A stretch of 64,000 bases of DNA, taken from Streptomyces barkulensis. Lineage in GTDB: Bacteria; Actinomycetota; Actinomycetes; Streptomycetales; Streptomycetaceae. Within the stretch, counting starts at the first letter, position 1; each line of letters begins with the position of its first letter. The notes beneath the pieces are model-generated. The model made no database searches. It was not told where the DNA came from and worked only from the letters and a program-made list of their open reading frames with translations. The position numbers and the translations under genes were made by a program. Positions 1-64,000 of the stretch are shown piece after piece. Where the stretch lies: the NCBI RefSeq assembly GCF_002843305.1, contig NZ_PGSG01000105.1, positions 186,001 through 250,000 on the forward strand, in the 5' to 3' direction.

Positions 1-892
1 CCAGCTCCGGATCCACCTCCATACGGGTGCCGATGCCGCTGCACTCCGGGCAGGCGCCGAAGGGGGAGTTGAAGGAGAACGAGCGCGGCTCCAGCTCCTC
101 GAACGACAGGTCGTCGTAGGGGCAGTACAGGTGCTCGGAGTACATCCGCTCGCGCTGCGGGTCGTCCTCGTCCAGATCGACGAAGTCGAGGATCACCATG
201 CCGCCGGACAGGCTCAGCGCGGTCTCGACGGAGTCGGTCAGCCGCCGCTTGGCGCTCTCCTTGACCGTCAGGCGGTCGACGACCACCTCGATCGTGTGCT
301 TCTCCTGCTTCTTCAGTTTCGGCGGGTCGGAGAGCTGGACCGTGGCGCCGTCCACCCGGGCGCGGCTGTAGCCCTTGGTCTGCAGCTCGGCGAAGAGGTC
401 GGCGAACTCGCCCTTGCGCTGGCGCACCAGCGGGGAGAGGACCTGGAAGCGGCTGCCCTCCGTCAGGGAGAGCACCTTGTCCACGATCGCCTGCGGGGAC
501 TGCCGGGCGATCGGGCGCCCGCACTCGGGGCAGTGCGGCTTGCCGACCCGCGCGAACAGCAGCCGCAGGTAGTCGTAGACCTCCGTGATGGTGCCGACCG
601 TCGAGCGGGGGTTGCGGGAGGTGGACTTCTGGTCGATGGAGACCGCCGGGGACAGTCCCTCGATGAAGTCCACGTCCGGCTTGTCCATCTGCCCCAGGAA
701 CTGCCGGGCGTAGGAGGACAGCGACTCCACGTAGCGACGCTGCCCCTCGGCGAAGATGGTGTCGAAGGCGAGCGAGGACTTGCCCGACCCCGACAGCCCG
801 GTGAAGACGATGAGGGAGTCGCGGGGGAGGTCGAGCGAGACGTTCTTGAGATTGTGCTCGCGAGCCCCACGGACGATGAGACGGTCGGCCAC
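1..892 (-). CDS. uvrA: UvrABC excinuclease subunit A, N-terminal part (3' end outside window)
   Basis: DNA-damage recognition ATPase of nucleotide excision repair. About 297 N-terminal residues are present; the gene runs off the left edge. The start is GTG at 890-892 ([17 protein letters not shown]), preceded by an AAAGGTG ribosome site about 8 nt upstream. Walker [10 protein letters not shown] is at residues 32-40, followed by the UvrA signature ([20 protein letters not shown]). A Cys pair CPECG lies near residue 120. The second zinc module starts CPYDD instead of the CPxC seen in E. coli and ends ACPECSG, a Cys-to-Asp change I recall from other actinobacterial UvrA proteins. It is transcribed away from the next gene. 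I found no LexA-type box in the 190-bp gap. Confidence 0.97.
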
Positions 893-1069
893 GCCGATTG
901 GCACCTTTCGTGTGGGATGTAGGGGGCCGGACACCTGCCCGGAGCCCCTGCCCAAGGGTATGGGGTAGCGCAGCCCTGGCGTCGTGCCCGGGGCGCATCG
1001 CGAGCCTATAGCACGCGCATTCGATTTACGGGGCTTCCGTCCCTCCTTCACCCGAAGGAGTGGTGGCGA

Positions 1070-1075
1070 TAGCTT
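1070..1075 (+). promoter_or_regulatory. Candidate leaderless -10 box
   Basis: TAGCTT ends 6 nt before the ATG at 1082. No purine-rich ribosome site lies in between, so transcription could start on the initiation codon. The -35 element is not obvious. Confidence 0.4.
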
Positions 1076-1081
1076 TGGATC

Positions 1082-1816
1082 ATGACTGTGCCTGCCGCCG
1101 GCTCCGCCGGTTCCGCCGCCGACCCCGTCGCCGACACCGCCGCGCTGCGGGAGTCCACCGACCGCCTCCTGGCCGCCGTCCGGAAGCTGGACGACGCCGC
1201 CCTGGCCGCCCCCTCGAAACTGCCGGGCTGGACCCGGGGCCATGTCCTCGCCCACCTCGCCCGCAACGCCGACGCCCTGGTCAACGTACTGGCCGGCCGC
1301 CCCATGTACCTCAGCGCCGAGGCCCGCGAGGCCGACATCGAGCGCGACGCCCCCCGCCCCCCGGCGGCCCAGCTGGAGGACCTGAGCGGCAGCGCCGCCC
1401 GCCTGGACGAGGCGATGGCCCGGCTCACCGGCGAGCAGTGGGGCGCCACCGTCGAACTGCGCAACGGCGTCACCGACCTCGCCTCCTCCCTCCCCTTCCG
1501 CCGCCGGATCGAGGTCGAGCTGCACCACGTCGACCTCGGGGTCGGGTACGGGCTGGCGGACATGCCCGCCTCCTTCACCGACCGCGAGCTGGAGAACATG
1601 GCCAGGCGGTTCGCGGGGCACCCCGATGTGGAACCCGTGGAGCTGAGGGTGGAGGACGGCCGGGTCCTGCGCACCGGCCGCGCGGCCGGGCAGGGGGAGC
1701 CGGCGGTGACCGTCGCCGGCTCGCCCACCGCGCTCGTCGGCTGGCTCACGGGACGCACCGACGGTGCCGGACTCACCGCCTCCACGGCGGACCTGCCCGC
1801 GCTGCCGCCCCTCTGA
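1082..1816 (+). CDS. Mycothiol-dependent maleylpyruvate isomerase family protein (DinB-like fold)
   Basis: A 244-residue cytoplasmic protein of the actinobacterial MDMPI/DinB-like family. These are metal-binding four-helix proteins, some of which use mycothiol as thiol cofactor. The family hallmark GW-x2[12 protein letters not shown] lies around residues 49-63, with candidate metal ligands H54 and H58. The second ligand cluster [10 protein letters not shown] is around residues 145-153. The C-terminal part has the extra domain typical of family members ([15 protein letters not shown]). The family is assigned from motifs; the actual substrate is unknown. ATG at 1082 was chosen because an upstream -10-like box fits a leaderless start. 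The gene lies 49 bp before the metallo-beta-lactamase-fold gene and may be co-transcribed with it. Confidence 0.8.
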
Positions 1817-1865
1817 CACACTGATCGCCGACCGCGTCCCCCTTCCGGAAGGAGCCGCACAGCCC

Positions 1866-2522
1866 ATGCCGTACACAGGAAAAGTCGCGGTCGGCGGTCC
1901 GCCGGACGTCCACGAGCTGACCGACCTGGTGATCTCCAAGGTCGCGGTCGGTCCCATGGAGAACAACGCCTACCTGCTGCGCTGCCGCGCCACCGGCGAG
2001 CAGCTCATGATCGACGCGGCCAACGAGCCCGACGCCCTGCTGGGCCTCATCGGCGAGGACGGCATCGGCTCGGTCGTCACCACCCACCGGCACGGCGACC
2101 ACTGGCAGGCGCTCGACACCGTCGTCCGGGCCACCGGCGCGCGCACCTACGCCGGGCGCCACGACGCCGAGGGCATCCCGGTGCCCACCGACGTGCCCCT
2201 GGAGGACGGCGACACCGTGACCGTCGGCCGCGTCACGCTCACCGCCCGCCACCTGCGGGGCCACACCCCCGGCTCCATCGCGCTGGTCTACGACGACCCC
2301 CACGGCCACCCGCACCTGTTCACCGGCGACTGCCTCTTCCCCGGCGGAGTCGGCAACACCCGCGGCGACGCCGAGGCGTTCACCACGCTGCTGAACGACG
2401 TGGAGGCCAAACTCTTCGGCGAGCTCCCCGACGAGACCTGGGTCTACCCCGGCCACGGCGCCGACACCACCCTGGGCGCCGAGCGCCCGCACCTGGCCCA
2501 GTGGCGCGAGCGCGGCTGGTGA
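1866..2522 (+). CDS. MBL-fold metallohydrolase (glyoxalase II-like)
   Basis: A 218-residue metallo-beta-lactamase-fold hydrolase. The zinc-binding motif reads THRHGDHW (about residues 74-81). Further ligands are suggested by [14 protein letters not shown] and the C-terminal PGHGADT, which is the layout of hydroxyacylglutathione-hydrolase-like enzymes. In an organism that uses mycothiol the natural substrate could be a mycothiol thioester, but that is inference. The reading frame stays open further upstream, but ATG 1866 ([11 protein letters not shown]) is preferred because GGAAGGAG lies about 12 nt upstream. It follows the isomerase-family gene, which makes a thiol-dependent detoxification pair plausible. 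Confidence 0.82.
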
Positions 2523-2594
2523 CGGACCCCGCCCGGCGGCGGGGCGTGCCGCCGCCGGCCCTGTGTGTCGCAGGCCGCCAGTAAGGTGGGCGCC

Positions 2595-4679
2595 ATGGCA
2601 GATCCCTCCAGCTACCGCCCCAGGCCTGGAGAGATCCCCGACTCCCCGGGGGTCTACAAGTTCCGCGACGAACACGGCCGGGTGATCTACGTCGGGAAGG
2701 CGAAGAGCCTGCGCCAGCGCCTGGCCAACTACTTCCAGGACCTGGCCGGCCTCCACCCGCGCACCCGCACCATGGTCACCACGGCCGCCTCCGTGGAGTG
2801 GACGGTGGTCTCCACCGAGGTCGAGGCGCTCCAGCTGGAGTACTCCTGGATCAAGGAGTTCGACCCGCGCTTCAACGTCAAGTACCGCGACGACAAGAGC
2901 TACCCGTCCCTCGCGGTGACGATGAACGAGGAGTTCCCGCGCGTGCAGGTGATGCGCGGGCCCAAGAAGAAGGGCGTGCGCTACTTCGGGCCGTACGCGC
3001 ACGCCTGGGCCATCCGCGAGACCGTCGACCTGATGCTGCGCGTCTTCCCGGTGCGCACCTGCTCGGCCGGGGTCTTCAAGCGCTCCGCCCAGATCGGCCG
3101 CCCCTGCCTGCTCGGCTACATCGGCAAGTGCTCGGCGCCCTGCGTCGGCCGGGTCGACGCCGAGGAGCACCGGCGGCTGGCCGAGGAGTTCTGCGACTTC
3201 ATGGCCGGGCGCACGGGCGCCCACCTGCGCCGCCTGGAGCGGGAGATGCAGCGGGCGGCCGAGGAGATGGAGTACGAGAGGGCCGCCCGGCTGCGCGACG
3301 ACATCGAGGCGCTGAAGCGGGCGATGGAGAAGAACGCCGTCGTCCTCACCGACGCCACCGACGCCGACCTGGTCGCGGTCGCCGAGGACGAACTGGAGGC
3401 CGCCGTCCAGATCTTCCACGTCCGCGGCGGACGGGTGCGCGGCCAGCGCGGCTGGGTCACCGACAAGGTGGAGGAGGTCACCACCGCCGGCCTGGTCGAG
3501 CACGCCCTCCAGCAGCTCTACGGCGAGGAGAGCGGCGACGCCGTGCCCCGGGAGGTCCTGGTCCCCGCCCTGCCCGACCCGGTGGAGCCGCTCACGGCAT
3601 GGCTGGCCGGCCGGCGCGGCGCGGCCGTGGATCTGCGCGTGCCGCAGCGCGGCGACAAGCGCGCCCTGATGGAGACGGTGCGGCGCAACGCCCAGCAGGC
3701 CCTGGCCCTGCACAAGACCAGGCGCGCCTCCGACCTGACCACCCGCTCCCGGGCGCTGGAGGAGATCGCCGGGGCACTCGGGCTGGACTCCGCCCCGCTG
3801 CGCATCGAGTGCTTCGACATCTCCCACCTCCAGGGCGAGGACGTGGTGGCCTCGATGGTGGTCTTCGAGGACGGGCTGGCCCGCAAGAGCGAGTACCGCC
3901 GCTTCCAGATCAAGGGCTTCGCCGGCCAGGACGACGTCCGCTCCATGCACGAGGTGGTCTCCCGCCGCTTCCGCCGCTACCTCCAGGAGAGGCAGCGCAC
4001 GGGTGAGTGGGCCACCGGGGAGGACGGGGAGAGCCACGGGAGCGAGGGGCCCGGGACCGCACCGGGCGGTACGGCCGGTGCGGCCGGTGCGGCTGGTACG
4101 AGCGCAGCGGACGGAGCGGACGGAGCGGACGGGCCGGCCCCGGCCGAGGAGGGAGGCCGGAGCAGGGCGCCGAAGTTCGCCTACCCGCCGCAGCTGGTCG
4201 TGGTCGACGGCGGGCAGCCGCAGGTCGCCGCCGCGCGGCGCGCCCTGGACGAGCTGGGGATCGACGACGTGGCCGTGTGCGGGCTGGCCAAGCGCCTGGA
4301 GGAGGTGTGGCTGCCCGGCGAGGACGACCCGGTGGTCCTGCCCCGGAGCAGCGAAGGCCTGTACATGCTCCAGCGGGTCCGCGACGAGGCGCACCGCTTC
4401 GCCATCCGCTACCAGCGCGGCAGGCGTTCGCGGTCGCTGAAGGCGAGCCCGCTGGACGCCGTCCACGGCCTCGGGGAGTCCCGCAAGCAGGCCCTGGTCA
4501 AGCACTTCGGCTCGGTCAGGCGGCTGCGTGCCGCCACCGTCGAGCAGATCTGCGAGGTTCCGGGCGTCGGGCGCAAGACCGCCGAGGCCGTCGCCGCGGC
4601 CCTGGCGCAGGCGGCTCCGGCCGCTCCGGCGGTGAACACCGCCACAGGTGAGATCCTGGAAGACCGGGAAGACCAGTAG
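2595..4679 (+). CDS. uvrC: UvrABC excinuclease subunit C
   Basis: The dual-incision nuclease of nucleotide excision repair, 694 residues. The N-terminal GIY-YIG domain is clear ([27 protein letters not shown], given here only as positions about 17-42). A UVR interaction motif lies at about 215-250. The central RNase H-like endonuclease domain carries ECFDISH and [11 protein letters not shown]-terminal helix-hairpin-helix pair ([26 protein letters not shown]) ends the protein. Unusually, a low-complexity stretch of about 55 residues rich in Gly, Ala, Thr and Asp (about 470-525) interrupts the nuclease domain. Start ATG 2595 is preceded by TAAGGTGGG, which could act either as a ribosome site or, as TAAGGT, as a leaderless -10 box. 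Confidence 0.97.
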
Positions 4680-4730
4680 GACACCGGCGATCGACAAGCG
4701 GAACGGCACAGGCGGGCGGGGGAGAGCGCG

Positions 4731-5687
4731 ATGAACGAGCACATGGGAGACGGAGCGCAGGTGGCCACGGGTACGAGTACGGGAGCGGTCGCGGAGACCG
4801 CGGGAAACGGAGGCGACGGCGCCGCCGCCATCCCCGAGCTGGTGATCATCTCCGGCATGTCCGGCGCCGGCCGCAGCACCGCCGCCAAGTGCCTGGAGGA
4901 CCTCGGCTGGTTCGTGGTGGACAACCTGCCGCCCGCCCTGATCCCGACCATGGTCGACCTCGGCGCCCGCTCGCAGGGCAACGTGGCCAAGATCGCCGTC
5001 GTCGTCGACGTCCGCGGCCGCCGCTTCTTCGACAACCTGCGCGAGTCCCTCGCCGACCTCGACGCCAAGAACGTCACCCGCCGGATCGTCTTCCTGGAGG
5101 CGTCCGACGACGCCCTGGTGCGCCGCTTCGAGTCGGTGCGCCGCCCCCACCCGCTCCAGGGCGACGGGCGCATCGTGGACGGCATCGCCGCCGAGCGCGA
5201 CCTGCTGCGCGAGCTGCGGGGCGACGCCGACCTGGTCATCGACACCTCCGCCCTCAACGTCCACGAACTGCGGGCCAAGCTCGACGCCCAGTTCGCCGGC
5301 GAGGAGGAGCCCGAGCTGCGGGCGACGGTGATGTCCTTCGGCTACAAGTACGGCCTCCCCGTCGACGCCGACCTCGTGGTCGACTGCCGCTTCCTGCCCA
5401 ACCCGCACTGGGTGCCGGGACTGCGGCCGTACACCGGCCTCAACGAGGAGGTCGCCCAGTACGTCTTCAACCAGCCCGGCGCCAAGGAGTTCCTGGACCG
5501 CTACGCCGAACTGCTCCAGCTCATCGCCGCCGGCTACCGCCGCGAGGGCAAGCGCTACGTGACCGTCGCGGTCGGCTGCACCGGCGGCAAGCACCGCAGT
5601 GTGGCGATGTCCGAGAAGCTGGCCGCCCGGCTGGCCGCCGAGGGCGTCGAGACGGTCGTCGTACACCGGGACATGGGACGCGAGTGA
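4731..5687 (+). CDS. rapZ: RapZ family nucleotide-binding protein (YvcJ/RNase adapter)
   Basis: A 318-residue P-loop protein of the RapZ/YvcJ family. In E. coli RapZ adapts RNase E to a small RNA that controls GlmS; in Gram-positives the partner gene is yvcK and the RNA role is not established. Walker A GMSGAGRST is at residues 42-50 and is followed by VVDNLPPALIPTM. The conserved C-terminal GCTGGKHRSV motif, with paired aromatic and basic residues around it, is intact. About 33 N-terminal residues before the core are low-complexity and probably disordered. Start ATG 4731 has GGGGGAGAG upstream; ATG 4743 is an alternative. The stop overlaps the next start (GTGA), so translation is coupled to yvcK. 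Confidence 0.93.
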   Translation: MNEHMGDGAQVATGTSTGAVAETAGNGGDGAAAIPELVIISGMSGAGRSTAAKCLEDLGWFVVDNLPPALIPTMVDLGARSQGNVAKIAVVVDVRGRRFFDNLRESLADLDAKNVTRRIVFLEASDDALVRRFESVRRPHPLQGDGRIVDGIAAERDLLRELRGDADLVIDTSALNVHELRAKLDAQFAGEEEPELRATVMSFGYKYGLPVDADLVVDCRFLPNPHWVPGLRPYTGLNEEVAQYVFNQPGAKEFLDRYAELLQLIAAGYRREGKRYVTVAVGCTGGKHRSVAMSEKLAARLAAEGVETVVVHRDMGRE

Positions 5688-6703
5688 CCGTCCGCACCCG
5701 CAGACTGCGGCGCCTGGTCACCACCCGCAGGGCCCGTGGCGGGACCCCGAAGGTGGTGGCGCTCGGCGGCGGCATGGGCCTGTCCGCCTCGCTGGCCGCG
5801 CTGCGCCGGATCACCCGCGACCTGACCGCGGTGGTCACCGTCGCCGACGACGGCGGCTCCAGCGGGCGGCTCCGCGACGAACTGGGCGTCCTGCCCCCCG
5901 GTGATCTGCGCAAGGCCCTCGCCGCGCTGTGCGGCGACGACGAGTGGGGCCAGACCTGGGCCCGGGTCATCCAGCACCGCTTCGTCAGCAGGGGCGACCT
6001 GCACGAGCACGCGGTGGGCAACCTGCTGATCGTCGCCCTGTGGGAACAGCTCGGCGACCACGTCCAGGCCCTGGACCTGGTGGGCAAGCTGCTGGGCGCG
6101 CACGGCCGGGTGCTGCCGATGTCCGCCGTCCCGCTGGAGCTGCGGGCCCTGGTGCGCGGCCACGACCCGGCGCGCCCGCGGGAGGTCACCACCGTCCGGG
6201 GCCAGGCCACCGTCGCCCTCACCCCCGGCGAGGTGCAGCAGGTGCACCTCGTCCCGCACGATCCGCCCGCCGTCCCCGAGGCCGTCGAGGCGGTCCTCGA
6301 CGCGGACTGGGTGGTGCTCGGTCCCGGCTCGTGGTTCTCCTCGGTCATCCCCCACCTGCTGGTCCCCGAACTCCTCCAGGCGCTCACCGAGACCAGGGCG
6401 CGCCGGGTGCTCTCGCTCAACCTCGCGCCGCAGCCGGGAGAGACCGACGGCTTCTCCCCGCAGCGTCATTTGGAGGTTTTGGCCCGACACGCCCCTAAAC
6501 TCGCCTTCGACGTGGTGCTGGCCGACCGGGCCGCCGTGCCCGACGAGGAGGGCCTCCGCGACGCCGCCCGGCGTCTGGGCGGCACGGTCGAGCTGGCACC
6601 GGTGGCCGCCCCGGGCGGAGCCCCCCGGCACGACCCGGAGCTGCTGGCCGCCGCGTACGACCGGATTTTTCGAATGCATGGAAGGATCGGCCCATGGCGA
6701 TGA
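5684..6703 (+). CDS. yvcK: YvcK/CofD-like gluconeogenesis factor
   Basis: A 339-residue protein of the CofD-like YvcK family, needed in Bacillus for growth on gluconeogenic substrates and for cell-shape control; it binds UDP-sugars there. The nucleotide-binding loop [12 protein letters not shown] is near residue 30 and is followed by [24 protein letters not shown] and [10 protein letters not shown] mark the later parts of the fold. The start is GTG at 5684, overlapping the rapZ stop by 4 nt, and the 3' end overlaps whiA by 10 nt. The rapZ-yvcK-whiA order is the standard Gram-positive cluster. The N-terminus is basic ([13 protein letters not shown]). Confidence 0.93.
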
Positions 6704-7671
6704 CGGCAGCGGTGAAGGACGAGATCTCCCGGCTACCCGTCACCCGGACCTGCTGCCGGAAGTCGGAGGTCTCCTCCATCCTGCGGTTCGCCGGCGGACT
6801 GCACCTGGTGAGCGGCCGCATCGTGATCGAGGCCGAGCTGGACACCGGTATCGCCGCACGCAGACTCCGCAAGGACGTCCTGGAGATCTTCGGCCACGCC
6901 TCCGACCTGGTGGTCATGGCCCCCGGCGGGCTGCGCCGCGGCAGCCGCTACGTCGTACGGGTGGTGGCGGGCGGTGATCAGCTCGCCCGGCAGACGGGGC
7001 TGGTCGACGGCCGCGGCCGCCCGGTGCGCGGTCTGCCGCCGCAGGTGGTCTCCGGGGCCACCTGCGACGCCGAGGCCGCCTGGCGCGGCGCCTTCCTGGC
7101 GCACGGCTCGCTCACCGAGCCCGGACGCTCCTCCTCCCTGGAGGTCACCTGTCCCGGTCCCGAGGCCGCACTCGCCCTCGTCGGCGCCGCCCGCCGCCTG
7201 CAGATCGCGGCCAAGGCGCGCGAGGTGCGCGGCGTGGACCGGGTCGTCGTCCGGGACGGCGACGCCATCGGCGCGCTGCTGACCCGGCTGGGCGCCCACG
7301 AGTCGGTGCTGGCGTGGGAGGAGCGGCGGATGCGCCGCGAGGTGCGGGCCACCGCCAACCGCCTGGCCAACTTCGACGACGCCAACCTGCGCCGCTCGGC
7401 GCGCGCCGCCGTCGCGGCCGGGGCCCGGGTGCAGCGCGCGCTGGAGATCCTGGGCGACGAGGTGCCCGAGCACCTGGCCGCGGCCGGCCGGCTGCGCATG
7501 GAGCACAAGCAGGCGTCCCTGGAGGAGCTGGGCGCGCTGGCCGATCCGCCGCTGACCAAGGACGCCGTCGCCGGGCGTATCCGGCGGCTGCTGGCCATGG
7601 CCGACAAGCGCGCCGCCGACCTGGGGGTCCCGGGCACCGAGTCGAACCTGACGGAGGAGATGGTCGGCTGA
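6694..7671 (+). CDS. whiA: WhiA sporulation transcription factor
   Basis: A DNA-binding regulator that acts with WhiB to start sporulation septation in Streptomyces aerial hyphae. The protein has 325 residues. The N-terminal half is a degenerate LAGLIDADG homing-endonuclease-like domain ([18 protein letters not shown] at the start; [12 protein letters not shown]). The C-terminal helix-turn-helix is around 230-310 ([40 protein letters not shown] region). Its ribosome site GGAAGGA lies inside the yvcK coding end, so expression is tied to that operon. The start ATG 6694 gives the N-terminus I recall for Streptomyces WhiA; an in-frame ATG 6 nt later is possible. Confidence 0.95.
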
Positions 7672-7747
7672 GCGGGCCCCGGGAACCCCGGCCGCCCGTC
7701 CGCCACCTCTGCGCGCCGCTCCCGCGCGCGCCGCGCCTTTCGCGGCC

Positions 7748-7774
7748 CGCGGGCCGGGCGTTTCGCGGCCCGCG
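7748..7774. terminator. Hairpin after whiA, built from a direct repeat
   Basis: Arms CGCGGGCCG (7748-7756) and CGGCCCGCG (7766-7774) enclose a 9-nt loop. The 15-mer TTTCGCGGCCCGCGG occurs twice (7738-7752 and 7761-7775). No U-tract follows, as is usual in Streptomyces. Confidence 0.5.
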
Positions 7775-7891
7775 GCCGTGGATCCGGGCGCCGGGGATGT
7801 CTGCCGGGCACCCTCGCGGGTACGTCCTGCCACCGGTGCGCCACACCGCACACGGCGGGTGGCCGATGTCACTCGCGAGCATCCGGCGCGG

Positions 7892-7897
7892 TAGGGT
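7892..7897 (+). promoter_or_regulatory. Candidate -10 box of the gap promoter
   Basis: TAGGGT lies 73 nt upstream of the gap start in a 299-bp gap. A weak TGTCAC (7867-7872) is 19 bp upstream. This is a plausible housekeeping promoter but the -35 is poor. Confidence 0.3.
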
Positions 7898-7955
7898 CGG
7901 AGATGGTCGGGGACATCCCAAACAGCTTCGCCGGTGTCCGCACCGGCGTACCTAG

Positions 7956-8975
<1,020 letters not shown>

Positions 8976-9020
8976 CCACGCTGCCGGACAGCAGCGCCGA
9001 GACGTGACGCGGCGGGGTTC

Positions 9021-9044
9021 GCGGGGCGCGATGACGCGCCCCGC
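9021..9044. terminator. Hairpin between gap and pgk
   Basis: A perfect 10-bp stem GCGGGGCGCG / CGCGCCCCGC with a 4-nt loop (ATGA), flanked by outer arms GGCGGGG (9011-9017) and CCCCGCC (9048-9054). It may attenuate or stabilise the gap transcript. Confidence 0.55.
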
Positions 9045-9121
9045 GGGCCCCGCCTCGCGATGACCGGCCGCAGGGCCGGCGACCGTGCAAACCACCGAGC
9101 AGACCACCACGGAGCCACACC

Positions 9122-10324
9122 ATGAAGACGATCGACGACCTCGGTGTCGCGGGCAGGCGGGTCTTCGTCCGCGCCGATCTGAACGTGCCGCTCGAGGGAG
9201 GGGCCATCACCGACGACGGCCGCATCCGCGCCGCCGTCCCGACGATCGGGAAGCTGGCCGAGGCCGGCGCCAGGGTGATCGTCGCCTCCCACCTGGGCCG
9301 CCCCAAGGGCGCCCCCGACCCGCGGTTCTCCCTCGCCCCCGTGGCCGGGCGACTGGGTGAACTGCTGGGCAGGGACGTCGCGTTCGCCACCGACACCGTC
9401 GGTGAGTCCGCGCAGTCCACCGTCGGCGCCCTCGCCGACGGACAGGTCGCGGTACTGGAGAACCTGCGCTTCAACGCCGGCGAGACCAGCAAGGACGACG
9501 CCGAGCGCGGCGCCTTCGCCGACAGCCTGGCGGCCCTCGCCGACGTCTACGTCGGCGACGGCTTCGGCGCGGTGCACCGCCGCCACGCCTCCGTCTACGA
9601 CCTCCCGGCACGGCTGCCGCACGCCGCCGGCGGCCTCATCGCCACTGAGGTCGGCGTCCTGCGCAAGCTCACCGACGACGTCGAGCGCCCCTACGCCGTG
9701 GTCCTGGGCGGCGCGAAGGTCTCCGACAAACTCGGCGTCATCGACCATCTGCTGGAGCGCGCCGACCGCATCCTCGTCGGCGGCGGCATGGCCTACACCT
9801 TCCTGAAGGCCCAGGGGCACGAGATCGGCGCCTCGCTGCTCCAGGAGGACCAGATCCCGGCCGTCCAGGGCTACCTCAAGCGTGCCGAGGAGCGCGGCGT
9901 GGAGTTCGTCCTCCCCGTCGACGTGGTGGCCGCCGCCGGATTCCCGGACCTGAGCACCAAGGCGCCCTCCGAGCCCGTCACCGTGGCCGCGGACGCCATC
10001 CCGTCCGACCTGATGGGGCTGGACATCGGCCCCCGCAGCCAGGAGCTGTACGCCGCCAAGCTCGCCGACGCGGCCACCGTCTTCTGGAACGGCCCGATGG
10101 GCGTCTTCGAGCACCCGGACTACGCCGAGGGCACCCGGGCCGTGGCCCAGGCGCTGATCGACAGCCCGGCCTTCACCGTCGTCGGGGGCGGGGACTCCGC
10201 GGCGGCCGTCCGCATCCTGGGCTTCGACGAGGAGGCCTTCGGCCACATCTCCACCGGGGGCGGCGCCAGCCTCGAGTACCTCGAGGGCAAGACGCTCCCC
10301 GGCCTCGCCGCGCTGGAGGACTGA
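9122..10324 (+). CDS. pgk: Phosphoglycerate kinase
   Basis: Glycolytic kinase forming ATP and 3-phosphoglycerate, 400 residues, the usual monomeric two-domain length. The N-terminal substrate signature [14 protein letters not shown] is present. Other landmarks are [17 protein letters not shown], the hinge [15 protein letters not shown], and the nucleotide-binding ends [10 protein letters not shown] and GGGDSAAAV. Start ATG 9122 follows an ACCACGGAGCCACACC leader with GGAG at about -11. The gene sits between gap and tpiA on the same strand; a second hairpin follows it. Confidence 0.98.
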
Positions 10325-10327
10325 CCC

Positions 10328-10352
10328 GGTGCGCCGGGTCTCCCGGCGCACC
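10328..10352. terminator. Hairpin between pgk and tpiA
   Basis: An 11-bp perfect stem GGTGCGCCGGG / CCCGGCGCACC with a 3-nt loop starts 3 nt after the pgk stop codon. It is either a partial terminator or a processing and stability element within the glycolytic cluster. Confidence 0.5.
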
Positions 10353-10472
10353 CGGGAAGCACCCGCGGCCGCCGGGCCGCGAACGACCACGACGCCCGCG
10401 CCCCCGCGCCGCGCGGGCGACAGCGACACGAGCCGCTGCCGCGGCGGAGTGAACTGAAAGGCACCTCCACCC

Positions 10473-11249
10473 ATGGCAAACCGCATCCCGCTGATGGCGG
10501 GCAACTGGAAGATGAACCTCAACCACCTGGAGGCCATCGCCCACCTCCAGAAGCTCGCCTTCGCCCTGAACGACAAGGACCACGAGGCCGTCGAGGTCGC
10601 CGTCCTGCCGCCCTTCACCGACCTGCGCTCGGTGCAGACCCTGGTCGACGGCGACAAGCTGAAGATCCGCTACGGCGCCCAGGACATCTCGGCGCACGTC
10701 TCCGGCGCCTACACCGGCGAGGTCTCCGGGGCGATGCTGGCGAAGCTCAACTGCACCTACGTGGCCATCGGCCACTCCGAGCGGCGCCAGTACCACGGCG
10801 AGACCGACGAACTGTGCAACGCCAAGGTCAAGGCGGCCTACCTGAACGACCTGACCCCGATCCTGTGCGTGGGCGAGGGCCTGGAGGTCCGCAAGGCCGG
10901 TGACCAGGTCGCCCACACCCTCGCCCAGGTCGACGGCGCACTGGCGGACATCCCCGCCGACCAGGCCGCCCGTATCGTGATCGCCTACGAGCCGGTGTGG
11001 GCGATCGGCACCGGCGAGGTCGCCACCCCCGAGGACGCCCAGGAGGTGTGCGGCGCGATCCGCGGCCGCCTGGCCGAGCTGTACGACCGCGAGCTGGCCG
11101 ACGGGGTCCGCATCCAGTACGGCGGCTCGGTGAAGTCCGGGAACGTCGCCGCGATCATGGCGCAGCCGGACGTGGACGGCGCCCTGGTCGGCGGGGCCGC
11201 GCTGGACGTGGACGAGTTCGTGAAGATCGTCCGCTTCCGCGACCAGTAG
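10473..11249 (+). CDS. tpiA: Triosephosphate isomerase
   Basis: Interconverts dihydroxyacetone phosphate and glyceraldehyde 3-phosphate, 258 residues, TIM barrel. The substrate lysine is in AGNWKMN (Lys13). The electrophilic histidine is in AIGHSERR and the catalytic base glutamate is in [11 protein letters not shown]. The phosphate-binding YGGSVKSGN motif and the C-terminal GGAALD are intact. ATG 10473 has GAAAGGCACC upstream. It is the last gene of the gap-pgk-tpiA series and is followed by a hairpin and secG. Confidence 0.98.
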
Positions 11250-11306
11250 GGTCGTCGGCGACCGCCGCCGGCGAGTGACGGCGGGCCGTCCACGTCGTAC
11301 CCTGTC

Positions 11307-11344
11307 GGGGCCGGGAGCGAGCACGCACAACGCCTCCCGGCCCC
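11307..11344. terminator. Hairpin between tpiA and secG
   Basis: Arms GGGGCCGGGAG (11307-11317) and CTCCCGGCCCC (11334-11344) form an 11-bp stem with a 16-nt loop. The sequence GTACCCTG flanks the hairpin on both sides; the downstream copy (11345-11352) contains TACCCT, a possible -10 for secG. Confidence 0.45.
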
Positions 11345-11399
11345 GTACCCTGCAAGTCCCGACAGTTCCCGTCATCCGTCCGAGAGAGTTGGTCCAGCC

Positions 11400-11636
11400 G
11401 TGATCCTGGGGTTCTCCATCGCCCTCATCGTCTTCAGCCTGCTGCTGATGCTGCTCGTGCTGATGCACAAGGGGAAGGGCGGCGGCCTCTCCGACATGTT
11501 CGGCGGCGGCATGCAGTCCTCCGTCGGCGGCTCCTCGGTCGCCGAGCGCAACCTCGACCGCATCACGGTCGTGGTGGGCCTGATCTGGTTCGCCATCATC
11601 GTGGCGCTCGGCATCCTGATGAAGCTCGACGGCTGA
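11400..11636 (+). CDS. secG: Preprotein translocase subunit SecG
   Basis: A small membrane subunit of the SecYEG protein-export channel, 78 residues. Two hydrophobic segments are visible (about residues 2-22, ILGFSIALIVFSLLLMLLVL, and about 52-72) joined by a Gly-rich loop (GKGGGLSDMFGGGMQSS). The HKGKGGGLSDMFGG region is the SecG family signature. Start is GTG 11400. The position between tpiA and rbpA agrees with the streptomycete arrangement I know. Confidence 0.95.
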   Translation: MILGFSIALIVFSLLLMLLVLMHKGKGGGLSDMFGGGMQSSVGGSSVAERNLDRITVVVGLIWFAIIVALGILMKLDG

Positions 11637-11762
11637 GGCCGCCGACGCCTGCCGGCACCCGCCGCGCGACGGCGGTCGCCGCACTCTGACGCCGTGTCGC
11701 CTTCCCGGCCTATCATGAGGTTCGCGCCCGCAGGGCCCGAAGGGGGCCGCAACTCGGGTCTG

Positions 11763-11790
11763 TGGACGCGCGTTGGGCCCTACGTACACT
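11763..11790 (+). promoter_or_regulatory. Candidate rbpA promoter
   Basis: TGGACG (11763-11768) and TACACT (11785-11790) are separated by 16 bp, 65 nt upstream of the rbpA GTG. This resembles a housekeeping promoter. A SigR-type GGAAT/GTT pair, known for rbpA in S. coelicolor, was not recognised here. Confidence 0.4.
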
Positions 11791-11855
11791 GGGGCACCCG
11801 CAGCGGAGCGGCCTGTCGATGCTCCGCGGCACCGTGAAGGCAGGGAGTTACGACC

Positions 11856-12191
11856 GTGGCAAGTGGCAACGCGATCCGGGGAAGCCGGGTCGGAGCGGGG
11901 CCGATGGGGGAGGCCGAGCGAGGCGAGTCCGCGCCGCGCCTGCGCATCTCCTTCTGGTGCTCCAACGGGCACGAGACCCAACCCAGCTTCGCCAGCGACG
12001 CGCAGATCCCGGACACCTGGGACTGCCCTCGCTGCGGCTTCCCGGCCGGCAAGGACCGGGACAACCCGCCGGACCCGCCGCGCACCGAGCCGTACAAGAC
12101 CCACCTCGCGTACGTGCGCGAGCGGCGCAGCGACGCCGACGGCGAGGCGATCCTCGCCGAGGCGCTGGCCAAGCTCCGCGGGGAGATCTGA
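11856..12191 (+). CDS. rbpA: RNA polymerase-binding protein RbpA
   Basis: An essential actinobacterial activator that binds sigma factor domain 2 and stabilises the open complex. It has 111 residues. An N-terminal tail with the typical MASGNAIRGSRVGAGPMGE start is followed by a core with a zinc-ribbon-like Cys arrangement (FWCSNGH, then WDCPRCGFPAG). The C-terminal sigma-interacting helix ends RRSDADGEAILAEALAKLR. Start is GTG 11856 with AGGGAG about 8 nt upstream. A strong hairpin follows the gene. Confidence 0.97.
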   Translation: MASGNAIRGSRVGAGPMGEAERGESAPRLRISFWCSNGHETQPSFASDAQIPDTWDCPRCGFPAGKDRDNPPDPPRTEPYKTHLAYVRERRSDADGEAILAEALAKLRGEI

Positions 12192-12220
12192 ACGCCGGCC
12201 GGCCGGCCGGACAACGGCGC

Positions 12221-12269
12221 ACGACGGCCCGGCCGTACGCCCTCACGGGGCGCGCGGCCGGGCCGTCGT
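12221..12269. terminator. Terminator after rbpA
   Basis: A 15-bp perfect stem: ACGACGGCCCGGCCG (12221-12235) pairs with CGGCCGGGCCGTCGT (12255-12269); the loop is 19 nt. It lies 29 nt after the rbpA stop codon. Confidence 0.65.
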
Positions 12270-12325
12270 TCCATTAGGTTGGGACGCGGCGGGGTCCGTA
12301 CGACAGGAATGGACTGATTTCCCAG

Positions 12326-13999
12326 ATGAACGCTGAAGGCCGCGGCAGGCTCGACCGGATGCCGCAGTGGCAGGCGCTGGCCAGGCACCGTGAGGAACTG
12401 GGGGAGGTGCACCTGCGCGAGCTGTTCGCCGCCGACCCGCGGCGCGGCGAGCGCTACGGCGTCCGGGTCGGCGACCTTTACCTGGACTACTCCAAGAACC
12501 TGGTCACGGACGAGACCCTGCGGCTGCTGCGCGAGCTGGCCGAGGCGACCGGGGTGGCGCGGCTGCGGGACGCGATGTTCCGCGGCGAGCGGATCAACAC
12601 CACCGAGGACCGGGCCGTCCTCCACACCGCCCTGCGCGCCCCGCGCGACGCGGTGATCGAGGTGGAGGGGGAGAGCGGGGGGAACGCCGGGAACGTCGTG
12701 CCCGCCGTCCACGCCGTGCTCGACCGGATGTCCGCCTTCGCCGAGGCGGTGCGGGCCGGGAAGTGGGCCGGGCACACCGGTCTGCCCGTCAGGCACATCG
12801 TCAACATCGGCATCGGCGGATCCGACCTGGGCCCGGCGATGGCCTTCGAGGCGCTGCGTGCCTACACCGACCGGGAGCTGGACGTCCGCTTCGTCTCCAA
12901 CGTGGACGGCGCGGACCTGCACGAGGCGCTGCAGGGCCTGGACCCGGCCCGGACGCTGTTCGTCGTCGCCTCCAAGACCTTCACCACGATCGAGACCATC
13001 ACCAACGCCACCTCCGCCCGGGAGTGGCTGCTGACCGGTCTGGGCGCGGGGAGGGAGGCGGTCGCCAAGCACTTCGTGGCGCTGTCGACGAACGCGGAGG
13101 CGGTCGCGGAGTTCGGCATCGACACCACGAACATGTTCGAGTTCTGGGACTGGGTCGGCGGACGCTACTCGTACGACTCGGCCATCGGCCTCTCCCTCAT
13201 GATCGCCATCGGCCCGGACCGTTTCCGCGAGATGCTCGACGGCTTCCGCACCGTCGACGAGCACTTCCGCACCGCGCCGCCCGAGGAGAACGCCCCGCTG
13301 CTGCTGGGCCTGCTGGGCATCTGGTACGGCGCCTTCTTCGACGCGCAGTCGCACGCGGTGCTGCCCTACAGCCACTACCTGTCGAAATTCACCGCCTACC
13401 TCCAGCAGCTCGACATGGAGTCCAACGGCAAGTCCGTGGACCGGCGGGGCGAGCCGGTGGACTGGCAGACCGGCCCGGTGGTGTGGGGCACGCCCGGCAC
13501 CAACGGCCAGCACGCCTACTTCCAGCTGCTGCACCAGGGCACCAGGCTGATCCCGGCGGACCTGATCGGCTTCGCGCGCCCCGTGACGGGACTGGAGCCC
13601 GCGCTGGCGGCCCAGCACGACCTGCTGATGGCCAACCTCTTCGCCCAGGGCCAGGCGCTCGCCTTCGGCAAGACCGCCGAGGAGGTGCGCGCCGAGGGCG
13701 TCGCCGAGGAGCAGGTCCCGCACCGCACCTTCCGCGGCGACCGCCCCACGACGACGATCCTGGCCTCCGAGCTGACCCCGTCGGTGCTGGGGCAGCTCGT
13801 CGCCCTCTACGAGCACAAGGTGTTCGTCCAGGGCGCGGTGTGGGACATCGACTCCTTCGACCAGTGGGGCGTGGAGCTGGGCAAGGTGCTCGCCAAGCGC
13901 ATCGAGCCCGCGCTGACCGAGGGCGCCGAGGTGGAGGGGCTGGACGCCTCCACGGCGGCCCTGGTGGCCCGCTACCGCTCGCTGCGCGGCCGGGACTGA
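12326..13999 (+). CDS. pgi: Glucose-6-phosphate isomerase
   Basis: Interconverts glucose 6-phosphate and fructose 6-phosphate, 557 residues, the long bacterial/eukaryotic type. Signatures include [13 protein letters not shown], the sugar-phosphate loop [28 protein letters not shown], and the late motif [14 protein letters not shown] carrying a catalytic His. The C-terminal signature [13 protein letters not shown] ends the fold. It faces the pentose-phosphate genes, with which it shares glucose 6-phosphate. ATG 12326 was chosen; no strong ribosome site is visible (TTTCCCAG precedes). Confidence 0.97.
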
Positions 14000-14055
14000 C
14001 CCGGCGGGCCCCGGCAGAGGCCGGCGGGCCCGGAGAGGCCCCCACCGCGCTCACG

Positions 14056-14103
14056 GCGGCGGCCCCGCTCCTCCGGCGAGTTCCGGGGGAGCGGGGCCGC
14101 CGC
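14056..14103. terminator. Bidirectional terminator between pgi and opcA-pgl
   Basis: A 16-bp perfect stem: GCGGCGGCCCCGCTCC (14056-14071) pairs with its complement at 14088-14103. It sits in the 132-bp gap between convergent genes and can serve both strands. Confidence 0.7.
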
Positions 14104-14131
14104 GTTCGGTACGGGCTCCTGCGGCGGCCGG

Positions 14132-15931
14132 TCAGCTCCGGACCGACTCGGGCAGGCGGGCCGCCGCCTTCTCGTCGAGGATCCACAGGGTGCGCTCGTG
14201 CCCGCGGGCGCCCGCCGCGGGGGTCCGTGCCGGATCACCGGCGGTCAGCGCGTCGGCCGCCGCCTCGGCCTTGTCCTCGCCCGCCGCCAGCAGCCAGACC
14301 TCCCGGGCCGCCCGGAGGGCAGGAAGGGTGAGGGAGATCCGGGTCGGCGGCGGTTTGGGCGCCTGCCGTACGCCGACGACCGTGCGCCCGGTCTCCCGCG
14401 CGGCCGGATGGCCGGGGAAGAGCGAGGCCACATGGGTGTCCGGGCCCAGCCCCAGCAGCAGCACGTCGAAGGCGGGCACCGCCCCGTCCGTACCACCGCC
14501 GTCGCCCGTACCGCCGCCGCCGGGTCCGCTGTCACCGGCGGCCGCGGCCAGCTCCGCCGCATACGCCTCGGCGGCCGCGTCCACGTCGTCGCCGTGCGGA
14601 CCGTCGCCGGCGGGCATCGGGTGGACGCGCGACGGCTCCAGGGGGAGCGTGTCCAGGAGCGCCTCGCGGGCCTGGGTGTGGTTGCGGTCCGGGTCGCCGT
14701 CGGGCAGGAACCGCTCGTCACCCCACCACAGGTCGACGCGGGACCAGTCCACGCCGTCCCGTCCCGGGGCCTGCGCCAGGGCGGCGAGCAGGGCGTTACC
14801 GCCCCGGCCTCCGGTCAGGGCGACATGGGCCCGGCCGCGGGCGGTCTGCGCGTCCACGATCGCGGTGATCAGACGTGCGGCCGTGGCCCGGGCCATCCGC
14901 TCCTTGTCCGGGTGGACGACGATCTGCGGGGGAGCCTGCTCCCCGCCCGTGGCCCGCGCGGCCTGCGCCTGCGCCGCCTCGGCCGCCTCCATCTCGGCGA
15001 CCTGCCCGCGCACCAGGCGGTCGAGGCCGAAGCGGACGGCGCTCGCGTAGGTCCCGTCCGGGTCCAGGCGCCGCAGCTCCTCGGCGATCAGCTCGGCCGT
15101 GGAGCGCCGGTGCAGGGCCACGCTCCGGTCCGGCTGACCCGGCACCGAGAGCGTGGCCAGCGAACCGTCGCCGCGCTCCAGGCAGATGTCGCCCTCCTCC
15201 GTGGCCAGCCGCACCGCCGTGATGCCGGGACCGCCGGAGAGCACACGCTCGACGGGGACGCCCAGACGGTCGGCCAGCCACAGCGCCAGCAGCTCCGAGC
15301 TGGGGTTGTACTCCTCGCCCTCGACCACCGCCCGGGTCACACGGGCCTGCTTCTGGTCCAGGGCGGCGGCCAGCACGCTGCGCCACAGGGTGACACGGGT
15401 CCAGGCCAGGTCGGTGTCGCCCGGCGCGTAGGAGGAGGCACGCCCCCTGAGGGCCGCGACCGGGTCCTCGGTCTCCGCCGCGTCGGTGATGCGCCGCTGC
15501 GCCAGGGCGCCCAGGGGATCCTTCGAGGGGTACTCGGGCGGATCGGCCGGCCACCACAGGACGACCGGCGCGTCCGGCAGCAGCAGGGGCAGGACGACGC
15601 TGTGTGCGTGGTTCGCCAGCTCGCCGTGGAGGCGCAGCAGGACCGTCTCCCCGGTGCCGGTCTCGCCGCCCACCCGCACCTCGGCGTCGAGCCGGGCCAT
15701 GGCCCGGTCGCGGGGCGAGCGGCCCGGACGCCGCACCACGACGAGGATGCGCGAGGGATGCTCCTTCGACGCGTCGCTGGCCGCCTTCAGCGCGTCGTAG
15801 TGGCTGCCCTCGTCCGTGACGATGACGAGCGTGAGCACCATCCCGACGGCCGGGCTGCCCATCGCCCGCCGCGCTCGCACCAGAGCAGCGTTGATCCGGC
15901 CGGACGTGGTGTCCGTGAGGTCGATGTTCAT
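14132..15931 (-). CDS. opcA: OpcA (G6PDH assembly protein) fused in frame to 6-phosphogluconolactonase
   Basis: One uninterrupted 599-residue frame. Residues 1 to about 312 are OpcA, the glucose-6-phosphate dehydrogenase assembly/allosteric protein ([20 protein letters not shown] start; [17 protein letters not shown]). Residues from about 335 are 6-phosphogluconolactonase (Pgl/DevB), with [24 protein letters not shown] and [18 protein letters not shown]. In the streptomycetes I know these are separate genes. An Ala/Gln/Glu-rich linker (about 313-334) joins them. An in-frame ATG (14990-14992, Met314) could start a separate Pgl, but no stop codon ends OpcA. The OpcA start overlaps the zwf stop (ATGA). 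Confidence 0.88.
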
Positions 15932-17454
15932 GGCCGCCGCCAGCTCCGTCCGTCGCGTGCGAGCATCTCGTCGGCCGCCTGGGGACCCCAGGTCCCGGCG
16001 GTGTACGGCTCGGGCCTGCCGTGCGCGTCCCAGTACTCCTCGACCGGGTCCAGGATCTCCCAGGAGCGCTCGACCTCCTGGTGCCGGGGGAAGAGGTTGG
16101 CGTCGCCCAGCAGCACGTCCAGGATGAGCCTCTCGTACGCCTCGGGACTGGACTCGGTGAAGGACTCGCCGTAGGCGAAGTCCATCGTGACGTCGCGGAT
16201 CTCCATCGAGGTGCCGGGCACCTTGGAGCCGAACCGGATCATGACGCCCTCGTCCGGCTGCACCCGGATGACCAGGGCGTTCTGGCCCAGTTCCCGGGTG
16301 TCGGTGGCGTCGAAGGGGGAGTAGGGGGCGCGCTGGAAGACCACCGCGATCTCGGTGACCCGGCGGCCCAGCCGCTTGCCCGTGCGCAGGTAGAAGGGGA
16401 CCCCCGCCCAGCGGCGGTTGTCGATCTCCAGCTTGATGGCGGCGTAGGTGTCCGTCCGGGAGGCCGGGTCGATGCCCTCCTCCTCCAGATAGCCGGGCAC
16501 CTTCTCGCCGCCCTGCCAGCCCGCCCGGTACTGGCCGCGCACGGTGTGCCGGCCCAGGTCCTTGGGCAGCCGCACCGCGTTGAGCACCTTCAGCTTCTCG
16601 GTGACCAGCGCCTTGGCGTCGAAGGAGACGGGTTCCTCCATCGCGGTCAGGGCCAGCAGCTGGAGCAGGTGGTTCTGGATGACGTCGCGCGCGGCGCCGA
16701 TGCCGTCGTAGTAGCCCGCGCGGCCGCCGATGCCGATGTCCTCGGCCATCGTGATCTGCACGTGGTCCACGTAGGAGCGGTTCCACAGGGGCTCGAACAG
16801 CGTGTTGGCGAAGCGCAGCGCCAGGATGTTCTGGACGGTCTCCTTGCCCAGGTAGTGGTCGATCCGGAAGACGTCGGACTGGCGGAAGACCCGGTGGACG
16901 ACCCGGTTCAGCTCCTGGGCGCTGGCCAGGTCGTGGCCGAAGGGCTTCTCGATGACCGCGCGGCGCCAGGAGCCGTCGGGTGCCTCGGACAGCTGGTGCT
17001 TCTTGAGCTGCTCCAGGACGCTGGGGAAGAACTTCGGCGGCACCGAGAGGTAGAACGCGAAGTTGCCCCCGGTGCCGCGGGACTTGTCCAGTTCCTCGAT
17101 GGTGGACTTCAGCCGGGCGAACGCGGCGTCGTCGTCGAAGACGCCGGGGACGAAGCGCATCCCCTCGCCGAGCTGGCGCCAGACCTCCTCGCGGAAGGGG
17201 GTGCGGGCGTACTGTTTGACCGAGTCGTGCACGACCTGGCAGAAGTCCTGGTCCTCCCACTCGCGGCGGGCGAAGCCGACGAGGGAGAAGCCCGGTGGGA
17301 GCAGGCCCCGGTTCGCCAGGTCGTAGACGGCGGGCATCAGCTTTTTTCGTGACAAATCGCCTGTGACGCCGAAGATCACCAGGCCCGACGGCCCCGCGAT
17401 GCGCGGGAGCCGCCGGTCCTGTGCGTCACGCAGCGGGTTGGCTGCGCTGCTCAC
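15928..17454 (-). CDS. zwf: Glucose-6-phosphate 1-dehydrogenase
   Basis: First enzyme of the oxidative pentose phosphate pathway, making NADPH and 6-phosphogluconolactone; 508 residues. The Rossmann motif [17 protein letters not shown] is near residues 26-42. The catalytic signature RIDHYLGKE is near 185 and KPFGHD is intact. GTG 17452-17454 ([12 protein letters not shown]) is the chosen start because it lies 5 nt past the tal stop, and GGAGG falls within the end of tal about 10 nt upstream. It sits between tal and its assembly partner opcA and overlaps opcA by 4 nt, so all three are translationally linked. Confidence 0.96.
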
Positions 17455-17459
17455 CTGCT

Positions 17460-18578
17460 CTATGCCTCCTTCGGCGCGAGGCGCTTCAGCTCGGTCTCGG
17501 TGGAGGCCAGCAGGTCGTTCCAGGCCTGCTCGAACTTCTCCACGCCCTCGACCTCGAGCTGCTCGACGACCTCGTCGTAGCCGATGCCGAGCTTCGCGAT
17601 CGCGTCGAGGTCGGCACGGGCCTGCTCGTAGGTGCCGCGCACGGTGTCGCCGGTGATCTCGCCGTGGTCGCCGACGGCTTCCAGGGTGGCCTCCGGCATG
17701 GTGTTCACCGTGTTCGGGGCGACCAGGCCGGTGACGTAGAGGGTGTCGGGGTAGCTGGGGTCCTTCACGCCGGTGGAGGCCCACAGCGGGCGCTGCCGGT
17801 TGGCGCCGGCGGACTCCAGGGCCGCCCAGCGGTCGGAGGCGACGACCTCCTCGTACGCCTGGTAGGCCAGCCGGGCGTTGGCCAGCGCCGCCTTGCCGCG
17901 CAGCGCCAGCGCCTCGTCGGTGCCCAGGGCCGCCAGCCGCTTGTCGATCTCGGTGTCCACCCGGGAGACGAAGAACGACGCCACGGAGTGGATCTCCGAC
18001 AGGTCCAGGCCCCTGGCCTTCGCCTGCTCCAGACCCTCCATGTAGGCGTCCATCACCATCCGGTAGCGCTCCAGCGAGAAGATCAGCGTGACGTTGACGC
18101 TGATGCCCGCGGCGATGGTCTCCGTGATCGCCGGGAGCCCGGGGGTGGTGGCGGGGATCTTGATCAGGGTGTTGGGGCGGTCCACCAGCCAGGCGAGCTG
18201 CTTGGCCTCGGCGACCGTGGGCCGTGTGGCGTGGGCCAGCCGCGGGTCCACCTCGATGGAGACCCGGCCGTCCTGCCCGTTCGTGGCGTCGAAGACCGGG
18301 CGCAGGATGTCGGCGGCGTCGCGGACGTCGGCGGTGGTGATCATCCGGATCGCCTCCTCCACCGTCACACCGCGGGAGGCGAGGTCGGTGAGCTGCCGGT
18401 CGTAGCCGTGCCCCTCGGAGATCGCCTTCTGGAAGATCGACGGATTGGTGGTGACACCCACGACGTGCTGCTCGTTCAGCAGCTCGGCGAGGTTGCCGGA
18501 CGTGATGCGCTGGCGGGACAGGTCGTCCAGCCAGATCGCCACGCCTTCGTCACTCAGGCGCTTGAGTGCGTCTGTCAT
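17460..18578 (-). CDS. tal: Transaldolase
   Basis: Non-oxidative pentose phosphate enzyme that transfers a dihydroxyacetone unit from sedoheptulose 7-phosphate; 372 residues, the long actinobacterial type. The N-terminal [15 protein letters not shown] is the family signature. The Schiff-base lysine is in [16 protein letters not shown], and [19 protein letters not shown] follows. [21 protein letters not shown] is intact near the C-terminus. The start is ATG 18576-18578 with a GGAGATGC site upstream. It lies 36 bp after tkt and directly before zwf on the same strand, which points to one tkt-tal-zwf-opcA transcript. Confidence 0.97.
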
Positions 18579-18614
18579 GAGGGATGCATCTCCTGATCTC
18601 GTTGCCTGTTGGCG

Positions 18615-20708
18615 TCAGCGTGCGGCGGCCGCGATGGATTCCCGGGCGGCGGCGGCGACCGCCTCGCCGGTCAGGCCGAACTCGCGGTAGAGCACCTTGT
18701 AGTCGGCCGAGGCGCCGAAGTGCTCCAGGGAGACGATCCGGCCGGCGTCGCCGACGTAGCGGTGCCAGGTCAGGCCGACACCGGCCTCGACGGCCACGCG
18801 CGCCCGGACCGACGGCGGCAGCACGCGCTCGCGCCAGGTGAGGTCCTGCTCCTCGAACCACTCCAGGCACGGCATCGACACCACCCGGGCGGGCACGCCC
18901 TCGGCCTGGAGCGACTCGCGCGCGGCGACGGCGAGCTGCACCTCCGAGCCGGTGGCGATGAGGACGACCTGCGGCTCGCACTCGCGCCCCTGGGAGTCCG
19001 TGGCCTCGAACATCACGTATCCGCCGCGGGCGGCGTCCTCGTTGGGCTCGTAGGTCGGCACGTTCTGGCGGGTCAGCGCGACGCCGTGCGGGGCCGGACG
19101 GTCGCCGTGGCGGCGCATGATCTCGCGCCAGGCGATCGCGGTCTCGTTGGCGTCGGCGGGGCGCACCATGTTCAGGCCCGGGATGGCGCGCAGCGCCGCC
19201 AGGTGCTCGACCGGCTGGTGGGTCGGGCCGTCCTCGCCCAGTCCGATGGAGTCGTGCGTCCACACGTAGGTGACCGGCAGCCTCATCAGGGCCGCCAGCC
19301 GCACCGCCGGACGCATGTAGTCGGAGAACACCAGGAAGGTGCCGCCGTAGATCCGGGTGTTGCCGTGCAGCGCGATGCCGTTCATGGTCGAGCCCATGGC
19401 GTGCTCGCGGATGCCGAAGTGCACCGTGCGGCCGTACGGGTCCGCCTCCGGCAGCGGGTTGTCCGCCGGGAGGAAGGACGAGGAGGCGTCGATGGTGGTG
19501 TTGTTGGAGCCCGCGAGGTCGGCGGAGCCGCCCCACAGCTCGGGGATCACACCGCCCAGCTCCTTGAGCACCGCGCCGGACGCCTTGCGGGTGGCCATGT
19601 CCTTGCCGGCGGGGAAGGAGGGCAGCGCCTTCTCCCAGCCCTCGGGCAGCTTCCCGGCGCTGATCCGGTCGAACTCGGCGGCGCGGTCGGGGTTGGCCCC
19701 GCGCCACTTGGCGAGCCCGTCCTCCCAGGCCCGGCGCGCCCGGCGGCCCCGGTCCACGACCTCGCGGGCGTGCCGAAGGACCTCGTCGGCCACCTCGAAG
19801 TCCTTCTCCGGGTCGAAGCCCAGCACCCGCTTGGTGGCCGCGACCTCCTCCTCGCCCAGCGCGGAGCCGTGCGAGGCCTCGGTGTTCTGGGCGTTCGGCG
19901 CGGGCCAGGCGATGATCGTGCGGGCGGCGATCAGGGAGGGCCGCTCGGTCTCCTCCCGCGCCGCCTTCAGCGCCGCGTACAGCGCCTGGACGTCGAAGTC
20001 GCCGCTGGGCGCCTGCTCGATGCGCTGGACGTGCCAGCCGTAGGCCTCGTAGCGTCCCAGGACGTCCTCGGACAGCGCGGTCGCGGTGTCGCCCTCGATG
20101 GAGATGTGGTTGTCGTCGTACAGGGCGACGATGTTGCCCAGCTTCTGGTGGCCGGCCAGCGAGGACGCCTCGGCCGAGACCCCCTCCTCCAGATCGCCGT
20201 CGGAGACGATCGTCCAGACGGTGTGGTCGAAGGGGGAGGTGCCCGGGGCGGCGTCCGGGTCGAACAGGCCGCGCTCGTAGCGGGCGGCCATCGCCATGCC
20301 CACGGCGTTGGCGATGCCCTGGCCCAGCGGGCCGGTGGTGGTCTCGACCCCGGCCGTGTGGCCGTACTCCGGGTGGCCCGGGGTCCTGCTGTCCCAGGTG
20401 CGGAAGGCCTTCAGGTCCTCCAGCTCCAGTCCGTAGCCGGACAGGTACAGCTGGATGTACAGCGTCAGGCTGGTGTGGCCGGGGGAGAGGACGAACCGGT
20501 CCCGGCCCGTCCACCGCGCGTCGGACGGGTCGTGCCGCATCAGCTTCTGGAAGAGCAGGTACGCCGCCGGAGCGAGGCTCATGGCGGTACCGGGGTGTCC
20601 GTTACCGACTTTCTGCACGGCGTCCATTGCCAGGACCCGTACGGTGTCGACAGCCCGCTGATCCAGTTCGGTCCACTCGAGATCTGTGGTGGTCGGCTTG
20701 GTGCTCAC
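18615..20708 (-). CDS. tkt: Transketolase
   Basis: Thiamine-diphosphate enzyme moving two-carbon units between sugar phosphates; 697 residues. N-terminal landmarks are [12 protein letters not shown] and [11 protein letters not shown]. The thiamine diphosphate/metal motif is [13 protein letters not shown] followed by [12 protein letters not shown]. The pyrimidine domain has [18 protein letters not shown] and [16 protein letters not shown], the transketolase signature. The C-terminal domain ends [20 protein letters not shown]. The start is GTG 20706-20708 ([17 protein letters not shown]). It heads the leftward pentose-phosphate operon and is divergent from ctaB. Confidence 0.98.
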
Positions 20709-21127
20709 CCTGCGTCAGGGCTCCTCTCCACATGTCGAAGGCCGGTGTCTGTCAGGTCACACCGGGCGGTGTCGAGCGTACCCTCGCCAGGGTTCCCTCT
20801 TTCGGTCCGCTCACCCTTTGGGAAGCCGGTGGACCAAACTGTGTGAAAACGGGCGTGCGATGGGTCTCACCTGGGCATCTGTGGAACGCCCGGCGCACAT
20901 GAGCGCGGCCTTCCGGTGCCCCGAGAGGCCCTGTGCACCCCCTGCCCGCGCCCCGCCGGAGCACCCCCCGGCGGGGCGCACCGACACGGGCGACCCCCGG
21001 AGCGAGCGGCGTATGGCCAGCGTCTACAGTGGCGTGGTACGTGCGAGTCGTGAGGGGACCTTCCCGAAGGTCCGGACTCGCTTGTTCCCACGCGGCGCGA
21101 GCCGCGCATGTCGCATCGTGATCAGGG
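20709..21127. other. Divergent tkt/ctaB intergenic region, 419 bp
   Basis: No coding signal was accepted here. It should contain promoters for both genes. TACAGT (21025-21030) is a possible -10 on the + strand, but no good -35 was seen. A 142-codon open frame on the minus strand looks like GC-driven noise. Confidence 0.5.
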
Positions 21128-22108
21128 GTGTCCGTGACGGCCGTCGAATCCCGTCCCGCGGGTGGGGATACCGCCCACACCCGAGGGGTTGTGGGGGAGC
21201 TCGATCAGAGCCCAGCACACCGGCCGCTCGGGGCCCGCATCAAGGGCTATGTGGCGCTGACCAAGCCGCGGATCATCGAGCTGCTGCTGATCACCACCAT
21301 TCCGGTGATGTTCCTCGCCGAACAGGGCGTCCCCGACCTGTGGCTGGTCCTGGCCACCTGCCTGGGCGGCTATCTGTCGGCGGGCGGTGCCAACGCGCTG
21401 AACATGTACATCGACCGGGACATCGACGCGCTGATGCACCGCACCGAGCAGCGCCCCCTGGTCACCGGTGTGCTGACCCCGCGCGAGGCCCTGGTCTTCG
21501 GCATCACGCTGGCCGTGGTCTCCACGCTGTGGTTCGGCTGGACGGTCAACTGGCTCTCGGCCGCCCTGTCCCTGGGTGCGCTGCTGTTCTACGTCGTCGT
21601 CTACACGATGATCCTCAAGCGGCGCACCGCCCAGAACATCGTCTGGGGCGGTATCGCGGGCTGCATGCCCGTGCTCATCGGCTGGTCGTCGGTGAAGAAC
21701 GAGGTGAGCTGGGCCGCCGTCGTCCTCTTCCTGGTCATCTTCTTCTGGACGCCGCCGCACTACTGGCCGCTGTCGATGAAGGTCAAGGACGACTACGCCC
21801 GCGTGGGGGTCCCGATGCTCCCGGTCGTCGCGGGCAACCGCGCGGTGGCCCGGCAGATCGTGGTCTACAGCTGGATCATGGTGGCCGTCTCGCTGGCCCT
21901 GTGGCCGCTGGGTTACGTCGGCTGGTTCTACCCGCTGGTCGCGCTCGCCGCGGGCGGCTGGTGGCTGTGGGAGGCGCACGCCCTCCAGGCCAGGGCCAAG
22001 GCCGGGGTCACGGGCGCCAAGCTCAAGGAGATGCGGCTGTTCCACTGGTCCATCACCTATGTGTCGCTGCTGTTCGTGGCGGTGGCGGTGGACCCCTTCC
22101 TGCGCTGA
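21128..22108 (+). CDS. ctaB: Protoheme IX farnesyltransferase (heme O synthase)
   Basis: Membrane prenyltransferase that attaches farnesyl to heme B, giving heme O for the aa3-type cytochrome oxidase; 326 residues. The UbiA-family Asp motif is [15 protein letters not shown] (about residues 96-110). The second conserved stretch is [19 protein letters not shown], and the third is [17 protein letters not shown]. Around nine hydrophobic segments fit the family topology. The GTG 21128 start follows ATCAGGGGT. Its partner ctaA is about 1.7 kb away on the opposite strand. Confidence 0.96.
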
Positions 22109-22233
22109 TCCGGCGCCGGTCCCGCACGCCGGTCCCGCGCCGGTCCCGCGTCGGCTCCGCACCCGCCCGGGGCCGGCGCCGGGCGTGGCGCAGGCCACCC
22201 GGAGCTGCGGTCGCCAGGCGATCTACCCGTCGG

Positions 22234-22239
22234 TAGCAT
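22234..22239 (+). promoter_or_regulatory. Candidate leaderless -10 box
   Basis: TAGCAT ends 7 nt before ATG 22247, with no ribosome site between. This fits a leaderless transcript. Confidence 0.4.
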
Positions 22240-22246
22240 CCTGTTC

Positions 22247-22597
22247 ATGGACAGCACACAGCAGGCGGAAGAGACCGGGCCCGACGCCAAGGCCCAGCGC
22301 TGGGTGACCAAGCTCGCCAAGGAGATCACCGCGTTCGTCAAGGAACGCGGCGGCAGCGCCGACGCCCAGATCTCCTACATCGGCGAGCGCGGCGTGCGCA
22401 TCGTCCTCGTCGGCGAGGACGGCGGCTGGGGCGATCTGGTGGCCCCCTCCCGCGAGGTCGCGCAGAAGGCCGCGCAGAAGGCGGGGGTCACCGTCCACGA
22501 GACCCTCGACGGGGACCTCGCCGCCCGGATCCGCACCGGCCCCTACGAGTGGGAGCGGATGGCGGGCATCCAGGTCGGAGGCCCCAAGGACCGCTGA
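22247..22597 (+). CDS. Conserved small protein of unknown function
   Basis: 116 residues, charged and soluble, with no signal peptide or membrane segment. I cannot name a domain. It looks like a compact alpha/beta protein (KLAKEITAFVKERGGSADAQ; ISYIGERGVRIVLVGEDGGWGDL; REVAQKAAQKAGVTVHETLDGDLAARI). A homologue next to ctaB is, as far as I recall, usual in streptomycetes, which would suggest a conserved but uncharacterised gene. The stop codon lies inside the first copy of a 19-bp tandem repeat, so a copy-number change would not alter the protein. Confidence 0.75.
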   Translation: MDSTQQAEETGPDAKAQRWVTKLAKEITAFVKERGGSADAQISYIGERGVRIVLVGEDGGWGDLVAPSREVAQKAAQKAGVTVHETLDGDLAARIRTGPYEWERMAGIQVGGPKDR

Positions 22598-22660
22598 CGC
22601 GCCCGGGAACCGCTGACGCGCCCGGGAACCGCTGACGCGCCCGGGAACCACTGACGCGGG
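22591..22660. repeat. 19-bp tandem repeat, about 3.7 copies
   Basis: Unit CCGCTGACGCGCCCGGGAA starts at 22591, 22610 and 22629; a diverged partial copy starts at 22648. The first copy contains the stop codon of the preceding gene, and each copy repeats the TGA in the same phase position. Confidence 0.9.
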
Positions 22661-22757
22661 AGCGCTCCGGGGCGGCCGCGAGGGCCTGCCGGACGCCCTT
22701 TGGCGCCACCGTGTTCCGCCGCCTCCCGTGCTCGTCCGCCGTCCGGCACAGGCGCGC

Positions 22758-22792
22758 GGGGCCCCGGTGCGGCACGGCCGCACCGGGGCCCC
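22758..22792. terminator. 15-bp hairpin, first of two between convergent genes
   Basis: Perfect arms at 22758-22772 and 22778-22792 (core GCCCCGGTGCGG) enclose a 5-nt loop CACGG. It lies between the rightward small gene and leftward ctaA. Confidence 0.65.
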
Positions 22793-22833
22793 GCCGCGTC
22801 CGGGCGCGGTCCCCGCCGGGTGAGGGGAGAACG

Positions 22834-22876
22834 CGGTGAGGGCCGGGCGGGGGGCTCCCCCGCCCGGCCCTCACCG
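22834..22876. terminator. 20-bp hairpin before the ctaA stop codon side
   Basis: Perfect 20-bp arms at 22834-22853 and 22857-22876 (start CGGTGAGGGCC) with a 3-nt loop, 8 nt beyond the ctaA stop. It is a strong bidirectional terminator candidate. Confidence 0.7.
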
Positions 22877-22884
22877 CCGAGGTC

Positions 22885-23907
22885 CTACAGTCCGGACGCG
22901 GCCGGAGCCGGAGCCGGCCGGTCGGCGGGCGCGGACGCCGCGGCGCCCGTGTCCGCCGCCACCGGCGGCAGACCGCGCTCGCGCAGCGACAGCAGCACCC
23001 GCAGGGTGGCGACCCACACCAGGCAGGAGCCCAGCAGGTGCGCCGCGACCAGCACCTCCGGCAGCTCGGTGAAGTACTGGACGTAGCCGATGACGCCCTG
23101 CGCCAGCAGGACCAGGAAGAGGTCCCGGGTGCGGGCGCGAGGGCGCCGGGGCGCGTCCACGGCCCGCAGCGTCAGCCACAGCAGCACGGTCAGGGCCACC
23201 ACGGCCCAGGCCAGCAGGGCGTGCACCCTGGCGGTCGTCTCCCAGTCCACGCCCATCCGCGGCACCTCGCTGCTGTCGCCCGCGTGGGGGCCCGCGCCCG
23301 TCACCATGGTGCCGACGACGATCAGCACCACGGACACGGCCGTCAGCGCCGCCGCGAGCTGCCGGATACGCGGCCCGGCCAGCGGGCGCGGCACGTCGTC
23401 GCCCTCGCGGGCGCGCAGCCAGGTGACGGCGGTGACCGTGATGAGCACGCTGGCGAGCAGGAAGTGCGCGGCGACGGTGTACGGGTTCAGCCGCAGCAGC
23501 ACCGTCACGCCGCCCAGCAGGCCGTTGGCGACGACCAGCCAGAACTGCGACCAGGCCAGCCGCGACAGGCCCCGGCGGCGCGGCTCCGCCGAGCGGACCG
23601 CGACGATCGCCCAGCCGACGGCGGCGCACAGCACGTACGTCAGCAGACGGTTGCCGAACTCGATGGCGCCGTGCAGCCCCATCTCGGGTGTGGCGATCAG
23701 GCTGTCCCCGCTGCACTTGGGCCAGGTGTCGCACCCCAGTCCCGAGCCGGTCAGCCGCACCACCCCGCCGGTGACCACGATGAGCACGCTCAGGACGAGC
23801 GCGGTCAGGGTGGCGCGCTCCACGGTGCGCTGGGCGGGGGTCCAGCGCCTGGCGACGTACGCGACGGGGTTTCGCGCGAATTCGAGCAGATTGGGCACGG
23901 GCACCAT
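22885..23907 (-). CDS. ctaA: Heme A synthase (COX15/CtaA family)
   Basis: Membrane enzyme that oxidises the heme O methyl group to give heme A; about 340 residues with eight predicted hydrophobic segments. Conserved features are VVTGGVVRLTGSGLGCDTWPKCSG near residue 50, with a Cys pair also seen in Gram-positive CtaA, EFGNRLLTYV with a heme-ligand-type region, and later histidines in ARVHALLAW and VAAHLLGSCLV. ATG 23905-23907 (MVPVPNLLEF) is preferred over a TTG seven codons upstream. A GTG three codons further in (preceded by TACCAT) could be a leaderless start. The C-terminus is an Ala/Pro-rich tail. Confidence 0.93.
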   Translation of the reverse strand: MVPVPNLLEFARNPVAYVARRWTPAQRTVERATLTALVLSVLIVVTGGVVRLTGSGLGCDTWPKCSGDSLIATPEMGLHGAIEFGNRLLTYVLCAAVGWAIVAVRSAEPRRRGLSRLAWSQFWLVVANGLLGGVTVLLRLNPYTVAAHFLLASVLITVTAVTWLRAREGDDVPRPLAGPRIRQLAAALTAVSVVLIVVGTMVTGAGPHAGDSSEVPRMGVDWETTARVHALLAWAVVALTVLLWLTLRAVDAPRRPRARTRDLFLVLLAQGVIGYVQYFTELPEVLVAAHLLGSCLVWVATLRVLLSLRERGLPPVAADTGAAASAPADRPAPAPAASGL

Positions 23908-23955
23908 GGTAGGCGGGCGCTTGTGCAAGCTTTCACGAGGGGGCGCGGGGAGCGG

Positions 23956-24753
23956 TCATTCCCACCGGAAGAAGCGGGCCGCGGCGGCCAGGCCCGCCAC
24001 CGCCCACACGCCCAGGACCGCCAGGTTCGCCCAGGGCATCCCGGCCCCGTCCCGCAGCACCTCGCGCAGTCCCTCGGAGAGCGCGGAGATCGGCAGCAGC
24101 TCCAGCGCCGCGCGCACCGGCTCGGGGAACTTCTCCAGCGGCACCACCACCCCGCCGCCGACCAGCAGCAGGACGAAGACGAGGTTGGCCGCCGCCAGCG
24201 TCGCCTCGGCCCGCAGCGTCCCGGCCATCAGCAGTCCGAGACCGGAGAACGCCGCCGTCCCGGCGACCAGCAGCAGCGCTACGGCGAGCGGGCTGCCGTG
24301 CGGCGACCACCCCAGCGCCAGGGCCACCGAGGTCAGCAGCACCACCTGCAGCACCTCGGTGACCAGCACCGCACACGTCTTGGCGGTCATCAGCCCCCAG
24401 CGGGGCAGCGGGGAGGCGGCCAGCCGCTTGAGGACGCCGTAGCGCCGCTCGAAGCCGGTGGAGATCGCCTGGCCGGTGAAGGCGGTCGAGAGCACGGCCA
24501 GCGCCAGCACGCCCGGAGCCAGGAAGTCCACGCGACCGCCTCCGCCGCCCTCCTCCCCGGCCAGGTCCACGATGTCCACCGCGCTGAACAGCACCAGCAG
24601 CAGGGTGGGGATGACGATCGTCAGCAGCAGCTGCTCGCCGTGCCGCAGCAGCAGCCGCGTCTCCAGTGCGGCCTGCGCGGCGATCATCCGCGGCAGCGGG
24701 GCCGCGCCGGGGGCGGGGGCGTAGGTGCCCGGCCCGGTGTTCTCCGTACTCAC
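23956..24753 (-). CDS. ABC-2 type transporter permease
   Basis: 265-residue membrane subunit of an exporter. The ABC-2 family pattern is visible: an N-terminal cytoplasmic segment, then roughly six hydrophobic stretches (LLLTIVIPTLLLVLFSAVDI first), the amphipathic GFERRYGVLKRLAASPL region, and the late LEKFPEPVRAALELLPISALSEGLREVL motif. The start is GTG 24751-24753. A copy of the end of the upstream ATPase gene, including an out-of-frame stop that overlaps this start, lies directly in front. The substrate is unknown; the neighbour is its ATPase. Confidence 0.9.
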   Translation of the reverse strand: MSTENTGPGTYAPAPGAAPLPRMIAAQAALETRLLLRHGEQLLLTIVIPTLLLVLFSAVDIVDLAGEEGGGGGRVDFLAPGVLALAVLSTAFTGQAISTGFERRYGVLKRLAASPLPRWGLMTAKTCAVLVTEVLQVVLLTSVALALGWSPHGSPLAVALLLVAGTAAFSGLGLLMAGTLRAEATLAAANLVFVLLLVGGGVVVPLEKFPEPVRAALELLPISALSEGLREVLRDGAGMPWANLAVLGVWAVAGLAAAARFFRWE

Positions 24754-24872
24754 GAGCGCAGCTCCTTGCCCGCCAACTCCAGGCTGTGTTCCTCCGGGGG
24801 GCGACCCCCGGACCCCCGGCCGGTGTGTGCGTACCGCCTCACGAGCGCAGCTCCTTGCCCGTCAACTCCAGG
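24749..24872. repeat. 35-bp direct duplication of an ATPase gene end flanking a 54-bp palindrome-rich insert
   Basis: Copies at 24749-24783 and 24838-24872 differ at one base. Both encode (minus strand) LEL-T/A-GKELRS plus stop. The insert 24784-24837 contains the hairpin CCGGGGG-gcga-CCCCCGG. Confidence 0.85.
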
Positions 24873-25765
24873 AAGACGTCCTCCAGCGTGTGCCGCTCCA
24901 CCGCGATGCCGTCCGGCATCACCCCGTTCTGCGCGCACCAGGACGTCACCGTGGCCAGGAGCTGGGGATCGACGGTGCCGGTCAGGCGGTACGAGCCCGG
25001 GGCCGTCTCGGCGGCGGCGGTGTCCGGTGGCAGCGCCTTGAGCAGGGAGGCCAGGTCGAGGCCGGGGCGCCCGGTGAAGCTCAGGGTGTTCTCGGCGCCG
25101 CCGCGGCACAGCTCCTCGGGGCTGCCCCGCGCGATCACCCGGCCCTCGTCGATGATCGCGACGTCGTCGGCCAGGGCCTCGGCCTCGTCCATGAAGTGGG
25201 TGCTCAGCACCACCGTCACACCGTCCGCGCGCAGCTCCCGCACCAGGTCCCAGGCGGAGCGGCGGGCCTGCGGGTCCAGGCCCGCGGTCGGCTCGTCCAG
25301 GAAGACCAGTTCGGGCCGTCCCACGACGGCCATGGCCAGCGCCAGGCGCTGCTGCTGGCCGCCGGACAGCCGCCGGTAGGGGGTGCGGCCGCAGCCGGCC
25401 AGCCCCAGCCGTTCGATCAGCGCGCCGGTGTCCAGCGGGTGGGCGTGCAGCGCGGCCGTGTGGCGCAGCATCTCCGCGGCGCGGACGGTTGGGTAGATCC
25501 CACCGCTCTGGAGCATCACCCCGATCCGGGGCCGCAGCGCGGCGGCGTCGGCGACCGGGTCCAGACCCAGGACGCGGACGGTGCCGGCGTCCGCGCGGCG
25601 GTAGCCTTCACAGGTCTCGATGGTGGTGGTCTTGCCGGCTCCGTTGGGGCCGAGGACGGCGGTGACGGTGCCGCGCCCGACGGTGAGGTCCAGCCCGTCC
25701 ACCGCCGTCCTGCTCCCGTACCGCTTCACCAGTCCCGCGACCTCGACGGCCGCCGTGTCTCGCAT
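24839..25765 (-). CDS. ABC transporter ATP-binding protein (DrrA/CcmA type)
   Basis: 308-residue ATPase that should pair with the following permease. Walker A is GPNGAGKTT (about residue 40), the Q-loop is GVMLQSGG, the signature is LSGGQQQR, Walker B is LVFLDEPTAGLD and the switch His is in STHFMDEA. The C-terminal extension of about 80 residues (ENTLSFTGRPGLDLASLL onwards) fits drug or lipid exporters of the DrrA type. ATG 25763-25765 (MRDTAAVEVAGL) is chosen; TACACT ends 7 nt upstream with no ribosome site, so the mRNA may be leaderless. It is divergent from sufR. Confidence 0.92.
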   Translation of the reverse strand: MRDTAAVEVAGLVKRYGSRTAVDGLDLTVGRGTVTAVLGPNGAGKTTTIETCEGYRRADAGTVRVLGLDPVADAAALRPRIGVMLQSGGIYPTVRAAEMLRHTAALHAHPLDTGALIERLGLAGCGRTPYRRLSGGQQQRLALAMAVVGRPELVFLDEPTAGLDPQARRSAWDLVRELRADGVTVVLSTHFMDEAEALADDVAIIDEGRVIARGSPEELCRGGAENTLSFTGRPGLDLASLLKALPPDTAAAETAPGSYRLTGTVDPQLLATVTSWCAQNGVMPDGIAVERHTLEDVFLELTGKELRS

Positions 25766-25772
25766 ACGGGCG

Positions 25773-25778
25773 AGTGTA
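25773..25778 (-). promoter_or_regulatory. Candidate leaderless -10 box for the ABC exporter operon
   Basis: On the minus strand TACACT is followed by 7 nt and then ATG 25765. No Shine-Dalgarno sequence lies between. Confidence 0.4.
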
Positions 25779-25857
25779 GGAGCCCGCGGGCGCGCCGCCC
25801 CCGCCGGGCCGCGCCGTCGCCGGACCGTGCCGCCGGGTCGCGCCGACGGCGTTGCGG

Positions 25858-25873
25858 GTAAGGCACGCCTTAC
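25858..25873. promoter_or_regulatory. Palindrome GTAAGGC-AC-GCCTTAC, possible iron-box-like operator
   Basis: Perfect 7-bp arms with a 2-bp spacer in the 180-bp gap between the divergent ABC exporter and sufR. The half-site resembles that of IdeR/DmdR iron boxes (TTAGG) but does not match them closely. Confidence 0.4.
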
Positions 25874-25931
25874 GTGACGCACCCCATCCGGGCCGGTCAG
25901 GGTGCGGCTTGCCCGCCTCCCCGGAATTACG

Positions 25932-25945
25932 CAACAATGGCGTTG
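25932..25945. promoter_or_regulatory. SufR operator CAAC-N6-GTTG
   Basis: CAAC (25932-25935), AATGGC, GTTG (25942-25945). Its last base is the first base of the sufR GTG start. This matches the 14-bp palindrome reported for SufR of Streptomyces avermitilis, as I recall it. Binding here would block the sufR-led operon. Confidence 0.7.
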
Positions 25946-26844
25946 TGAAAAAGCGCGCCCGCCGAGCCCGCGGCCCGGCCGCGGCGGGCGGGAGCACTGC
26001 GGACCCGGGACGGAGCGAGGAGGCGCGAGAGCACATGGCGGCCCACCACGGCGGCGGTGACACCCGCGCCCCAGGCCATCCGGCCCCGGACGAGCACCAC
26101 GGCACCCGCAACAAGGTCGCGCGCTCCATCCTCGACCACGGCCCGTCCACCGCGGCCGAACTGGCCCAGCGGCTGGAGCTCACCCAGGCGGCGGTACGAC
26201 GCCACCTGGACGCGCTCGTCTCCGAGGGCGTGGTCGAGCCCCGCGAGAAGCGGGTCTACGGCTCACGTGGCAGGGGCCGCCCAGCCAGGGCCTTCGCGCT
26301 CACCGACTACGGCCGCAGCGCCTTCGACCAGGCCTACGACCAGCTCGCCGTCGACGCCATGAACTGGATAGCCCAGGCCGCCGGCGGCGGGGAGAAGGGG
26401 CGGGCCGCGGTCGCGGACTTCGCCCGCGCCCGGGTCGCCGCCCAGGCCGAGCGCTACCGCGCCGAGCTGGAGAGGGCCGCGCCCGGGGAGAGGGCCAGGG
26501 TCCTGGCCGAGGCCCTGTCCAGGGACGGGTACGCTGCCACCGCGCGCGGCGCGCCCGCCTCCAGCGGAGAGCAACTCTGCCAGCACCACTGCCCGGTGGC
26601 GCATGCCGCCGAGCGGTTCCCGCAGCTGTGCGAGGCGGAGACGGAGGTCTTCTCCCGCCTGCTCGGCACCCATGTGCAGCGTCTGGCCACCATCGCCCAC
26701 GGCGACGGGGTGTGCACGACGTTCATCCCCGAAGCGGCTTCCGGGGCAGCACCCGGGACACCCAAGACACCCAAGACACCCAAGACATCCAAGACCACCG
26801 CAGCGACAGCATCTGCAAGCACAGCCGGGAGGAACCCCGCATGA
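25945..26844 (+). CDS. sufR: SufR, Fe-S cluster-sensing repressor of the suf operon
   Basis: 299-residue DeoR/ArsR-like winged-helix regulator. An N-terminal basic, low-complexity stretch is followed by the helix-turn-helix ([33 protein letters not shown]). The C-terminal half has the cysteine set expected for an Fe-S cluster: [19 protein letters not shown], and a later Cys in [11 protein letters not shown] 25945 ([10 protein letters not shown]) is selected because it abuts the operator; ATG 26035 is an alternative. The C-terminal tail contains a PKT repeat from a 9-bp minisatellite. The stop overlaps sufB by 4 nt (ATGA). Confidence 0.9.
26758..26793. repeat. 9-bp minisatellite in the sufR 3' end
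   Basis: Unit ACACCCAAG occurs three times, then ACATCCAAG, encoding [12 protein letters not shown]-type tail residues. Confidence 0.85.
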
Positions 26845-28262
26845 CTCTCCCCACGGAGACTGCCCACCCTGAGCTGGAGGGCCTGGGCAAGTACGAGTAC
26901 GGCTGGGCCGACTCGGACGCCGCCGGCGCCTCGGCCAAGCGCGGCCTCTCCGAGGCGGTCGTCCGCGACATCTCGGACAAGAAGTCCGAGCCGGAGTGGA
27001 TGCTGAAGCTCCGCATGAAGGGCCTGAAGCTCTTCGAGAAGAAGCCCATGCCGAACTGGGGCTCGGACCTGAGCGGCATCGACTTCGACAACATCAAGTA
27101 CTTCGTGCGGTCCACCGAGAAGCAGGCCCAGACCTGGGAGGACCTGCCGGAGGACATCAAGAACACCTACGACAAGCTGGGCATCCCCGAGGCCGAGAAG
27201 CAGCGCCTGGTCGCCGGTGTGGCCGCCCAGTACGAGTCCGAGGTGGTCTACCACCAGATCCGCGAGGACCTGGAGAGCCAGGGCGTCATCTTCCTGGACA
27301 CCGACACCGCGCTCAAGGAGCACCCGGAGCTGTTCCAGGAGTACTTCGGCACCGTCATCCCGGCCGGCGACAACAAGTTCGCCGCGCTGAACACCGCGGT
27401 GTGGTCCGGCGGCTCGTTCATCTACGTGCCCAAGGGCGTCCACGTGGACATCCCGCTCCAGGCCTACTTCCGGATCAACACCGAGAACATGGGCCAGTTC
27501 GAGCGGACGCTGATCATCGTCGACGAGGACGCCTACGTCCACTACGTCGAGGGCTGCACGGCGCCGATCTACCAGTCCGACTCGCTGCACTCGGCGGTCG
27601 TGGAGATCATCGTCAAGAAGGGCGCCCGCTGCCGCTACACGACCATCCAGAACTGGTCGAACAACGTGTACAACCTGGTCACCAAGCGCGCCGTGGCCTA
27701 CGAGGGCGCGACGATGGAGTGGGTCGACGGCAACATCGGCTCCAAGGTGACCATGAAGTACCCGGCCGTCTACCTGATGGGCGAGCACGCCAAGGGCGAG
27801 ACCCTCTCGATCGCCTTCGCGGGCGAGGGCCAGCACCAGGACGCCGGCGCCAAGATGGTGCACATGGCGCCCAACACCTCCTCCAACATCGTCTCCAAGT
27901 CGGTGGCGCGGGGCGGCGGCCGCACCTCCTACCGCGGTCTGATCGAGATCGGCGAGGGCGCGGAGAACTCCAAGTCCAACGTGCTGTGCGACGCGCTGCT
28001 GGTGGACACCGTCTCGCGCTCGGACACCTACCCCTACGTCGACGTCCGCGAGGACGACGTGACGATGGGCCACGAGGCGACGGTCTCCAAGGTCAGCGAC
28101 GACCAGCTGTTCTACCTGATGCAGCGTGGTCTGTCCGAGGACGAGGCGATGGCGATGATCGTGCGCGGCTTCGTCGAGCCGATCGCCAAGGAGCTGCCCA
28201 TGGAGTACGCCCTGGAGCTCAACCGGCTGATCGAGCTGCAGATGGAGGGCGCGGTCGGCTGA
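26841..28262 (+). CDS. sufB: Fe-S cluster assembly scaffold SufB
   Basis: 473-residue subunit of the SufBCD scaffold complex on which clusters are built in the cytoplasm. The start [21 protein letters not shown] and the stretches [31 protein letters not shown] and [15 protein letters not shown] are SufB hallmarks. The scaffold Cys lies in [18 protein letters not shown] regions, and [19 protein letters not shown] with [20 protein letters not shown] close the protein. Start ATG 26841 overlaps the sufR stop. No intein is present, unlike mycobacterial SufB. A 14-bp hairpin follows before sufD. Confidence 0.98.
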
Positions 28263-28300
28263 CCGCCCGGCCACCCGTCCTCCCCCCTCCGTGACCGTGA

Positions 28301-28336
28301 GCCGGTTCCCGGGCCGCTGGAAGCCCGGGAACCGGC
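28301..28336. terminator. Stem-loop inside the suf operon (sufB/sufD)
   Basis: GCCGGTTCCCGGGC (28301-28314) pairs perfectly with 28323-28336; loop 8 nt. Because the operon continues, it probably acts as an attenuator or mRNA stabiliser. Confidence 0.55.
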
Positions 28337-28354
28337 GAACACAGAAGACAGAGA

Positions 28355-29554
28355 GTGAGCAACACGACAGCCATGGCTGAGGCTCAGAACATCCCGGCCG
28401 GGTCCACGACCGCCGGATCCATCGCGGTGGCGGCCGAGTCCACCGTCGCCACCCGGATGAGTGCCCCTCCGTCCTTCGACGTGGCGGACTTCCCGGTGCC
28501 GCACGGCCGCGAGGAGGAGTGGCGCTTCACCCCGCTGGAGCGGCTGCGGGGCCTGCACGACGGCACCGCCGAGGCGGGCGGCGGCGTGAAGGCCGACGTA
28601 TCCGCGCCCGACGGCGTGACGGTGGAGACCGTCGGCCGTGACGACGCCCGGCTGGGCCGGGCCGGCAAGCCCGTCGACCGGGTCGCCGCCCAGGCCTACA
28701 GCGCCTTCGAGAAGGCCGCCGTCGTCACCGTGCCCAAGGAGACCGTGCTCACCGAGCCGATCCGGGTGAGCATCCAGGGCCAGGGCGGTGTCTCCTTCGG
28801 GCACACCGTCTTCGAGCTGGGCGCCTTCGCCGAGGCCGTCGTCGTCATCGACCACACCGGCGACGGTGTGCGCGCCGCCAACGTCGAGTACGTGCTGGGC
28901 GACGGCGCGAAGCTGACGGTCGTCTCCGTGCAGGACTGGGACGACACGGCCGTGCACTGCTCCCAGCACAACGCGCTGGTCGGCCGGGACGCCACCTTCA
29001 AGTCCGTGGTCGTCACCTTCGGCGGCGACGTGGTGCGCCTCCACCCGCGCGTCAACTACGCCGGCCCCGGCGGCGAGGCCGAGCTGTACGGCCTGTACTT
29101 CACCGACGACGGCCAGCACCAGGAGCACCGCCTCTTCGTCGACCACGAGGCGTCCAACTGCCGCAGCAACGTGGTCTACAAGGGGGCCCTCCAGGGCCAG
29201 GACGCGCACGCGGTGTGGATCGGCGACGTACTGATCCGCGCCTCGGCCACCGGCACCGACACCTACGAGCTCAACCGCAACCTCGTCCTCACCGACGGCG
29301 CGCGGGTGGACTCGGTACCCAACCTGGAGATCGAGACCGGCGAGATCGTCGGAGCCGGCCACGCCTCGGCCACCGGCCGCTTCGAGGACGAGCAGCTGTT
29401 CTACCTGATGGCGCGCGGCATCCCGGAGCAGGACGCCCGCCGCCTGGTGGTGCGCGGCTTCTTCGCCGAGCTGGTCCAGCAGATCGGCCTGCCCGACCTG
29501 CAGGACCGCCTCATCGCCAGGATCGATGAGGAACTGGAGGAGTCGGTCGCATGA
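28355..29554 (+). CDS. sufD: Fe-S cluster assembly protein SufD
   Basis: 399-residue partner of SufB in the SufBC2D scaffold. Recognised by FDVADFPVPHGREEEWRFTPLERL at the N-terminus, the beta-helix core (SVQDWDDTAVHCSQHNALVGRD), YAGPGGEAELYGLYFTDDGQH, and the C-terminal FEDEQLFYLMARGIPEQDARRLVVRGFF, the SufB/SufD-type end. The start GTG 28355 lies 92 bp after sufB; ATG 28373 (MAEAQNIPAG) is an alternative that may be the true start. It overlaps the next gene by 4 nt. Confidence 0.97.
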   Translation: MSNTTAMAEAQNIPAGSTTAGSIAVAAESTVATRMSAPPSFDVADFPVPHGREEEWRFTPLERLRGLHDGTAEAGGGVKADVSAPDGVTVETVGRDDARLGRAGKPVDRVAAQAYSAFEKAAVVTVPKETVLTEPIRVSIQGQGGVSFGHTVFELGAFAEAVVVIDHTGDGVRAANVEYVLGDGAKLTVVSVQDWDDTAVHCSQHNALVGRDATFKSVVVTFGGDVVRLHPRVNYAGPGGEAELYGLYFTDDGQHQEHRLFVDHEASNCRSNVVYKGALQGQDAHAVWIGDVLIRASATGTDTYELNRNLVLTDGARVDSVPNLEIETGEIVGAGHASATGRFEDEQLFYLMARGIPEQDARRLVVRGFFAELVQQIGLPDLQDRLIARIDEELEESVA

Positions 29555-29910
29555 GCACCGGCGAAAGCACGGTGGGCAGCGCGGGCTTCGTCCGCGTCGC
29601 CTCGCTCGGCGAGCTGGAGGAGGACACCCCCAGGCGGGTGGAGGTCGGCGGTGTCCCGGTCTCGCTCGTCCGCACGCAGGGGGAGGTCTTCGCGATCAAC
29701 GACATCTGCTCGCACGCGAACGTCTCGCTCTCCGAGGGCGAGGTGGAGGACTGCCACATCGAGTGCTGGCTGCACGGGTCCAGCTTCGACCTGCGCACCG
29801 GCAAGCCCGACGGACCGCCCGCCACGCGCCCCGTCCCCGTATACCCCGTCAAGATCGAAGGAGACGGCCCCGACGCGGCCGTGCTCGTCTCCACCACCCA
29901 GGAGTCCTGA
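29551..29910 (+). CDS. Rieske-type ferredoxin in the suf operon
   Basis: 119-residue soluble protein with the full Rieske 2Fe-2S motif: CSH, 16 residues, then CWLH (about residues 53-75), followed by GSSFDLRTG. It resembles ferredoxin components of non-heme iron oxygenases, but no oxygenase is nearby. Its place between sufD and sufC, overlapping sufD by 4 nt and 6 bp before sufC, means it is made in step with the assembly machinery. It could donate electrons to cluster assembly or be a client; this is inference. Confidence 0.92.
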   Translation: MSTGESTVGSAGFVRVASLGELEEDTPRRVEVGGVPVSLVRTQGEVFAINDICSHANVSLSEGEVEDCHIECWLHGSSFDLRTGKPDGPPATRPVPVYPVKIEGDGPDAAVLVSTTQES

Positions 29911-29916
29911 AGCCCC

Positions 29917-30687
29917 ATGGCAACGCTTGAGATCCACGACCTGCACGTCTCCGTCGAGACGGATTCGTCGAACAGCCCCACCGAGATCCTGCGCGGCGTC
30001 GACCTGACCGTGAAGCAGGGCGAGACGCACGCCATCATGGGCCCGAACGGCTCCGGCAAGTCCACCCTCGCCTACTCGCTGGCGGGCCACCCGAAGTACA
30101 AGATCACCGGCGGCACCGTCACCCTGGACGGCGAGGACGTCCTGGAGATGAGCGTCGACGAGCGCGCCCGCGCCGGCGTCTTCCTCGCCATGCAGTACCC
30201 GGTCGAGGTGCCCGGCGTGTCCGTCTCCAACTTCCTGCGCACCGCCGCCACCGCCATCCGCGGCGAGGCCCCCAAGCTGCGCACCTGGGTGAAGGAGGTC
30301 AAGGAGGCCATGGAGCGCCTCAACATCGACCCCGCCTTCGCCGAGCGCAACGTCAACGAGGGCTTCTCCGGCGGTGAGAAGAAGCGCCACGAGATCCTCC
30401 AGCTGGAGCTGCTCCGGCCGCAGATCGCGATCCTCGACGAGACCGACTCCGGCCTGGACGTCGACGCGCTGCGCATCGTCTCCGAGGGCGTCAACCGCGT
30501 CCGTGAGAGCGGTGAGGTCGGCACCCTGCTGATCACCCACTACACGCGCATCCTGCGCTACATCAAGCCCGACCACGTCCACGTCTTCGCGGCCGGCCGG
30601 ATCGCCGAGTCCGGCGGCCCGGAGCTGGCGGACAAGCTGGAGGAAGAGGGCTACGAGGCCTACGTCAAGGGCGACCGGGCGGCGTGA
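29917..30687 (+). CDS. sufC: Fe-S cluster assembly ATPase SufC
   Basis: 256-residue ABC-type ATPase of the SufBC2D complex, cytoplasmic. Walker A is GPNGSGKSTLAY (about residues 38-49), the Q-loop region is FLAMQYPVEVPGVSVSNFLR, the modified signature is GFSGGEKKRHEILQL, Walker B is IAILDETDSGLDVDALR, and the switch histidine is in LLITHYTRIL. DVDALRIVSEGVN is diagnostic for SufC. ATG 29917 follows CCTGAAGCCCC. A 12-bp hairpin lies in the 124-bp gap to sufS. Confidence 0.98.
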   Translation: MATLEIHDLHVSVETDSSNSPTEILRGVDLTVKQGETHAIMGPNGSGKSTLAYSLAGHPKYKITGGTVTLDGEDVLEMSVDERARAGVFLAMQYPVEVPGVSVSNFLRTAATAIRGEAPKLRTWVKEVKEAMERLNIDPAFAERNVNEGFSGGEKKRHEILQLELLRPQIAILDETDSGLDVDALRIVSEGVNRVRESGEVGTLLITHYTRILRYIKPDHVHVFAAGRIAESGGPELADKLEEEGYEAYVKGDRAA

Positions 30688-30695
30688 GCCGTATC

Positions 30696-30721
30696 CGCGG
30701 GGCCGCCCCGGCGGCCCCGCG
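30696..30721. terminator. Stem-loop inside the suf operon (sufC/sufS)
   Basis: A 12-bp stem (CGCGGGGCCGCC at 30696-30707 with its complement at 30710-30721) has a 2-nt loop, so a few central pairs may open. It lies 9 nt after the sufC stop codon. Confidence 0.5.
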
Positions 30722-30811
30722 CACCGACTGCGCCCCCGGCACGGCCGGACGGGCGCGCAATGGGGTACCGCCGGGGCGTGGGGCCCCGGGGGAGAACGGA
30801 GAAACACGAGC

Positions 30812-32068
30812 GTGACACAGCTGCCGGGCCTTCTCGACACGGACGCGATCCGCAAGGACTTCCCGCTGCTGGACCGCACGGTCCACGACGGGAAGAAGGT
30901 CGTGTACCTGGACAACGCGGCGACCTCCCAGAAGCCGAACCAGGTGCTCGACGCGCTGAACGACTACTACGTGCGGCACAACGCCAACGTCCACCGCGGC
31001 GTCCACGTGCTCGCCGAGGAGGCCACGGCGCTGTACGAGGGTGCGCGCGACAAGGTCGCCGCCTTCGTCAACGCCCCGAGCCGCGACGAGGTGATCTTCA
31101 CCAAGAACGCCTCGGAGTCGCTCAACCTCGTGGCGAACATGCTCGGCTGGGCCGACGAGCCCTACCGCGTCGACGACCGGACCGAGATCGTCATCACGGA
31201 GATGGAGCACCACTCCAACATCGTGCCCTGGCAGCTGCTGGCGCAGCGCACGGGCGCGAAGCTGAAGTGGTTCGGCCTCACCGACGACGGCCGCCTGGAC
31301 CTGTCGAACATCGACGAGATCATCACCGAGCGGACCAAGGTCGTCTCCTTCGTGCTGGTCTCCAACATCCTGGGCACGGTCAACCCGGTCGAGACGATCG
31401 TCCGCCGCGCCCAGGAGGTCGGCGCGCTGGTGGTGGTCGACGCCTCCCAGGCCGCCCCGCACATGACGGTGGACGTCCAGGCGCTCCAGGCCGACTTCGT
31501 GGCCTTCACCGGTCACAAGATGTGCGGGCCGACCGGCATCGGCGTGCTGTGGGGCCGCCAGGAGCTGCTGGAGGACCTGCCGCCGTTCCTCGGCGGCGGC
31601 GAGATGATCGAGACCGTCTCGATGCACTCCTCCACCTACGCCCCCGCACCCCACAAGTTCGAGGCGGGCACCCCGCCGATCGCGCAGGCCGTCGGGCTGG
31701 GCGCCGCCGTGGACTACCTGACCGCGATCGGCATGGACCGCATCGCGGCCCACGAGCACGCGATCACCGAGTACGCGGTGCGCCGGCTCCAGGAGATCCC
31801 CTCCCTGAGGATCATCGGCCCGGCCACGGCCGAGGACCGGGGCGCCGCGATCTCCTTCGCGCTCGGCGACATCCACCCCCACGACGTGGGCCAGGTCCTC
31901 GACGAGCAGGGCATCGCCGTCCGGGTCGGTCACCACTGCGCCCGGCCCGTCTGCCTCAGGTACAAAATTCCCGCGACCACCCGGGCGTCGTTCTATCTGT
32001 ACTCCACTCCGGCGGAAGTCGACGCCCTGGTGGAGGGGCTGGAACACGTACGGAACTTCTTCGGTTGA
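30812..32068 (+). CDS. sufS: Cysteine desulfurase SufS
   Basis: 418-residue PLP enzyme that takes sulfur from cysteine for cluster assembly. The N-terminus has the SufS landmark VYLDNAATSQKPNQVLDALNDYY. The PLP lysine is in FVAFTGHKMCGPTGIG, and the active-site cysteine is in VRVGHHCARPVC, with the short loop typical of group II (SufS-type) desulfurases. The start is GTG 30812 with GGAGAACGGAGAAA upstream. The partner SufU follows 46 bp downstream, which fits the Gram-positive SufS-SufU pair. Confidence 0.98.
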   Translation: MTQLPGLLDTDAIRKDFPLLDRTVHDGKKVVYLDNAATSQKPNQVLDALNDYYVRHNANVHRGVHVLAEEATALYEGARDKVAAFVNAPSRDEVIFTKNASESLNLVANMLGWADEPYRVDDRTEIVITEMEHHSNIVPWQLLAQRTGAKLKWFGLTDDGRLDLSNIDEIITERTKVVSFVLVSNILGTVNPVETIVRRAQEVGALVVVDASQAAPHMTVDVQALQADFVAFTGHKMCGPTGIGVLWGRQELLEDLPPFLGGGEMIETVSMHSSTYAPAPHKFEAGTPPIAQAVGLGAAVDYLTAIGMDRIAAHEHAITEYAVRRLQEIPSLRIIGPATAEDRGAAISFALGDIHPHDVGQVLDEQGIAVRVGHHCARPVCLRYKIPATTRASFYLYSTPAEVDALVEGLEHVRNFFG

Positions 32069-32114
32069 TGTTCCGTGACCGACGACGGACGACCGCAGCG
32101 GCTGAAGGTGACTC

Positions 32115-32618
32115 GTGAAGCTTGACTCCATGTACCAGGACGTGATCCTGGACCACTACAAGCACCCGCACGGACGGGGGCTGCGCGACGGCGACGCCGA
32201 GGTGCACCACGTCAACCCGACGTGCGGCGACGAGATCACCCTCCGGGTGAGGATGGACGGCTCCACCGTCGCGGACGTCAGCTACGAGGGGCAGGGCTGC
32301 TCCATCAGCCAGGCCAGCGCCTCGGTGCTGAACGACCTGCTGGTCGGCAAGGAACTGGCCGAGGCGCGCCGGGTCCAGGAGACCTTCCTGGAGCTGATGC
32401 AGTCCAAGGGCCGGATCGAGCCGGACGACGCGATGGAGGAGGTCCTGGAGGACGCGGTCGCGTTCGCCGGGGTCTCCAAGTACCCGGCACGCGTGAAGTG
32501 TGCCCTGCTGAGCTGGATGGCATGGAAGGACGCCACCGCCCAGGCCCTGGGCGACGGCTCCGCCGAGAACGAGGCCGGGCGCAAGGCCGGGCGCAAGGCC
32601 GAGGAGAGGACCGCATGA
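32115..32618 (+). CDS. sufU: SufU sulfur-transfer protein
   Basis: 167-residue NifU-like (IscU-fold) zinc protein that accepts sulfur from SufS. Three conserved cysteines are in NPTCGDEITL, GQGCSISQASAS and RVKCALLSW. The SufU-specific insert between the second and third is present (LLVGKELAEARRVQETF). The C-terminus carries a charged extension with a GRKA repeat. The start is GTG 32115 with GAAGGTGACTC upstream. It overlaps the next gene by 4 nt. Confidence 0.96.
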   Translation: MKLDSMYQDVILDHYKHPHGRGLRDGDAEVHHVNPTCGDEITLRVRMDGSTVADVSYEGQGCSISQASASVLNDLLVGKELAEARRVQETFLELMQSKGRIEPDDAMEEVLEDAVAFAGVSKYPARVKCALLSWMAWKDATAQALGDGSAENEAGRKAGRKAEERTA

Positions 32619-32950
32619 GCGAGACGCCGACCACGACGAAGCCCGCGAGCGAGGACGAGGTCCGCGAGGCGCTGTACGACGTGGTGGACCCCGAGCTGGG
32701 CATCGACGTCGTCAACCTGGGCCTGATCTACGGCATCCACGTCGACGACGACAACACCGCCACGCTGGACATGACGCTGACGTCCGCGGCCTGCCCGCTG
32801 ACCGACGTGATCGAGGACCAGGCGAAGTCGGCGACCGACGGTATCGTCAACGAACTGCGCATCAACTGGGTCTGGATGCCGCCGTGGGGTCCGGACAAGA
32901 TCACCGACGAGGGCCGCGAGCAGCTGCGCGCACTCGGCTTCAACGTCTGA
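32615..32950 (+). CDS. SufT-like metal-sulfur cluster assembly factor (DUF59/MIP18 family)
   Basis: 111-residue protein of the DUF59 family, which helps maturation of Fe-S proteins. The family core is VREALYDVVDPELGIDVVNLGLIYG (about residues 17-41), then TSAACPLTDVIEDQ with the conserved reactive cysteine, and VWMPPWGPDKITDEGREQL near the end. It overlaps sufU (ATGA) and is the last gene of the operon; two hairpins follow. Calling it sufT is reasonable by position, but the symbol is left blank because paralogues exist. Confidence 0.92.
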   Translation: MSETPTTTKPASEDEVREALYDVVDPELGIDVVNLGLIYGIHVDDDNTATLDMTLTSAACPLTDVIEDQAKSATDGIVNELRINWVWMPPWGPDKITDEGREQLRALGFNV

Positions 32951-32973
32951 GGCACCGGGCTGGGCCCGGTGCC
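32951..32973. terminator. First hairpin after the suf operon
   Basis: GGCACCGGGC (32951-32960) pairs with GCCCGGTGCC (32964-32973), starting immediately after the stop codon. Confidence 0.55.
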
Positions 32974-32993
32974 CGGCACCCAGCGACCTCCCC

Positions 32994-33027
32994 GCCGGCC
33001 GGGGCCCCCGAGCGGGCCCCGGCCGGC
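32994..33027. terminator. Second, stronger hairpin after the suf operon
   Basis: A 14-bp perfect stem (GCCGGCCGGGGCCC at 32994-33007, complement at 33014-33027) with a 6-nt loop. Confidence 0.7.
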
Positions 33028-33094
33028 GGCGTGCGCGCCCGGGCGGGGGCGTGCGCGGGGACGGGGCGGTCGGCGGCTCCGCCGCACCGCTGCG

Positions 33095-33100
33095 TAGCCT
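33095..33100 (+). promoter_or_regulatory. Candidate leaderless -10 box
   Basis: TAGCCT ends 6 nt before ATG 33107; no ribosome site lies between. Confidence 0.4.
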
Positions 33101-33106
33101 CGGCGC

Positions 33107-33430
33107 ATGGCGTATCTGATGCTGGCCTGCGCGATCCTGGCCGAGGTGCTGGCGACCACCTCGATGAAGTACAGCGACGGCTTCACCCGGCTGTGGCCCA
33201 CCCTGGGCACCGCCGCCGGGTACCTCGTCGCGTTCGTCCTGCTCGCGCAGACGCTCAGGACCATGTCCGTGGGCACCGCGTACGCGATCTGGTCGGGCGT
33301 CGGCACCGCCGCCATCGCCGTGATCGGCATGGTCTTCATCGGCGAGGCGGTCAACGCCGTCAGGATCACCGGAATCCTCCTGGTCATCGCCGGAGTGGTG
33401 GTCCTCAACCTCGGCGGCGGCGGTCACTGA
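33107..33430 (+). CDS. Small multidrug resistance (SMR) family transporter
   Basis: 107-residue inner-membrane protein with four hydrophobic segments. The essential membrane-embedded glutamate is in ILAEVLATTSMKYS (Glu13). The family motif GTAYAIWSGVGTAAIAVIG is at about residues 57-75. It would work as a dimer exchanging cationic drugs, or guanidinium, for protons. No guanidine riboswitch was recognised upstream. It is a single gene rather than one of a pair. Whether it is of the Qac or Gdx type cannot be decided by eye. Confidence 0.93.
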   Translation: MAYLMLACAILAEVLATTSMKYSDGFTRLWPTLGTAAGYLVAFVLLAQTLRTMSVGTAYAIWSGVGTAAIAVIGMVFIGEAVNAVRITGILLVIAGVVVLNLGGGGH

Positions 33431-33527
33431 GCGGATCTGCCCACGCGTACCGGCGCGTCCAGTGCCTCCGGCGCCTCCGGCGCGTCCGGCCGGTGGGACC
33501 GGTTCGCGCTCGCGGAAGGTGTCCGGT

Positions 33528-33533
33528 TAGCGT
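33528..33533 (+). promoter_or_regulatory. Candidate leaderless -10 box for dapD
   Basis: TAGCGT ends 6 nt before ATG 33540 with no ribosome site between. GGAAGG further upstream (about 33515) is too distant to serve as one. Confidence 0.4.
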
Positions 33534-33539
33534 TTGGCC

Positions 33540-34538
33540 ATGACCGAAGCACCCGCATCCGCACCCCGTACGTCCGGCGCAGTCGCCGCCGGACTGGCCA
33601 CCGTCGCGCTGGAGGGGGGCGCCGTCCTCGACACCTGGTTCCCCGCGCCCGAGCTGACCGACGCACCCGGGCCCGCCGGCACCGAGCGGCTGAGCGCCGA
33701 GCGTGCCGCCGAGCTGCTGGGCGACGCCGCGCCGCAGGCCCTGGGCCCGGACCGGGTCCGCGGCGTCGAGGTCATCGCCGTCCGCACCGTCATCGCCTCG
33801 CTGGACGACAAGCCTCTGGACGCGCACGACGCCTACCTGCGGCTGCACCTGCTCAGCCACCGCCTGGTGAGGCCGCACGGCCAGAACCTGGACGGGATCT
33901 TCGGCCTGCTCGCCAACGTGGCCTGGACCAGCCTCGGCCCCGTCCCCGTCGAGAGGGTCGAGCAGGTCCGCCTCGCCGCCCGCGCCGAGGGCAGGCAGCT
34001 CACGGTCACCAGCGTCGACAAGTTCCCGCGGATGACCGACTACGTCATCCCCAAGGGCGTGCGCATCGGCGACGCCGACCGGGTGCGCCTGGGCGCCCAC
34101 CTCGCCTCCGGCACCACCGTGATGCACGAGGGCTTCGTCAACTTCAACGCCGGGACACTGGGCACCTCCATGGTCGAGGGCCGCATCAGCGCGGGCGTGG
34201 TCGTCGACGACGGCTCCGACATCGGCGGCGGCGCCTCGATCATGGGCACCCTCTCCGGCGGCGGCAAGCAGACCATCTCCATCGGCAGGCGCTGCCTGCT
34301 GGGCGCCGAGGCCGGCATCGGCATCTCGCTGGGCGACGACTGCATCGTGGAGGCGGGCCTCTACCTGACGGCCGGCACCCGCGTCGCCCTGCCCGACGGC
34401 AAGGTCGTCAAGGCGCTGGAGATGTCCGGCGCGAGCAACCTCCTGTTCCGCCGCAACTCCACCACCGGAGCCGTCGAGGCCCTCCAGCGCTCCGGATCCT
34501 GGGGCGGTCTGAACGAGGCCCTGCACAGCCACAACTGA
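33540..34538 (+). CDS. dapD: 2,3,4,5-tetrahydropyridine-2,6-dicarboxylate N-succinyltransferase
   Basis: Lysine/diaminopimelate pathway enzyme, 332 residues, of the longer actinobacterial DapD type. The N-terminal half includes [18 protein letters not shown]. The C-terminal left-handed beta-helix of hexapeptide repeats runs from [19 protein letters not shown] to [17 protein letters not shown], including the conserved [16 protein letters not shown] and [10 protein letters not shown] 33540 (MTEAPASAP) is preferred over a TTG two codons upstream. It is 1 kb from dapA, which faces it, with the EI24 gene between. Confidence 0.95.
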
Positions 34539-34577
34539 CGCCGCACCGGGTACACCCCCGGCACCGGACAGCCGGCC

Positions 34578-34608
34578 GGGCCCGCCGCTCCCATCGGGCG
34601 GCGGGCCC
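34578..34608. terminator. Terminator between dapD and the EI24 gene
   Basis: GGGCCCGCCGC (34578-34588) pairs with GCGGCGGGCCC (34598-34608); loop 9 nt. The -10 box of the next gene starts 2 nt after it. Confidence 0.6.
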
Positions 34609-34610
34609 GT

Positions 34611-34616
34611 TACGCT
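34611..34616 (+). promoter_or_regulatory. Candidate leaderless -10 box
   Basis: TACGCT is 8 nt before ATG 34625 and lies directly after the dapD terminator stem. Confidence 0.35.
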
Positions 34617-34624
34617 GTGCGGTC

Positions 34625-35473
34625 ATGAGCGATCTCATGACCGGAGCGCGGTACCTGGGGCGGGGCCAGAAGTGGGTCCTGCGCAACGGACGGTGGTTCG
34701 GCTTCGGGCTGCTGCCCGCGCTCATCACCCTGGTGCTCTACACGGCGGCCCTGGTCGCCCTCGGCTTCTGGGCCGACGACCTGGCCGCCTGGGCCACGCC
34801 GTTCGCCGACGACTGGTCCTCGCCCTGGGGCGGACTGCTGCGCGGCACGTTCACCGTGCTGCTGTTCGCCGGCGGCCTGCTGATGGCGGTGCTCACCTTC
34901 ACCGCCGTCACCCTGCTGGTCGGCGACCCCTTCTACGAGTCACTGTCGGAGAAGGTCGAGGAGTCCGAGGGCGGCTGCCCCGAAGGGCCGGACGTCTCGC
35001 TGCTGCGCGGGCTGTGGATCTCCCTGTGCGACAGCCTCTACGTCCTGGTGCGGGCCCTGGCCTTCGGCGTGGTGCTGTTCCTGCTCGGCTTCGTCCCCGT
35101 CGCCGGCCAGACCGTCGTGCCCGTCGCCGGCCTCGCCGTCTCGGGTTTCTTCCTGGCCCTGGAACTCACCTCGGTCGCCATGCAGCGCCGTGGCATCCCC
35201 GTCCGCGAGCGGCTGCGGATGCTGCGCGGACGCAAGGCGCTCGCGGTCGGCTTCGGGGCGCCGCTGGCACTGTGCTTCCTGGTGCCGCTGGCCGCGGTCC
35301 TCCTGATGCCGGGCGCGGTCGCGGGCGCCGCCCTCCTGGTGCGTGACCTGACGGGCGCGCCCGCGGACGGACAGCCGGCCGCACAGGGGCCGCAGGGGCC
35401 TTACGGGCCGCAGGGGATGTGGGCCGAGCCGGGCCACCGGGCCGGACCGGAGGGGCCGACCGGACCGGCCTGA
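34625..35473 (+). CDS. EI24 domain-containing membrane protein (CysZ-like)
   Basis: 282-residue integral membrane protein of the EI24/CysZ superfamily. About five to six hydrophobic segments are visible: LLPALITLVLYTAALVALGF, LLFAGGLLMAVLTFTAVTLL, LVRALAFGVVLFLLGFVPV, VPVAGLAVSGFFLALEL and PLALCFLVPLAAVLLMPGAV. The DPFYESLSEKVE motif after the second is typical of the family. CysZ is a sulfate permease in E. coli; the role of actinobacterial members is not established. The cytoplasmic C-terminus is a Gly/Pro-rich tail. It sits between dapD and dapA. Confidence 0.88.
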   Translation: MSDLMTGARYLGRGQKWVLRNGRWFGFGLLPALITLVLYTAALVALGFWADDLAAWATPFADDWSSPWGGLLRGTFTVLLFAGGLLMAVLTFTAVTLLVGDPFYESLSEKVEESEGGCPEGPDVSLLRGLWISLCDSLYVLVRALAFGVVLFLLGFVPVAGQTVVPVAGLAVSGFFLALELTSVAMQRRGIPVRERLRMLRGRKALAVGFGAPLALCFLVPLAAVLLMPGAVAGAALLVRDLTGAPADGQPAAQGPQGPYGPQGMWAEPGHRAGPEGPTGPA

Positions 35474-35499
35474 CCACGCCCGGGGCCGCAAGGGCCGGA

Positions 35500-36393
35500 T
35501 CACCGGGACAGCGCCGCCCTGAGTGCGTCGGCCAGCCGCGCGGTCAGCGCCTCGTCGGCCGGCAGCAGCGGCGGGCGCACCGGCCCGCCCGGCAGCCCCG
35601 CCGCGGCGAACAGCGCCTTGACCGAGACCGCGCCGGGCACCTGGGACATCATCGCGTCGACCAGCGGCACCAGGGCCTGATGGCGCCGGGCGGCCCCGGC
35701 GTGGTCGCCGGCGTCGAAGGCGTCCAGGACGCCGCGCACGGCGGGCCCCGCCACATTGGCGACCGTGCTCACACAGCCGTGGGCGCCGATCGCGCGCAGC
35801 GGCAGGGTCATCTCGTCGCGGCCGGAGTAGTGGGCCAGCCCGGTGGAACCCAGCACCTTCGCCGTCTTCATCAGGTCGTGGGCGCAGTCCTTGACCGCGC
35901 GGATACGCGGGTGCTCCGCGAGCCGGGTCAGCGTCTCCACCGTCAGCGCGGTACCCGCCCCGGTGCGGGCGGGGATGTCGTAGAGCATCACCGGCAGGGC
36001 GGTGGCGTCGGCGACGGTGGCCAGATGGCGGGCGACGGCCTCCTGGGTGGGGCGGGAGCAGTACGGCGTGACGACCAGCAGGCCGTGGGCGCCCGCCTCC
36101 TCGGCGGCCCGGGCCAGCTCCGCCGAGTGCCGGGTGTCGGCGGACCCGACGCCGGCGACGATCCGGGCCCGGTCGCCGACCTCCTCGGCCACGGCCCGTA
36201 CCAGGGCGGTCTTCTCGTCGTCGGAGGTGGTCGGCGACTCGCCGGTGGTGCCGCTGAGCACCAGGGCGTCGCAGCCGGCCCGGTCCACCAGATGGGCGGC
36301 CAGCCGCCGGGCGCCGGGGAGGTCCAGCGCGCCGGAGGAGTCGAACGGGGTGATCATGGCGGCGGCGACGCGGCCGAAGGGGGAGTCGGGCAT
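35500..36393 (-). CDS. dapA: 4-hydroxy-tetrahydrodipicolinate synthase
   Basis: 297-residue class I aldolase that condenses pyruvate with aspartate semialdehyde. Motifs are MITPFDSSGALDL, LSGTTGESPTTSDDE, the catalytic tyrosine in VVTPYCSRPTQEA, MLYDIPARTG, and the Schiff-base lysine in RAVKDCAHDL. Proximity to dapD supports the lysine role. It differs from the second DHDPS-family gene at 46.8 kb, which belongs to sugar-acid breakdown. ATG 36391-36393 (MPDSPFGRVA) is chosen; CAGACT 6 nt upstream suggests a leaderless mRNA. Confidence 0.94.
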   Translation of the reverse strand: MPDSPFGRVAAAMITPFDSSGALDLPGARRLAAHLVDRAGCDALVLSGTTGESPTTSDDEKTALVRAVAEEVGDRARIVAGVGSADTRHSAELARAAEEAGAHGLLVVTPYCSRPTQEAVARHLATVADATALPVMLYDIPARTGAGTALTVETLTRLAEHPRIRAVKDCAHDLMKTAKVLGSTGLAHYSGRDEMTLPLRAIGAHGCVSTVANVAGPAVRGVLDAFDAGDHAGAARRHQALVPLVDAMMSQVPGAVSVKALFAAAGLPGGPVRPPLLPADEALTARLADALRAALSR

Positions 36394-36399
36394 GGGGCG

Positions 36400-36430
36400 A
36401 GTCTGGCCCACGCCGAAGCGGCCGGTCCAA
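36400..36430 (-). promoter_or_regulatory. Candidate dapA promoter, leaderless
   Basis: On the minus strand TTGGAC (36425-36430), a 19-bp spacer and CAGACT (36400-36405) precede ATG 36393 by 6 nt. Confidence 0.4.
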
Positions 36431-36564
36431 CCGGCCGTCCGACAGGTCCGGTCAGCGTCGCCCGGCCCGAGGCGCGTTCCCCGGGAAGGTCCCGACGCGC
36501 CGGCCGTGCCGCCCGCCCGGAAGCGGGCGGGCGGCACGGCCGGTCCTCACGGGGATGCCCCGGC

Positions 36565-38391
36565 TCAGGGACGGAAGCGGATCACCTGGGGGTCGTGGTC
36601 GCTCGCCTGGTCGGCGAACTCCGCGTTGACGTGCACGATGTCGTAGTCGAAGCGGCGGATGCCCGGGGAGACCAGGGTCTGGTCCAGCACCTGGGAGTTG
36701 CCGTCGTAGACGTAGGTGTAGCGCTCGTCCTCGGGCAGCGAGAGCACCGCGCTGCGCAGCGCGCCGCCCGCGGTCAGCTCGCGGGTGGTGGCGGAGAACT
36801 CGAAGTCGTTGATGTCGCCGAGGACGACGACGTTCGCCTTCCGCTGCACCGCCAGCACCTGCCGCACGAAGTGGTTGACCACCTTCGCCTGCGCGGTGCG
36901 CTGGATCTCGGAGGAGCGCTCGGGCGGCTGGACGGCCGCGTGCAGGGACTGGTCGCCGCCCTTGGAGGCGAAGTGGTTGGCGACCACGATGACGGTGCGG
37001 CCGCGGAAGCGGAACTCGCCGGCCAGCGGCTTGCGGCTGTCCTCCCAGGCCGTGTCGTTCGGTGCGACGCGGGCGGGGGAGTGGGTCAGCACGGCCCGGC
37101 CGCGCTCGCGCTCCACGCCGACCGCGGTGGTGGCGTCGCCGCCGGGGCGGTCCACGAAGGAGACCCGCGCGGGGTTGAAGAGGAAGACGTTGCGGATGTT
37201 GCCGCCGGGCTGGCCGCCGTCGGCGTCGTCGACCGGGTCGACGGTGCGCCACTCGTAGCGCGGGCCGCCCGCGGCCGCGATGGCGTCGGTGAACTTCGCG
37301 AGCGTGGCGTCGGCGGAGACCACCTCGTCGTTCACCGGGCCGTTGTCGTCCTGGATCTCCTCCAGGGCGACGATGTCGGGGGAGGCGAGGCTGTCCACCA
37401 CGCCCCGCGCCAGCCGGTCGAACTTCTCCTGGTCGTTGCCGGGGTGGAGGTTCTCCACGTTGTAGGTGGCCACGGCCAGTTCGCCGCGGCGCTGGGCGCG
37501 GGTGCGCTCGCGCTCCAGGCCGCGGTCCTCGACCTCGCCCAGCTCGCGGGCGGCCACCAGGTAGCCGCCGTACTGCTCGTAGTCCAGCGGGCCGGTGGTG
37601 GCGCCGGCCAGCACGTCGCCGGTGTTCGCGGCGGGGAAGGGCTGCTGGGACAGCGGGACGAGCGACTCGACCTTGAGCCGGCCGGAGTTCTGCTGGTCGT
37701 AGCCGCCGTAGACGGTGCCGCCGCGCGCCGAGGGGTTCTGCTCCGGCCTGACGGTCACCCACAGTTCGGCGTACCGGGTGCTGGGGCCGGCCACGCGGGC
37801 GTCGCGGATCTGTACGTCCATGCCCTCCAGGGACTCGTACAGGTCCAGCGCGTAGGTACCGGGGCGCAGTCGAAGCCCCTCGACGCTCCCGTCCGCGGCC
37901 GGGTCGCCCTGGGGCGCGTAGGCCTCGGGGACGGAGGCGGAGTCCAAGACCACCGGGGCGGGCAGCCGGTTGCCGGAGGAGACGACGGTCACCTGGGGGC
38001 GGGATATCTGGGTGAGGGTCTGGTTGCCCGAGGAGTTGCCGCCGGAACGGTACTCGGTGACCGTGCCCGAGACGCTCACCAGGTCGCCGACGGCCACCTC
38101 GGGCGCGGATCCGGTGTAGACGAAGAGGCCCTCACTGGTGGCCGGGTCCCCGTCGGGGGCGGTGTCCTGCATCCAGAAACCGCGCGAGCCGTAGGTGCGC
38201 ACGCCGGTGACGACGCCGGACACCTGCGACACCCGCTCGCCGGCCAGCGGCGAGAGGCGGGTGGTGCCCTGGATGTCGTGGATGCGGACCGCGTCGGCCG
38301 GTTCCGCCGCCGAGGCGGGGACGGCCAGCAGCGTCGAGGTCAGGGCTGCGACGGTGAGTGCGGCGGTACGGGCCGCCTGGGATCTGCTCAA
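36565..38391 (-). CDS. Secreted ExeM/NucH-type endonuclease/exonuclease/phosphatase
   Basis: 608 residues with a Sec signal peptide (MSRSQAARTAALTVAALTST, cleavage likely after ASA at about 28). The N-terminal half holds OB-fold-like regions (VSQVSGVVTGVRTYGSRGFWMQD; VAVGDLVSVSGTV). The C-terminal half is a DNase I-like phosphoesterase: TYNVENLHPG, ALEEIQDDNG, ANHFASKGGD, LGDINDF with the metal Asp/Asn, and ASDHDPQV with the catalytic His. It should degrade extracellular DNA. Its neighbour 1.9 kb away is a secreted phosphatase with a PHO-box, so phosphate scavenging is a plausible shared theme; no PHO-box was found upstream of this gene. Confidence 0.92.
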   Translation of the reverse strand: MSRSQAARTAALTVAALTSTLLAVPASAAEPADAVRIHDIQGTTRLSPLAGERVSQVSGVVTGVRTYGSRGFWMQDTAPDGDPATSEGLFVYTGSAPEVAVGDLVSVSGTVTEYRSGGNSSGNQTLTQISRPQVTVVSSGNRLPAPVVLDSASVPEAYAPQGDPAADGSVEGLRLRPGTYALDLYESLEGMDVQIRDARVAGPSTRYAELWVTVRPEQNPSARGGTVYGGYDQQNSGRLKVESLVPLSQQPFPAANTGDVLAGATTGPLDYEQYGGYLVAARELGEVEDRGLERERTRAQRRGELAVATYNVENLHPGNDQEKFDRLARGVVDSLASPDIVALEEIQDDNGPVNDEVVSADATLAKFTDAIAAAGGPRYEWRTVDPVDDADGGQPGGNIRNVFLFNPARVSFVDRPGGDATTAVGVERERGRAVLTHSPARVAPNDTAWEDSRKPLAGEFRFRGRTVIVVANHFASKGGDQSLHAAVQPPERSSEIQRTAQAKVVNHFVRQVLAVQRKANVVVLGDINDFEFSATTRELTAGGALRSAVLSLPEDERYTYVYDGNSQVLDQTLVSPGIRRFDYDIVHVNAEFADQASDHDPQVIRFRP

Positions 38392-38525
38392 GGGGTCCCT
38401 CCGGGACGGTGCTGTGGGTGCCGGACGCGCTGGACGTGCCAGGTGCGCCCGGCGGAGAGCCGAAGTGCGGCGCCGGGGAAGCGGTGACGCTGCCCACGGT
38501 TCGCACGGTGCGGTTTCTACGCGCG

Positions 38526-38556
38526 TAACGTGCCGCTCTGGTCAGGTGCTTGTCAA
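38526..38556 (-). promoter_or_regulatory. Possible promoter of the secreted nuclease
   Basis: A good -35 TTGACA (minus strand, 38551-38556) with a weak -10 (ACGTTA, 38526-38531) after 19 bp, about 135 nt upstream of the nuclease start. Confidence 0.3.
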
Positions 38557-38674
38557 GCGGCCCCCGGTGTACGCGGGCGGAAGGGCCGGTGAACCCGACG
38601 GCGGAAGCGGAAGCCGTCTACGCTGGGGCAGCGATCACAACGCCCGCCTCATCGAATCGAGGAGCCCCTCCCCC

Positions 38675-40201
38675 ATGACCGGTGACGACCGTCCCACCGT
38701 GCCGCCCGTACGGCTGCCCGCCGAAGCCGAACTGGCGCGGGACGCGCTGGCCTCGCCACTGCTGTCCCGGGCCGCCCGGCTCGCGCGCTGGGCCGGGGAG
38801 GGAGTCCGGGTCGGCGCCGGGGGCGAGCTGTCCGACGAGTCGCTGGAGCGGGCCGCCGCCCACCTCGGCCTCGACGGGGAGGACGGGCTCGCGCACGCCG
38901 AGCGGGCCTGGGACACGGCCCTGGACACCGGTCTGCTGGAGATCCGCGAGGACGACGGGGCGGACGGGGACGGAGAGGCCGGAGACGGCACGGCGGTCCC
39001 CGGCGAGGAGCTGTCCCTGCTCACCGGGGGCGCTCCCGGTGACGTACTGGACGTCTGGCGCGACGGCCTGGAGGCGGCCCTCGCGGACGCCGCCGCCCCC
39101 GCCCTGGAGGATCTGCTCGGCGAACTGGGCGCCGAGGGCGAGGACGGCCGGATCGACCCGGACTCCCTCGACCTCGACGCGCTCGACTGGGACCCCGAGG
39201 AGGAGGCCGACTTCCTCGACGGCGCCCTGGGCAACCTCTACGTCCTGACCGCGACCGACCCCGCCGTGACGGACGGGGCGATGGTGCCGCTGCCGGTGCT
39301 CGCCGCCTCGATGGTCGCCCCGGAGGACATGGAGCACCCCACCGACTCCGTTCTGGAGGACGTCTCGACGGCGATGGTGAGGCTGGACGAGCAGTTCCGG
39401 ATGCTGGAGCCGATCGGGATCGTCGACTACCGGCCCGTGGACGAGGCCCTGATCGAGGAGGCCGACGGCGGCGAGTCCGGCGAATCCGACGGGCTCGACG
39501 CGCCGGACGACTCCGGCGGCACGGACGAGGAGGACCTGGCCCGCTACGGCATGGTCCGCCTGACCCCGCTCGGCCTGTACGGCGTGCGGCAGCGGCTGCT
39601 GGAGGCGGGCGTCCACGCCCCGGTCGTGGGCGATCTGGCGCGGGAGAGCGCCCGGGAGCTGCTGGCCGCCCTGCCCGGCCACGGCGAGGAGGCGGCCCGC
39701 CACGAGATCGAGCTGTGGCTCGCCCGGCGCGCCCCCCTGGAGGCCGCCCGCGAACTCCTCGCCGCCGCCCGGGGCGACGACCGGGACGCGCCGCGCCGCC
39801 GCCTGGCCTGCCAGCAGGCCCTCTCGATCACCGGCGCGGAGGCCGAGCCCGCCCTGCGCGAGGTCCTCGACGACGGCCACCTGGGCGGACTGGCCCGGGT
39901 GTGGCTCTCCGAGCGCGGCTTCGCCGACGTGCCCGCGCCGTCGGAGGAGATGGTGTTCTGGCTGACCGTGGACACCCTGGCCGCCCAGCTGGCCACCGAG
40001 GAGGGCGGGGACGACTCGGAGGAGCTGCGCGAGCTGGTGCGGGGCCTGGTCGACCAGCACAGCGGCTTCTTCGACAAGGCGTGGCGCGTCGACCACCCGG
40101 CGACCGGAGAGGTGCTGGAGGCGATGAGCCGTGTGCATCCCGACCGCAAGGCGGCCAAGGACGCCCGCAAGGCGGCGTACAGGGCGCGGTCGCGCGGCTG
40201 A
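38675..40201 (+). CDS. Large acidic conserved protein of unknown function
   Basis: 508 residues, strongly acidic, no signal peptide or membrane segment. I do not recognise a domain. The N-terminal half contains a winged-helix-sized segment (SPLLSRAARLARWAGEGVRVGAGGELS; HAERAWDTALDTGLLEI). Two low-complexity acidic linkers (DDGADGDGEAGDG; EEADGGESGESDGLD) separate it from a C-terminal helical part resembling HEAT-like repeats (HEIELWLARRAPLEAARELLAAA; ALSITGAEAEPALREVL). The extreme C-terminus turns basic (DRKAAKDARKAAYRARSRG). ATG 38675 has GAGGAG upstream. It may be a regulator or scaffold; that is a guess. Confidence 0.75.
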   Translation: MTGDDRPTVPPVRLPAEAELARDALASPLLSRAARLARWAGEGVRVGAGGELSDESLERAAAHLGLDGEDGLAHAERAWDTALDTGLLEIREDDGADGDGEAGDGTAVPGEELSLLTGGAPGDVLDVWRDGLEAALADAAAPALEDLLGELGAEGEDGRIDPDSLDLDALDWDPEEEADFLDGALGNLYVLTATDPAVTDGAMVPLPVLAASMVAPEDMEHPTDSVLEDVSTAMVRLDEQFRMLEPIGIVDYRPVDEALIEEADGGESGESDGLDAPDDSGGTDEEDLARYGMVRLTPLGLYGVRQRLLEAGVHAPVVGDLARESARELLAALPGHGEEAARHEIELWLARRAPLEAARELLAAARGDDRDAPRRRLACQQALSITGAEAEPALREVLDDGHLGGLARVWLSERGFADVPAPSEEMVFWLTVDTLAAQLATEEGGDDSEELRELVRGLVDQHSGFFDKAWRVDHPATGEVLEAMSRVHPDRKAAKDARKAAYRARSRG

Positions 40202-40209
40202 GCCGACCG

Positions 40210-40242
40210 GTTCGGCCTGCGTTCAACCCGCGTTCGCCGGAG
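40210..40242 (+). promoter_or_regulatory. PHO-box-like array of three 11-bp direct repeats
   Basis: GTTCGGCCTGC (40210-40220), GTTCAACCCGC (40221-40231) and GTTCGCCGGAG (40232-40242) lie head to tail, 52 nt upstream of the PhoX-like gene. Streptomyces PhoP binds 11-nt direct repeat units with a GTTCACC core; the middle copy matches best. Confidence 0.65.
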
Positions 40243-40294
40243 GGCGGGATCGTGGTCGGCGCCGTGCCATCGCGCAGAGCCGACGGGAGAGACG

Positions 40295-41770
40295 ATGCCG
40301 ACCAGCAGCGAAGTCAGTCGCCCAGATCTCAGCAGGCGGTCGGTCGTGGCCGGGGCCGGGATCGCCATCACCGGCAGTGCGGGCATCCTGGCCGGCACCT
40401 CGGGCGCGTTCGGCGTCCCGGGCCGCGACGACCGCGACGACCGTGACGGACACCGCGGGCGGGGGGAGGACGACGCACCGCGGGGCTACGGGCCACTGCT
40501 GCCCGACCCCGAAGGGGTGCTCGCCCTGCCCGCGGGTTTCTCGTACCGCGTCCTCACGCACTGCGGCGTCACCCGGCTGGAGACCGGCGAGCCCACCCCG
40601 GCCGGGCACGACGGCACCGCCGCCTTCGACGGGCCCCGGGGCAGGACGCTGCTGGTCAACAACCACGAGCTGAAGGGCCCCCGCGGCGACTGGGAGCATC
40701 CGGTGCCGCTCGCCGAGGGGCTGGTCTACGATCCGGCCGCCGCGGGGGGCTGCACGGTCGTGGAGGTCTCGCACGACGGGGAGAAGCTCGCCGAGTGGGT
40801 GGGCATCGCAGGCACCTCCACCAACTGCGCGGGCGGGGTGACCCCCTGGGGCACCTGGCTGACCTGCGAGGAGAACTCCGACCGGGCCGGCGAGAGGGGC
40901 ATGACCCGCGACCACGGCTACGTCTTCGAGGTCGATCCGCGCGACCGGCGGGCCAATCGCGACCCCAGGCCCCTCAAGGCGCTGGGCCGCTTCGACCACG
41001 AGGCCGTCGTCGTGGACCCGCGGCGCGGTCACATGTATCTGACGGAGGACGACTCCGACCCCAACGGCCTGCTCTACCGGTGGACGCCGCCGCACGGCTT
41101 CCGGCACGGGCGGGGGATGCTGCGCTCACTGGCCGACGACGCGGGCGTCCTCCAGGCGTTCCGCTGCTTCGACTCCGGCGGCCGGTTCGTCGACGACCTC
41201 TCCCGCGCGGTGCGCCCCGGCACGGTCTACGGGGTCGACTGGGTGGACGTCCCCGACCGCGACGCCCGCGAGGTGCCCGTCCGCAGGCAGTTCACCGGGA
41301 GCGAGGTCACCCGCGCCCGCAAGCTGGAGGGCATGTGGTGGGCCGACGGCGGCGCGTACGTGGTGGCCTCCTACGCCCGTGACGAGGACAGTCCCGGCGA
41401 GCCCCACGACGGCCAGGTGTGGTTCTACGACCCCCGGCGCCGCACCCTCACCCTCAGACTGCGCTTCGGGGTCAACCGCGACCCGTACGAGCCCGGCGGC
41501 CTCGACGGCCCGGACAACATCACGGTCTCGCCGTACGGCGGGGTGATCATCGCCGAGGACGGCGAGGGGCTCCAGCACCTGATGGCCGCGGACGACCGCG
41601 GCCGGGCGTTCCCGATCGCGCGCAACGAGGTGAACACCGGCACGGAGGAGGAGCCGGAGTACAGCGAGTTCGCCGGGGTCTGCTTCTCGGGGGACGGCCG
41701 GACGCTGTTCGCCGGGATCCAGGAGCCCGGCATCCTGCTGGCGATCACCGGCCCCTGGCGGCGCCACTGA
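40295..41770 (+). CDS. PhoX-like alkaline phosphatase (DUF839), Tat-exported
   Basis: 491 residues. The N-terminus carries a twin-arginine signal (LSRRSVVAGAGIAITGSAG), then a disordered Asp/Arg-rich stretch. The mature protein has PhoX beta-propeller motifs: LLVNNHELKGP, WGTWLTCEEN, KALGRFDHEAVVVDP, MYLTEDDSDPNGLLYR and NITVSPYGGVIIAED. PhoX enzymes are calcium/iron phosphatases folded in the cytoplasm before export, consistent with Tat. An upstream PHO-box-like array suggests induction by phosphate starvation through PhoP. ATG 40295 has GGGAGAGAC upstream. Two large palindromes follow the stop. Confidence 0.88.
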   Translation: MPTSSEVSRPDLSRRSVVAGAGIAITGSAGILAGTSGAFGVPGRDDRDDRDGHRGRGEDDAPRGYGPLLPDPEGVLALPAGFSYRVLTHCGVTRLETGEPTPAGHDGTAAFDGPRGRTLLVNNHELKGPRGDWEHPVPLAEGLVYDPAAAGGCTVVEVSHDGEKLAEWVGIAGTSTNCAGGVTPWGTWLTCEENSDRAGERGMTRDHGYVFEVDPRDRRANRDPRPLKALGRFDHEAVVVDPRRGHMYLTEDDSDPNGLLYRWTPPHGFRHGRGMLRSLADDAGVLQAFRCFDSGGRFVDDLSRAVRPGTVYGVDWVDVPDRDAREVPVRRQFTGSEVTRARKLEGMWWADGGAYVVASYARDEDSPGEPHDGQVWFYDPRRRTLTLRLRFGVNRDPYEPGGLDGPDNITVSPYGGVIIAEDGEGLQHLMAADDRGRAFPIARNEVNTGTEEEPEYSEFAGVCFSGDGRTLFAGIQEPGILLAITGPWRRH

Positions 41771-41776
41771 GCCGCC

Positions 41777-41816
41777 GCCGCGCAGCAGCTCCCGCCGGCG
41801 GGAGCTGCTGCGCGGC
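41777..41816. terminator. Perfect 40-bp palindrome after the PhoX-like gene
   Basis: 20-bp arms with no loop, 41777-41796 and 41797-41816 (core GGAGCTGCTGCG). It lies 6 nt after the stop codon. Confidence 0.75.
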
Positions 41817-41825
41817 TGTGACAGT

Positions 41826-41868
41826 GCGGAAGGGCCCGCGGGAGATGATCTCCCGCGGGCCCTTCCGC
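41826..41868. terminator. Second giant hairpin, 21-bp arms
   Basis: Perfect 21-bp arms at 41826-41846 and 41848-41868 around a single base (G41847); core GGGCCCGCGGGAGAT. It lies between convergent genes. Confidence 0.75.
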
Positions 41869-41876
41869 GCCGTGCC

Positions 41877-41909
41877 GTGTCCGTGCAGTGTCCGTGCAGT
41901 GTCCGTGTT
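41877..41909. repeat. 11-bp tandem repeat, three copies
   Basis: GTGTCCGTGCA at 41877 and 41888, then GTGTCCGTGTT at 41899, noncoding. Confidence 0.8.
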
Positions 41910-41932
41910 GTGCCGGTGCCGTGCCGGCGGCT

Positions 41933-42124
41933 TCAGGCCGCGGCGGTCATCCTGTGCCGCTCGGCCGCCCGCCACAGGCTCCGCAGCCGGTCCAGCTCGG
42001 CGAGCTCCGCCCGGGACCAGGGACGGTCTCCGTGAGCGCGGACGAAGGCGCGGAGCGCCTCGTTCGCCTGGGCGGGAGTCTGGGACCCGGGAGCCGGGGA
42101 TCCTTGCTCGGGAGTGGTGGACAT
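41933..42124 (-). CDS. Small conserved-looking protein, 63 residues
   Basis: A short soluble protein with no recognised domain. The N-terminal 20 residues are Pro/Gly/Gln-rich; the rest is a likely helical hairpin (QANEALRAFVRAHGDRP; AELAELDRLRSLWRAAERHR). ATG 42122-42124 (MSTTPEQGSPAPG) is chosen over an upstream in-frame ATG because TACGCT ends exactly 6 nt before it. Codon pattern and the GC bias at third positions fit a real gene, but evidence is limited. Confidence 0.6.
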   Translation of the reverse strand: MSTTPEQGSPAPGSQTPAQANEALRAFVRAHGDRPWSRAELAELDRLRSLWRAAERHRMTAAA

Positions 42125-42449
42125 ATGACCAGCGTAGGGGCTGGGTATGACAGCGGCAGGTCTTGCCGGTTTCCCTTCCGCCGTGTAGTTCAAACCTCAA
42201 TCGCTCCGCAAATGCCCGAAATCGCCGCTGACCTGCGAATATGGCTGCCGGTGCGGGGAGTTGGGCTCATCGGGCCGGTCGGCGGATGCGACGGATATCA
42301 CTCCCGCCGCCCCTCCGCAGGGGTGGACGGCGTCCCGCGGCAAGGGTCTTCACGACTTCTGCGCGACTCCCGCGCGACTCCTCCCCCGTCCTCTCCCCGC
42401 TCCCGCGCGGCCGGTGTTCCCGCGGCCGACCCCTGCGGCCCCGGCTCCC
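42125..42449. other. Intergenic, 325 bp
   Basis: It holds the promoter of the leftward 63-residue gene and the 3' flank of the TerD gene. A stretch around 42190-42245 is less GC-rich than its surroundings. No gene was accepted. Confidence 0.5.
42131..42136 (-). promoter_or_regulatory. Candidate leaderless -10 box for the 63-residue gene
   Basis: Minus strand TACGCT, then GGTCAT, then ATG 42124. Confidence 0.4.
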
Positions 42450-43625
42450 CTACAGGGCCGCGCCGCCCGGCTTCACCATGCCGCGGACGGTGCGGGAGTC
42501 CACGTAGTCGCCCAGCGCCGTCATCTCCCACTCGCCCGAGAACTGGCGGATCAGCTTGCACATCAGCACACCCGTGCGCGGCTCGGACCCGGTCAGGTCG
42601 AAACGGACCAGCTCCTCGCCGGTGGCGGCGTCCAGCAGGCGGCAGTAGGCCTTGGCGACATCGGTGAACCTCTGCCCGGAGAAGGAGTTGACCGTGAAGA
42701 CCAGGCCCGTCACCTGCGGCGGCAGACCGCCCAGGTGGACGGTGATGGCCTCGTCGTCACCCGCGCCCTCGCCGGTGAGGTTGTCGCCGGAGTGCTGGAT
42801 CACTCCGTTCAGGATGGCGAGCTTGCCGAAGTAGCAGTTGTCGATCTTCTTGCGGTTGGCGTCGTAGGCGATGACCGACGCGTCGAGGTCGACGTTCTTG
42901 CCGCGGAAGGCGGGCTCCCAGCCCAGCCCCATCCGGACCGAGGTCAGCAGCGGCTTTCCGCCCTTGACCAGGGAGACGGTCTGGTGTTTCCGCAGGTCCA
43001 CCCGGCCCTTGTCCAGGTTGATCTTCCCGGTGGCGGCGGGAGCGGCGGGCGGAGCGGCCGGCATGGCCGGAGCCGCGGGCGCGGGCGCGGGCGCGGTGGG
43101 AGGAGCCGCGGGTGCGGTGGGCGCGGCGGGCTCCTCCACCGTCACACCGAAGTCCGTGGCGATGCCCGCCAGCCCGTTCGCGTACCCCTGGCCGACCGCG
43201 CGGACCTTCCAGGCGTCGCCCCTGCGGTACACCTCGACGACGACCAGCGCCGTCTCCGGACCCAGCCGGGGCGGGGTGAAGGTGGCCACCACCGCGCCGC
43301 TCGCCGCGTCCCGCACGGTCGCGGTGGGCTCGGTGCCGGCGAAGGTCGCGCCCGGGGCGTCGAGGCTGGCCGTCACCACGATCTTCTCGATGCCGGCGGG
43401 CACCGCGGCGGTGTCCACGGTGATGGTGTCGAGACCCCCCGCGGAACTGTGGGCCACTCCCGGAGCGGAGGGCTGGTTGTAGAAGACGAAGTCGTCGTCG
43501 GAGCGCACCTTCCCGTCGGCGGCGATCAGCAGGCCGGAGACGTCGAGCCGCGCCGGCGCGGTGACGTCCACCGCCACACGCGCGGTGGACAGCGGAAGGT
43601 TCGAACCGGGAGTCATTGCAGTCAT
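42450..43625 (-). CDS. Tandem TerD-domain protein (tellurium/calcium stress family)
   Basis: 391-residue cytoplasmic protein with two TerD-like domains. The first, about 1-165, has DDDFVFYNQPSAP and an acidic calcium-type loop; the second, from about 205, has the signature GLGWEPAFRGKNVDLDASVIAYD and QHSGDNLTGEGAGDDEAITVHL, with calcium-binding acidic residues. They are joined by a Pro/Ala linker of about 40 residues (PAAPTAPAAPPTAP). TerD proteins bind calcium and are linked to stress tolerance and development in Streptomyces. ATG 43623-43625 is used; ATG 43616 and GTG 43646 are in frame, and no clear ribosome site decides. Confidence 0.9.
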   Translation of the reverse strand: MTAMTPGSNLPLSTARVAVDVTAPARLDVSGLLIAADGKVRSDDDFVFYNQPSAPGVAHSSAGGLDTITVDTAAVPAGIEKIVVTASLDAPGATFAGTEPTATVRDAASGAVVATFTPPRLGPETALVVVEVYRRGDAWKVRAVGQGYANGLAGIATDFGVTVEEPAAPTAPAAPPTAPAPAPAAPAMPAAPPAAPAATGKINLDKGRVDLRKHQTVSLVKGGKPLLTSVRMGLGWEPAFRGKNVDLDASVIAYDANRKKIDNCYFGKLAILNGVIQHSGDNLTGEGAGDDEAITVHLGGLPPQVTGLVFTVNSFSGQRFTDVAKAYCRLLDAATGEELVRFDLTGSEPRTGVLMCKLIRQFSGEWEMTALGDYVDSRTVRGMVKPGGAAL

Positions 43626-43699
43626 GGTCCGGATAACGGACCGCACCGCTTTACGGTTCCATTACCGTCCGCCGTCCGGGGACACGCTCCGTACCGGCC

Positions 43700-43972
43700 T
43701 CAGCGGGACGGGCGCGAGTGGCCGAAGAGCAGACGGTAGGCGATCAGCAGCACCAGGGAGCCGGCGACCGCCGAGACCCACAGGGCCGGGTCGTAGAAGT
43801 CCCGCTCCACCGGGCGGTCCAGATAGGTCGCCGACAGCCAGCCGCCCACGAACGCACCGACGATGCCGATGAGCGTGGTGCCCACCAGCCCGCCCGGGTC
43901 GCGGCCCGGCAGCAGGATCTTGGCGACGACCCCCGTGACCAGTCCGAGCACCAGCCAGCTCACGATGTCCAC
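43700..43972 (-). CDS. GlsB/YeaQ/YmgE family membrane protein
   Basis: 90-residue protein with three hydrophobic segments, of the transglycosylase-associated (GlsB) family linked to envelope stress. Family marks are LVLGLVTGVVAKILLPGRDPGGLVGTTLIGIVGAFVGGWL, read here as positions 8-46. The start is GTG 43970-43972 with GGAGGGG about 9 nt upstream. It follows no operon partner but lies next to the stress-related TerD gene on the same strand. Confidence 0.88.
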   Translation of the reverse strand: MDIVSWLVLGLVTGVVAKILLPGRDPGGLVGTTLIGIVGAFVGGWLSATYLDRPVERDFYDPALWVSAVAGSLVLLIAYRLLFGHSRPSR

Positions 43973-44348
43973 GACCGTACCCCTCCCCGCCGCGGGACTC
44001 CGCCCGCGGTCCGTGATCTTCGCGGGCCATCATGCCCGAACGGAGGCTCCTCCGAACACCGTCCGGTCAGGCGGCCGGGAGCGGTGCGGAACGCGCCGCG
44101 CCGACGGGCGCGTTCCGGGACCGTCCCGCGGCTCGTGCCCCGGGGCCGCTCCGGGCCCGCGGCCGCACGGCGGTGCCGGCGGCCAGGGCGTGCGGGGGCG
44201 GGCGCCGATGTCTCCGTCACCGAATCCTGTTCACATCCTTGTGGGTTACGGGAAGCTCGCCCGAACCCTGTCGGGGGATGCAAGGCTCCGGTGACCGCTC
44301 GGACCCCGGGCTCCGGGGAGTGGGCGGATTCCATGCGCTGTTCAGATG

Positions 44349-44358
44349 TGTGTACACA
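44349..44358. promoter_or_regulatory. Palindrome TGTGTACACA
   Basis: A perfect 10-bp palindrome 42 bp upstream of the promoter-like pair of the 44543 gene; GntR-type operators often contain TGTNTACA. Confidence 0.4.
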
Positions 44359-44430
44359 TGACACCGTTGTGGACAGCCGCTCACGGAGGTGGGTGAGGCT
44401 GTCGCGGTCCGGTCCTCTGATCTAGCCTTC

Positions 44431-44501
44431 GCCCGTCCCGCCCGTCCCGCCCGTCCCGCCCGTCCCGCCCGTCCCGCCCGTCCCGCCCGTCCCGCCCGTC
44501 C
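44431..44501. repeat. 9-bp minisatellite GCCCGTCCC, about eight copies
   Basis: Units start every 9 bp from 44431; the last is partial. It lies between the candidate promoter and the start of the next gene. The minus strand would read as a (Gly-Arg-Ala)n peptide, which is considered an artefact. Confidence 0.9.
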
Positions 44502-44542
44502 GGTCCACCCAACCGAATCCATCTCACACCAAGGAGCCGTCG

Positions 44543-45799
44543 ATGCGCGCTTCCGCGTTCGTCTACCCCTGGGACGTCGTCGGCGACCCGGCCGCCGCCC
44601 GCCGGATCGCCGACCTCGGCGTCGAGCAGGTCACCCTCGCCTCCGCCTACCACTCCACCAGGGCGCTCACCCCCCGCCATCCGCGCCACCGTGTCGTCTC
44701 CGCCCGGCACTCCGCCGTCTACTACCCGGCCGACCCGGCCCGCTGGGAGGGCCGGCGACTGCGTCCGTACACGCAGGACTGGGTCGCGGGCGAGGACCCG
44801 TACGGTGAGGCCGCGGCGGCTCTGGCCGACGCCGGGCTGGAGGTGCACTCCTGGGTGATCCTCGCCCACAACACCCGGCTCGGGGGCGAGCACCCGGATC
44901 TGACCGTGCGCAACGCCTACGGCGACCACTACCCCTGGGCGCCCTGCGTCGCACGGGAGGAGGTGCGCGCCTATGCCGCCGCCCTGGCCGCCGAGGCCGC
45001 CGTGCGGCCCGGTGCGCGCGGGGTGGAGCTGGAGTCCTGCGGCTGGTACGGGCTGGGGCACCTGAGCGCCCACGACAAGACCGGCGGGGTGCGGCTGGAC
45101 GGAGCCGGCCAGTACCTGATGTCGCTGTGCTTCTGCCCGGAGTGCGAGGCGGGGTACGCCGCGCACGGCGCCGATCCCGAGCGGCTGCGGCGTGCCGCGG
45201 CCGCCGCGCTGGAGCCGCTGTGGCGCGGGGAGCGGGGGGAGCGTGAGGAGCGCGAGGGGCGCGAGGGGCGCGAGGGGCGCGAGAAGGTGTCCGGCGGACG
45301 CGCCCAGGAGTGGGGGGAGGTGGAGAAACTGCTGGGGCAGGAGCTCGCCCGGGCTGCGGCCGCCTGGCGCGATCAGATAGCGAGCGCTTTCCAAACCGAG
45401 GTTGTGACAGCCGTGCGGAAGGCCGCCGAGGCCCGGCGGACGGAAGGGTTCCGGGTGCTGCTGCACGCCGATCCGGCGCCCCATCGCTGCGGCGCCAACG
45501 TCGGTGTGGACCCCGCTGCCGTCCTCGCCCTGGCCGACGGGGTGGTGCTGCCGTGCACCGGGGGCGGCGCCGAACGCGAGGCCGTCCTGGCGCCCTTCGC
45601 CCCGTACCGCACCCCCTCCACCGTGCTCGCCGCCAACTTCACGGTGGTCGGCGGGATGGGCGGGCGCCCTGCGGAACTGGCCGGAGACGCCGCGCACGCC
45701 CGGGAGTTGGGGGCGACCGAGCTTCGGCTGTACCACGCCGGCCTGGCCGGTGACGCGGACCTGGCGGCCGTGCGCGCCGCGCTGTCCCGCCTGGACTGA
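44543..45799 (+). CDS. Uncharacterised protein, probable glycoside-hydrolase-like TIM barrel
   Basis: 418 residues, cytoplasmic (no signal peptide). I cannot place it in a named family. The pattern of alternating helices and strands (VEQVTLASAYHSTRAL; GLEVHSWVILAHNTRL; GARGVELESCGWYGLGH; GFRVLLHADPAPHRCG) suggests a TIM barrel, with Glu in VELESCG and Asp in HADPAP as possible catalytic residues. A Cys-rich spot LCFCPECEAGY could bind metal. A 9-bp repeat (45254-45280) adds GRE triplets in a charged linker. RBS AAGGAG precedes ATG 44543. It opens the pectin/sugar cluster. Confidence 0.72.
   Translation: MRASAFVYPWDVVGDPAAARRIADLGVEQVTLASAYHSTRALTPRHPRHRVVSARHSAVYYPADPARWEGRRLRPYTQDWVAGEDPYGEAAAALADAGLEVHSWVILAHNTRLGGEHPDLTVRNAYGDHYPWAPCVAREEVRAYAAALAAEAAVRPGARGVELESCGWYGLGHLSAHDKTGGVRLDGAGQYLMSLCFCPECEAGYAAHGADPERLRRAAAAALEPLWRGERGEREEREGREGREGREKVSGGRAQEWGEVEKLLGQELARAAAAWRDQIASAFQTEVVTAVRKAAEARRTEGFRVLLHADPAPHRCGANVGVDPAAVLALADGVVLPCTGGGAEREAVLAPFAPYRTPSTVLAANFTVVGGMGGRPAELAGDAAHARELGATELRLYHAGLAGDADLAAVRAALSRLD
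45254..45280. repeat. 9-bp repeat GAGGGGCGC, three copies
   Basis: In-frame in the 44543 gene, encoding EGR/GRE-type residues in a charged linker. Confidence 0.8.
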
Positions 45800-45890
45800 G
45801 CCGCGCCGGGCCCCACCGGACTGAGCCGGGCCGGCACGCGAGCGCGGCGCACGGCAGCTCCCTGTGATCGTCGGCGCACCCGTCGTCGCA

Positions 45891-45906
45891 TACAGTAAGC
45901 GCTTTC
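45891..45906 (+). promoter_or_regulatory. Candidate -10 (TACAGT) overlapped by a LacI-type operator
   Basis: TACAGT (45891-45896) runs into GTAAGCGCTTTC (45895-45906), an 11-of-12 palindrome centred on the CG typical of LacI-family operators (ideal TGAAAGCGCTTTCA). Confidence 0.5.
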
Positions 45907-45922
45907 AAGGCGGTCCCCGAAA

Positions 45923-45935
45923 GTTCTGTCAGAAC
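45923..45935. promoter_or_regulatory. Palindrome GTTCTG-T-CAGAAC, possible IclR operator
   Basis: Perfect 6-bp arms around one base, with GTTC-N5-GAAC spacing. A related GTTC/GAAC site lies in the IclR gene promoter at 60518. Confidence 0.45.
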
Positions 45936-45995
45936 CGTTGACGGAGCCCGGGGGCCGCCCTACTTTCGTCCCACCGCACGTCGTACGCGATACGT

Positions 45996-46038
45996 CATAC
46001 GCCATATCTCGTGCGTCATATACGAGATATGGCGTATG
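45996..46038. promoter_or_regulatory. Large inverted repeat, probable GntR operator
   Basis: CATACGCCATATCTCGT (45996-46012) and its exact complement (46022-46038) with a 9-nt spacer, 80 bp upstream of the GntR gene. Further ATACG motifs flank it (45990-45995 region). The sequence is unusually AT-rich for this genome. Confidence 0.6.
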
Positions 46039-46118
46039 CGGGTGCGTGCCGCTCCCCGAGTGCCGCACCCACCGCCGTCCGTACGCCCGTCGCCACAGCC
46101 GACCTGAGAGCCGACCGC

Positions 46119-46796
46119 ATGAGAGCCCCCCTGACCGGTCTCGCACCGGTACCCGTCCCCTCCAGGACGCAGTACGTCATGGAGCATCTGACCCACGCCA
46201 TCCTCACCGGGCAGCTCCCACCCGGGCAGCCGCTGGTGGAGACCGAGCTGGCCGCGAGATTCGGCGTGTCCAAGACCCCGGTCCGCGAGGCGCTGAAGAC
46301 CCTCGCGGGCCGCGGGCTGGTCGTGATGAGCGAGTACAAGGGCGCCACCGTGCGCACCGTGGACGCCTCGATGGCCCGTTCGGTCTACGACGTGCGGCTG
46401 CTGCTGGAGCCGGAGGCGCTGCGCCGCACCGTCACGGCGAAGGCGGACCTGGCCGGGGCCCGGGCCGCGCTGGAGCGGGCCGACGCCGCCGCCGACCGGG
46501 CCGACCGCTCGCTGGCCAACCGGGACTTCCACCGGGCCCTGTACCTGCCCTGCGGCAACCCGCTGCTGACGCGGATGCTCGACGACCTGCGCGACCAGGC
46601 GGCCCTGGTGTCCACCGTCGCCTGGGAGGCCGTGCCCTCCTGGGAGCACGAGGCCGCCGAGCACCGGGAGATCCTCGCCCGTGCCCTGGGCGGGGACGCC
46701 GACGGCGCGGCCCGGCTGCTGCGCGACCACATCGAGGGATTCGTCCGCCGGGCCTTCCCGGCCATGGAGAACCAGGAAGGTCAGGTCCAGGCATGA
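46119..46796 (+). CDS. GntR-family regulator with FCD domain
   Basis: 225-residue repressor-type regulator. The winged helix is at about 15-85 (MEHLTHAILTGQLPPGQPLV; LAARFGVSKTPVREALKTL) and is followed by an all-helical FCD ligand domain with metal-binding residues (NRDFHRALYLPCGNPLL; EHREILARALGGD). FCD regulators typically sense sugar acids. ATG 46119 (MRAPLTGLAPVPVPSRTQ) is chosen since further upstream in-frame codons lie inside the palindrome. It overlaps the next gene by 4 nt and so is co-transcribed with the enzymes it probably controls. Confidence 0.92.
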   Translation: MRAPLTGLAPVPVPSRTQYVMEHLTHAILTGQLPPGQPLVETELAARFGVSKTPVREALKTLAGRGLVVMSEYKGATVRTVDASMARSVYDVRLLLEPEALRRTVTAKADLAGARAALERADAAADRADRSLANRDFHRALYLPCGNPLLTRMLDDLRDQAALVSTVAWEAVPSWEHEAAEHREILARALGGDADGAARLLRDHIEGFVRRAFPAMENQEGQVQA

Positions 46797-47710
46797 CGGA
46801 CTTCTCCCACCGGCGTGCCGCGCTCGCCGATGTCGTGGCGATCCCGGTCACACCGTTCGACGAGCAGGGCCGGCTGGACGCCGACACCTACCGGGCCCTG
46901 GTCCGCCGGCTGCTGGACGCCGGGATCCGCGCCGTCACCCCCAACGGCAACACCAGCGAGTTCTACTCCCTCACCCCCGCCGAGCGGCGGCTGGAGGTCG
47001 AGCTGACCGTGGCCGAGGTCGAGGAGGCCGGAGGGAGGGCCGAGGTCGTCGTGGGCGTCGGCCACGACCCGGCCACCGCGGTCGCCGCCGCCGAGCAGGC
47101 CCGCGAGGCCGGGGCCGGCATGGTGATGGTCCACCAGCCGGTCAACCCCTATGTCTCGCAGGCCGGCTGGGTGGACTACCACCGGGCCGTCGCCGAGGCC
47201 GTCCCGGAGGTGGGCGTCGTCCCCTACCTGCGCAACCCCCTCATCGAGGGCGCGGCCCTCGCCCGGCTCGGCGAGGCGTGTCCCAACGTCATCGGCGTCA
47301 AGTACGCCGTCCCCGACGCCGCGCGCTTCGCGGCCTTCGCCCGCGACGCCGGCGCGGACCGCTTCGTGTGGGTGGCCGGACTCGCCGAGCTGTACGCGCC
47401 GGCCTACTTCGCCTGCGGCGCCACCGGCTTCACCTCGGGTCTGGTCAACGTCTCCCCGCGGATCTCGCTGGAGATGCTCCGCGCCCTGCGGGCGGGGGAC
47501 TTCGGCGCCGCGATGGAGGTGTGGGAGAGCATCCGAGTCTTCGAGGACCTGCGCGCCGCACAGCAGTCGGCCAACAACGTCTCCGTCGTCAAGGAGGCCC
47601 TGGCCCACCTCGGCCTGTGCCGCCGCGACGTCCGCCCGCCGAGCCGGACGCTGCCCGAGGAGCAGCGCGCCGAGATCGCCGGGATCGTCAAGGGATGGGA
47701 GGCGGCATGA
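46793..47710 (+). CDS. DHDPS-family dehydratase/aldolase of sugar-acid catabolism
   Basis: 305-residue class I aldolase-fold enzyme. Motifs: IPVTPFDEQGRLDADTYRALV, TPNGNTSEFYSLTPAERR (the GTTGE-like loop replaced by GNTSEF), and the Schiff-base lysine in VIGVKYAVPDA. In context it would convert a 2-keto-3-deoxy aldonate (for example L-2-keto-3-deoxyarabonate) to 2-oxoglutarate semialdehyde, or 5-dehydro-4-deoxyglucarate to the same product with loss of CO2. It is not the lysine-pathway DapA, which is encoded at 35.5 kb. It overlaps both neighbours by 4 nt. Confidence 0.85.
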   Translation: MTDFSHRRAALADVVAIPVTPFDEQGRLDADTYRALVRRLLDAGIRAVTPNGNTSEFYSLTPAERRLEVELTVAEVEEAGGRAEVVVGVGHDPATAVAAAEQAREAGAGMVMVHQPVNPYVSQAGWVDYHRAVAEAVPEVGVVPYLRNPLIEGAALARLGEACPNVIGVKYAVPDAARFAAFARDAGADRFVWVAGLAELYAPAYFACGATGFTSGLVNVSPRISLEMLRALRAGDFGAAMEVWESIRVFEDLRAAQQSANNVSVVKEALAHLGLCRRDVRPPSRTLPEEQRAEIAGIVKGWEAA

Positions 47711-49464
47711 CCGAGCAGCACGGCCGAGGCGACGGCCCCCGCGCCCGCCGCGCCCCCGGGGAGCTGCGCAGCCACCAGTGGTACGGCACCGACGGGCTGC
47801 GCTCCTTCAGCCACCGCGCCCGCACCCGGCAGCTCGGCTACCTCCCCGAGGAGCACCTGGGCAAGCCGGTCATCGCGATCCTCAACACCTGGTCCGACAT
47901 CAACCCCTGCCACCAGCACCTGCGCGAGCGCGCCGAGGCGGTCAAGCGCGGGGTGTGGCAGGCCGGCGGCTTCCCCCTGGAGTTCCCCGTCTCCACCCTC
48001 TCGGAGACCTTCCAGAAGCCCACCCCCATGCTCTACCGCAACCTGCTCTCCCTGGAGACCGAGGAACTGCTGCGCTCCTACCCGGTGGACGGCGCGGTGC
48101 TGATGGGCGGCTGCGACAAGACCACCCCCGCCCTGCTGATGGGCGCGGCCTGCGTCGACCTGCCCACCGTCTTCGTCCCCGCCGGGCCCATGCTGCGCGG
48201 CCACTGGCGCGGCGAGACCCTCGGCTCGGGCACCGACATGTGGAAGTACTGGGACGACAAGCGCGCCGGTCTCATCGGCGACTGCGAGATGGCCGAACTG
48301 GAGTGCGGCCTGGCCCGCTCGCCCGGCCACTGCATGACCATGGGCACCGCCTCCACCATGACCGGCGCGGCCGAGGTGCTGGGCGTGACCATGCCCGGAG
48401 CGTCCTCCATCCCCGCCGTCGACTCCGGCCACTCCCGGATGGCCGCCGCGGCCGGGCGCCGGATCGTGGAGATGGCCTGGACCGACCGCAGGCTCTCCAC
48501 CGTCCTGACCCGTGAGGCGTACGAGGACGCCGTCGCCGCCGTGTGCGCGCTGGGCGGCTCCACCAACGCCGTCATCCATCTGATCGCCATGGCCGGGCGG
48601 TCGGGCGTCGGCCTCACCCTGGACGACTTCGACCGGATCGCCCGCACCACGCCCGTGCTGGCCAACCTCCGGCCCGGCGGGAAGTACCTGATGGAGGACT
48701 TCCACTACGCGGGCGGCATGCCCGGCTTCCTCTCCCGGCTGCGAGGCCACCTCCACCTGGAGCGGCCCACCGTCGCCCACGACACGCTGCGCGAGCAGAT
48801 CGCCGGCGCCCTCGTCCACGACGACGACGTCATCCGCACCGCCGACAACCCGCTCGCGGCCGAGGGAGGCGTGGCCGTACTGCGCGGCAACCTCGCCCCG
48901 GACGGCGCGGTCATCAAGCACATCGCCGCCGAGCAGCACCTGATGAAGCACACCGGCCCGGCGGTCGTCTTCGACGACTACCGCACCATGCAGGCCACCA
49001 TCAACGACCCGGACCTGGGCGTCACCGCCGAGAGCGTACTGGTGCTGCGCGGCTCCGGACCGCTGGGCGGACCGGGCATGCCGGAGTACGGGATGCTGCC
49101 GATCCCCGACCACCTGCTCAAGCAGGGCGTGCGCGACATGGTCCGCCTCTCCGACGCCCGGATGAGCGGCACCAGCTACGGCGCCTGCGTCCTGCACATC
49201 GCCCCCGAGTCCCATGTGGGCGGGCCGCTGGCCCTGGTGGAGACCGGCGACCTGATCACCCTCGACGTGGCCGCCCGCACCCTGCGCCTGGAGATCGACG
49301 ACGCCGAACTGGAACGCCGGCGCGCCGCCTGGCGCCCGCCCGGGCGGCGCTACGGGCGCGGCTACGGGGCGCTGTACGAGGAGCACATCACCCAGGCCGA
49401 CACCGGCTGCGACTTCGCCTTCCTCGCCCGGCCCGGCGAGGTCCCCGAACCCTACGCGGGCTGA
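47707..49464 (+). CDS. IlvD/Edd-family sugar-acid dehydratase (aldonate dehydratase type)
   Basis: 585-residue Fe-S dehydratase. Closest by eye to L-arabinonate/D-xylonate dehydratases rather than branched-chain IlvD: LRSHQWYGTDGLRSFSHR at the start, then ILNTWSDINPCHQHL, GGCDKTTPALLMGA and SPGHCMTMGTASTM, which carry the three cluster cysteines. RLSDARMSGTSYG near the C-terminus is also diagnostic. It should convert an aldonate to its 2-keto-3-deoxy form, feeding the DHDPS-family enzyme encoded just upstream with a 4-nt overlap. The Fe-S cluster links it to the suf operon only in the general sense. Confidence 0.9.
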   Translation: MTEQHGRGDGPRARRAPGELRSHQWYGTDGLRSFSHRARTRQLGYLPEEHLGKPVIAILNTWSDINPCHQHLRERAEAVKRGVWQAGGFPLEFPVSTLSETFQKPTPMLYRNLLSLETEELLRSYPVDGAVLMGGCDKTTPALLMGAACVDLPTVFVPAGPMLRGHWRGETLGSGTDMWKYWDDKRAGLIGDCEMAELECGLARSPGHCMTMGTASTMTGAAEVLGVTMPGASSIPAVDSGHSRMAAAAGRRIVEMAWTDRRLSTVLTREAYEDAVAAVCALGGSTNAVIHLIAMAGRSGVGLTLDDFDRIARTTPVLANLRPGGKYLMEDFHYAGGMPGFLSRLRGHLHLERPTVAHDTLREQIAGALVHDDDVIRTADNPLAAEGGVAVLRGNLAPDGAVIKHIAAEQHLMKHTGPAVVFDDYRTMQATINDPDLGVTAESVLVLRGSGPLGGPGMPEYGMLPIPDHLLKQGVRDMVRLSDARMSGTSYGACVLHIAPESHVGGPLALVETGDLITLDVAARTLRLEIDDAELERRRAAWRPPGRRYGRGYGALYEEHITQADTGCDFAFLARPGEVPEPYAG

Positions 49465-49530
49465 CCGCCCGCACCGCACCACCGCACCACCGCACCACAG
49501 ACCGTTTGAACCGCCCGCCGACACGACATC

Positions 49531-49545
49531 TCGAACGACGTTCGA
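49531..49545. promoter_or_regulatory. Palindrome TCGAACG-A-CGTTCGA
   Basis: Perfect 7-bp arms around one base, 32 nt before the first permease gene, in a 113-bp gap. A TTGAAC (49506-49511) lies just upstream. Probable operator of a second, transporter promoter. Confidence 0.5.
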
Positions 49546-49577
49546 CAGTCATTCGACGACAGAACGGAGCACCGGCA

Positions 49578-50543
49578 ATGGCCCTCACCGCCGTGCCGAA
49601 GAAGCGCCCCCTGCCGGGGAGGCCGGGGAAACCGGGGAAGCCGGGAAAGCAGGGGAAGACCGGGCTCACCGGGAAGCGCGGCCTGCCGTACCTGCTGATC
49701 GCGCCCGCCGGGCTGCTGATGCTGGGCTTCATCGCCTACCCGATGCTCAGCGTCCTCTACTACAGCCTCCAGCACTACAACGTCACCAAGCCCTGGCGGA
49801 ACGGCTTCGCGGGTCTGGACAACTTCCGGGAGATCTTCTTCGAGGATCCGCTGTTCTGGCAGACCCTCGCCTTCAGCGCCAAGTGGGTCGTCGCCGAGGT
49901 CGGGCTCCAGCTCGTCTTCGGCCTGGCGCTCGCCCTGATCGTCAATCAGACGTTCGTCGGCCGCGGCATCGCCCGGGCCCTGGTCTTCTCGCCCTGGGCC
50001 GTCTCCGGTGTGCTCACCACCACCATCTGGATCCTGCTGTACAACCCCTCCACGGGCCTGAGCCGCTACCTGGCGGACGCCGGCATCGGCGAGTACGGCA
50101 CCTCCGTCCTCTCCGACACCGGGACCGTCTTCTGGGCCGCCGTGCTGGCCGAACTGTGGCGCGGCGTCCCCTTCTTCGCGATCCTCATCCTCGCCGACCT
50201 GCAGTCCATCTCCAAGGACCTGTACGAGGCGGCCTCGGTGGACGGCGCCGGCCGCTTCCGGCAGTTCTGGCACATCACCCTGCCGCACCTGAAGGACGCG
50301 ATCATCCTCTCCACCCTGCTGCGCGCGGTGTGGGAGTTCAACAACGTCGACCTGCTCTACACCCTCACCGGCGGCGGACCGGCCGGCGTGACCACCACGC
50401 TCCCGCTCTACGTCGCCAACACCGGGATCGAGGGCCACGACTTCGGCTACGCCTCCGCGCTGACCACCGTGGCCTTCGTGATCCTCTTCTTCTGCTCGAT
50501 CCTCTATCTGCGCCTGAGCAAGTTCGGAGGCGACGACAAGTGA
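49578..50543 (+). CDS. Sugar ABC transporter permease (MalF/UgpA type)
   Basis: 321-residue membrane subunit of a carbohydrate importer (CUT1 type). A basic N-terminus with PGKPGKPGKQGK is followed by six hydrophobic segments (LLIAPAGLLMLGFIAYPMLS first). The cytoplasmic EAA loop is YEAASVDGAGRFRQFWHITLPHL, which docks the ATPase. CUT1 permeases in Streptomyces share a general MsiK-type ATPase encoded elsewhere, in line with no ATPase gene here. It overlaps the second permease by 4 nt. Confidence 0.94.
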   Translation: MALTAVPKKRPLPGRPGKPGKPGKQGKTGLTGKRGLPYLLIAPAGLLMLGFIAYPMLSVLYYSLQHYNVTKPWRNGFAGLDNFREIFFEDPLFWQTLAFSAKWVVAEVGLQLVFGLALALIVNQTFVGRGIARALVFSPWAVSGVLTTTIWILLYNPSTGLSRYLADAGIGEYGTSVLSDTGTVFWAAVLAELWRGVPFFAILILADLQSISKDLYEAASVDGAGRFRQFWHITLPHLKDAIILSTLLRAVWEFNNVDLLYTLTGGGPAGVTTTLPLYVANTGIEGHDFGYASALTTVAFVILFFCSILYLRLSKFGGDDK

Positions 50544-51448
50544 CCGCGGCGATCGTGGAGAAGGGCGCCCAGGCGCCCGCCCCGGCCGACGGGGAGACCC
50601 CGCCCCCGGCCCGCAGGAAGGCACGGCAGCGCAAGCTCGACGACGGGCCGCCGCGCTGGCAGATCTACCTGCCCCTGGGCATCTACCTGCTCTTCACCCT
50701 CATCCCCTTCTACTGGATGCTGCTGTTCGCGCTCCGCCCCTCCGGTTCCACCTCGCTGGTGCCCTGGCCGATGACCGGCGAGCACTTCGAGAAGGTCTGG
50801 ATGGAGCGCAGCTTCGGCACCTACTTCCTCAACAGCACCCAGGTCGGCATCGCCTCGATGGTGATGACGATGGCGGTGGCCCTGGCCGGCGGGTACGCCC
50901 TGGCGCGCTTCCGGTTCCGGATGAAGAACGCCTTCATGCTGGCGCTGCTGTGCTCGCAGTTCATCCCCGGCGCGCTGATGCTGGTCCCGCTGTTCGAGAC
51001 CTTCCGGGGCCTCCAGCTCATCAACTCCATGTGGAGTGTGATCATCGCGGAGACGGTCTTCCAGCTTCCGCTGTCGATGATCCTGATCAGCGGCTTCATC
51101 AAGAACGTCCCCGAGTCGCTGGAGGAGGCCGCCTGGGTGGACGGCTGCTCCCGGCTGCGGGCGTTCGCGGCCATCGTGCTGCCGATGCTGCGGCCCGGGC
51201 TGATCGCGGTGGGCTCCTTCGCCTTCGTGCACAGCTGGAACCACTTCCTGTTCGCCCTGATGTTCCTCTCCTCGCAGGAGAAGCAGACGATCCCGGTGGG
51301 CCTGAACACCCTCATCGGCTCGGACAGCGTGGACCTGGGCGCGCTCGCGGCGGGCGGTGTGGTCGCCGCCGTGCCCGTGGTGATCATCTTCGCCTTCATC
51401 CAGAAGTGGCTGATCACCGGCTTCAGCGCTGGGGCGGTGAAGGGCTGA
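50540..51448 (+). CDS. Sugar ABC transporter permease (MalG/UgpE type)
   Basis: 302-residue second permease of the CUT1 importer. GTG 50540 overlaps the previous stop (GTGA). The N-terminal 35 residues are cytoplasmic and basic, then six hydrophobic segments follow (IYLPLGIYLLFTLIPFYWML first). The EAA loop is LEEAAWVDGCSRLRAFAAIVLPM. The C-terminus ends FAFIQKWLITGFSAGAVKG, the usual MalG-type end. It overlaps the next start by 1 base (TGATG). Confidence 0.94.
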   Translation: MTAAIVEKGAQAPAPADGETPPPARRKARQRKLDDGPPRWQIYLPLGIYLLFTLIPFYWMLLFALRPSGSTSLVPWPMTGEHFEKVWMERSFGTYFLNSTQVGIASMVMTMAVALAGGYALARFRFRMKNAFMLALLCSQFIPGALMLVPLFETFRGLQLINSMWSVIIAETVFQLPLSMILISGFIKNVPESLEEAAWVDGCSRLRAFAAIVLPMLRPGLIAVGSFAFVHSWNHFLFALMFLSSQEKQTIPVGLNTLIGSDSVDLGALAAGGVVAAVPVVIIFAFIQKWLITGFSAGAVKG

Positions 51449-52734
51449 TGGCACCCGCCTCCACCGCGGCCGACGCCGCTGCCCCCGCCCTGCCGGTGGT
51501 GCTGGCCGGCGCCCGCGGCCACGGCCGCCGGCACCTGGACAACATCCGCCGCCTCGCGCGGGAGGGACTGGTCCGCCCGGCCGGGATCTGCGAGCTGACC
51601 CCGCTGGACGAGGGCGAGCTGGCCGGCCTCGGCAGCCCCGAGCAGTCGGCCGACTTCGCCGCACTGCTGGAGAGCACCGGCGCGCGGATCGCCGTGGTCT
51701 GCACCCCGATCCACACCCACACCGACCTGGCGCTGGCCGCCGCCGAGCGGGGCGTGCACCTGCTGCTGGAGAAACCGCCCGCGCCTTCGTACGCGGAGTT
51801 CGAGCGGATGGTGAAGGGGGTGCGGGCGGCGGGCGTCGCCTGCCAGATCGGCTTCCAGTCGCTGGGCTCGCACGCCGTCACCGCGGTGCGCGACCTGATC
51901 GCCGACGGCGCGATCGGCGCGGTGCGCGGCATCGGCGCGGCCGGCGCCTGGAGCCGGGACCTGGCCTACTGGGAGCGCGCTCCCTGGGCCGGCCGGCGCC
52001 GCCTGGAGGGCCGGGACGTGGTGGACGGCGTCCTCACCAACCCCCTGGCCCACGCGGTGGCCACCGCGCTGCGCATCGACGGCGGCGACCGCGCCGAGGA
52101 CGTCGCCGGCATCGAGCTGGAGCTGTACCGGGCCAACGCCATCGAGTCCGACGACACCTCCTGCGTCCGGCTGCGCACCGCGCACGGCGACGGGACGGCG
52201 GGCGAGATCACCGCGGCCGTGACCCTGTGCGCCGAGCGGCCCGGCGAGCCCTACGTCGTCGTCCACGGCACCGGCGGCCGGATCACCTTCTGGTACAAGC
52301 AGGACCGCCTGCTGCTGGAACGCGACGGGCACGCGCCCGAGACCACCGAGCACGCCCGCACCGACCTGCTGCGCAACCTCGTGGCACACCTCGCCGACGG
52401 CGAGGAGCTGCTGGTGCCGCCCGAGCGCACCGGCGCCTTCATGCGGCTGGTGGAGGCCGTGCGCACCGCGCCCGAGCCGGTCCCGCTGCCCGGCGGCGCC
52501 TGGCGCACCGAGCCCGGCACCGGCAACGGTACCGGCGCCGAGGGCTCCGCCCGGCGCGTCGTCACCGGCATCGACGAGCTGGTCGCGGCGGGGGCCGAGG
52601 AGCTGGCCCTGTACTCCGAGCTGTCCGACGGCTCCGGCCCGCGCGCTCCCTGGGCCGCCCCGGCGGCCCGGCCCGGACCGCAGCCCGGACCGCAGCCCGG
52701 GCGGGAGCCCGAGCGGAAGGGAGCCGGGGCATGA
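51448..52734 (+). CDS. Gfo/Idh/MocA-family oxidoreductase
   Basis: 428-residue NAD(P)-dependent sugar oxidoreductase. The N-terminal Rossmann fold starts VVLAGARGHGRRHLDNI, with a divergent GARGHG loop, and continues IAVVCTPIHTHTDLALAAAERGVHLLLEKPPA, carrying the EKPP catalytic-lysine motif. The C-terminal domain has VDGVLTNPLAHAVATALRI. The last about 45 residues are a Pro/Gly/Arg-rich tail. It could oxidise the imported sugar to a lactone, the first step otherwise absent from this cluster; this is inference. It overlaps the DUF6807 gene by 4 nt. Confidence 0.88.
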   Translation: MAPASTAADAAAPALPVVLAGARGHGRRHLDNIRRLAREGLVRPAGICELTPLDEGELAGLGSPEQSADFAALLESTGARIAVVCTPIHTHTDLALAAAERGVHLLLEKPPAPSYAEFERMVKGVRAAGVACQIGFQSLGSHAVTAVRDLIADGAIGAVRGIGAAGAWSRDLAYWERAPWAGRRRLEGRDVVDGVLTNPLAHAVATALRIDGGDRAEDVAGIELELYRANAIESDDTSCVRLRTAHGDGTAGEITAAVTLCAERPGEPYVVVHGTGGRITFWYKQDRLLLERDGHAPETTEHARTDLLRNLVAHLADGEELLVPPERTGAFMRLVEAVRTAPEPVPLPGGAWRTEPGTGNGTGAEGSARRVVTGIDELVAAGAEELALYSELSDGSGPRAPWAAPAARPGPQPGPQPGREPERKGAGA

Positions 52735-53657
52735 CCGCGCCGCACCCGGAAACCCCCGGGACCCCCGGGACCCCCGGGACCCCCGGGACCCCCGGGACCT
52801 CCGAAGCCGCCGGGTCCGTCGAACTGCGCTGCGCCGGAAGGACCGTGGCCCGCTACGAGTACCGGCCGCGCCTGGCCGGGAGGGAGTCGCCGCGCCCCTA
52901 CCTGCACCCCGTACGCACCCTGGGCGGCACCGCCGTCACCGAGCTGCGGCCCGCCGACCATGTGCACCACCTCGGGGTGAGCATGGCCGTCCCCGACGTC
53001 GGCGGCGCCAACTTCTGGGGCGGGCGCACCTTCGTCCGCGACCGGGGACCGGTCGAGCTGGACAACCACGGGCACCAGGACCACCTGGGCTGGACCGACC
53101 TGAGTGAGAACGGCTTCACCGAGGAGGTCGCCTGGCAGCGGGACGGGCGGCGGCTGCTGACCGAGCGCCGCACCGTCACCGCGCGGGCGCTGGACGCGGA
53201 CTGCTGGGCGCTGGACTTCACCACCGAGCTCACCAACGTCTGCGGCGAGGAGCTGTCGGTGGGCAGCCCGGCCACCAACGGCCGCCCCGGCGCCGGCTAC
53301 GGCGGCTTCTTCTGGCGTCCGCCCGTCGGCCCCCGCCCGCCGGAGGTGTTCACCGGGGACGCCGAGGGCGAGGAGGCGGTGCACGGCTCGCGGGCGCCCT
53401 GGCTGGCCATGGCGACCGACGCCTGGACGCTGGTGTTCGCCGGGGCCACCGAGGACACCCGCCGCGACCGATGGTTCGTACGCGCCGCCGAGTACCCGGG
53501 CGTCGGCTCCGCGCTGGCCTGGGACGGCAGACTGCCGCTGCCGGCCGGGCGGCCGGTGGTGCGGCGGGTGGTCACCGGTGTCGCCGACGGGCGGCTGGAG
53601 CGGGCCGCCGCCGCCGGGGTCGCCGCCCGGCTCACCGGGAAGGAGGGGTCCCGATGA
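52731..53657 (+). CDS. DUF6807 (so-called methane oxygenase PmoA-like) protein
   Basis: 308-residue cytoplasmic protein of a family often labelled PmoA but unrelated in function to methane oxidation. Recognisable stretches: RPYLHPVRTLGGTAVTELRP, HVHHLGVSMAVPDVGGANFWGG, DLDNHGHQDHLGW-like DNHGHQDHLGWTDL and the later GGFFWRPP. The many conserved histidines suggest a metal centre in a beta-sandwich. The family commonly sits with Gfo/Idh genes in sugar clusters, as here. A lactonase or epimerase role is possible but unproven. The N-terminus holds a GTP repeat from a 9-bp minisatellite. Confidence 0.8.
   Translation: MTAPHPETPGTPGTPGTPGTPGTSEAAGSVELRCAGRTVARYEYRPRLAGRESPRPYLHPVRTLGGTAVTELRPADHVHHLGVSMAVPDVGGANFWGGRTFVRDRGPVELDNHGHQDHLGWTDLSENGFTEEVAWQRDGRRLLTERRTVTARALDADCWALDFTTELTNVCGEELSVGSPATNGRPGAGYGGFFWRPPVGPRPPEVFTGDAEGEEAVHGSRAPWLAMATDAWTLVFAGATEDTRRDRWFVRAAEYPGVGSALAWDGRLPLPAGRPVVRRVVTGVADGRLERAAAAGVAARLTGKEGSR
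52752..52796. repeat. 9-bp minisatellite ACCCCCGGG, five copies
   Basis: In frame near the start of the DUF6807 gene, encoding PGT triplets. Confidence 0.9.
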
Positions 53658-55189
53658 CGGCCCTCCCGGTGGCCCCGGCCCCCACCGCACCGGCCGGCAC
53701 GTACCGCAACCCGGTGCTGGACGCCGACTGGTCCGACCCCGACGCCATCCGCGTCGGCGACGACTACTACCTGACCGCCTCCAGCTTCGGCCGCGCCCCC
53801 GGCCTGCCGATCCTCCACTCCCGGGACCTGGTCAACTGGCGGATCGTCGGCCACGCCCTGAAGCGGCTGGAGCCGGAGCAGGCGTTCACCGTCCCGCGCC
53901 ACGACTGCGGGGTGTGGGCGCCGTCCATCCGCCACCACGCCGGCCGCTTCTGGATCTTCTGGGGCGACCCCGACCACGGCATCCACCAGATCAGCGCCGA
54001 GGACGTACGGGGCCCGTGGAGCAGACCGCACCTGCTGAAGGCCGGCCGCGGACTGATCGACCCCTGCCCGCTGTGGGACACCGACGGCCGCGCCTACCTG
54101 GTGCACGCCTGGGCGAAGTCCCGCTCCGGGATCAAGAACCGGCTGACCGGCCACCGGATGAGCCCCGACGGCCGCGAACTGCTCGACGCCGGCCGCACGG
54201 TCGTCGACGGCGACGCGCTGCCCGGCTGGTTCACCCTGGAGGGCCCCAAGCTCTACCGGCACGGCGGCTGGTACTGGATCTTCGCCCCGGCCGGGGGAGT
54301 GGAGACCGGCTGGCAGGGCGCGTTCCGCTCCCGGGAGGTCTTCGGCCCCTACGAGGAGCGCATCGTGCTCGCCCAGGGCCGCAGCGGCGTCAACGGCCCG
54401 CACCAGGGGGCGTGGGTGCGGGCGGCCGACGGATCCGACTGGTTCCTGCACTTCCAGCAGCGCGGCGCGTACGGGCGGGTGGTGCACCTGCAGCCGATGG
54501 ACTGGGACGAGCACGGCTGGCCGGTGATCGGCGACGGGGGAGAACCCGTCGCCGCCCACCGTCCGCCCGTGGACACCGAGCGCCCCGCGGCCCCCGCCAC
54601 CGACGACGACTTCCCCGGCGGCCGCTTCGGCCACCAGTGGTCCTGGACCGCCAATCCGGGGCAGGGCTGGACGGTCGCCCACGGCGGTGACGGGCTGCGG
54701 CTGGTCTGCCGCCGCACCGCCGACGCCCAGGACCTGCGCCGGCTGCCGAACGTACTGGTCCAGCGGCTGCCCGGCCGCCCGTGCGCGGTCGAGGTCGAGC
54801 TGCGGCTGGACGGCACGGGCAGCGGTGCCAGGGCCGGACTGGCCGTACTGGGCGACGCGTTCGCCTGGATCGGCCTGGAGCGGGACGCCTCGGGGACGAC
54901 CCGCCTGGTCCACCGCTTCGCCGAACCCGCCGCCGCGCACGAGCGGGACGCCGCGCGCTCCCGGCCCGCGCCGGGCGGCCGCGCCCGCCTGCGCGTCGAA
55001 CTCCTCCCCGGTGCCCGCTGCCTGTTCTCGGCGCGCACCGGGGACGACACCGGCTTCCTCCCCTCCGGCCCGCCCTTCGCCGCGACCTCATGGCGCTGGG
55101 TGGGCGCCCAGCTCGGCCTGTTCGCCGCCGCTCCCGAAGGCGGCGAGCCGGCCGGAACCGCGGACTTCACCCGGTTCCGCGTCACCTGA
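53654..55189 (+). CDS. Glycoside hydrolase family 43 protein, intracellular
   Basis: 511 residues without a signal peptide. The N-terminal five-bladed propeller has the GH43 triad context: YRNPVLDADWSDPDAIRVGD (base Asp), RGLIDPCPLWDTDGRAYLVH (pKa-modulating Asp) and TLEGPKLYRHGGWYW (acid Glu). From about 330 a C-terminal beta-sandwich follows (FGHQWSWTANPGQGWTV; RARAG-type LGDAFAWIGLERD), as in beta-xylosidase/arabinofuranosidase members. It would cut imported arabino- or xylo-oligosaccharides released from pectin side chains. It overlaps DUF6807 by 4 nt. Confidence 0.9.
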   Translation: MTALPVAPAPTAPAGTYRNPVLDADWSDPDAIRVGDDYYLTASSFGRAPGLPILHSRDLVNWRIVGHALKRLEPEQAFTVPRHDCGVWAPSIRHHAGRFWIFWGDPDHGIHQISAEDVRGPWSRPHLLKAGRGLIDPCPLWDTDGRAYLVHAWAKSRSGIKNRLTGHRMSPDGRELLDAGRTVVDGDALPGWFTLEGPKLYRHGGWYWIFAPAGGVETGWQGAFRSREVFGPYEERIVLAQGRSGVNGPHQGAWVRAADGSDWFLHFQQRGAYGRVVHLQPMDWDEHGWPVIGDGGEPVAAHRPPVDTERPAAPATDDDFPGGRFGHQWSWTANPGQGWTVAHGGDGLRLVCRRTADAQDLRRLPNVLVQRLPGRPCAVEVELRLDGTGSGARAGLAVLGDAFAWIGLERDASGTTRLVHRFAEPAAAHERDAARSRPAPGGRARLRVELLPGARCLFSARTGDDTGFLPSGPPFAATSWRWVGAQLGLFAAAPEGGEPAGTADFTRFRVT

Positions 55190-55340
55190 TCCGGTCCGCC
55201 GGACACCCCCGCACCCGGACAACCGCACCCGGACACCCCGCGCACCCCGCACGGTCCGACCCCGTCTCCCAGGACACCCCGCAACCCCGCAACCCACGAA
55301 CACCCACGCGGAAACGCACGACCAGGAAAGAGACTCGACG

Positions 55341-56687
55341 ATGAGTGGAAACATCAGCCGCAGACCCCGTGCCCGCACCCTGCTGGCCCTGGGCATCAGC
55401 GCGTCCCTCGCCCTGACCGCCACCGCCTGCGGCGGCTCGGGCACCGAGACGGGCAGCGAGGGCGAGGGCGAGGGGAAGGTCGTCTTCTGGGACAACAACG
55501 GCGGTGTGCGCACCGAGGTCTGGAAGAAGATCATCACCGAGTTCGAGAAGGAGAACCCCGAGATCGACGTGGAGTACGTCGGCATACCCATCGCCGACGT
55601 GCAGTCCAAGTACGACACCGCCATCCAGGGCGGCGGCGACAGCCTGCCGGACGTCGGCATGGTCGGCACGGCCTACCTCGCCAACATGGTCGCCCAGGGC
55701 GCCCTGGACCCGGTCGGCGACCGGATCGAGGGAGGCCCCCTGAAGGGCAAGCTGGTCAACGGCATGGTCGAGAGCGTCAAGGCCGCCGGGGGCGAGAAGG
55801 ACCAGATGTTCACCGTCCCGACCTCCGCCAACCAGGGCGTGCTGTGGTACCGCACCGACCTGTTCGAGGCGGCCGGCCTGGAGGGCCCCACCACCTGGGA
55901 GAACTTCTACACGGCCGCCGAGGAGCTGACCGACAGGAAGAACAACCGGTTCGGCTTCACCATCCGCGGCGGCGCGGGCTCCGTCGCCCAGGCGCTGGAG
56001 ATGATGTACGCCCAGTCGGGCATCGAGAGCTTCTGGGACGGCGACAGGACCACCGTCAACGACCCGAAGAACGTCGAGGCGCTGGAGAAGTACGTCGGTC
56101 TGTACAACAAGTACACACCCAAGGCCGACCTGAACAACGACTTCACCAAGATGGTCGCCACCTTCACCGGCGGTGAGGTCGGGATGCTCCAGCACAATCT
56201 GGGCTCCTACACCGACCATGTGAAGGCGTTCGGCGAGGACGGCGTGGACGGACTGCCGATGCCGGCCTCCTCCGAGGGCGGCCCGCGCACCCTGGTCTCC
56301 AACCCGGTCGACGGGATGGGGCTGTTCAAGTCCAGCGGGAACAAGGCGGCGGCCTGGAAGTTCATCGAGTTCGCCGCGTCCGCCGAGATGAACAGCCTCT
56401 GGAACGAGTCGGCGGGCGCCATCCCGGCCCACACCGACGCCGCGGACGACGAGTGGATCAACAAGGCCAAGCCCACCAAGGCGGCCATGGAGTCGCTCGA
56501 CGACCCGAACACCAAGATCGTCCAGCTGCCGTACTACCTGCCGGACTGGAACAGCATCAGCAAGGCCGACACCGAGCCCAACTTCCAGAAGCTGCTGCTG
56601 GGGCGGATGACGGCCAAGGAGTTCGCCGACGACCTGGCGAAGCGGCTCAACGAGGCCCAGGCCGAGTGGAGCGAGCAGAAGGGCTGA
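55341..56687 (+). CDS. ABC transporter sugar-binding lipoprotein
   Basis: 448-residue extracellular solute-binding protein (family 1). The signal peptide ends in a lipobox-like LTATAC followed by GGS, so Cys32 or so is the lipidated residue. The mature protein starts with an acidic linker and VVFWDNNGGVRTEVWKKIITEFEKENPEIDVEYV, given here as positions about 47-80. ATG 55341 has AGGAAAGAG upstream. It is the binding partner of the two permeases at 49.6-51.4 kb but is placed about 4 kb downstream of them, after the cytoplasmic enzymes. Confidence 0.94.
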   Translation: MSGNISRRPRARTLLALGISASLALTATACGGSGTETGSEGEGEGKVVFWDNNGGVRTEVWKKIITEFEKENPEIDVEYVGIPIADVQSKYDTAIQGGGDSLPDVGMVGTAYLANMVAQGALDPVGDRIEGGPLKGKLVNGMVESVKAAGGEKDQMFTVPTSANQGVLWYRTDLFEAAGLEGPTTWENFYTAAEELTDRKNNRFGFTIRGGAGSVAQALEMMYAQSGIESFWDGDRTTVNDPKNVEALEKYVGLYNKYTPKADLNNDFTKMVATFTGGEVGMLQHNLGSYTDHVKAFGEDGVDGLPMPASSEGGPRTLVSNPVDGMGLFKSSGNKAAAWKFIEFAASAEMNSLWNESAGAIPAHTDAADDEWINKAKPTKAAMESLDDPNTKIVQLPYYLPDWNSISKADTEPNFQKLLLGRMTAKEFADDLAKRLNEAQAEWSEQKG

Positions 56688-56825
56688 CGCCCCGCCGCGG
56701 CGGGGCGGTACCGCACCGGACCGCCCCGCCGCCCTCGCCCGGGGGCGGGCCGGCCCGCCGCGCCGTCCGCGACCACCGGGCGCCCCCCCCCGGAACCCGG
56801 GGCGTCCCCGGGCCCTCCTCGCACA

Positions 56826-56915
56826 ACCCGCACGACCCGCACGACCCGTACGACCCGTACGACCCGTACGACCCGTACGACCCGCACGACCCGTACGACC
56901 CGCACGACCCGTACG
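56826..56915. repeat. 9-bp minisatellite ACCCGYACG, ten copies
   Basis: Ten units between the binding-protein gene and the pectate lyase gene. Units are either ACCCGTACG or ACCCGCACG. It would lie in the leader of the pectate lyase mRNA. A C9 run precedes it (56783-56791). Confidence 0.92.
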
Positions 56916-56940
56916 ACCGAACACGTCCTAAGGAGTCGCA

Positions 56941-58287
56941 GTGCAGAGAAAAGTGTGCCAAGCGCGTGTCATAGCCCTGACAGGGTGTGCCTCGCTCGCC
57001 CTGGCGGCCCTCGCCGTACCCGCCCAGGCGGCACCGCGCCACGGCGGTGACCAGGTCCGCGCCGTCCTGCCGAAGAACGACGGCTGGGCCTCGGCCGAGG
57101 GCGGCACCACCGGCGGCGCCGCCGCCGACGCCGACCACGTCTTCACCGTCACCAACCGCGCCGAGCTGGCCGCAGCGCTGAACGACGGTGACGACACGCC
57201 GAAGATCATCAAGGTCAAGGGCACCGTCCATGGCAATGCCGACGACCAGGGGAGGCCGCTGACCTGCGAGGACTACCAGCGCGACGGCTACACCCCGGAG
57301 AAGTACCTCCAGGCGTACGACCCCGAGGTCTGGGGCGAGAACGAACCCTCGGGGCCGATGGAGGAGGCCCGAGCCGCCTCGGCCGCCGAGCAGAACAAGC
57401 GGGTCAAGCTCAAGGTCGGCTCCAACACCACCCTGATCGGGGTGGGCGAGGACGCCACCATCCTCGGCGCCAGCCTCCAGATCCGGGGCGTGGAGAACGT
57501 CATCGTCCGCAACATCACCTTCGAGGACACCTACGACTGCTTCCCGCAGTGGGACCCCACCGACGGCGAGAACGGAGCCTGGAACTCGGAGTACGACAAC
57601 GTCGTCGTCCACGGCTCCCGCCACGTCTGGATCGACCACAACACCTTCACCGACGGCCGCCGCCCCGACAGCGAACAGCCGCGCTACTTCGGGCAGCTCT
57701 TCCAGCAGCACGACGGCCTGCTCGACATCGTGCGCGGCGCCGATCTGGTGACGGTGAGCTGGAACGTCTTCACCGAGCACGACAAGACCATCCTGCTGGG
57801 CAACAGCGACAAGGCCGAGGCCGACGACCGCGGCAAGCTGCGCACCACCTTCCACCACAACCTCTTCGAGGACGTCAACGAGCGTGCCCCGCGCGTGCGT
57901 TTCGGCCAGGTGGACGCCTACAACAACCACTTCAAGCAGAACGAGGGCGCCAAGTACGGCTACACCTGGGGCATCGGCAAGGAGGCCGCGCTCGTCGCCG
58001 AGCACAACGCCTTCACCCTCCACAAGGGTCTGACCCCGGCCGACAGCATCCGCCAGTGGACCCCCGGCACCTCCATGACCGAGCGGAACAACTGGGTCAA
58101 CGGCCGGTACGTGGACCTGCTGGGCGCGTACAACGCCGCCAACCCCGACCGCCTCCTGGGCGACGACGCGGGCTGGACTCCCACCCTGCGCACCCGCGTC
58201 CACCACCCGCTGGCCGTCCCGTACCTGGTGGACCGGTACGCCGGGGCAGGGGAGATCAAGGTCAGGGACGGAAAGGGCCGCAGGTGA
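56941..58287 (+). CDS. Secreted pectate lyase (PL1 family)
   Basis: 448 residues with a Sec signal peptide (RVIALTGCASLALAALAVPAQA, written here as positions 9-30). It cleaves polygalacturonate by beta-elimination, calcium dependent. PL1 marks: NTTLIGVGEDATILGAS, NVIVRNITFEDTYDCFPQWDP with calcium-binding Asp residues, HVWIDHNTFTDG (the wiDH motif), and the catalytic arginine region VNERAPRVRFGQVDAYNN. GTG 56941 has AAGGAG at 56930-56935. The stop overlaps the pectinesterase start by 4 nt. Confidence 0.94.
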   Translation: MQRKVCQARVIALTGCASLALAALAVPAQAAPRHGGDQVRAVLPKNDGWASAEGGTTGGAAADADHVFTVTNRAELAAALNDGDDTPKIIKVKGTVHGNADDQGRPLTCEDYQRDGYTPEKYLQAYDPEVWGENEPSGPMEEARAASAAEQNKRVKLKVGSNTTLIGVGEDATILGASLQIRGVENVIVRNITFEDTYDCFPQWDPTDGENGAWNSEYDNVVVHGSRHVWIDHNTFTDGRRPDSEQPRYFGQLFQQHDGLLDIVRGADLVTVSWNVFTEHDKTILLGNSDKAEADDRGKLRTTFHHNLFEDVNERAPRVRFGQVDAYNNHFKQNEGAKYGYTWGIGKEAALVAEHNAFTLHKGLTPADSIRQWTPGTSMTERNNWVNGRYVDLLGAYNAANPDRLLGDDAGWTPTLRTRVHHPLAVPYLVDRYAGAGEIKVRDGKGRR

Positions 58288-59387
58288 GCGGGGCGCCGAC
58301 GAGCAGGCCACGAGTGGGCACCACCCGGCGCGGCGCGCTTCTGGCCGGAGCCGGCGCCGCCCTCGGTGTGGCCCTGGCGGGCCGGGCCCACGCCGGGCCC
58401 GCCCACGCCGGGCCGCGGCTGAGGGTCGCACCGGACGGCGGCGGCGACTTCGCCACCGTGCAGGAGGCCGTGGACGCCACGCCCGACCATCCCGGGACGC
58501 CCTGGACCATCGTTCTGGCCCCCGGCGTCCACCGCGAGACGGTGAAGATTCCGGAGAGCAAGACCGGGCTGACCCTGCTGGGCGGCACCGGCGATCCCCG
58601 CGACACCGTCATCGTCCACGACAACGCGGCGGGGACCCCCAGACCCGACGGGTCCGGGACCTACGGCACCTCCGGCAGCGCCACGGTCACCGCCCGGCCC
58701 GACGGCTTCACCGCCCGGCGGATCACCTTCGCCAACGACTGGCTGCGCGCCGACCACCCGGAGATCACCAGCGGCACCCAGGCGGTGGCGATCAAGGTGA
58801 TGGGTGACCGGTCGCTGTTCGACCGCTGCCGCTTCCTCGGCCACCAGGACACCCTGTACGCCGACACGCGGCATGTCTCGCTCACCGCGCGGCAGTTGTT
58901 CCACCGCTGCTATGTCGAGGGGGACGTGGACTTCGTCTTCGGCCGGGCGACCGCGGTCTTCCACGGCTGCGAACTGCGCACCCTGGACCGGGAGGTGGAC
59001 TTCACCCCGTACGGGTTCGTCTTCGCGCCGTCGACGGCCGCCGGCACCCGGTACGGCTACCTTGCCCACCGCTGCCGGATCACCACCACCGCGCCGGCCG
59101 GCGCGTACAAGCTGGCCCGGCCCTGGGTGCCCAGCAGCGATCCGGGGGCCCGGCCGGGCCTGGTGGTGCGCGACAGCCTGCTGGGGGCCGGCATCGACGC
59201 GGCCCGGCCGTACGCGAACATGCGGGAGCAGTACCCGTGGCAGGGGTTCTTCTTCCGGGAGTGGGCCAACCGGGGGCCGGGCGCGGCCGTCGCCGATCCG
59301 GCCGAGCGTCCGCGGCTGACGGCGGCCGGGGCCGCCGAGCACACGCCGGCGGCCTATCTGGGCGGCTGGCGTCCCGCGGTCGGCTGA
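58284..59387 (+). CDS. Secreted pectinesterase (CE8), Tat signal
   Basis: 367 residues. The N-terminus has a twin-arginine signal (TTRRGALLAGAGAALGVALA, about 13-32), so export is probably by Tat while its partner lyase uses Sec. Catalytic motifs of pectin methylesterase: SGTQAVAIKV, GHQDTLYADTRH with the general acid Asp region, CYVEGDVDFVFGRATAVF with the nucleophile Asp, and KLARPWVP with the Arg (usually GRPW). It removes methyl groups so that the lyase can cut. GTG 58284 overlaps the lyase stop. A 20-bp tandem duplication spans the stop codon. Confidence 0.92.
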   Translation: MSGAPTSRPRVGTTRRGALLAGAGAALGVALAGRAHAGPAHAGPRLRVAPDGGGDFATVQEAVDATPDHPGTPWTIVLAPGVHRETVKIPESKTGLTLLGGTGDPRDTVIVHDNAAGTPRPDGSGTYGTSGSATVTARPDGFTARRITFANDWLRADHPEITSGTQAVAIKVMGDRSLFDRCRFLGHQDTLYADTRHVSLTARQLFHRCYVEGDVDFVFGRATAVFHGCELRTLDREVDFTPYGFVFAPSTAAGTRYGYLAHRCRITTTAPAGAYKLARPWVPSSDPGARPGLVVRDSLLGAGIDAARPYANMREQYPWQGFFFREWANRGPGAAVADPAERPRLTAAGAAEHTPAAYLGGWRPAVG

Positions 59388-59420
59388 GTCTCCTCGCGGT
59401 CGGCTGAGTCTCCTCGCGGT
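59381..59420. repeat. Exact 20-bp tandem duplication at the pectinesterase stop
   Basis: CGGCTGAGTCTCCTCGCGGT occurs at 59381-59400 and 59401-59420; the first copy contains the TGA. Confidence 0.9.
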
Positions 59421-59505
59421 GGGTGCCGCGCCCGTCCGGCCCGTGCCGGCCGGGCGCGGCACGGGCCGGTTCGGTGCGGGCCGGGCCGGTTCGGTGCGGG
59501 CCGGG

Positions 59506-59577
59506 GATGACGAAGCCGCTCTCGTAGGCGGTGATGACCGCCTGGGTGCGGTCGCGTGCGCCGATTCCTGCCAGGAG
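59506..59577 (-). pseudogene. Remnant of a LuxR/NarL-type response regulator C-terminus
   Basis: The minus strand reads LAGIGARDRTQAVITAYESG, then FVIPG. This is the last helix of the LuxR DNA-binding domain of NarL-type regulators (typical KLGLRDRAQAVVFAYESG). Nothing upstream (59580-59655) resembles the rest of such a protein, so only about 25 codons survive. It lies between the pectinesterase gene and iclR. Confidence 0.7.
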
Positions 59578-59655
59578 GGGAACCGCCTCCCCGTGCGGGG
59601 GAGGGGGTCTGCGACTTCGGTGGGGGATCGGGCCGGAGCGGGAGGGGTTACGGGA

Positions 59656-60483
59656 CTACAGGTGGCGGGTGGCCAGGGCGAGCCGGTCGCGCGCGTCGAA
59701 CAGGGCGTCCTTGATGGTCTGTTCGTGTGCGGGGGTCAGCCGTGCCACCGGGACCGAGCAGCTGATGGCGTCCCGTGCGGGGGTGCGGTAGGGGATGGCG
59801 ACGCCGAAGCAGCTCAGTCCCAGGGTGTTCTCCTCGCGGTCGACCGCGTAGCCCTGTTCGCGGATCTGGTGCAGTTCCTCGATGAGCTTGCCGCGGTCGG
59901 TGACGGTGTGCTCGGTCAGCGGTGCCAGGGTTTCGGGGAGCATCGCGCGGACCTGGTCGTCGTCGTAGGTGGCCAGCAGGGCCTTGCCCAGCGAGGTGGA
60001 GTGCGCGGGCAGGCGTCGTCCCACCCGGGTGAAGGGACGCAGGTAGTGCTGCGACTGCCGGGTGGCGAGGTAGACGACGTTGGTGCCGTCCAGCCGGGCG
60101 AGGTGGATGGTCTCGGTGGTGTCGTCGGAGAGCCGGTCCAGGGTGGGGCGGGAGGCGGCCACGACCTCGTCGCCGTCGATGTAGGAGGTGCCCACCAGCA
60201 GGGCGCGCACTCCGATGCCGTAGCGGGTGCCGGTGGCGTCGGTCTCGATCCAGCCCAGTTCCACGAGTGTGCGCAGCAGCATGTAGAGGCTGGACTTGGG
60301 GTAGCCGACGGCTTCCTGGACGGCGGCGAGGGTGTGCATGCCGGGCTGTCCGGCGAAGAACTCCAGCAGTTCCACGGTGCGTACCGCCGACTTGACCTGT
60401 GCCCCGCCCGCCTCCGGTTTCCTGCCGGGGGCGCCCCCGTGCGCAGAAGGCATCGACCTTGACCCTTTCGCTCGACCGGCCAT
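59656..60483 (-). CDS. IclR-family transcriptional regulator
   Basis: 275-residue regulator. The winged helix is at about 30-90 (VKSAVRTVELLEFFAGQPGM; LAAVQEAVGYPKSSLYMLLRTL). The C-terminal IclR effector domain follows (RPFTRVGRRLPAHSTSLGKALLATY; GYAVDREENTLGLSCFGVAIPY). Such proteins control aromatic or sugar-acid breakdown. It is divergent from the semialdehyde dehydrogenase gene across 164 bp holding a GTTC/GAAC palindrome. ATG 60481-60483 has GGGACT upstream; ATG 60453 is an alternative. Confidence 0.93.
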   Translation of the reverse strand: MAGRAKGSRSMPSAHGGAPGRKPEAGGAQVKSAVRTVELLEFFAGQPGMHTLAAVQEAVGYPKSSLYMLLRTLVELGWIETDATGTRYGIGVRALLVGTSYIDGDEVVAASRPTLDRLSDDTTETIHLARLDGTNVVYLATRQSQHYLRPFTRVGRRLPAHSTSLGKALLATYDDDQVRAMLPETLAPLTEHTVTDRGKLIEELHQIREQGYAVDREENTLGLSCFGVAIPYRTPARDAISCSVPVARLTPAHEQTIKDALFDARDRLALATRHL

Positions 60484-60500
60484 AGAGTCCCAGATGGTTA

Positions 60501-60535
60501 TTCACACATAGGGACGGCGTTCAGTATATCGAACG
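60501..60535 (+). promoter_or_regulatory. Candidate dehydrogenase promoter with IclR-type operator
   Basis: TTCACA (60501-60506), an 18-bp spacer and TATATC (60525-60530). The palindrome CGTTC-N8-GAACG (60518-60535) overlaps the -10 box, as expected for repression by the divergent IclR gene. Confidence 0.5.
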
Positions 60536-60647
60536 AGGTCTCCGGGGGGACAGTCTTCGGCGCCCGGTGTCCCGGACGCGCCCCCGCCGGTCCCGTCGCC
60601 CCCTGCCGCCGCCCGGTCGGCGGCCGTTTCGAAGGAGGAGTTCAGCG

Positions 60648-62177
60648 GTGGCAGTACCAGTGTGGAGTGTCGACCCCAGGACGGGGAAGCGGCGTGAACA
60701 GGTCGCGGCCGAGGCCACGGCAGCCGATGTCGACGCGGTCGTACGCGCCGCCCACGCCGCCCGCGGCGAGCTGGCGGGCCGCACCGCGCGGATCGCCCTG
60801 CTGCGCGCGGCCGCCGAGGAGCTGGAGGCCGCCCGCGGTGAGATCGTCGCCACCGCGGACGCCGAGACCGCGCTGGGCGAGGTCCGGCTGAACGGCGAGC
60901 TGGGCCGCACCACCTACCAGCTGCTCGCCTTCGCCGACGAGGTCGCCGACGGCGCGTACCTGGACGTCGTCATCGACCACGCCGACGCCTCGCTCACCCC
61001 GCCCCGGCCCGATCTGCGCCGCTACAAGATCCCCCTGGGCGTCGTGGCGGTCTACGCGGCCTCCAACTTCCCCCTGGCCTTCTCCGTCCCCGGCGGCGAC
61101 ACCGCCAGCGCGCTCGCGGCGGGCTGCCCGGTCGTGGTCAAGGCGCACCCCGACCATCCGGCCACCTCCGAGCTGTGCGCGGCCGCGCTGCGCCGCGCGG
61201 CCGCCCGCGCCGGTCTGCCCGAGGACGTCGTCCGTGTGGTGCACGGCTTCGACGCGGGTGTGGAGCTGGTGAAGCACCCGCTGGTCGCCGCGGCCGGGTT
61301 CACCGGCTCGATCCGGGGCGGCCGGGCCCTGTTCGACGCCGCCGCGGCCCGCCCGGTGCCCATCCCCTTCCACGGCGAGCTGGGCAGTCTCAATCCGGTC
61401 GTCGTCACCGAGGCGGCGGCCAGGGAGCGCGCCGAGGAGATCGGCGGCGGGCTGGCCGGGTCGATGACGCTGGGCTCGGGGCAGTTCTGCACCAAGCCGG
61501 GGCTGGTCCTCGCCCCCGAGGGCGAGTTTGGCGACCGGCTGCTGGGGGCCCTGGCCGACTCCGTCGCCGGGGCCGCCCGCGGGCCGCTGCTGGACACCCG
61601 GATGCGCGAGGCGTTCCTGGCCGGGGTGAGGGCCCGGGCGGAGCTGGAGGACGTGACGGCGCCGGTCGCCGCGGCCGAGGGCGAGGAGCAGACCGTGGGC
61701 GCGGGCTTCCTCACCGTCCCGGCGGAGCGGCTCGCCGGCTCCGAACAACACGCACTGCTGCTGGAGGAGTGCTTCGGGCCCGTCACCGTCGTCGCCCGCT
61801 ACCGGGACGCCGGCGAGGTCAGCGCCGTGCTGGCCAGGCTGTCCGGCAACCTCACCGCCACCCTCCACATCGCCGGGGAGGAGGCGGGGCAGGAAGGCGG
61901 CACCGCGGCCCGGCTGCTGGCCGAGCTGACGGCGCTGGCCGGGCGGGTCCTGGTCAACGGCTGGCCCACCGGTGTCGCGGTCGCCCCCGCCCAGCACCAC
62001 GGCGGCCCCTACCCGGCCACCACCTCCACCTCCACCTCGGTCGGCGCCACGGCTGTCGAGCGCTGGCTGCGTCCGGTCGCCTACCAGGACACCCCGCCGG
62101 CGCTGCTGCCCGAGGAACTGCGCGACGACAACCCGCTCGGCCTGCCGCGCCGGGTGGACGGACGCCGCGAGGGCTGA
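60648..62177 (+). CDS. 2-oxoglutarate semialdehyde (2,5-dioxovalerate) dehydrogenase
   Basis: 509-residue aldehyde dehydrogenase of the KGSADH class. Marks: VVAVYAASNFPLAFSVPGGD, the oxyanion/acid motif HGELGSLNPVVV with the catalytic Glu, and the nucleophile in LGSGQFCTKPGLVL (Cys). The GELGSxNP sequence is typical of ketoglutarate semialdehyde dehydrogenases. It would complete the route by making 2-oxoglutarate. GTG 60648 (VAVPVWSVDPRTGKRR) is chosen because GAAGGAGGAG lies 7 nt upstream; the frame is open further upstream. It is divergent from iclR. Confidence 0.9.
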   Translation: MAVPVWSVDPRTGKRREQVAAEATAADVDAVVRAAHAARGELAGRTARIALLRAAAEELEAARGEIVATADAETALGEVRLNGELGRTTYQLLAFADEVADGAYLDVVIDHADASLTPPRPDLRRYKIPLGVVAVYAASNFPLAFSVPGGDTASALAAGCPVVVKAHPDHPATSELCAAALRRAAARAGLPEDVVRVVHGFDAGVELVKHPLVAAAGFTGSIRGGRALFDAAAARPVPIPFHGELGSLNPVVVTEAAARERAEEIGGGLAGSMTLGSGQFCTKPGLVLAPEGEFGDRLLGALADSVAGAARGPLLDTRMREAFLAGVRARAELEDVTAPVAAAEGEEQTVGAGFLTVPAERLAGSEQHALLLEECFGPVTVVARYRDAGEVSAVLARLSGNLTATLHIAGEEAGQEGGTAARLLAELTALAGRVLVNGWPTGVAVAPAQHHGGPYPATTSTSTSVGATAVERWLRPVAYQDTPPALLPEELRDDNPLGLPRRVDGRREG

Positions 62178-62202
62178 GCGCCCGGGGCCCGGGGCTCCTC
62201 GC

Positions 62203-62230
62203 GTGGCCGCTCTCCGCGGGGGGCGGCCAC
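62203..62230. terminator. Hairpin after the semialdehyde dehydrogenase gene
   Basis: GTGGCCGC (62203-62210) pairs with GCGGCCAC (62223-62230); loop 12 nt. Confidence 0.4.
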
Positions 62231-62293
62231 GGGCGTTTCCGCGGCGGGCGGGAGGCGGGCAGGAGGGGAGGAATCCTCCGTCCATAAGCGAGG

Positions 62294-62310
62294 CTTGGAG
62301 ATCGTCCAAG
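62294..62310. promoter_or_regulatory. Palindrome CTTGGA-N5-TCCAAG
   Basis: Perfect 6-bp arms, 5-nt spacer, 47 nt upstream of the aminotransferase ATG. Spacing fits a LysR- or TetR-type operator; no such regulator lies in the window. Confidence 0.4.
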
Positions 62311-62344
62311 ACAATTCGCCATGGACAGGAGCGAACCGGGGCGA

Positions 62345-62350
62345 CACAGT
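62345..62350 (+). promoter_or_regulatory. Candidate leaderless -10 box
   Basis: CACAGT ends 7 nt before ATG 62358 without a ribosome site. Confidence 0.3.
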
Positions 62351-62357
62351 GGCGTGC

Positions 62358-63443
62358 ATGGAGACATCACTGCCGGGAGCACCGGACCTGCCGGACCTGC
62401 GGGACCTCGCGCGGGCCGAGTTCGCGCCGACGACCGTCTATCTGAACACCGCCTCGCACGGCCTGACACCGGCCCGTACCGCCGGCGTCCTGCGGGAGGC
62501 GGTGCAGGAGACGGTGGAGGGGCGCATCGACATGACGCGCTGGTTCGCCGTGATCGAACAGGCGCGTGCCCGCTTCGCCCGGCTGGTCGGCCTGACCCCG
62601 GACAGGGTGGCGCTGGGAGGGGCCGTCTCCGCGCATGTCTCGCTGGTCGCGGGCTCGCTGCCGCCCGGCGCCGAGGTGCTGGTGGCCGACGGCGACTTCA
62701 GCTCCCTGGTCAACCCGTTCGCGATGCGCGCCGACCTCAAGCTGCGCACCGCCCCGCTTCAGGACCTGGCGGACGCCGTCCGGCCCGGCACCGCGCTGGT
62801 GGCCGTCAGCGCCGTGCAGTCGGCCGACGGCCGCCTCGCGGACCTCGCCGCCGTCGCCGGGGCCGCACGGGCCCACGGAGCCCGCACTCTGGTGGACACC
62901 ACCCAGGCCGCCGGCTGGCTGCCGCTGGACGCGGGAGCCTTCGACTACACCGTGTGCGGCGCCTACAAGTGGCTGTTGTGCCCGCGCGGCACCTCCTTCC
63001 TCACCGTGCCCGGGGACGGCGGGGGGCTGGTGGCCTCGCAGGCCGGATGGATGGCGGGGGAGCGGCCCTGGGACAGCTGCTACGGGACGGTGGAGGAGCT
63101 GGCCCGCTCCGCCCGCCGCTTCGACGTCTCCCCGGCCTTCCTGCCCTACCTGGGCGCCGAGCGCTCCCTGGGCCTGATCGAGGAGGCCGGGCCGGAGGCG
63201 ATCGGCGCCCACGACCGGGCCCTGGCCGCCCGCTTCCGCGCCGGCGCCGCCGGGCTGGGCCACCGTCCGGTGCCCGGCGACTCGGCCATCGTCGCGGTGC
63301 CCCACCTGGGCGGGGCGGCCGACGTGCTGAGGGAGGCGGGGGTGGAGGTCTCCGTCCGGGAGGGGAACCTGCGCGCTGCCTTCCACCTGTACAACACGGC
63401 CGAGGACGTGGAGCGGCTGCTGGCGGCGCTGCCCCGGGCGTGA
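62358..63443 (+). CDS. Class V aminotransferase-fold PLP enzyme
   Basis: 361-residue PLP-dependent protein of the class V aminotransferase/cysteine desulfurase superfamily. VYLNTASHGLTPARTAGVL is the N-terminal mark, LVDTTQAAGWLPLDA carries the PLP aspartate (Asp in VDTTQA), and the Schiff-base lysine is in VCGAYKWLLCPRGT. The C-terminal domain contains VSVREGNLRAAFHLYNTAEDVERLL, read as the last 30 residues. It resembles isopenicillin epimerase-like and kynureninase-like members, so the substrate is open. ATG 62358 (METSLPGAPDLPDL) is chosen over an in-frame TTG at 62295, which lies in the palindrome. Confidence 0.85.
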   Translation: METSLPGAPDLPDLRDLARAEFAPTTVYLNTASHGLTPARTAGVLREAVQETVEGRIDMTRWFAVIEQARARFARLVGLTPDRVALGGAVSAHVSLVAGSLPPGAEVLVADGDFSSLVNPFAMRADLKLRTAPLQDLADAVRPGTALVAVSAVQSADGRLADLAAVAGAARAHGARTLVDTTQAAGWLPLDAGAFDYTVCGAYKWLLCPRGTSFLTVPGDGGGLVASQAGWMAGERPWDSCYGTVEELARSARRFDVSPAFLPYLGAERSLGLIEEAGPEAIGAHDRALAARFRAGAAGLGHRPVPGDSAIVAVPHLGGAADVLREAGVEVSVREGNLRAAFHLYNTAEDVERLLAALPRA

Positions 63444-63458
63444 CCCCGAGCGGCCGAG

Positions 63459-63486
63459 GGCCCCGGGGCCGGCGTGCCCCGGGGCC
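63459..63486. terminator. Bidirectional terminator
   Basis: GGCCCCGGGGC (63459-63469) pairs with GCCCCGGGGCC (63476-63486); 6-nt loop, between convergent genes. Confidence 0.65.
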
Positions 63487-63492
63487 TTGCGG

Positions 63493-64000
63493 TCACGCCG
63501 ACTGCCTGCGCACCAGCTCGGTCGGCAGGATCACCGCCGACGGCTCCTCGCCGCCGATCAGGCCCAGCAGCACCCGCACCATCTCCGAGCTGATCCGGTC
63601 CCACGGCTGGCGGACGGTGGTCAGTTCCGGGAGTCCGGCGACGGCGGCCGGCGAGTCGTCGAAGCCGCCGACGGCGACGTCGTCGGGCACCCGCCGCCCG
63701 GCCCGCTCCAGCGCGGTCAGCGCACCGCGCGCCATCAGGTCGGAGGCGACGAACAGCGCGTCCATCCCCGGTACCCGCTCGAGCAGTTCGGCGGCGGCCC
63801 GCCGACCGCCGGCGCGGCTGTAGTCGCCGTGGGCGACCAGCTCGTCGCCGGCCGGGAGCCCGGCCTCGGCCAGCACCTCGCGCCAGCCCGCCAGCCGGTC
63901 CACTCCGCCGGGGGTGTCCGGCGGTCCGGCGACCGTGGCGATGCGGCGGCGCCCGAGCGAGACCAGATGCCGCACGATGCCGCGGGCGCCGTCGCGGTCG
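63493..64000 (-). CDS. LacI-family regulator, C-terminal part (start outside window)
   Basis: The last about 169 residues of a LacI-type regulator; the DNA-binding end lies beyond the right edge. The periplasmic-binding-protein-like core is clear: HLVSLGRRRIATVAGPPDTPGG (read as positions), DALFVASDLMARGALTALERAG, VPDDVAVGGFDDSPAAVAGLPELTTVRQPW, and LLGLIGGEEPSAVILPTELV. It is a good candidate for binding the LacI-type palindrome at 45895, but its own promoter and HTH are not visible here. Confidence 0.92.
   Translation of the reverse strand, partial: DRDGARGIVRHLVSLGRRRIATVAGPPDTPGGVDRLAGWREVLAEAGLPAGDELVAHGDYSRAGGRRAAAELLERVPGMDALFVASDLMARGALTALERAGRRVPDDVAVGGFDDSPAAVAGLPELTTVRQPWDRISSEMVRVLLGLIGGEEPSAVILPTELVRRQSA

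Follow-up and report, generated by a model that had tools for sequence, protein, structure and literature searches.

A possible oxidoreductive step on pectin-derived galacturonides by a paired Gfo/Idh/MocA oxidoreductase and DUF6807 protein in a Streptomyces operon

We propose, tentatively and with a probability of roughly 0.4, that two overlapping genes of Streptomyces barkulensis, encoding a Gfo/Idh/MocA oxidoreductase (w45, GfoA) and a DUF6807 protein (w46), specify a two-protein oxidoreductive step on imported pectin-derived galacturonides, ahead of a sugar-acid dehydratase. Both genes lie in the window, the stretch of 64,000 nucleotides that was analyzed, within one conserved operon that joins a pectate lyase, a pectinesterase and a binding-protein ABC transporter to the overlapping pair. 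The features of the region are as follows.

46179-46796, + strand: GntR/FCD transcription regulator, in 76/76 loci
46793-47710, + strand: DHDPS-family enzyme (w41); nearest NCBIfam family 5-dehydro-4-deoxyglucarate dehydratase, below cut-off
47695-49464, + strand: IlvD/EDD sugar-acid dehydratase (w42); matches NCBIfam L-arabinonate dehydratase, 920 bits vs cut-off 882
49578-50543, + strand: ABC sugar permease 1
50540-51448, + strand: ABC sugar permease 2
51448-52734, + strand: Gfo/Idh/MocA oxidoreductase (w45, GfoA), 428 aa, by Pfam; proposed to oxidize a uronide from pectin with NAD(P)
52731-53657, + strand: DUF6807 protein (w46; PF14100), 308 aa, by Pfam; modelled galactose-mutarotase-like beta-supersandwich
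53654-55189, + strand: GH43 glycosidase with GH43_C2 domain; no signal peptide by eye
55341-56687, + strand: ABC solute-binding protein (SBP_bac_1), in 73/74 loci
56953-58287, + strand: pectate lyase (Pectate_lyase_4, PL1); signal peptide by eye; in 70/71 loci
58314-59387, + strand: pectinesterase; signal peptide by eye; in 56/71 loci
59656-60375, - strand: IclR regulator, a neighbor possibly outside the operon
60660-62177, + strand: aldehyde dehydrogenase, near the operon in only 4/71 loci

The first-pass annotation had described an overlapping Gfo/Idh and DUF6807 pair between the permeases and the GH43 gene of a non-phosphorylative sugar operon, and had singled out the pair as the only candidates for its missing steps. 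The coordinates are exact: w45 and w46 overlap by 4 bases and form a real unit, the IlvD/EDD and DHDPS-family genes are present, and the pair are the sole unassigned catalytic candidates between transporter and dehydratase. The genes on either side also overlap the pair, permease 2 sharing 1 base with w45 and the GH43 gene 4 bases with w46. Rfam gave no match over the window at gathering scores, and a promoter and terminator scan gave no usable signal at w45/w46.

The association of the two genes extends well beyond this genome. Among loci from Streptomyces and close relatives, the Gfo gene was present in 79 of 80, with a 4-base overlap with the DUF6807 gene in 52, a 1-base overlap in 26 and a 20-base gap in 1; since this spacing recurs across the loci, the arrangement is not due to chance. 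In a phylum-wide sample of 296 genomes, we found a w45-type Gfo protein (called at E <= 1e-30) in 12, and all 12 of these also had a w46-type DUF6807; the two genes were adjacent in 10, about 11 kb apart in one (G204) and fused in one (G257), where they form a single natural protein. Against the proposed joint function, Streptomyces sp. CNH099 has DUF6807 and DHDPS genes without a w45-type Gfo or the dehydratase. A search of viral contigs found no relatives.

PF14100 is a Pfam family of unknown function. PmoA is apparently a former name of the family; PF14100 serves as the PmoA model in a passage of PMC10291797, and a PF14100 gene is described as similar to methane oxygenase in a passage of PMC5342196. 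The portions of the literature that our search reached report no experimentally tested function for DUF6807/PF14100. By profile, w46 is a DUF6807 member over the whole length of the family model (245 bits against a cut-off of 27, profile positions 2-269 of 270, with a slightly longer frame scored). A domain search with 10 DUF6807 members returned DUF6807 as the sole convincing match, the others being DUF6725 (one member, E 0.019) and SpaA_2 (one member, E 0.36). Apart from a low-complexity tail (residues 1 to about 29), the protein was modelled well (pLDDT 89, pTM 0.90), and as modelled it is a galactose-mutarotase-like supersandwich, matching mutarotase-like chains with Z scores of 15 to 16 across 205-218 residues. 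Many glycosidases also match this fold. The conserved polar residues are His59, Asp76, His77, His80, Glu145, Arg185, Tyr190, Arg196 and Arg251.

By Pfam, w45 is a Gfo/Idh/MocA protein, with both its Rossmann NAD(P) domain (GFO_IDH_MocA, PF01408, 52.8 bits, cut-off 24) and its C-terminal domain (GFO_IDH_MocA_C3, PF22725, 27.8 bits, cut-off 27) above the cut-offs. It carries an EKP lysine motif, a motif of the family, at residues 108-110, and the pattern N198-x3-H202. The best profile match was WlbA, in an alignment that spans the catalytic domain. WlbA (3q2k) was also the top structural match among those listed for the w45 model (pLDDT 89), at Z 31.8 and 2.8 A over 315 residues, followed by inositol/L-glucose dehydrogenase (Z 31.5), for which a structure with the C1 oxidation product L-glucono-1,5-lactone also exists, then by levoglucosan dehydrogenase (Z 31.1) and glucose-fructose oxidoreductase (Z 30.8). 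Thus, on the model, the ranking ties WlbA with an enzyme that oxidizes C1 of L-glucose. A W-x-R...Y-[YFW]...W-x-G signature was found in 99 of 100 Gfo proteins encoded within 2 genes of a DUF6807, compared to 2 of 14 others, although we defined it with the proteins already in view, the 100 are largely orthologues, loci L042 and L144 overlap, and one of the two exceptions among the 14 sits at a locus end. The catalytic-domain signature that w45 shares with WlbA (3q2k/3q2i) would fit a WlbA-like C3 oxidation of a uronic-acid sugar, and WlbA-type enzymes are 3-dehydrogenases according to a passage of PMC10622841.

The genomic context points to pectin. In Streptomyces and close relatives, GH43 was absent from 5 of 74 loci compared to 1 of 71 for pectate lyase; the operon is tracked better by pectate lyase than by GH43. 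Profile searches of the genome containing the window found no GH28, GH88/105, PL22, KduI or UxaC. We then considered 121 Streptomyces genomes, 73 carriers of the operon's dehydratase and 48 non-carriers. UxaC was found in none of the 121, and PL22 in none of the 73 carriers. GH88/105 (E <= 0.001) was absent from 51 of the 73 carriers, and showed no anticorrelation with the operon (22/73 carriers, 5/48 others). KduI was dropped as a marker of unsaturated-uronate use, with profile matches in 118 of the 121 genomes (all but the genome of the window and two others), and only its absence from the genome of the window was counted; the family probably also covers an inositol enzyme, hence the wide matches.

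Outside Streptomyces, the pair is found beside different hexuronate modules. In G204, the surrounding region holds a pectate-lyase-like gene together with UxaC, fructuronate-reductase-like, KDG-kinase-like and KDPG aldolase genes, and no DHDPS/KdgD gene was seen among the scanned neighbors; this UxaC route requires neither C1 oxidation nor a lactonase step. G075 and G257 have a galactarate-dehydratase-like enolase, a 5-dehydro-4-deoxyglucarate dehydratase (378 and 391 bits, cut-off 278) and an aldehyde dehydrogenase beside the pair, and G009 has a galactarate-type module, assigned by similarity. The step carried out by the pair therefore looks independent of the downstream route. The aldehyde dehydrogenase of the window, which is 52-55% identical to its counterpart in the modules of G257, G075 and G009, is possibly a ketoglutarate-semialdehyde dehydrogenase. 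Counting against the galacturonide proposal, no catabolic module was recognized among the genes scanned in G225.

In the step that we propose, galacturonides would enter through the operon's own ABC transporter; w45 would oxidize a ring hydroxyl of the uronide, most likely at C3, with NAD(P)+, and w46 would act on the resulting keto-uronide by beta-elimination or by net hydrolysis of the glycosidic bond, with the keto group perhaps reduced back by the same Gfo protein. The freed hexuronate would pass to whichever hexuronate module the host has, and in Streptomyces the IlvD/EDD and KdgD-like DHDPS enzymes would act after C1 oxidation, by an enzyme that we did not locate. We counted in favor of this proposal the 12/12 linkage, the pectate lyase in 70/71 loci, the missing GH28, GH88/105, PL22, KduI and UxaC, and the WlbA-like signature. 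Against it, neither a hydratase nor a re-reductase was recognized among the genes of the window operon. A bolder version, which we regard as unlikely though worth stating, is that DUF6807 is the founding family for cleaving keto-uronides in a mutarotase-like fold, and with its separate or fused Gfo/Idh partner forms a two-protein oxidoreductive glycosidase with which Streptomyces and other Actinomycetota can dispense with GH28, GH88/105 and PL22 when using the products of pectate lyase.

We considered that the pair might instead be a C1 dehydrogenase and a lactonase, as the first-pass annotation had it. Applied to galacturonate, a sugar that the annotation had also named, in an unlikely but still serious version, the Gfo protein would be the 1-dehydrogenase and DUF6807 would open galactarolactone; IlvD/EDD would then dehydrate galactarate, and the DHDPS enzyme would form ketoglutarate semialdehyde for an aldehyde dehydrogenase. 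This would complete a route in Streptomyces, where UxaC is lacking and where we identified no galacturonate C1 dehydrogenase, a gap that C1 oxidation would fill. It also agrees with w41, whose nearest characterized relative, among the best 60 of 120 matches, is the hexarate enzyme KdgD, although w41 falls below both NCBIfam KdgD cut-offs (145 vs 374 and 153 vs 278 bits) and two PDB entries named by family only outrank KdgD. Moreover, DUF6807 repeatedly has a sugar-acid dehydratase of the IlvD/EDD or enolase type for a neighbor: in the window operon, in locus L037 and in a Verrucomicrobia cosmid where, in a passage of PMC5342196, a PF14100 gene adjoins an enolase-superfamily gene; the G204, G075 and G257 enolases all best match L-talarate/galactarate dehydratase, below the cut-off. 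However, G204 has its UxaC route, the Gfo partners carry the WlbA-like signature, and the mutarotase-like w46 model had no lactonase among its 50 listed fold matches. Known galactarolactonases are UxuL and UxuF (a passage of PMC6353982), and the SGL/SMP-30 domain of SMP-30-type aldonolactonases found no match in w46. Release of galacturonate from imported oligomers would be left without explanation, and the extended SDR of galactarate modules may already be a uronate dehydrogenase (in locus L146, its best match was 4id9, E 7e-12, then GalE-like chains, with uronate dehydrogenase 3rft at E 5e-8). As the annotation had claimed, the operon holds no further gene that we recognized as a sugar dehydrogenase or a lactonase, but one SMP-30/gluconolactonase is encoded on another contig of the genome; lactone opening may also occur spontaneously, though slowly (a passage of PMC9795676). 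Thus, the general C1 assignment is weakened, while C1 oxidation of galacturonate stays live because of the structural tie of WlbA and the match of the G204 enolase to galactarate dehydratase.

The pentose form of this route has lost ground, although the pair itself and its sugar-acid operon are real. If L-arabinose or D-galactose were the sugar, which we consider improbable, a C1 dehydrogenase and lactonase would feed L-arabinonate/D-galactonate dehydratase; w42 exceeds the L-arabinonate dehydratase cut-off, GH43 adjoins the pair, and the genome of the window has no AraA. In contrast, the solved L-arabinonate dehydratase 5j83/9evv is closer to another Streptomyces paralogue (766/763 bits) than to w42 (616 bits), although this paralogue itself falls below the cut-off (836 vs 882). 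GH43 is dispensable, w41 is nearest KdgD, and AraA occurs in 11 of the 73 carriers and in 6 of the 48 genomes without the dehydratase, such that we dropped the idea of AraA replacement. The proposed sugars arabinose and xylose are weakened by these same results. L-arabinose 1-dehydrogenase also matched the w45 model at only Z 28.9 (vs 31.8 for WlbA), rank 48 of the 50 matches listed. Another long shot, a shade less credible still, is that DUF6807 is a mutarotase or epimerase that supplies the Gfo dehydrogenase with its sugar in the right anomeric or epimeric form. The structural matches to galactose-mutarotase-like proteins and the existence of a Gfo fusion fit this idea, but many glycosidases share the fold, and the 10 DUF6807 members searched had no sequence-level match to aldose epimerases.

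WlbA (PDB 3q2k and 3q2i, solved with NADH and UDP-GlcNAcA) has the same W-x-R...W-x-G and N-x3-H pattern as w45, but is biosynthetic, uses a nucleotide sugar, is about 20% identical and is tied in structural rank with other Gfo enzymes. P2B11 glucuronide-3-dehydrogenase (PDB 8tdi), a uronide 3-dehydrogenase going by its entry name, has the Gfo/Idh fold and is among the best Foldseek matches of w45, at 18-19% identity and Z 29.8. L-arabinose and D-galactose 1-dehydrogenases also exist in the Gfo/Idh family (a passage of PMC9795676), and the Azospirillum L-arabinose enzyme (6jnj, 6jnk, 7cgq) would fit the role first assigned to w45; however, its sequence match is limited to residues 69-176 (E 8e-4), full-length similarity was not found, and its Asn173, in the same passage, probably corresponds to w45 His202, a pairing of our own. 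For DUF6807, the galactose mutarotase-like proteins 3q1n and 4bze share the predicted fold (Z 16.1 and 15.0), but not detectable sequence similarity. In the levoglucosan pathway (LgdA/B1/B2/C), as described in a passage of PMC7676230, NAD-dependent C3 oxidation by a Gfo/Idh-type enzyme is followed by separate proteins for beta-elimination, hydration and reduction, a precedent for our proposal; the sugar is neutral, and the cleaving and hydrating enzymes carry the annotation of sugar phosphate isomerases rather than DUF6807. The beta-eliminases OGE and CGE have an Mn TIM-barrel fold (a passage of PMC10628242), which differs from the DUF6807 supersandwich and argues against the galacturonide proposal. 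With a Gfo/Idh partner, a predicted fold, conserved residues and a setting among pectin genes now linked to DUF6807, its function becomes a directly testable question. If DUF6807 does cleave oxidized uronides, glycoside breakdown by oxidation and elimination would gain one more fold.

The first-pass annotation's placement of the Gfo/Idh and DUF6807 genes was borne out by gene prediction, and both genes lie in one tightly packed run from a GntR gene through a pectinesterase gene, followed downstream by an IclR gene and then an aldehyde dehydrogenase gene.

Genes of the packed run (window positions)
46179-46796, GntR regulator
46793-47710, DHDPS family gene
47695-49464, IlvD/EDD dehydratase
49578-50543, permease 1
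50540-51448, permease 2
51448-52734, + strand, Gfo/Idh oxidoreductase (w45)
52731-53657, + strand, DUF6807 gene (w46)
53654-55189, GH43
55341-56687, solute-binding protein
56953-58287, pectate lyase
58314-59387, pectinesterase

Window positions 44543-45799 encode a 418-aa protein that matched nothing in Pfam or NCBIfam at E ≤ 0.001; a sizeable share of the Streptomyces loci have a relative of it (60-90% identity) upstream of the operon.

To describe conservation of the operon in named genomes, we kept the best 80 of 579 confirmed stretches, which by title are nearly all from Streptomyces, with a few close relatives; the S. radiopugnans DUF6807 protein is 90% identical to that of the window. 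Among those of the best 80 with enough flank, we found the regulator in 76/76 loci, the DHDPS, dehydratase and Gfo genes in 75/76 each, the binding protein in 73/74, GH43 in 69/74, pectate lyase in 70/71 and pectinesterase in 56/71. Pectate lyase is thus conserved more consistently than GH43. One locus (L073) is the exception for most core genes, and the locus without DHDPS (L084) has a run of N inside it. A gene of the GDSL family, with weak similarity to pectin acetylesterase, occurs in 59/71 loci, where the binding protein and pectate lyase genes usually flank it; gene prediction gave nothing in the corresponding interval of the window (56688-56952). Aldehyde dehydrogenase was present in 4/71 loci, and thus usually does not adjoin the operon.

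The two genes of the pair also travel together outside this operon. In the phylum sample, DUF6807 was found in 16/296 genomes; 12 of these, and no others, have the window's Gfo type (E ≤ 1e-30). The genes are adjacent by coordinates in 10 of these 12 (G000, G023, G128, G161, G182, G193, G246, G009, G075, G225), form a single 633-aa protein in G257, and are separated by about 11 kb in G204. The G225 DUF6807 domain is joined to a LacI-like regulator, as judged by eye and by similarity. In the fetched loci, a Gfo gene lies within two genes of 99 of the 106 DUF6807 proteins; of the other seven, two are one gene in the overlapping loci L042 and L144, and one is at a contig start (L048).

Other combinations were seen as well. 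On contig C107 of the same genome is a second Gfo/Idh-DUF6807 pair (L027:8031-10126), whose DUF6807 protein is 36% identical to that of the window; it adjoins an erythromycin-esterase-family gene, and no pectin gene was recognised among its neighbours. A second Gfo family with longer proteins (423-457 aa; members 46-58% identical, with the L044/L045 pair closer) occurs near DUF6807 genes in five loci, in which no window-type dehydratase was seen.

Members of the longer Gfo family
L144:7009-8301
L043:13346-14677
L044:15723-17096
L045:15530-16867
L073:14230-15501

Two DUF6807 loci also carry a Gfo/Idh and DUF993 pair with AP-endonuclease-2-like genes nearby (L042:4633-6929; L044:17171-19554).

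Outside the Streptomyces-type operon, the common theme of the pair's neighbourhoods is hexuronate use, by different downstream routes. In G204, DUF6807 lies on one side with KDPG aldolase, a PfkB that resembles KDG kinase, and a binding protein and permeases that were either assigned by similarity or unscanned. The other side has two Gfo genes, one of them the partner, together with UxaC, a pectate-lyase-like gene, a protein resembling fructuronate reductase (314 bits; cut-off 603) and an enolase that scores best, though below the cut-off, against L-talarate/galactarate dehydratase (136 bits; cut-off 500). In G075, the pair and a LacI-like gene diverge from transporter-like genes. Nearby are two further Gfo genes and genes for DUF993, an extended SDR and a protein like AP endonuclease 2. 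The neighbourhood also encodes 5-dehydro-4-deoxyglucarate dehydratase (378 bits, above the cut-off of 278), an enolase similar to galactarate dehydratase (237; cut-off 500) and an aldehyde dehydrogenase that shares 53% identity with the window's; G009 has the same gene order, assigned by similarity. About 4 kb from the G257 fusion are an SDR, the same types of dehydratase (391 bits) and enolase (234) as in G075, and an aldehyde dehydrogenase, and near the G225 pair only transporters and LacI-like genes were recognised. One fixed step of one route is hard, not impossible, to reconcile with a pair found beside such different routes.

We considered what these contexts imply for the proposal that the pair is a C1 dehydrogenase and lactonase of a non-phosphorylative sugar route. 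The label of the window's dehydratase, named L-arabinonate dehydratase by an NCBI model (920 bits; cut-off 882), would point to arabinose. According to one published account, the solved L-arabinonate dehydratase takes both pentonates and hexonates provided that they share one C2-C3 configuration, with D-fuconate the most efficient substrate (PMC9795676). This solved enzyme scores 616 bits against the window's dehydratase and 766 (5j83) or 763 (9evv) against a Streptomyces paralogue in L150, which reaches 836 with the NCBI model, below its cut-off. Since galactarate has the same C2-C3 configuration as those acids, the label is no proof of arabinose. Oxidation of arabinose or galactose by the pair is improbable in our ranking, and the C1 proposal is less likely with arabinose or xylose than with galacturonate, for which it is a possible, if rather doubtful, role, with DUF6807 as the lactonase. 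In L149, L150 and L153, an IlvD/EDD paralogue, of which that in L150 is the one compared with the solved enzyme, occurs with a gene whose start resembles fumarylacetoacetate hydrolase by eye (without an NCBIfam match at 1e-15 in L150), and neither a dehydrogenase nor a lactonase was recognised adjoining it. The window's genome has one SMP-30 lactonase, on another contig, and gave no match to AraA, UxaC, GH88/105, KduI, PL22 or GH28 (the last searched in this genome alone). In one set of 121 Streptomyces genomes, 77 matched the dehydratase, four solely through a 51-54% identical paralogue; 73 have an orthologue above 900 bits and are counted as carriers. AraA was found in 17 (11 carriers), UxaC in none, GH88/105 in 27 (22 carriers) and PL22 in one, a non-carrier. 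Thus, for the splitting of unsaturated digalacturonide, 51/73 carriers lack GH88/105 and PL22 alike.

The predicted fold of DUF6807 bears on a further alternative, that it is a mutarotase. No solved structure matched it by sequence at a convincing E-value. A model built from a 48-row alignment (mean pLDDT 89; pTM 0.90) gave ten Foldseek matches at E ≤ 0.001, all glycosidases (three galactosaminidase and seven beta-galactosidase entries), the matched parts of which we take to be supersandwich domains. A second structural comparison gave a galactosaminidase domain (Z 17.3, 3.2 Å, 217 residues) and a galactose mutarotase-like protein (Z 16.1, 3.0 Å, 205 residues). Across 19 divergent sequences sharing less than 58% identity with the window's protein (18 of them distinct, because L042 and L144 overlap), Glu145, Arg196 and Arg251 are kept in all 19, Asp76, His77, His80 and Tyr190 in 18, His59, Arg147 and Arg185 in 17 and Asp286 in 16, a set that looks like an enzyme site. 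On context and similarity, we prefer, at a probability of roughly 0.4, that the pair would act upstream, oxidising and then cleaving, over C1 oxidation of galacturonate, over arabinose or galactose oxidation and over a mutarotase, which we also think improbable; a small remainder of the probability is given to none of these. Because the predicted fold is a mutarotase-like beta-supersandwich, the use of PF14100 as a PmoA model in one paper (PMC10291797) looks mistaken. We consider the pair a good target.

For the Gfo model (pLDDT 89), WlbA headed the structural matches (Z 31.8) in a tie with inositol/L-glucose dehydrogenase (31.5; top in Foldseek's own order), levoglucosan dehydrogenase (31.1) and DgpA (31.1), followed by glucose-fructose oxidoreductase (30.8), glucuronide-3-dehydrogenase (29.8) and L-arabinose 1-dehydrogenase (28.9); the carbon that is oxidised cannot be read from such a predicted structure by itself. 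WlbA was also the best PDB match to the Gfo profile (positions 8-266 of 385; E 1e-21). In the alignment, WlbA and the window's Gfo have both a W-x-R...YY...W-x-G stretch and an N-x3-H in common. An expression for the W-x-R stretch was composed after inspection of these proteins, which were collected with a profile from the same set and are mostly orthologues. It matched 99 of the 100 Gfo proteins encoded no more than two genes from a DUF6807, missing only a second Gfo of L037, and 2/14 others (one gene counted twice, in L042 and L144), namely the G204 partner and a Gfo at the end of L056, its neighbour unseen. Type-B Gfo partners keep this stretch and do not keep N-x3-H, a motif more usually D-x3-H.
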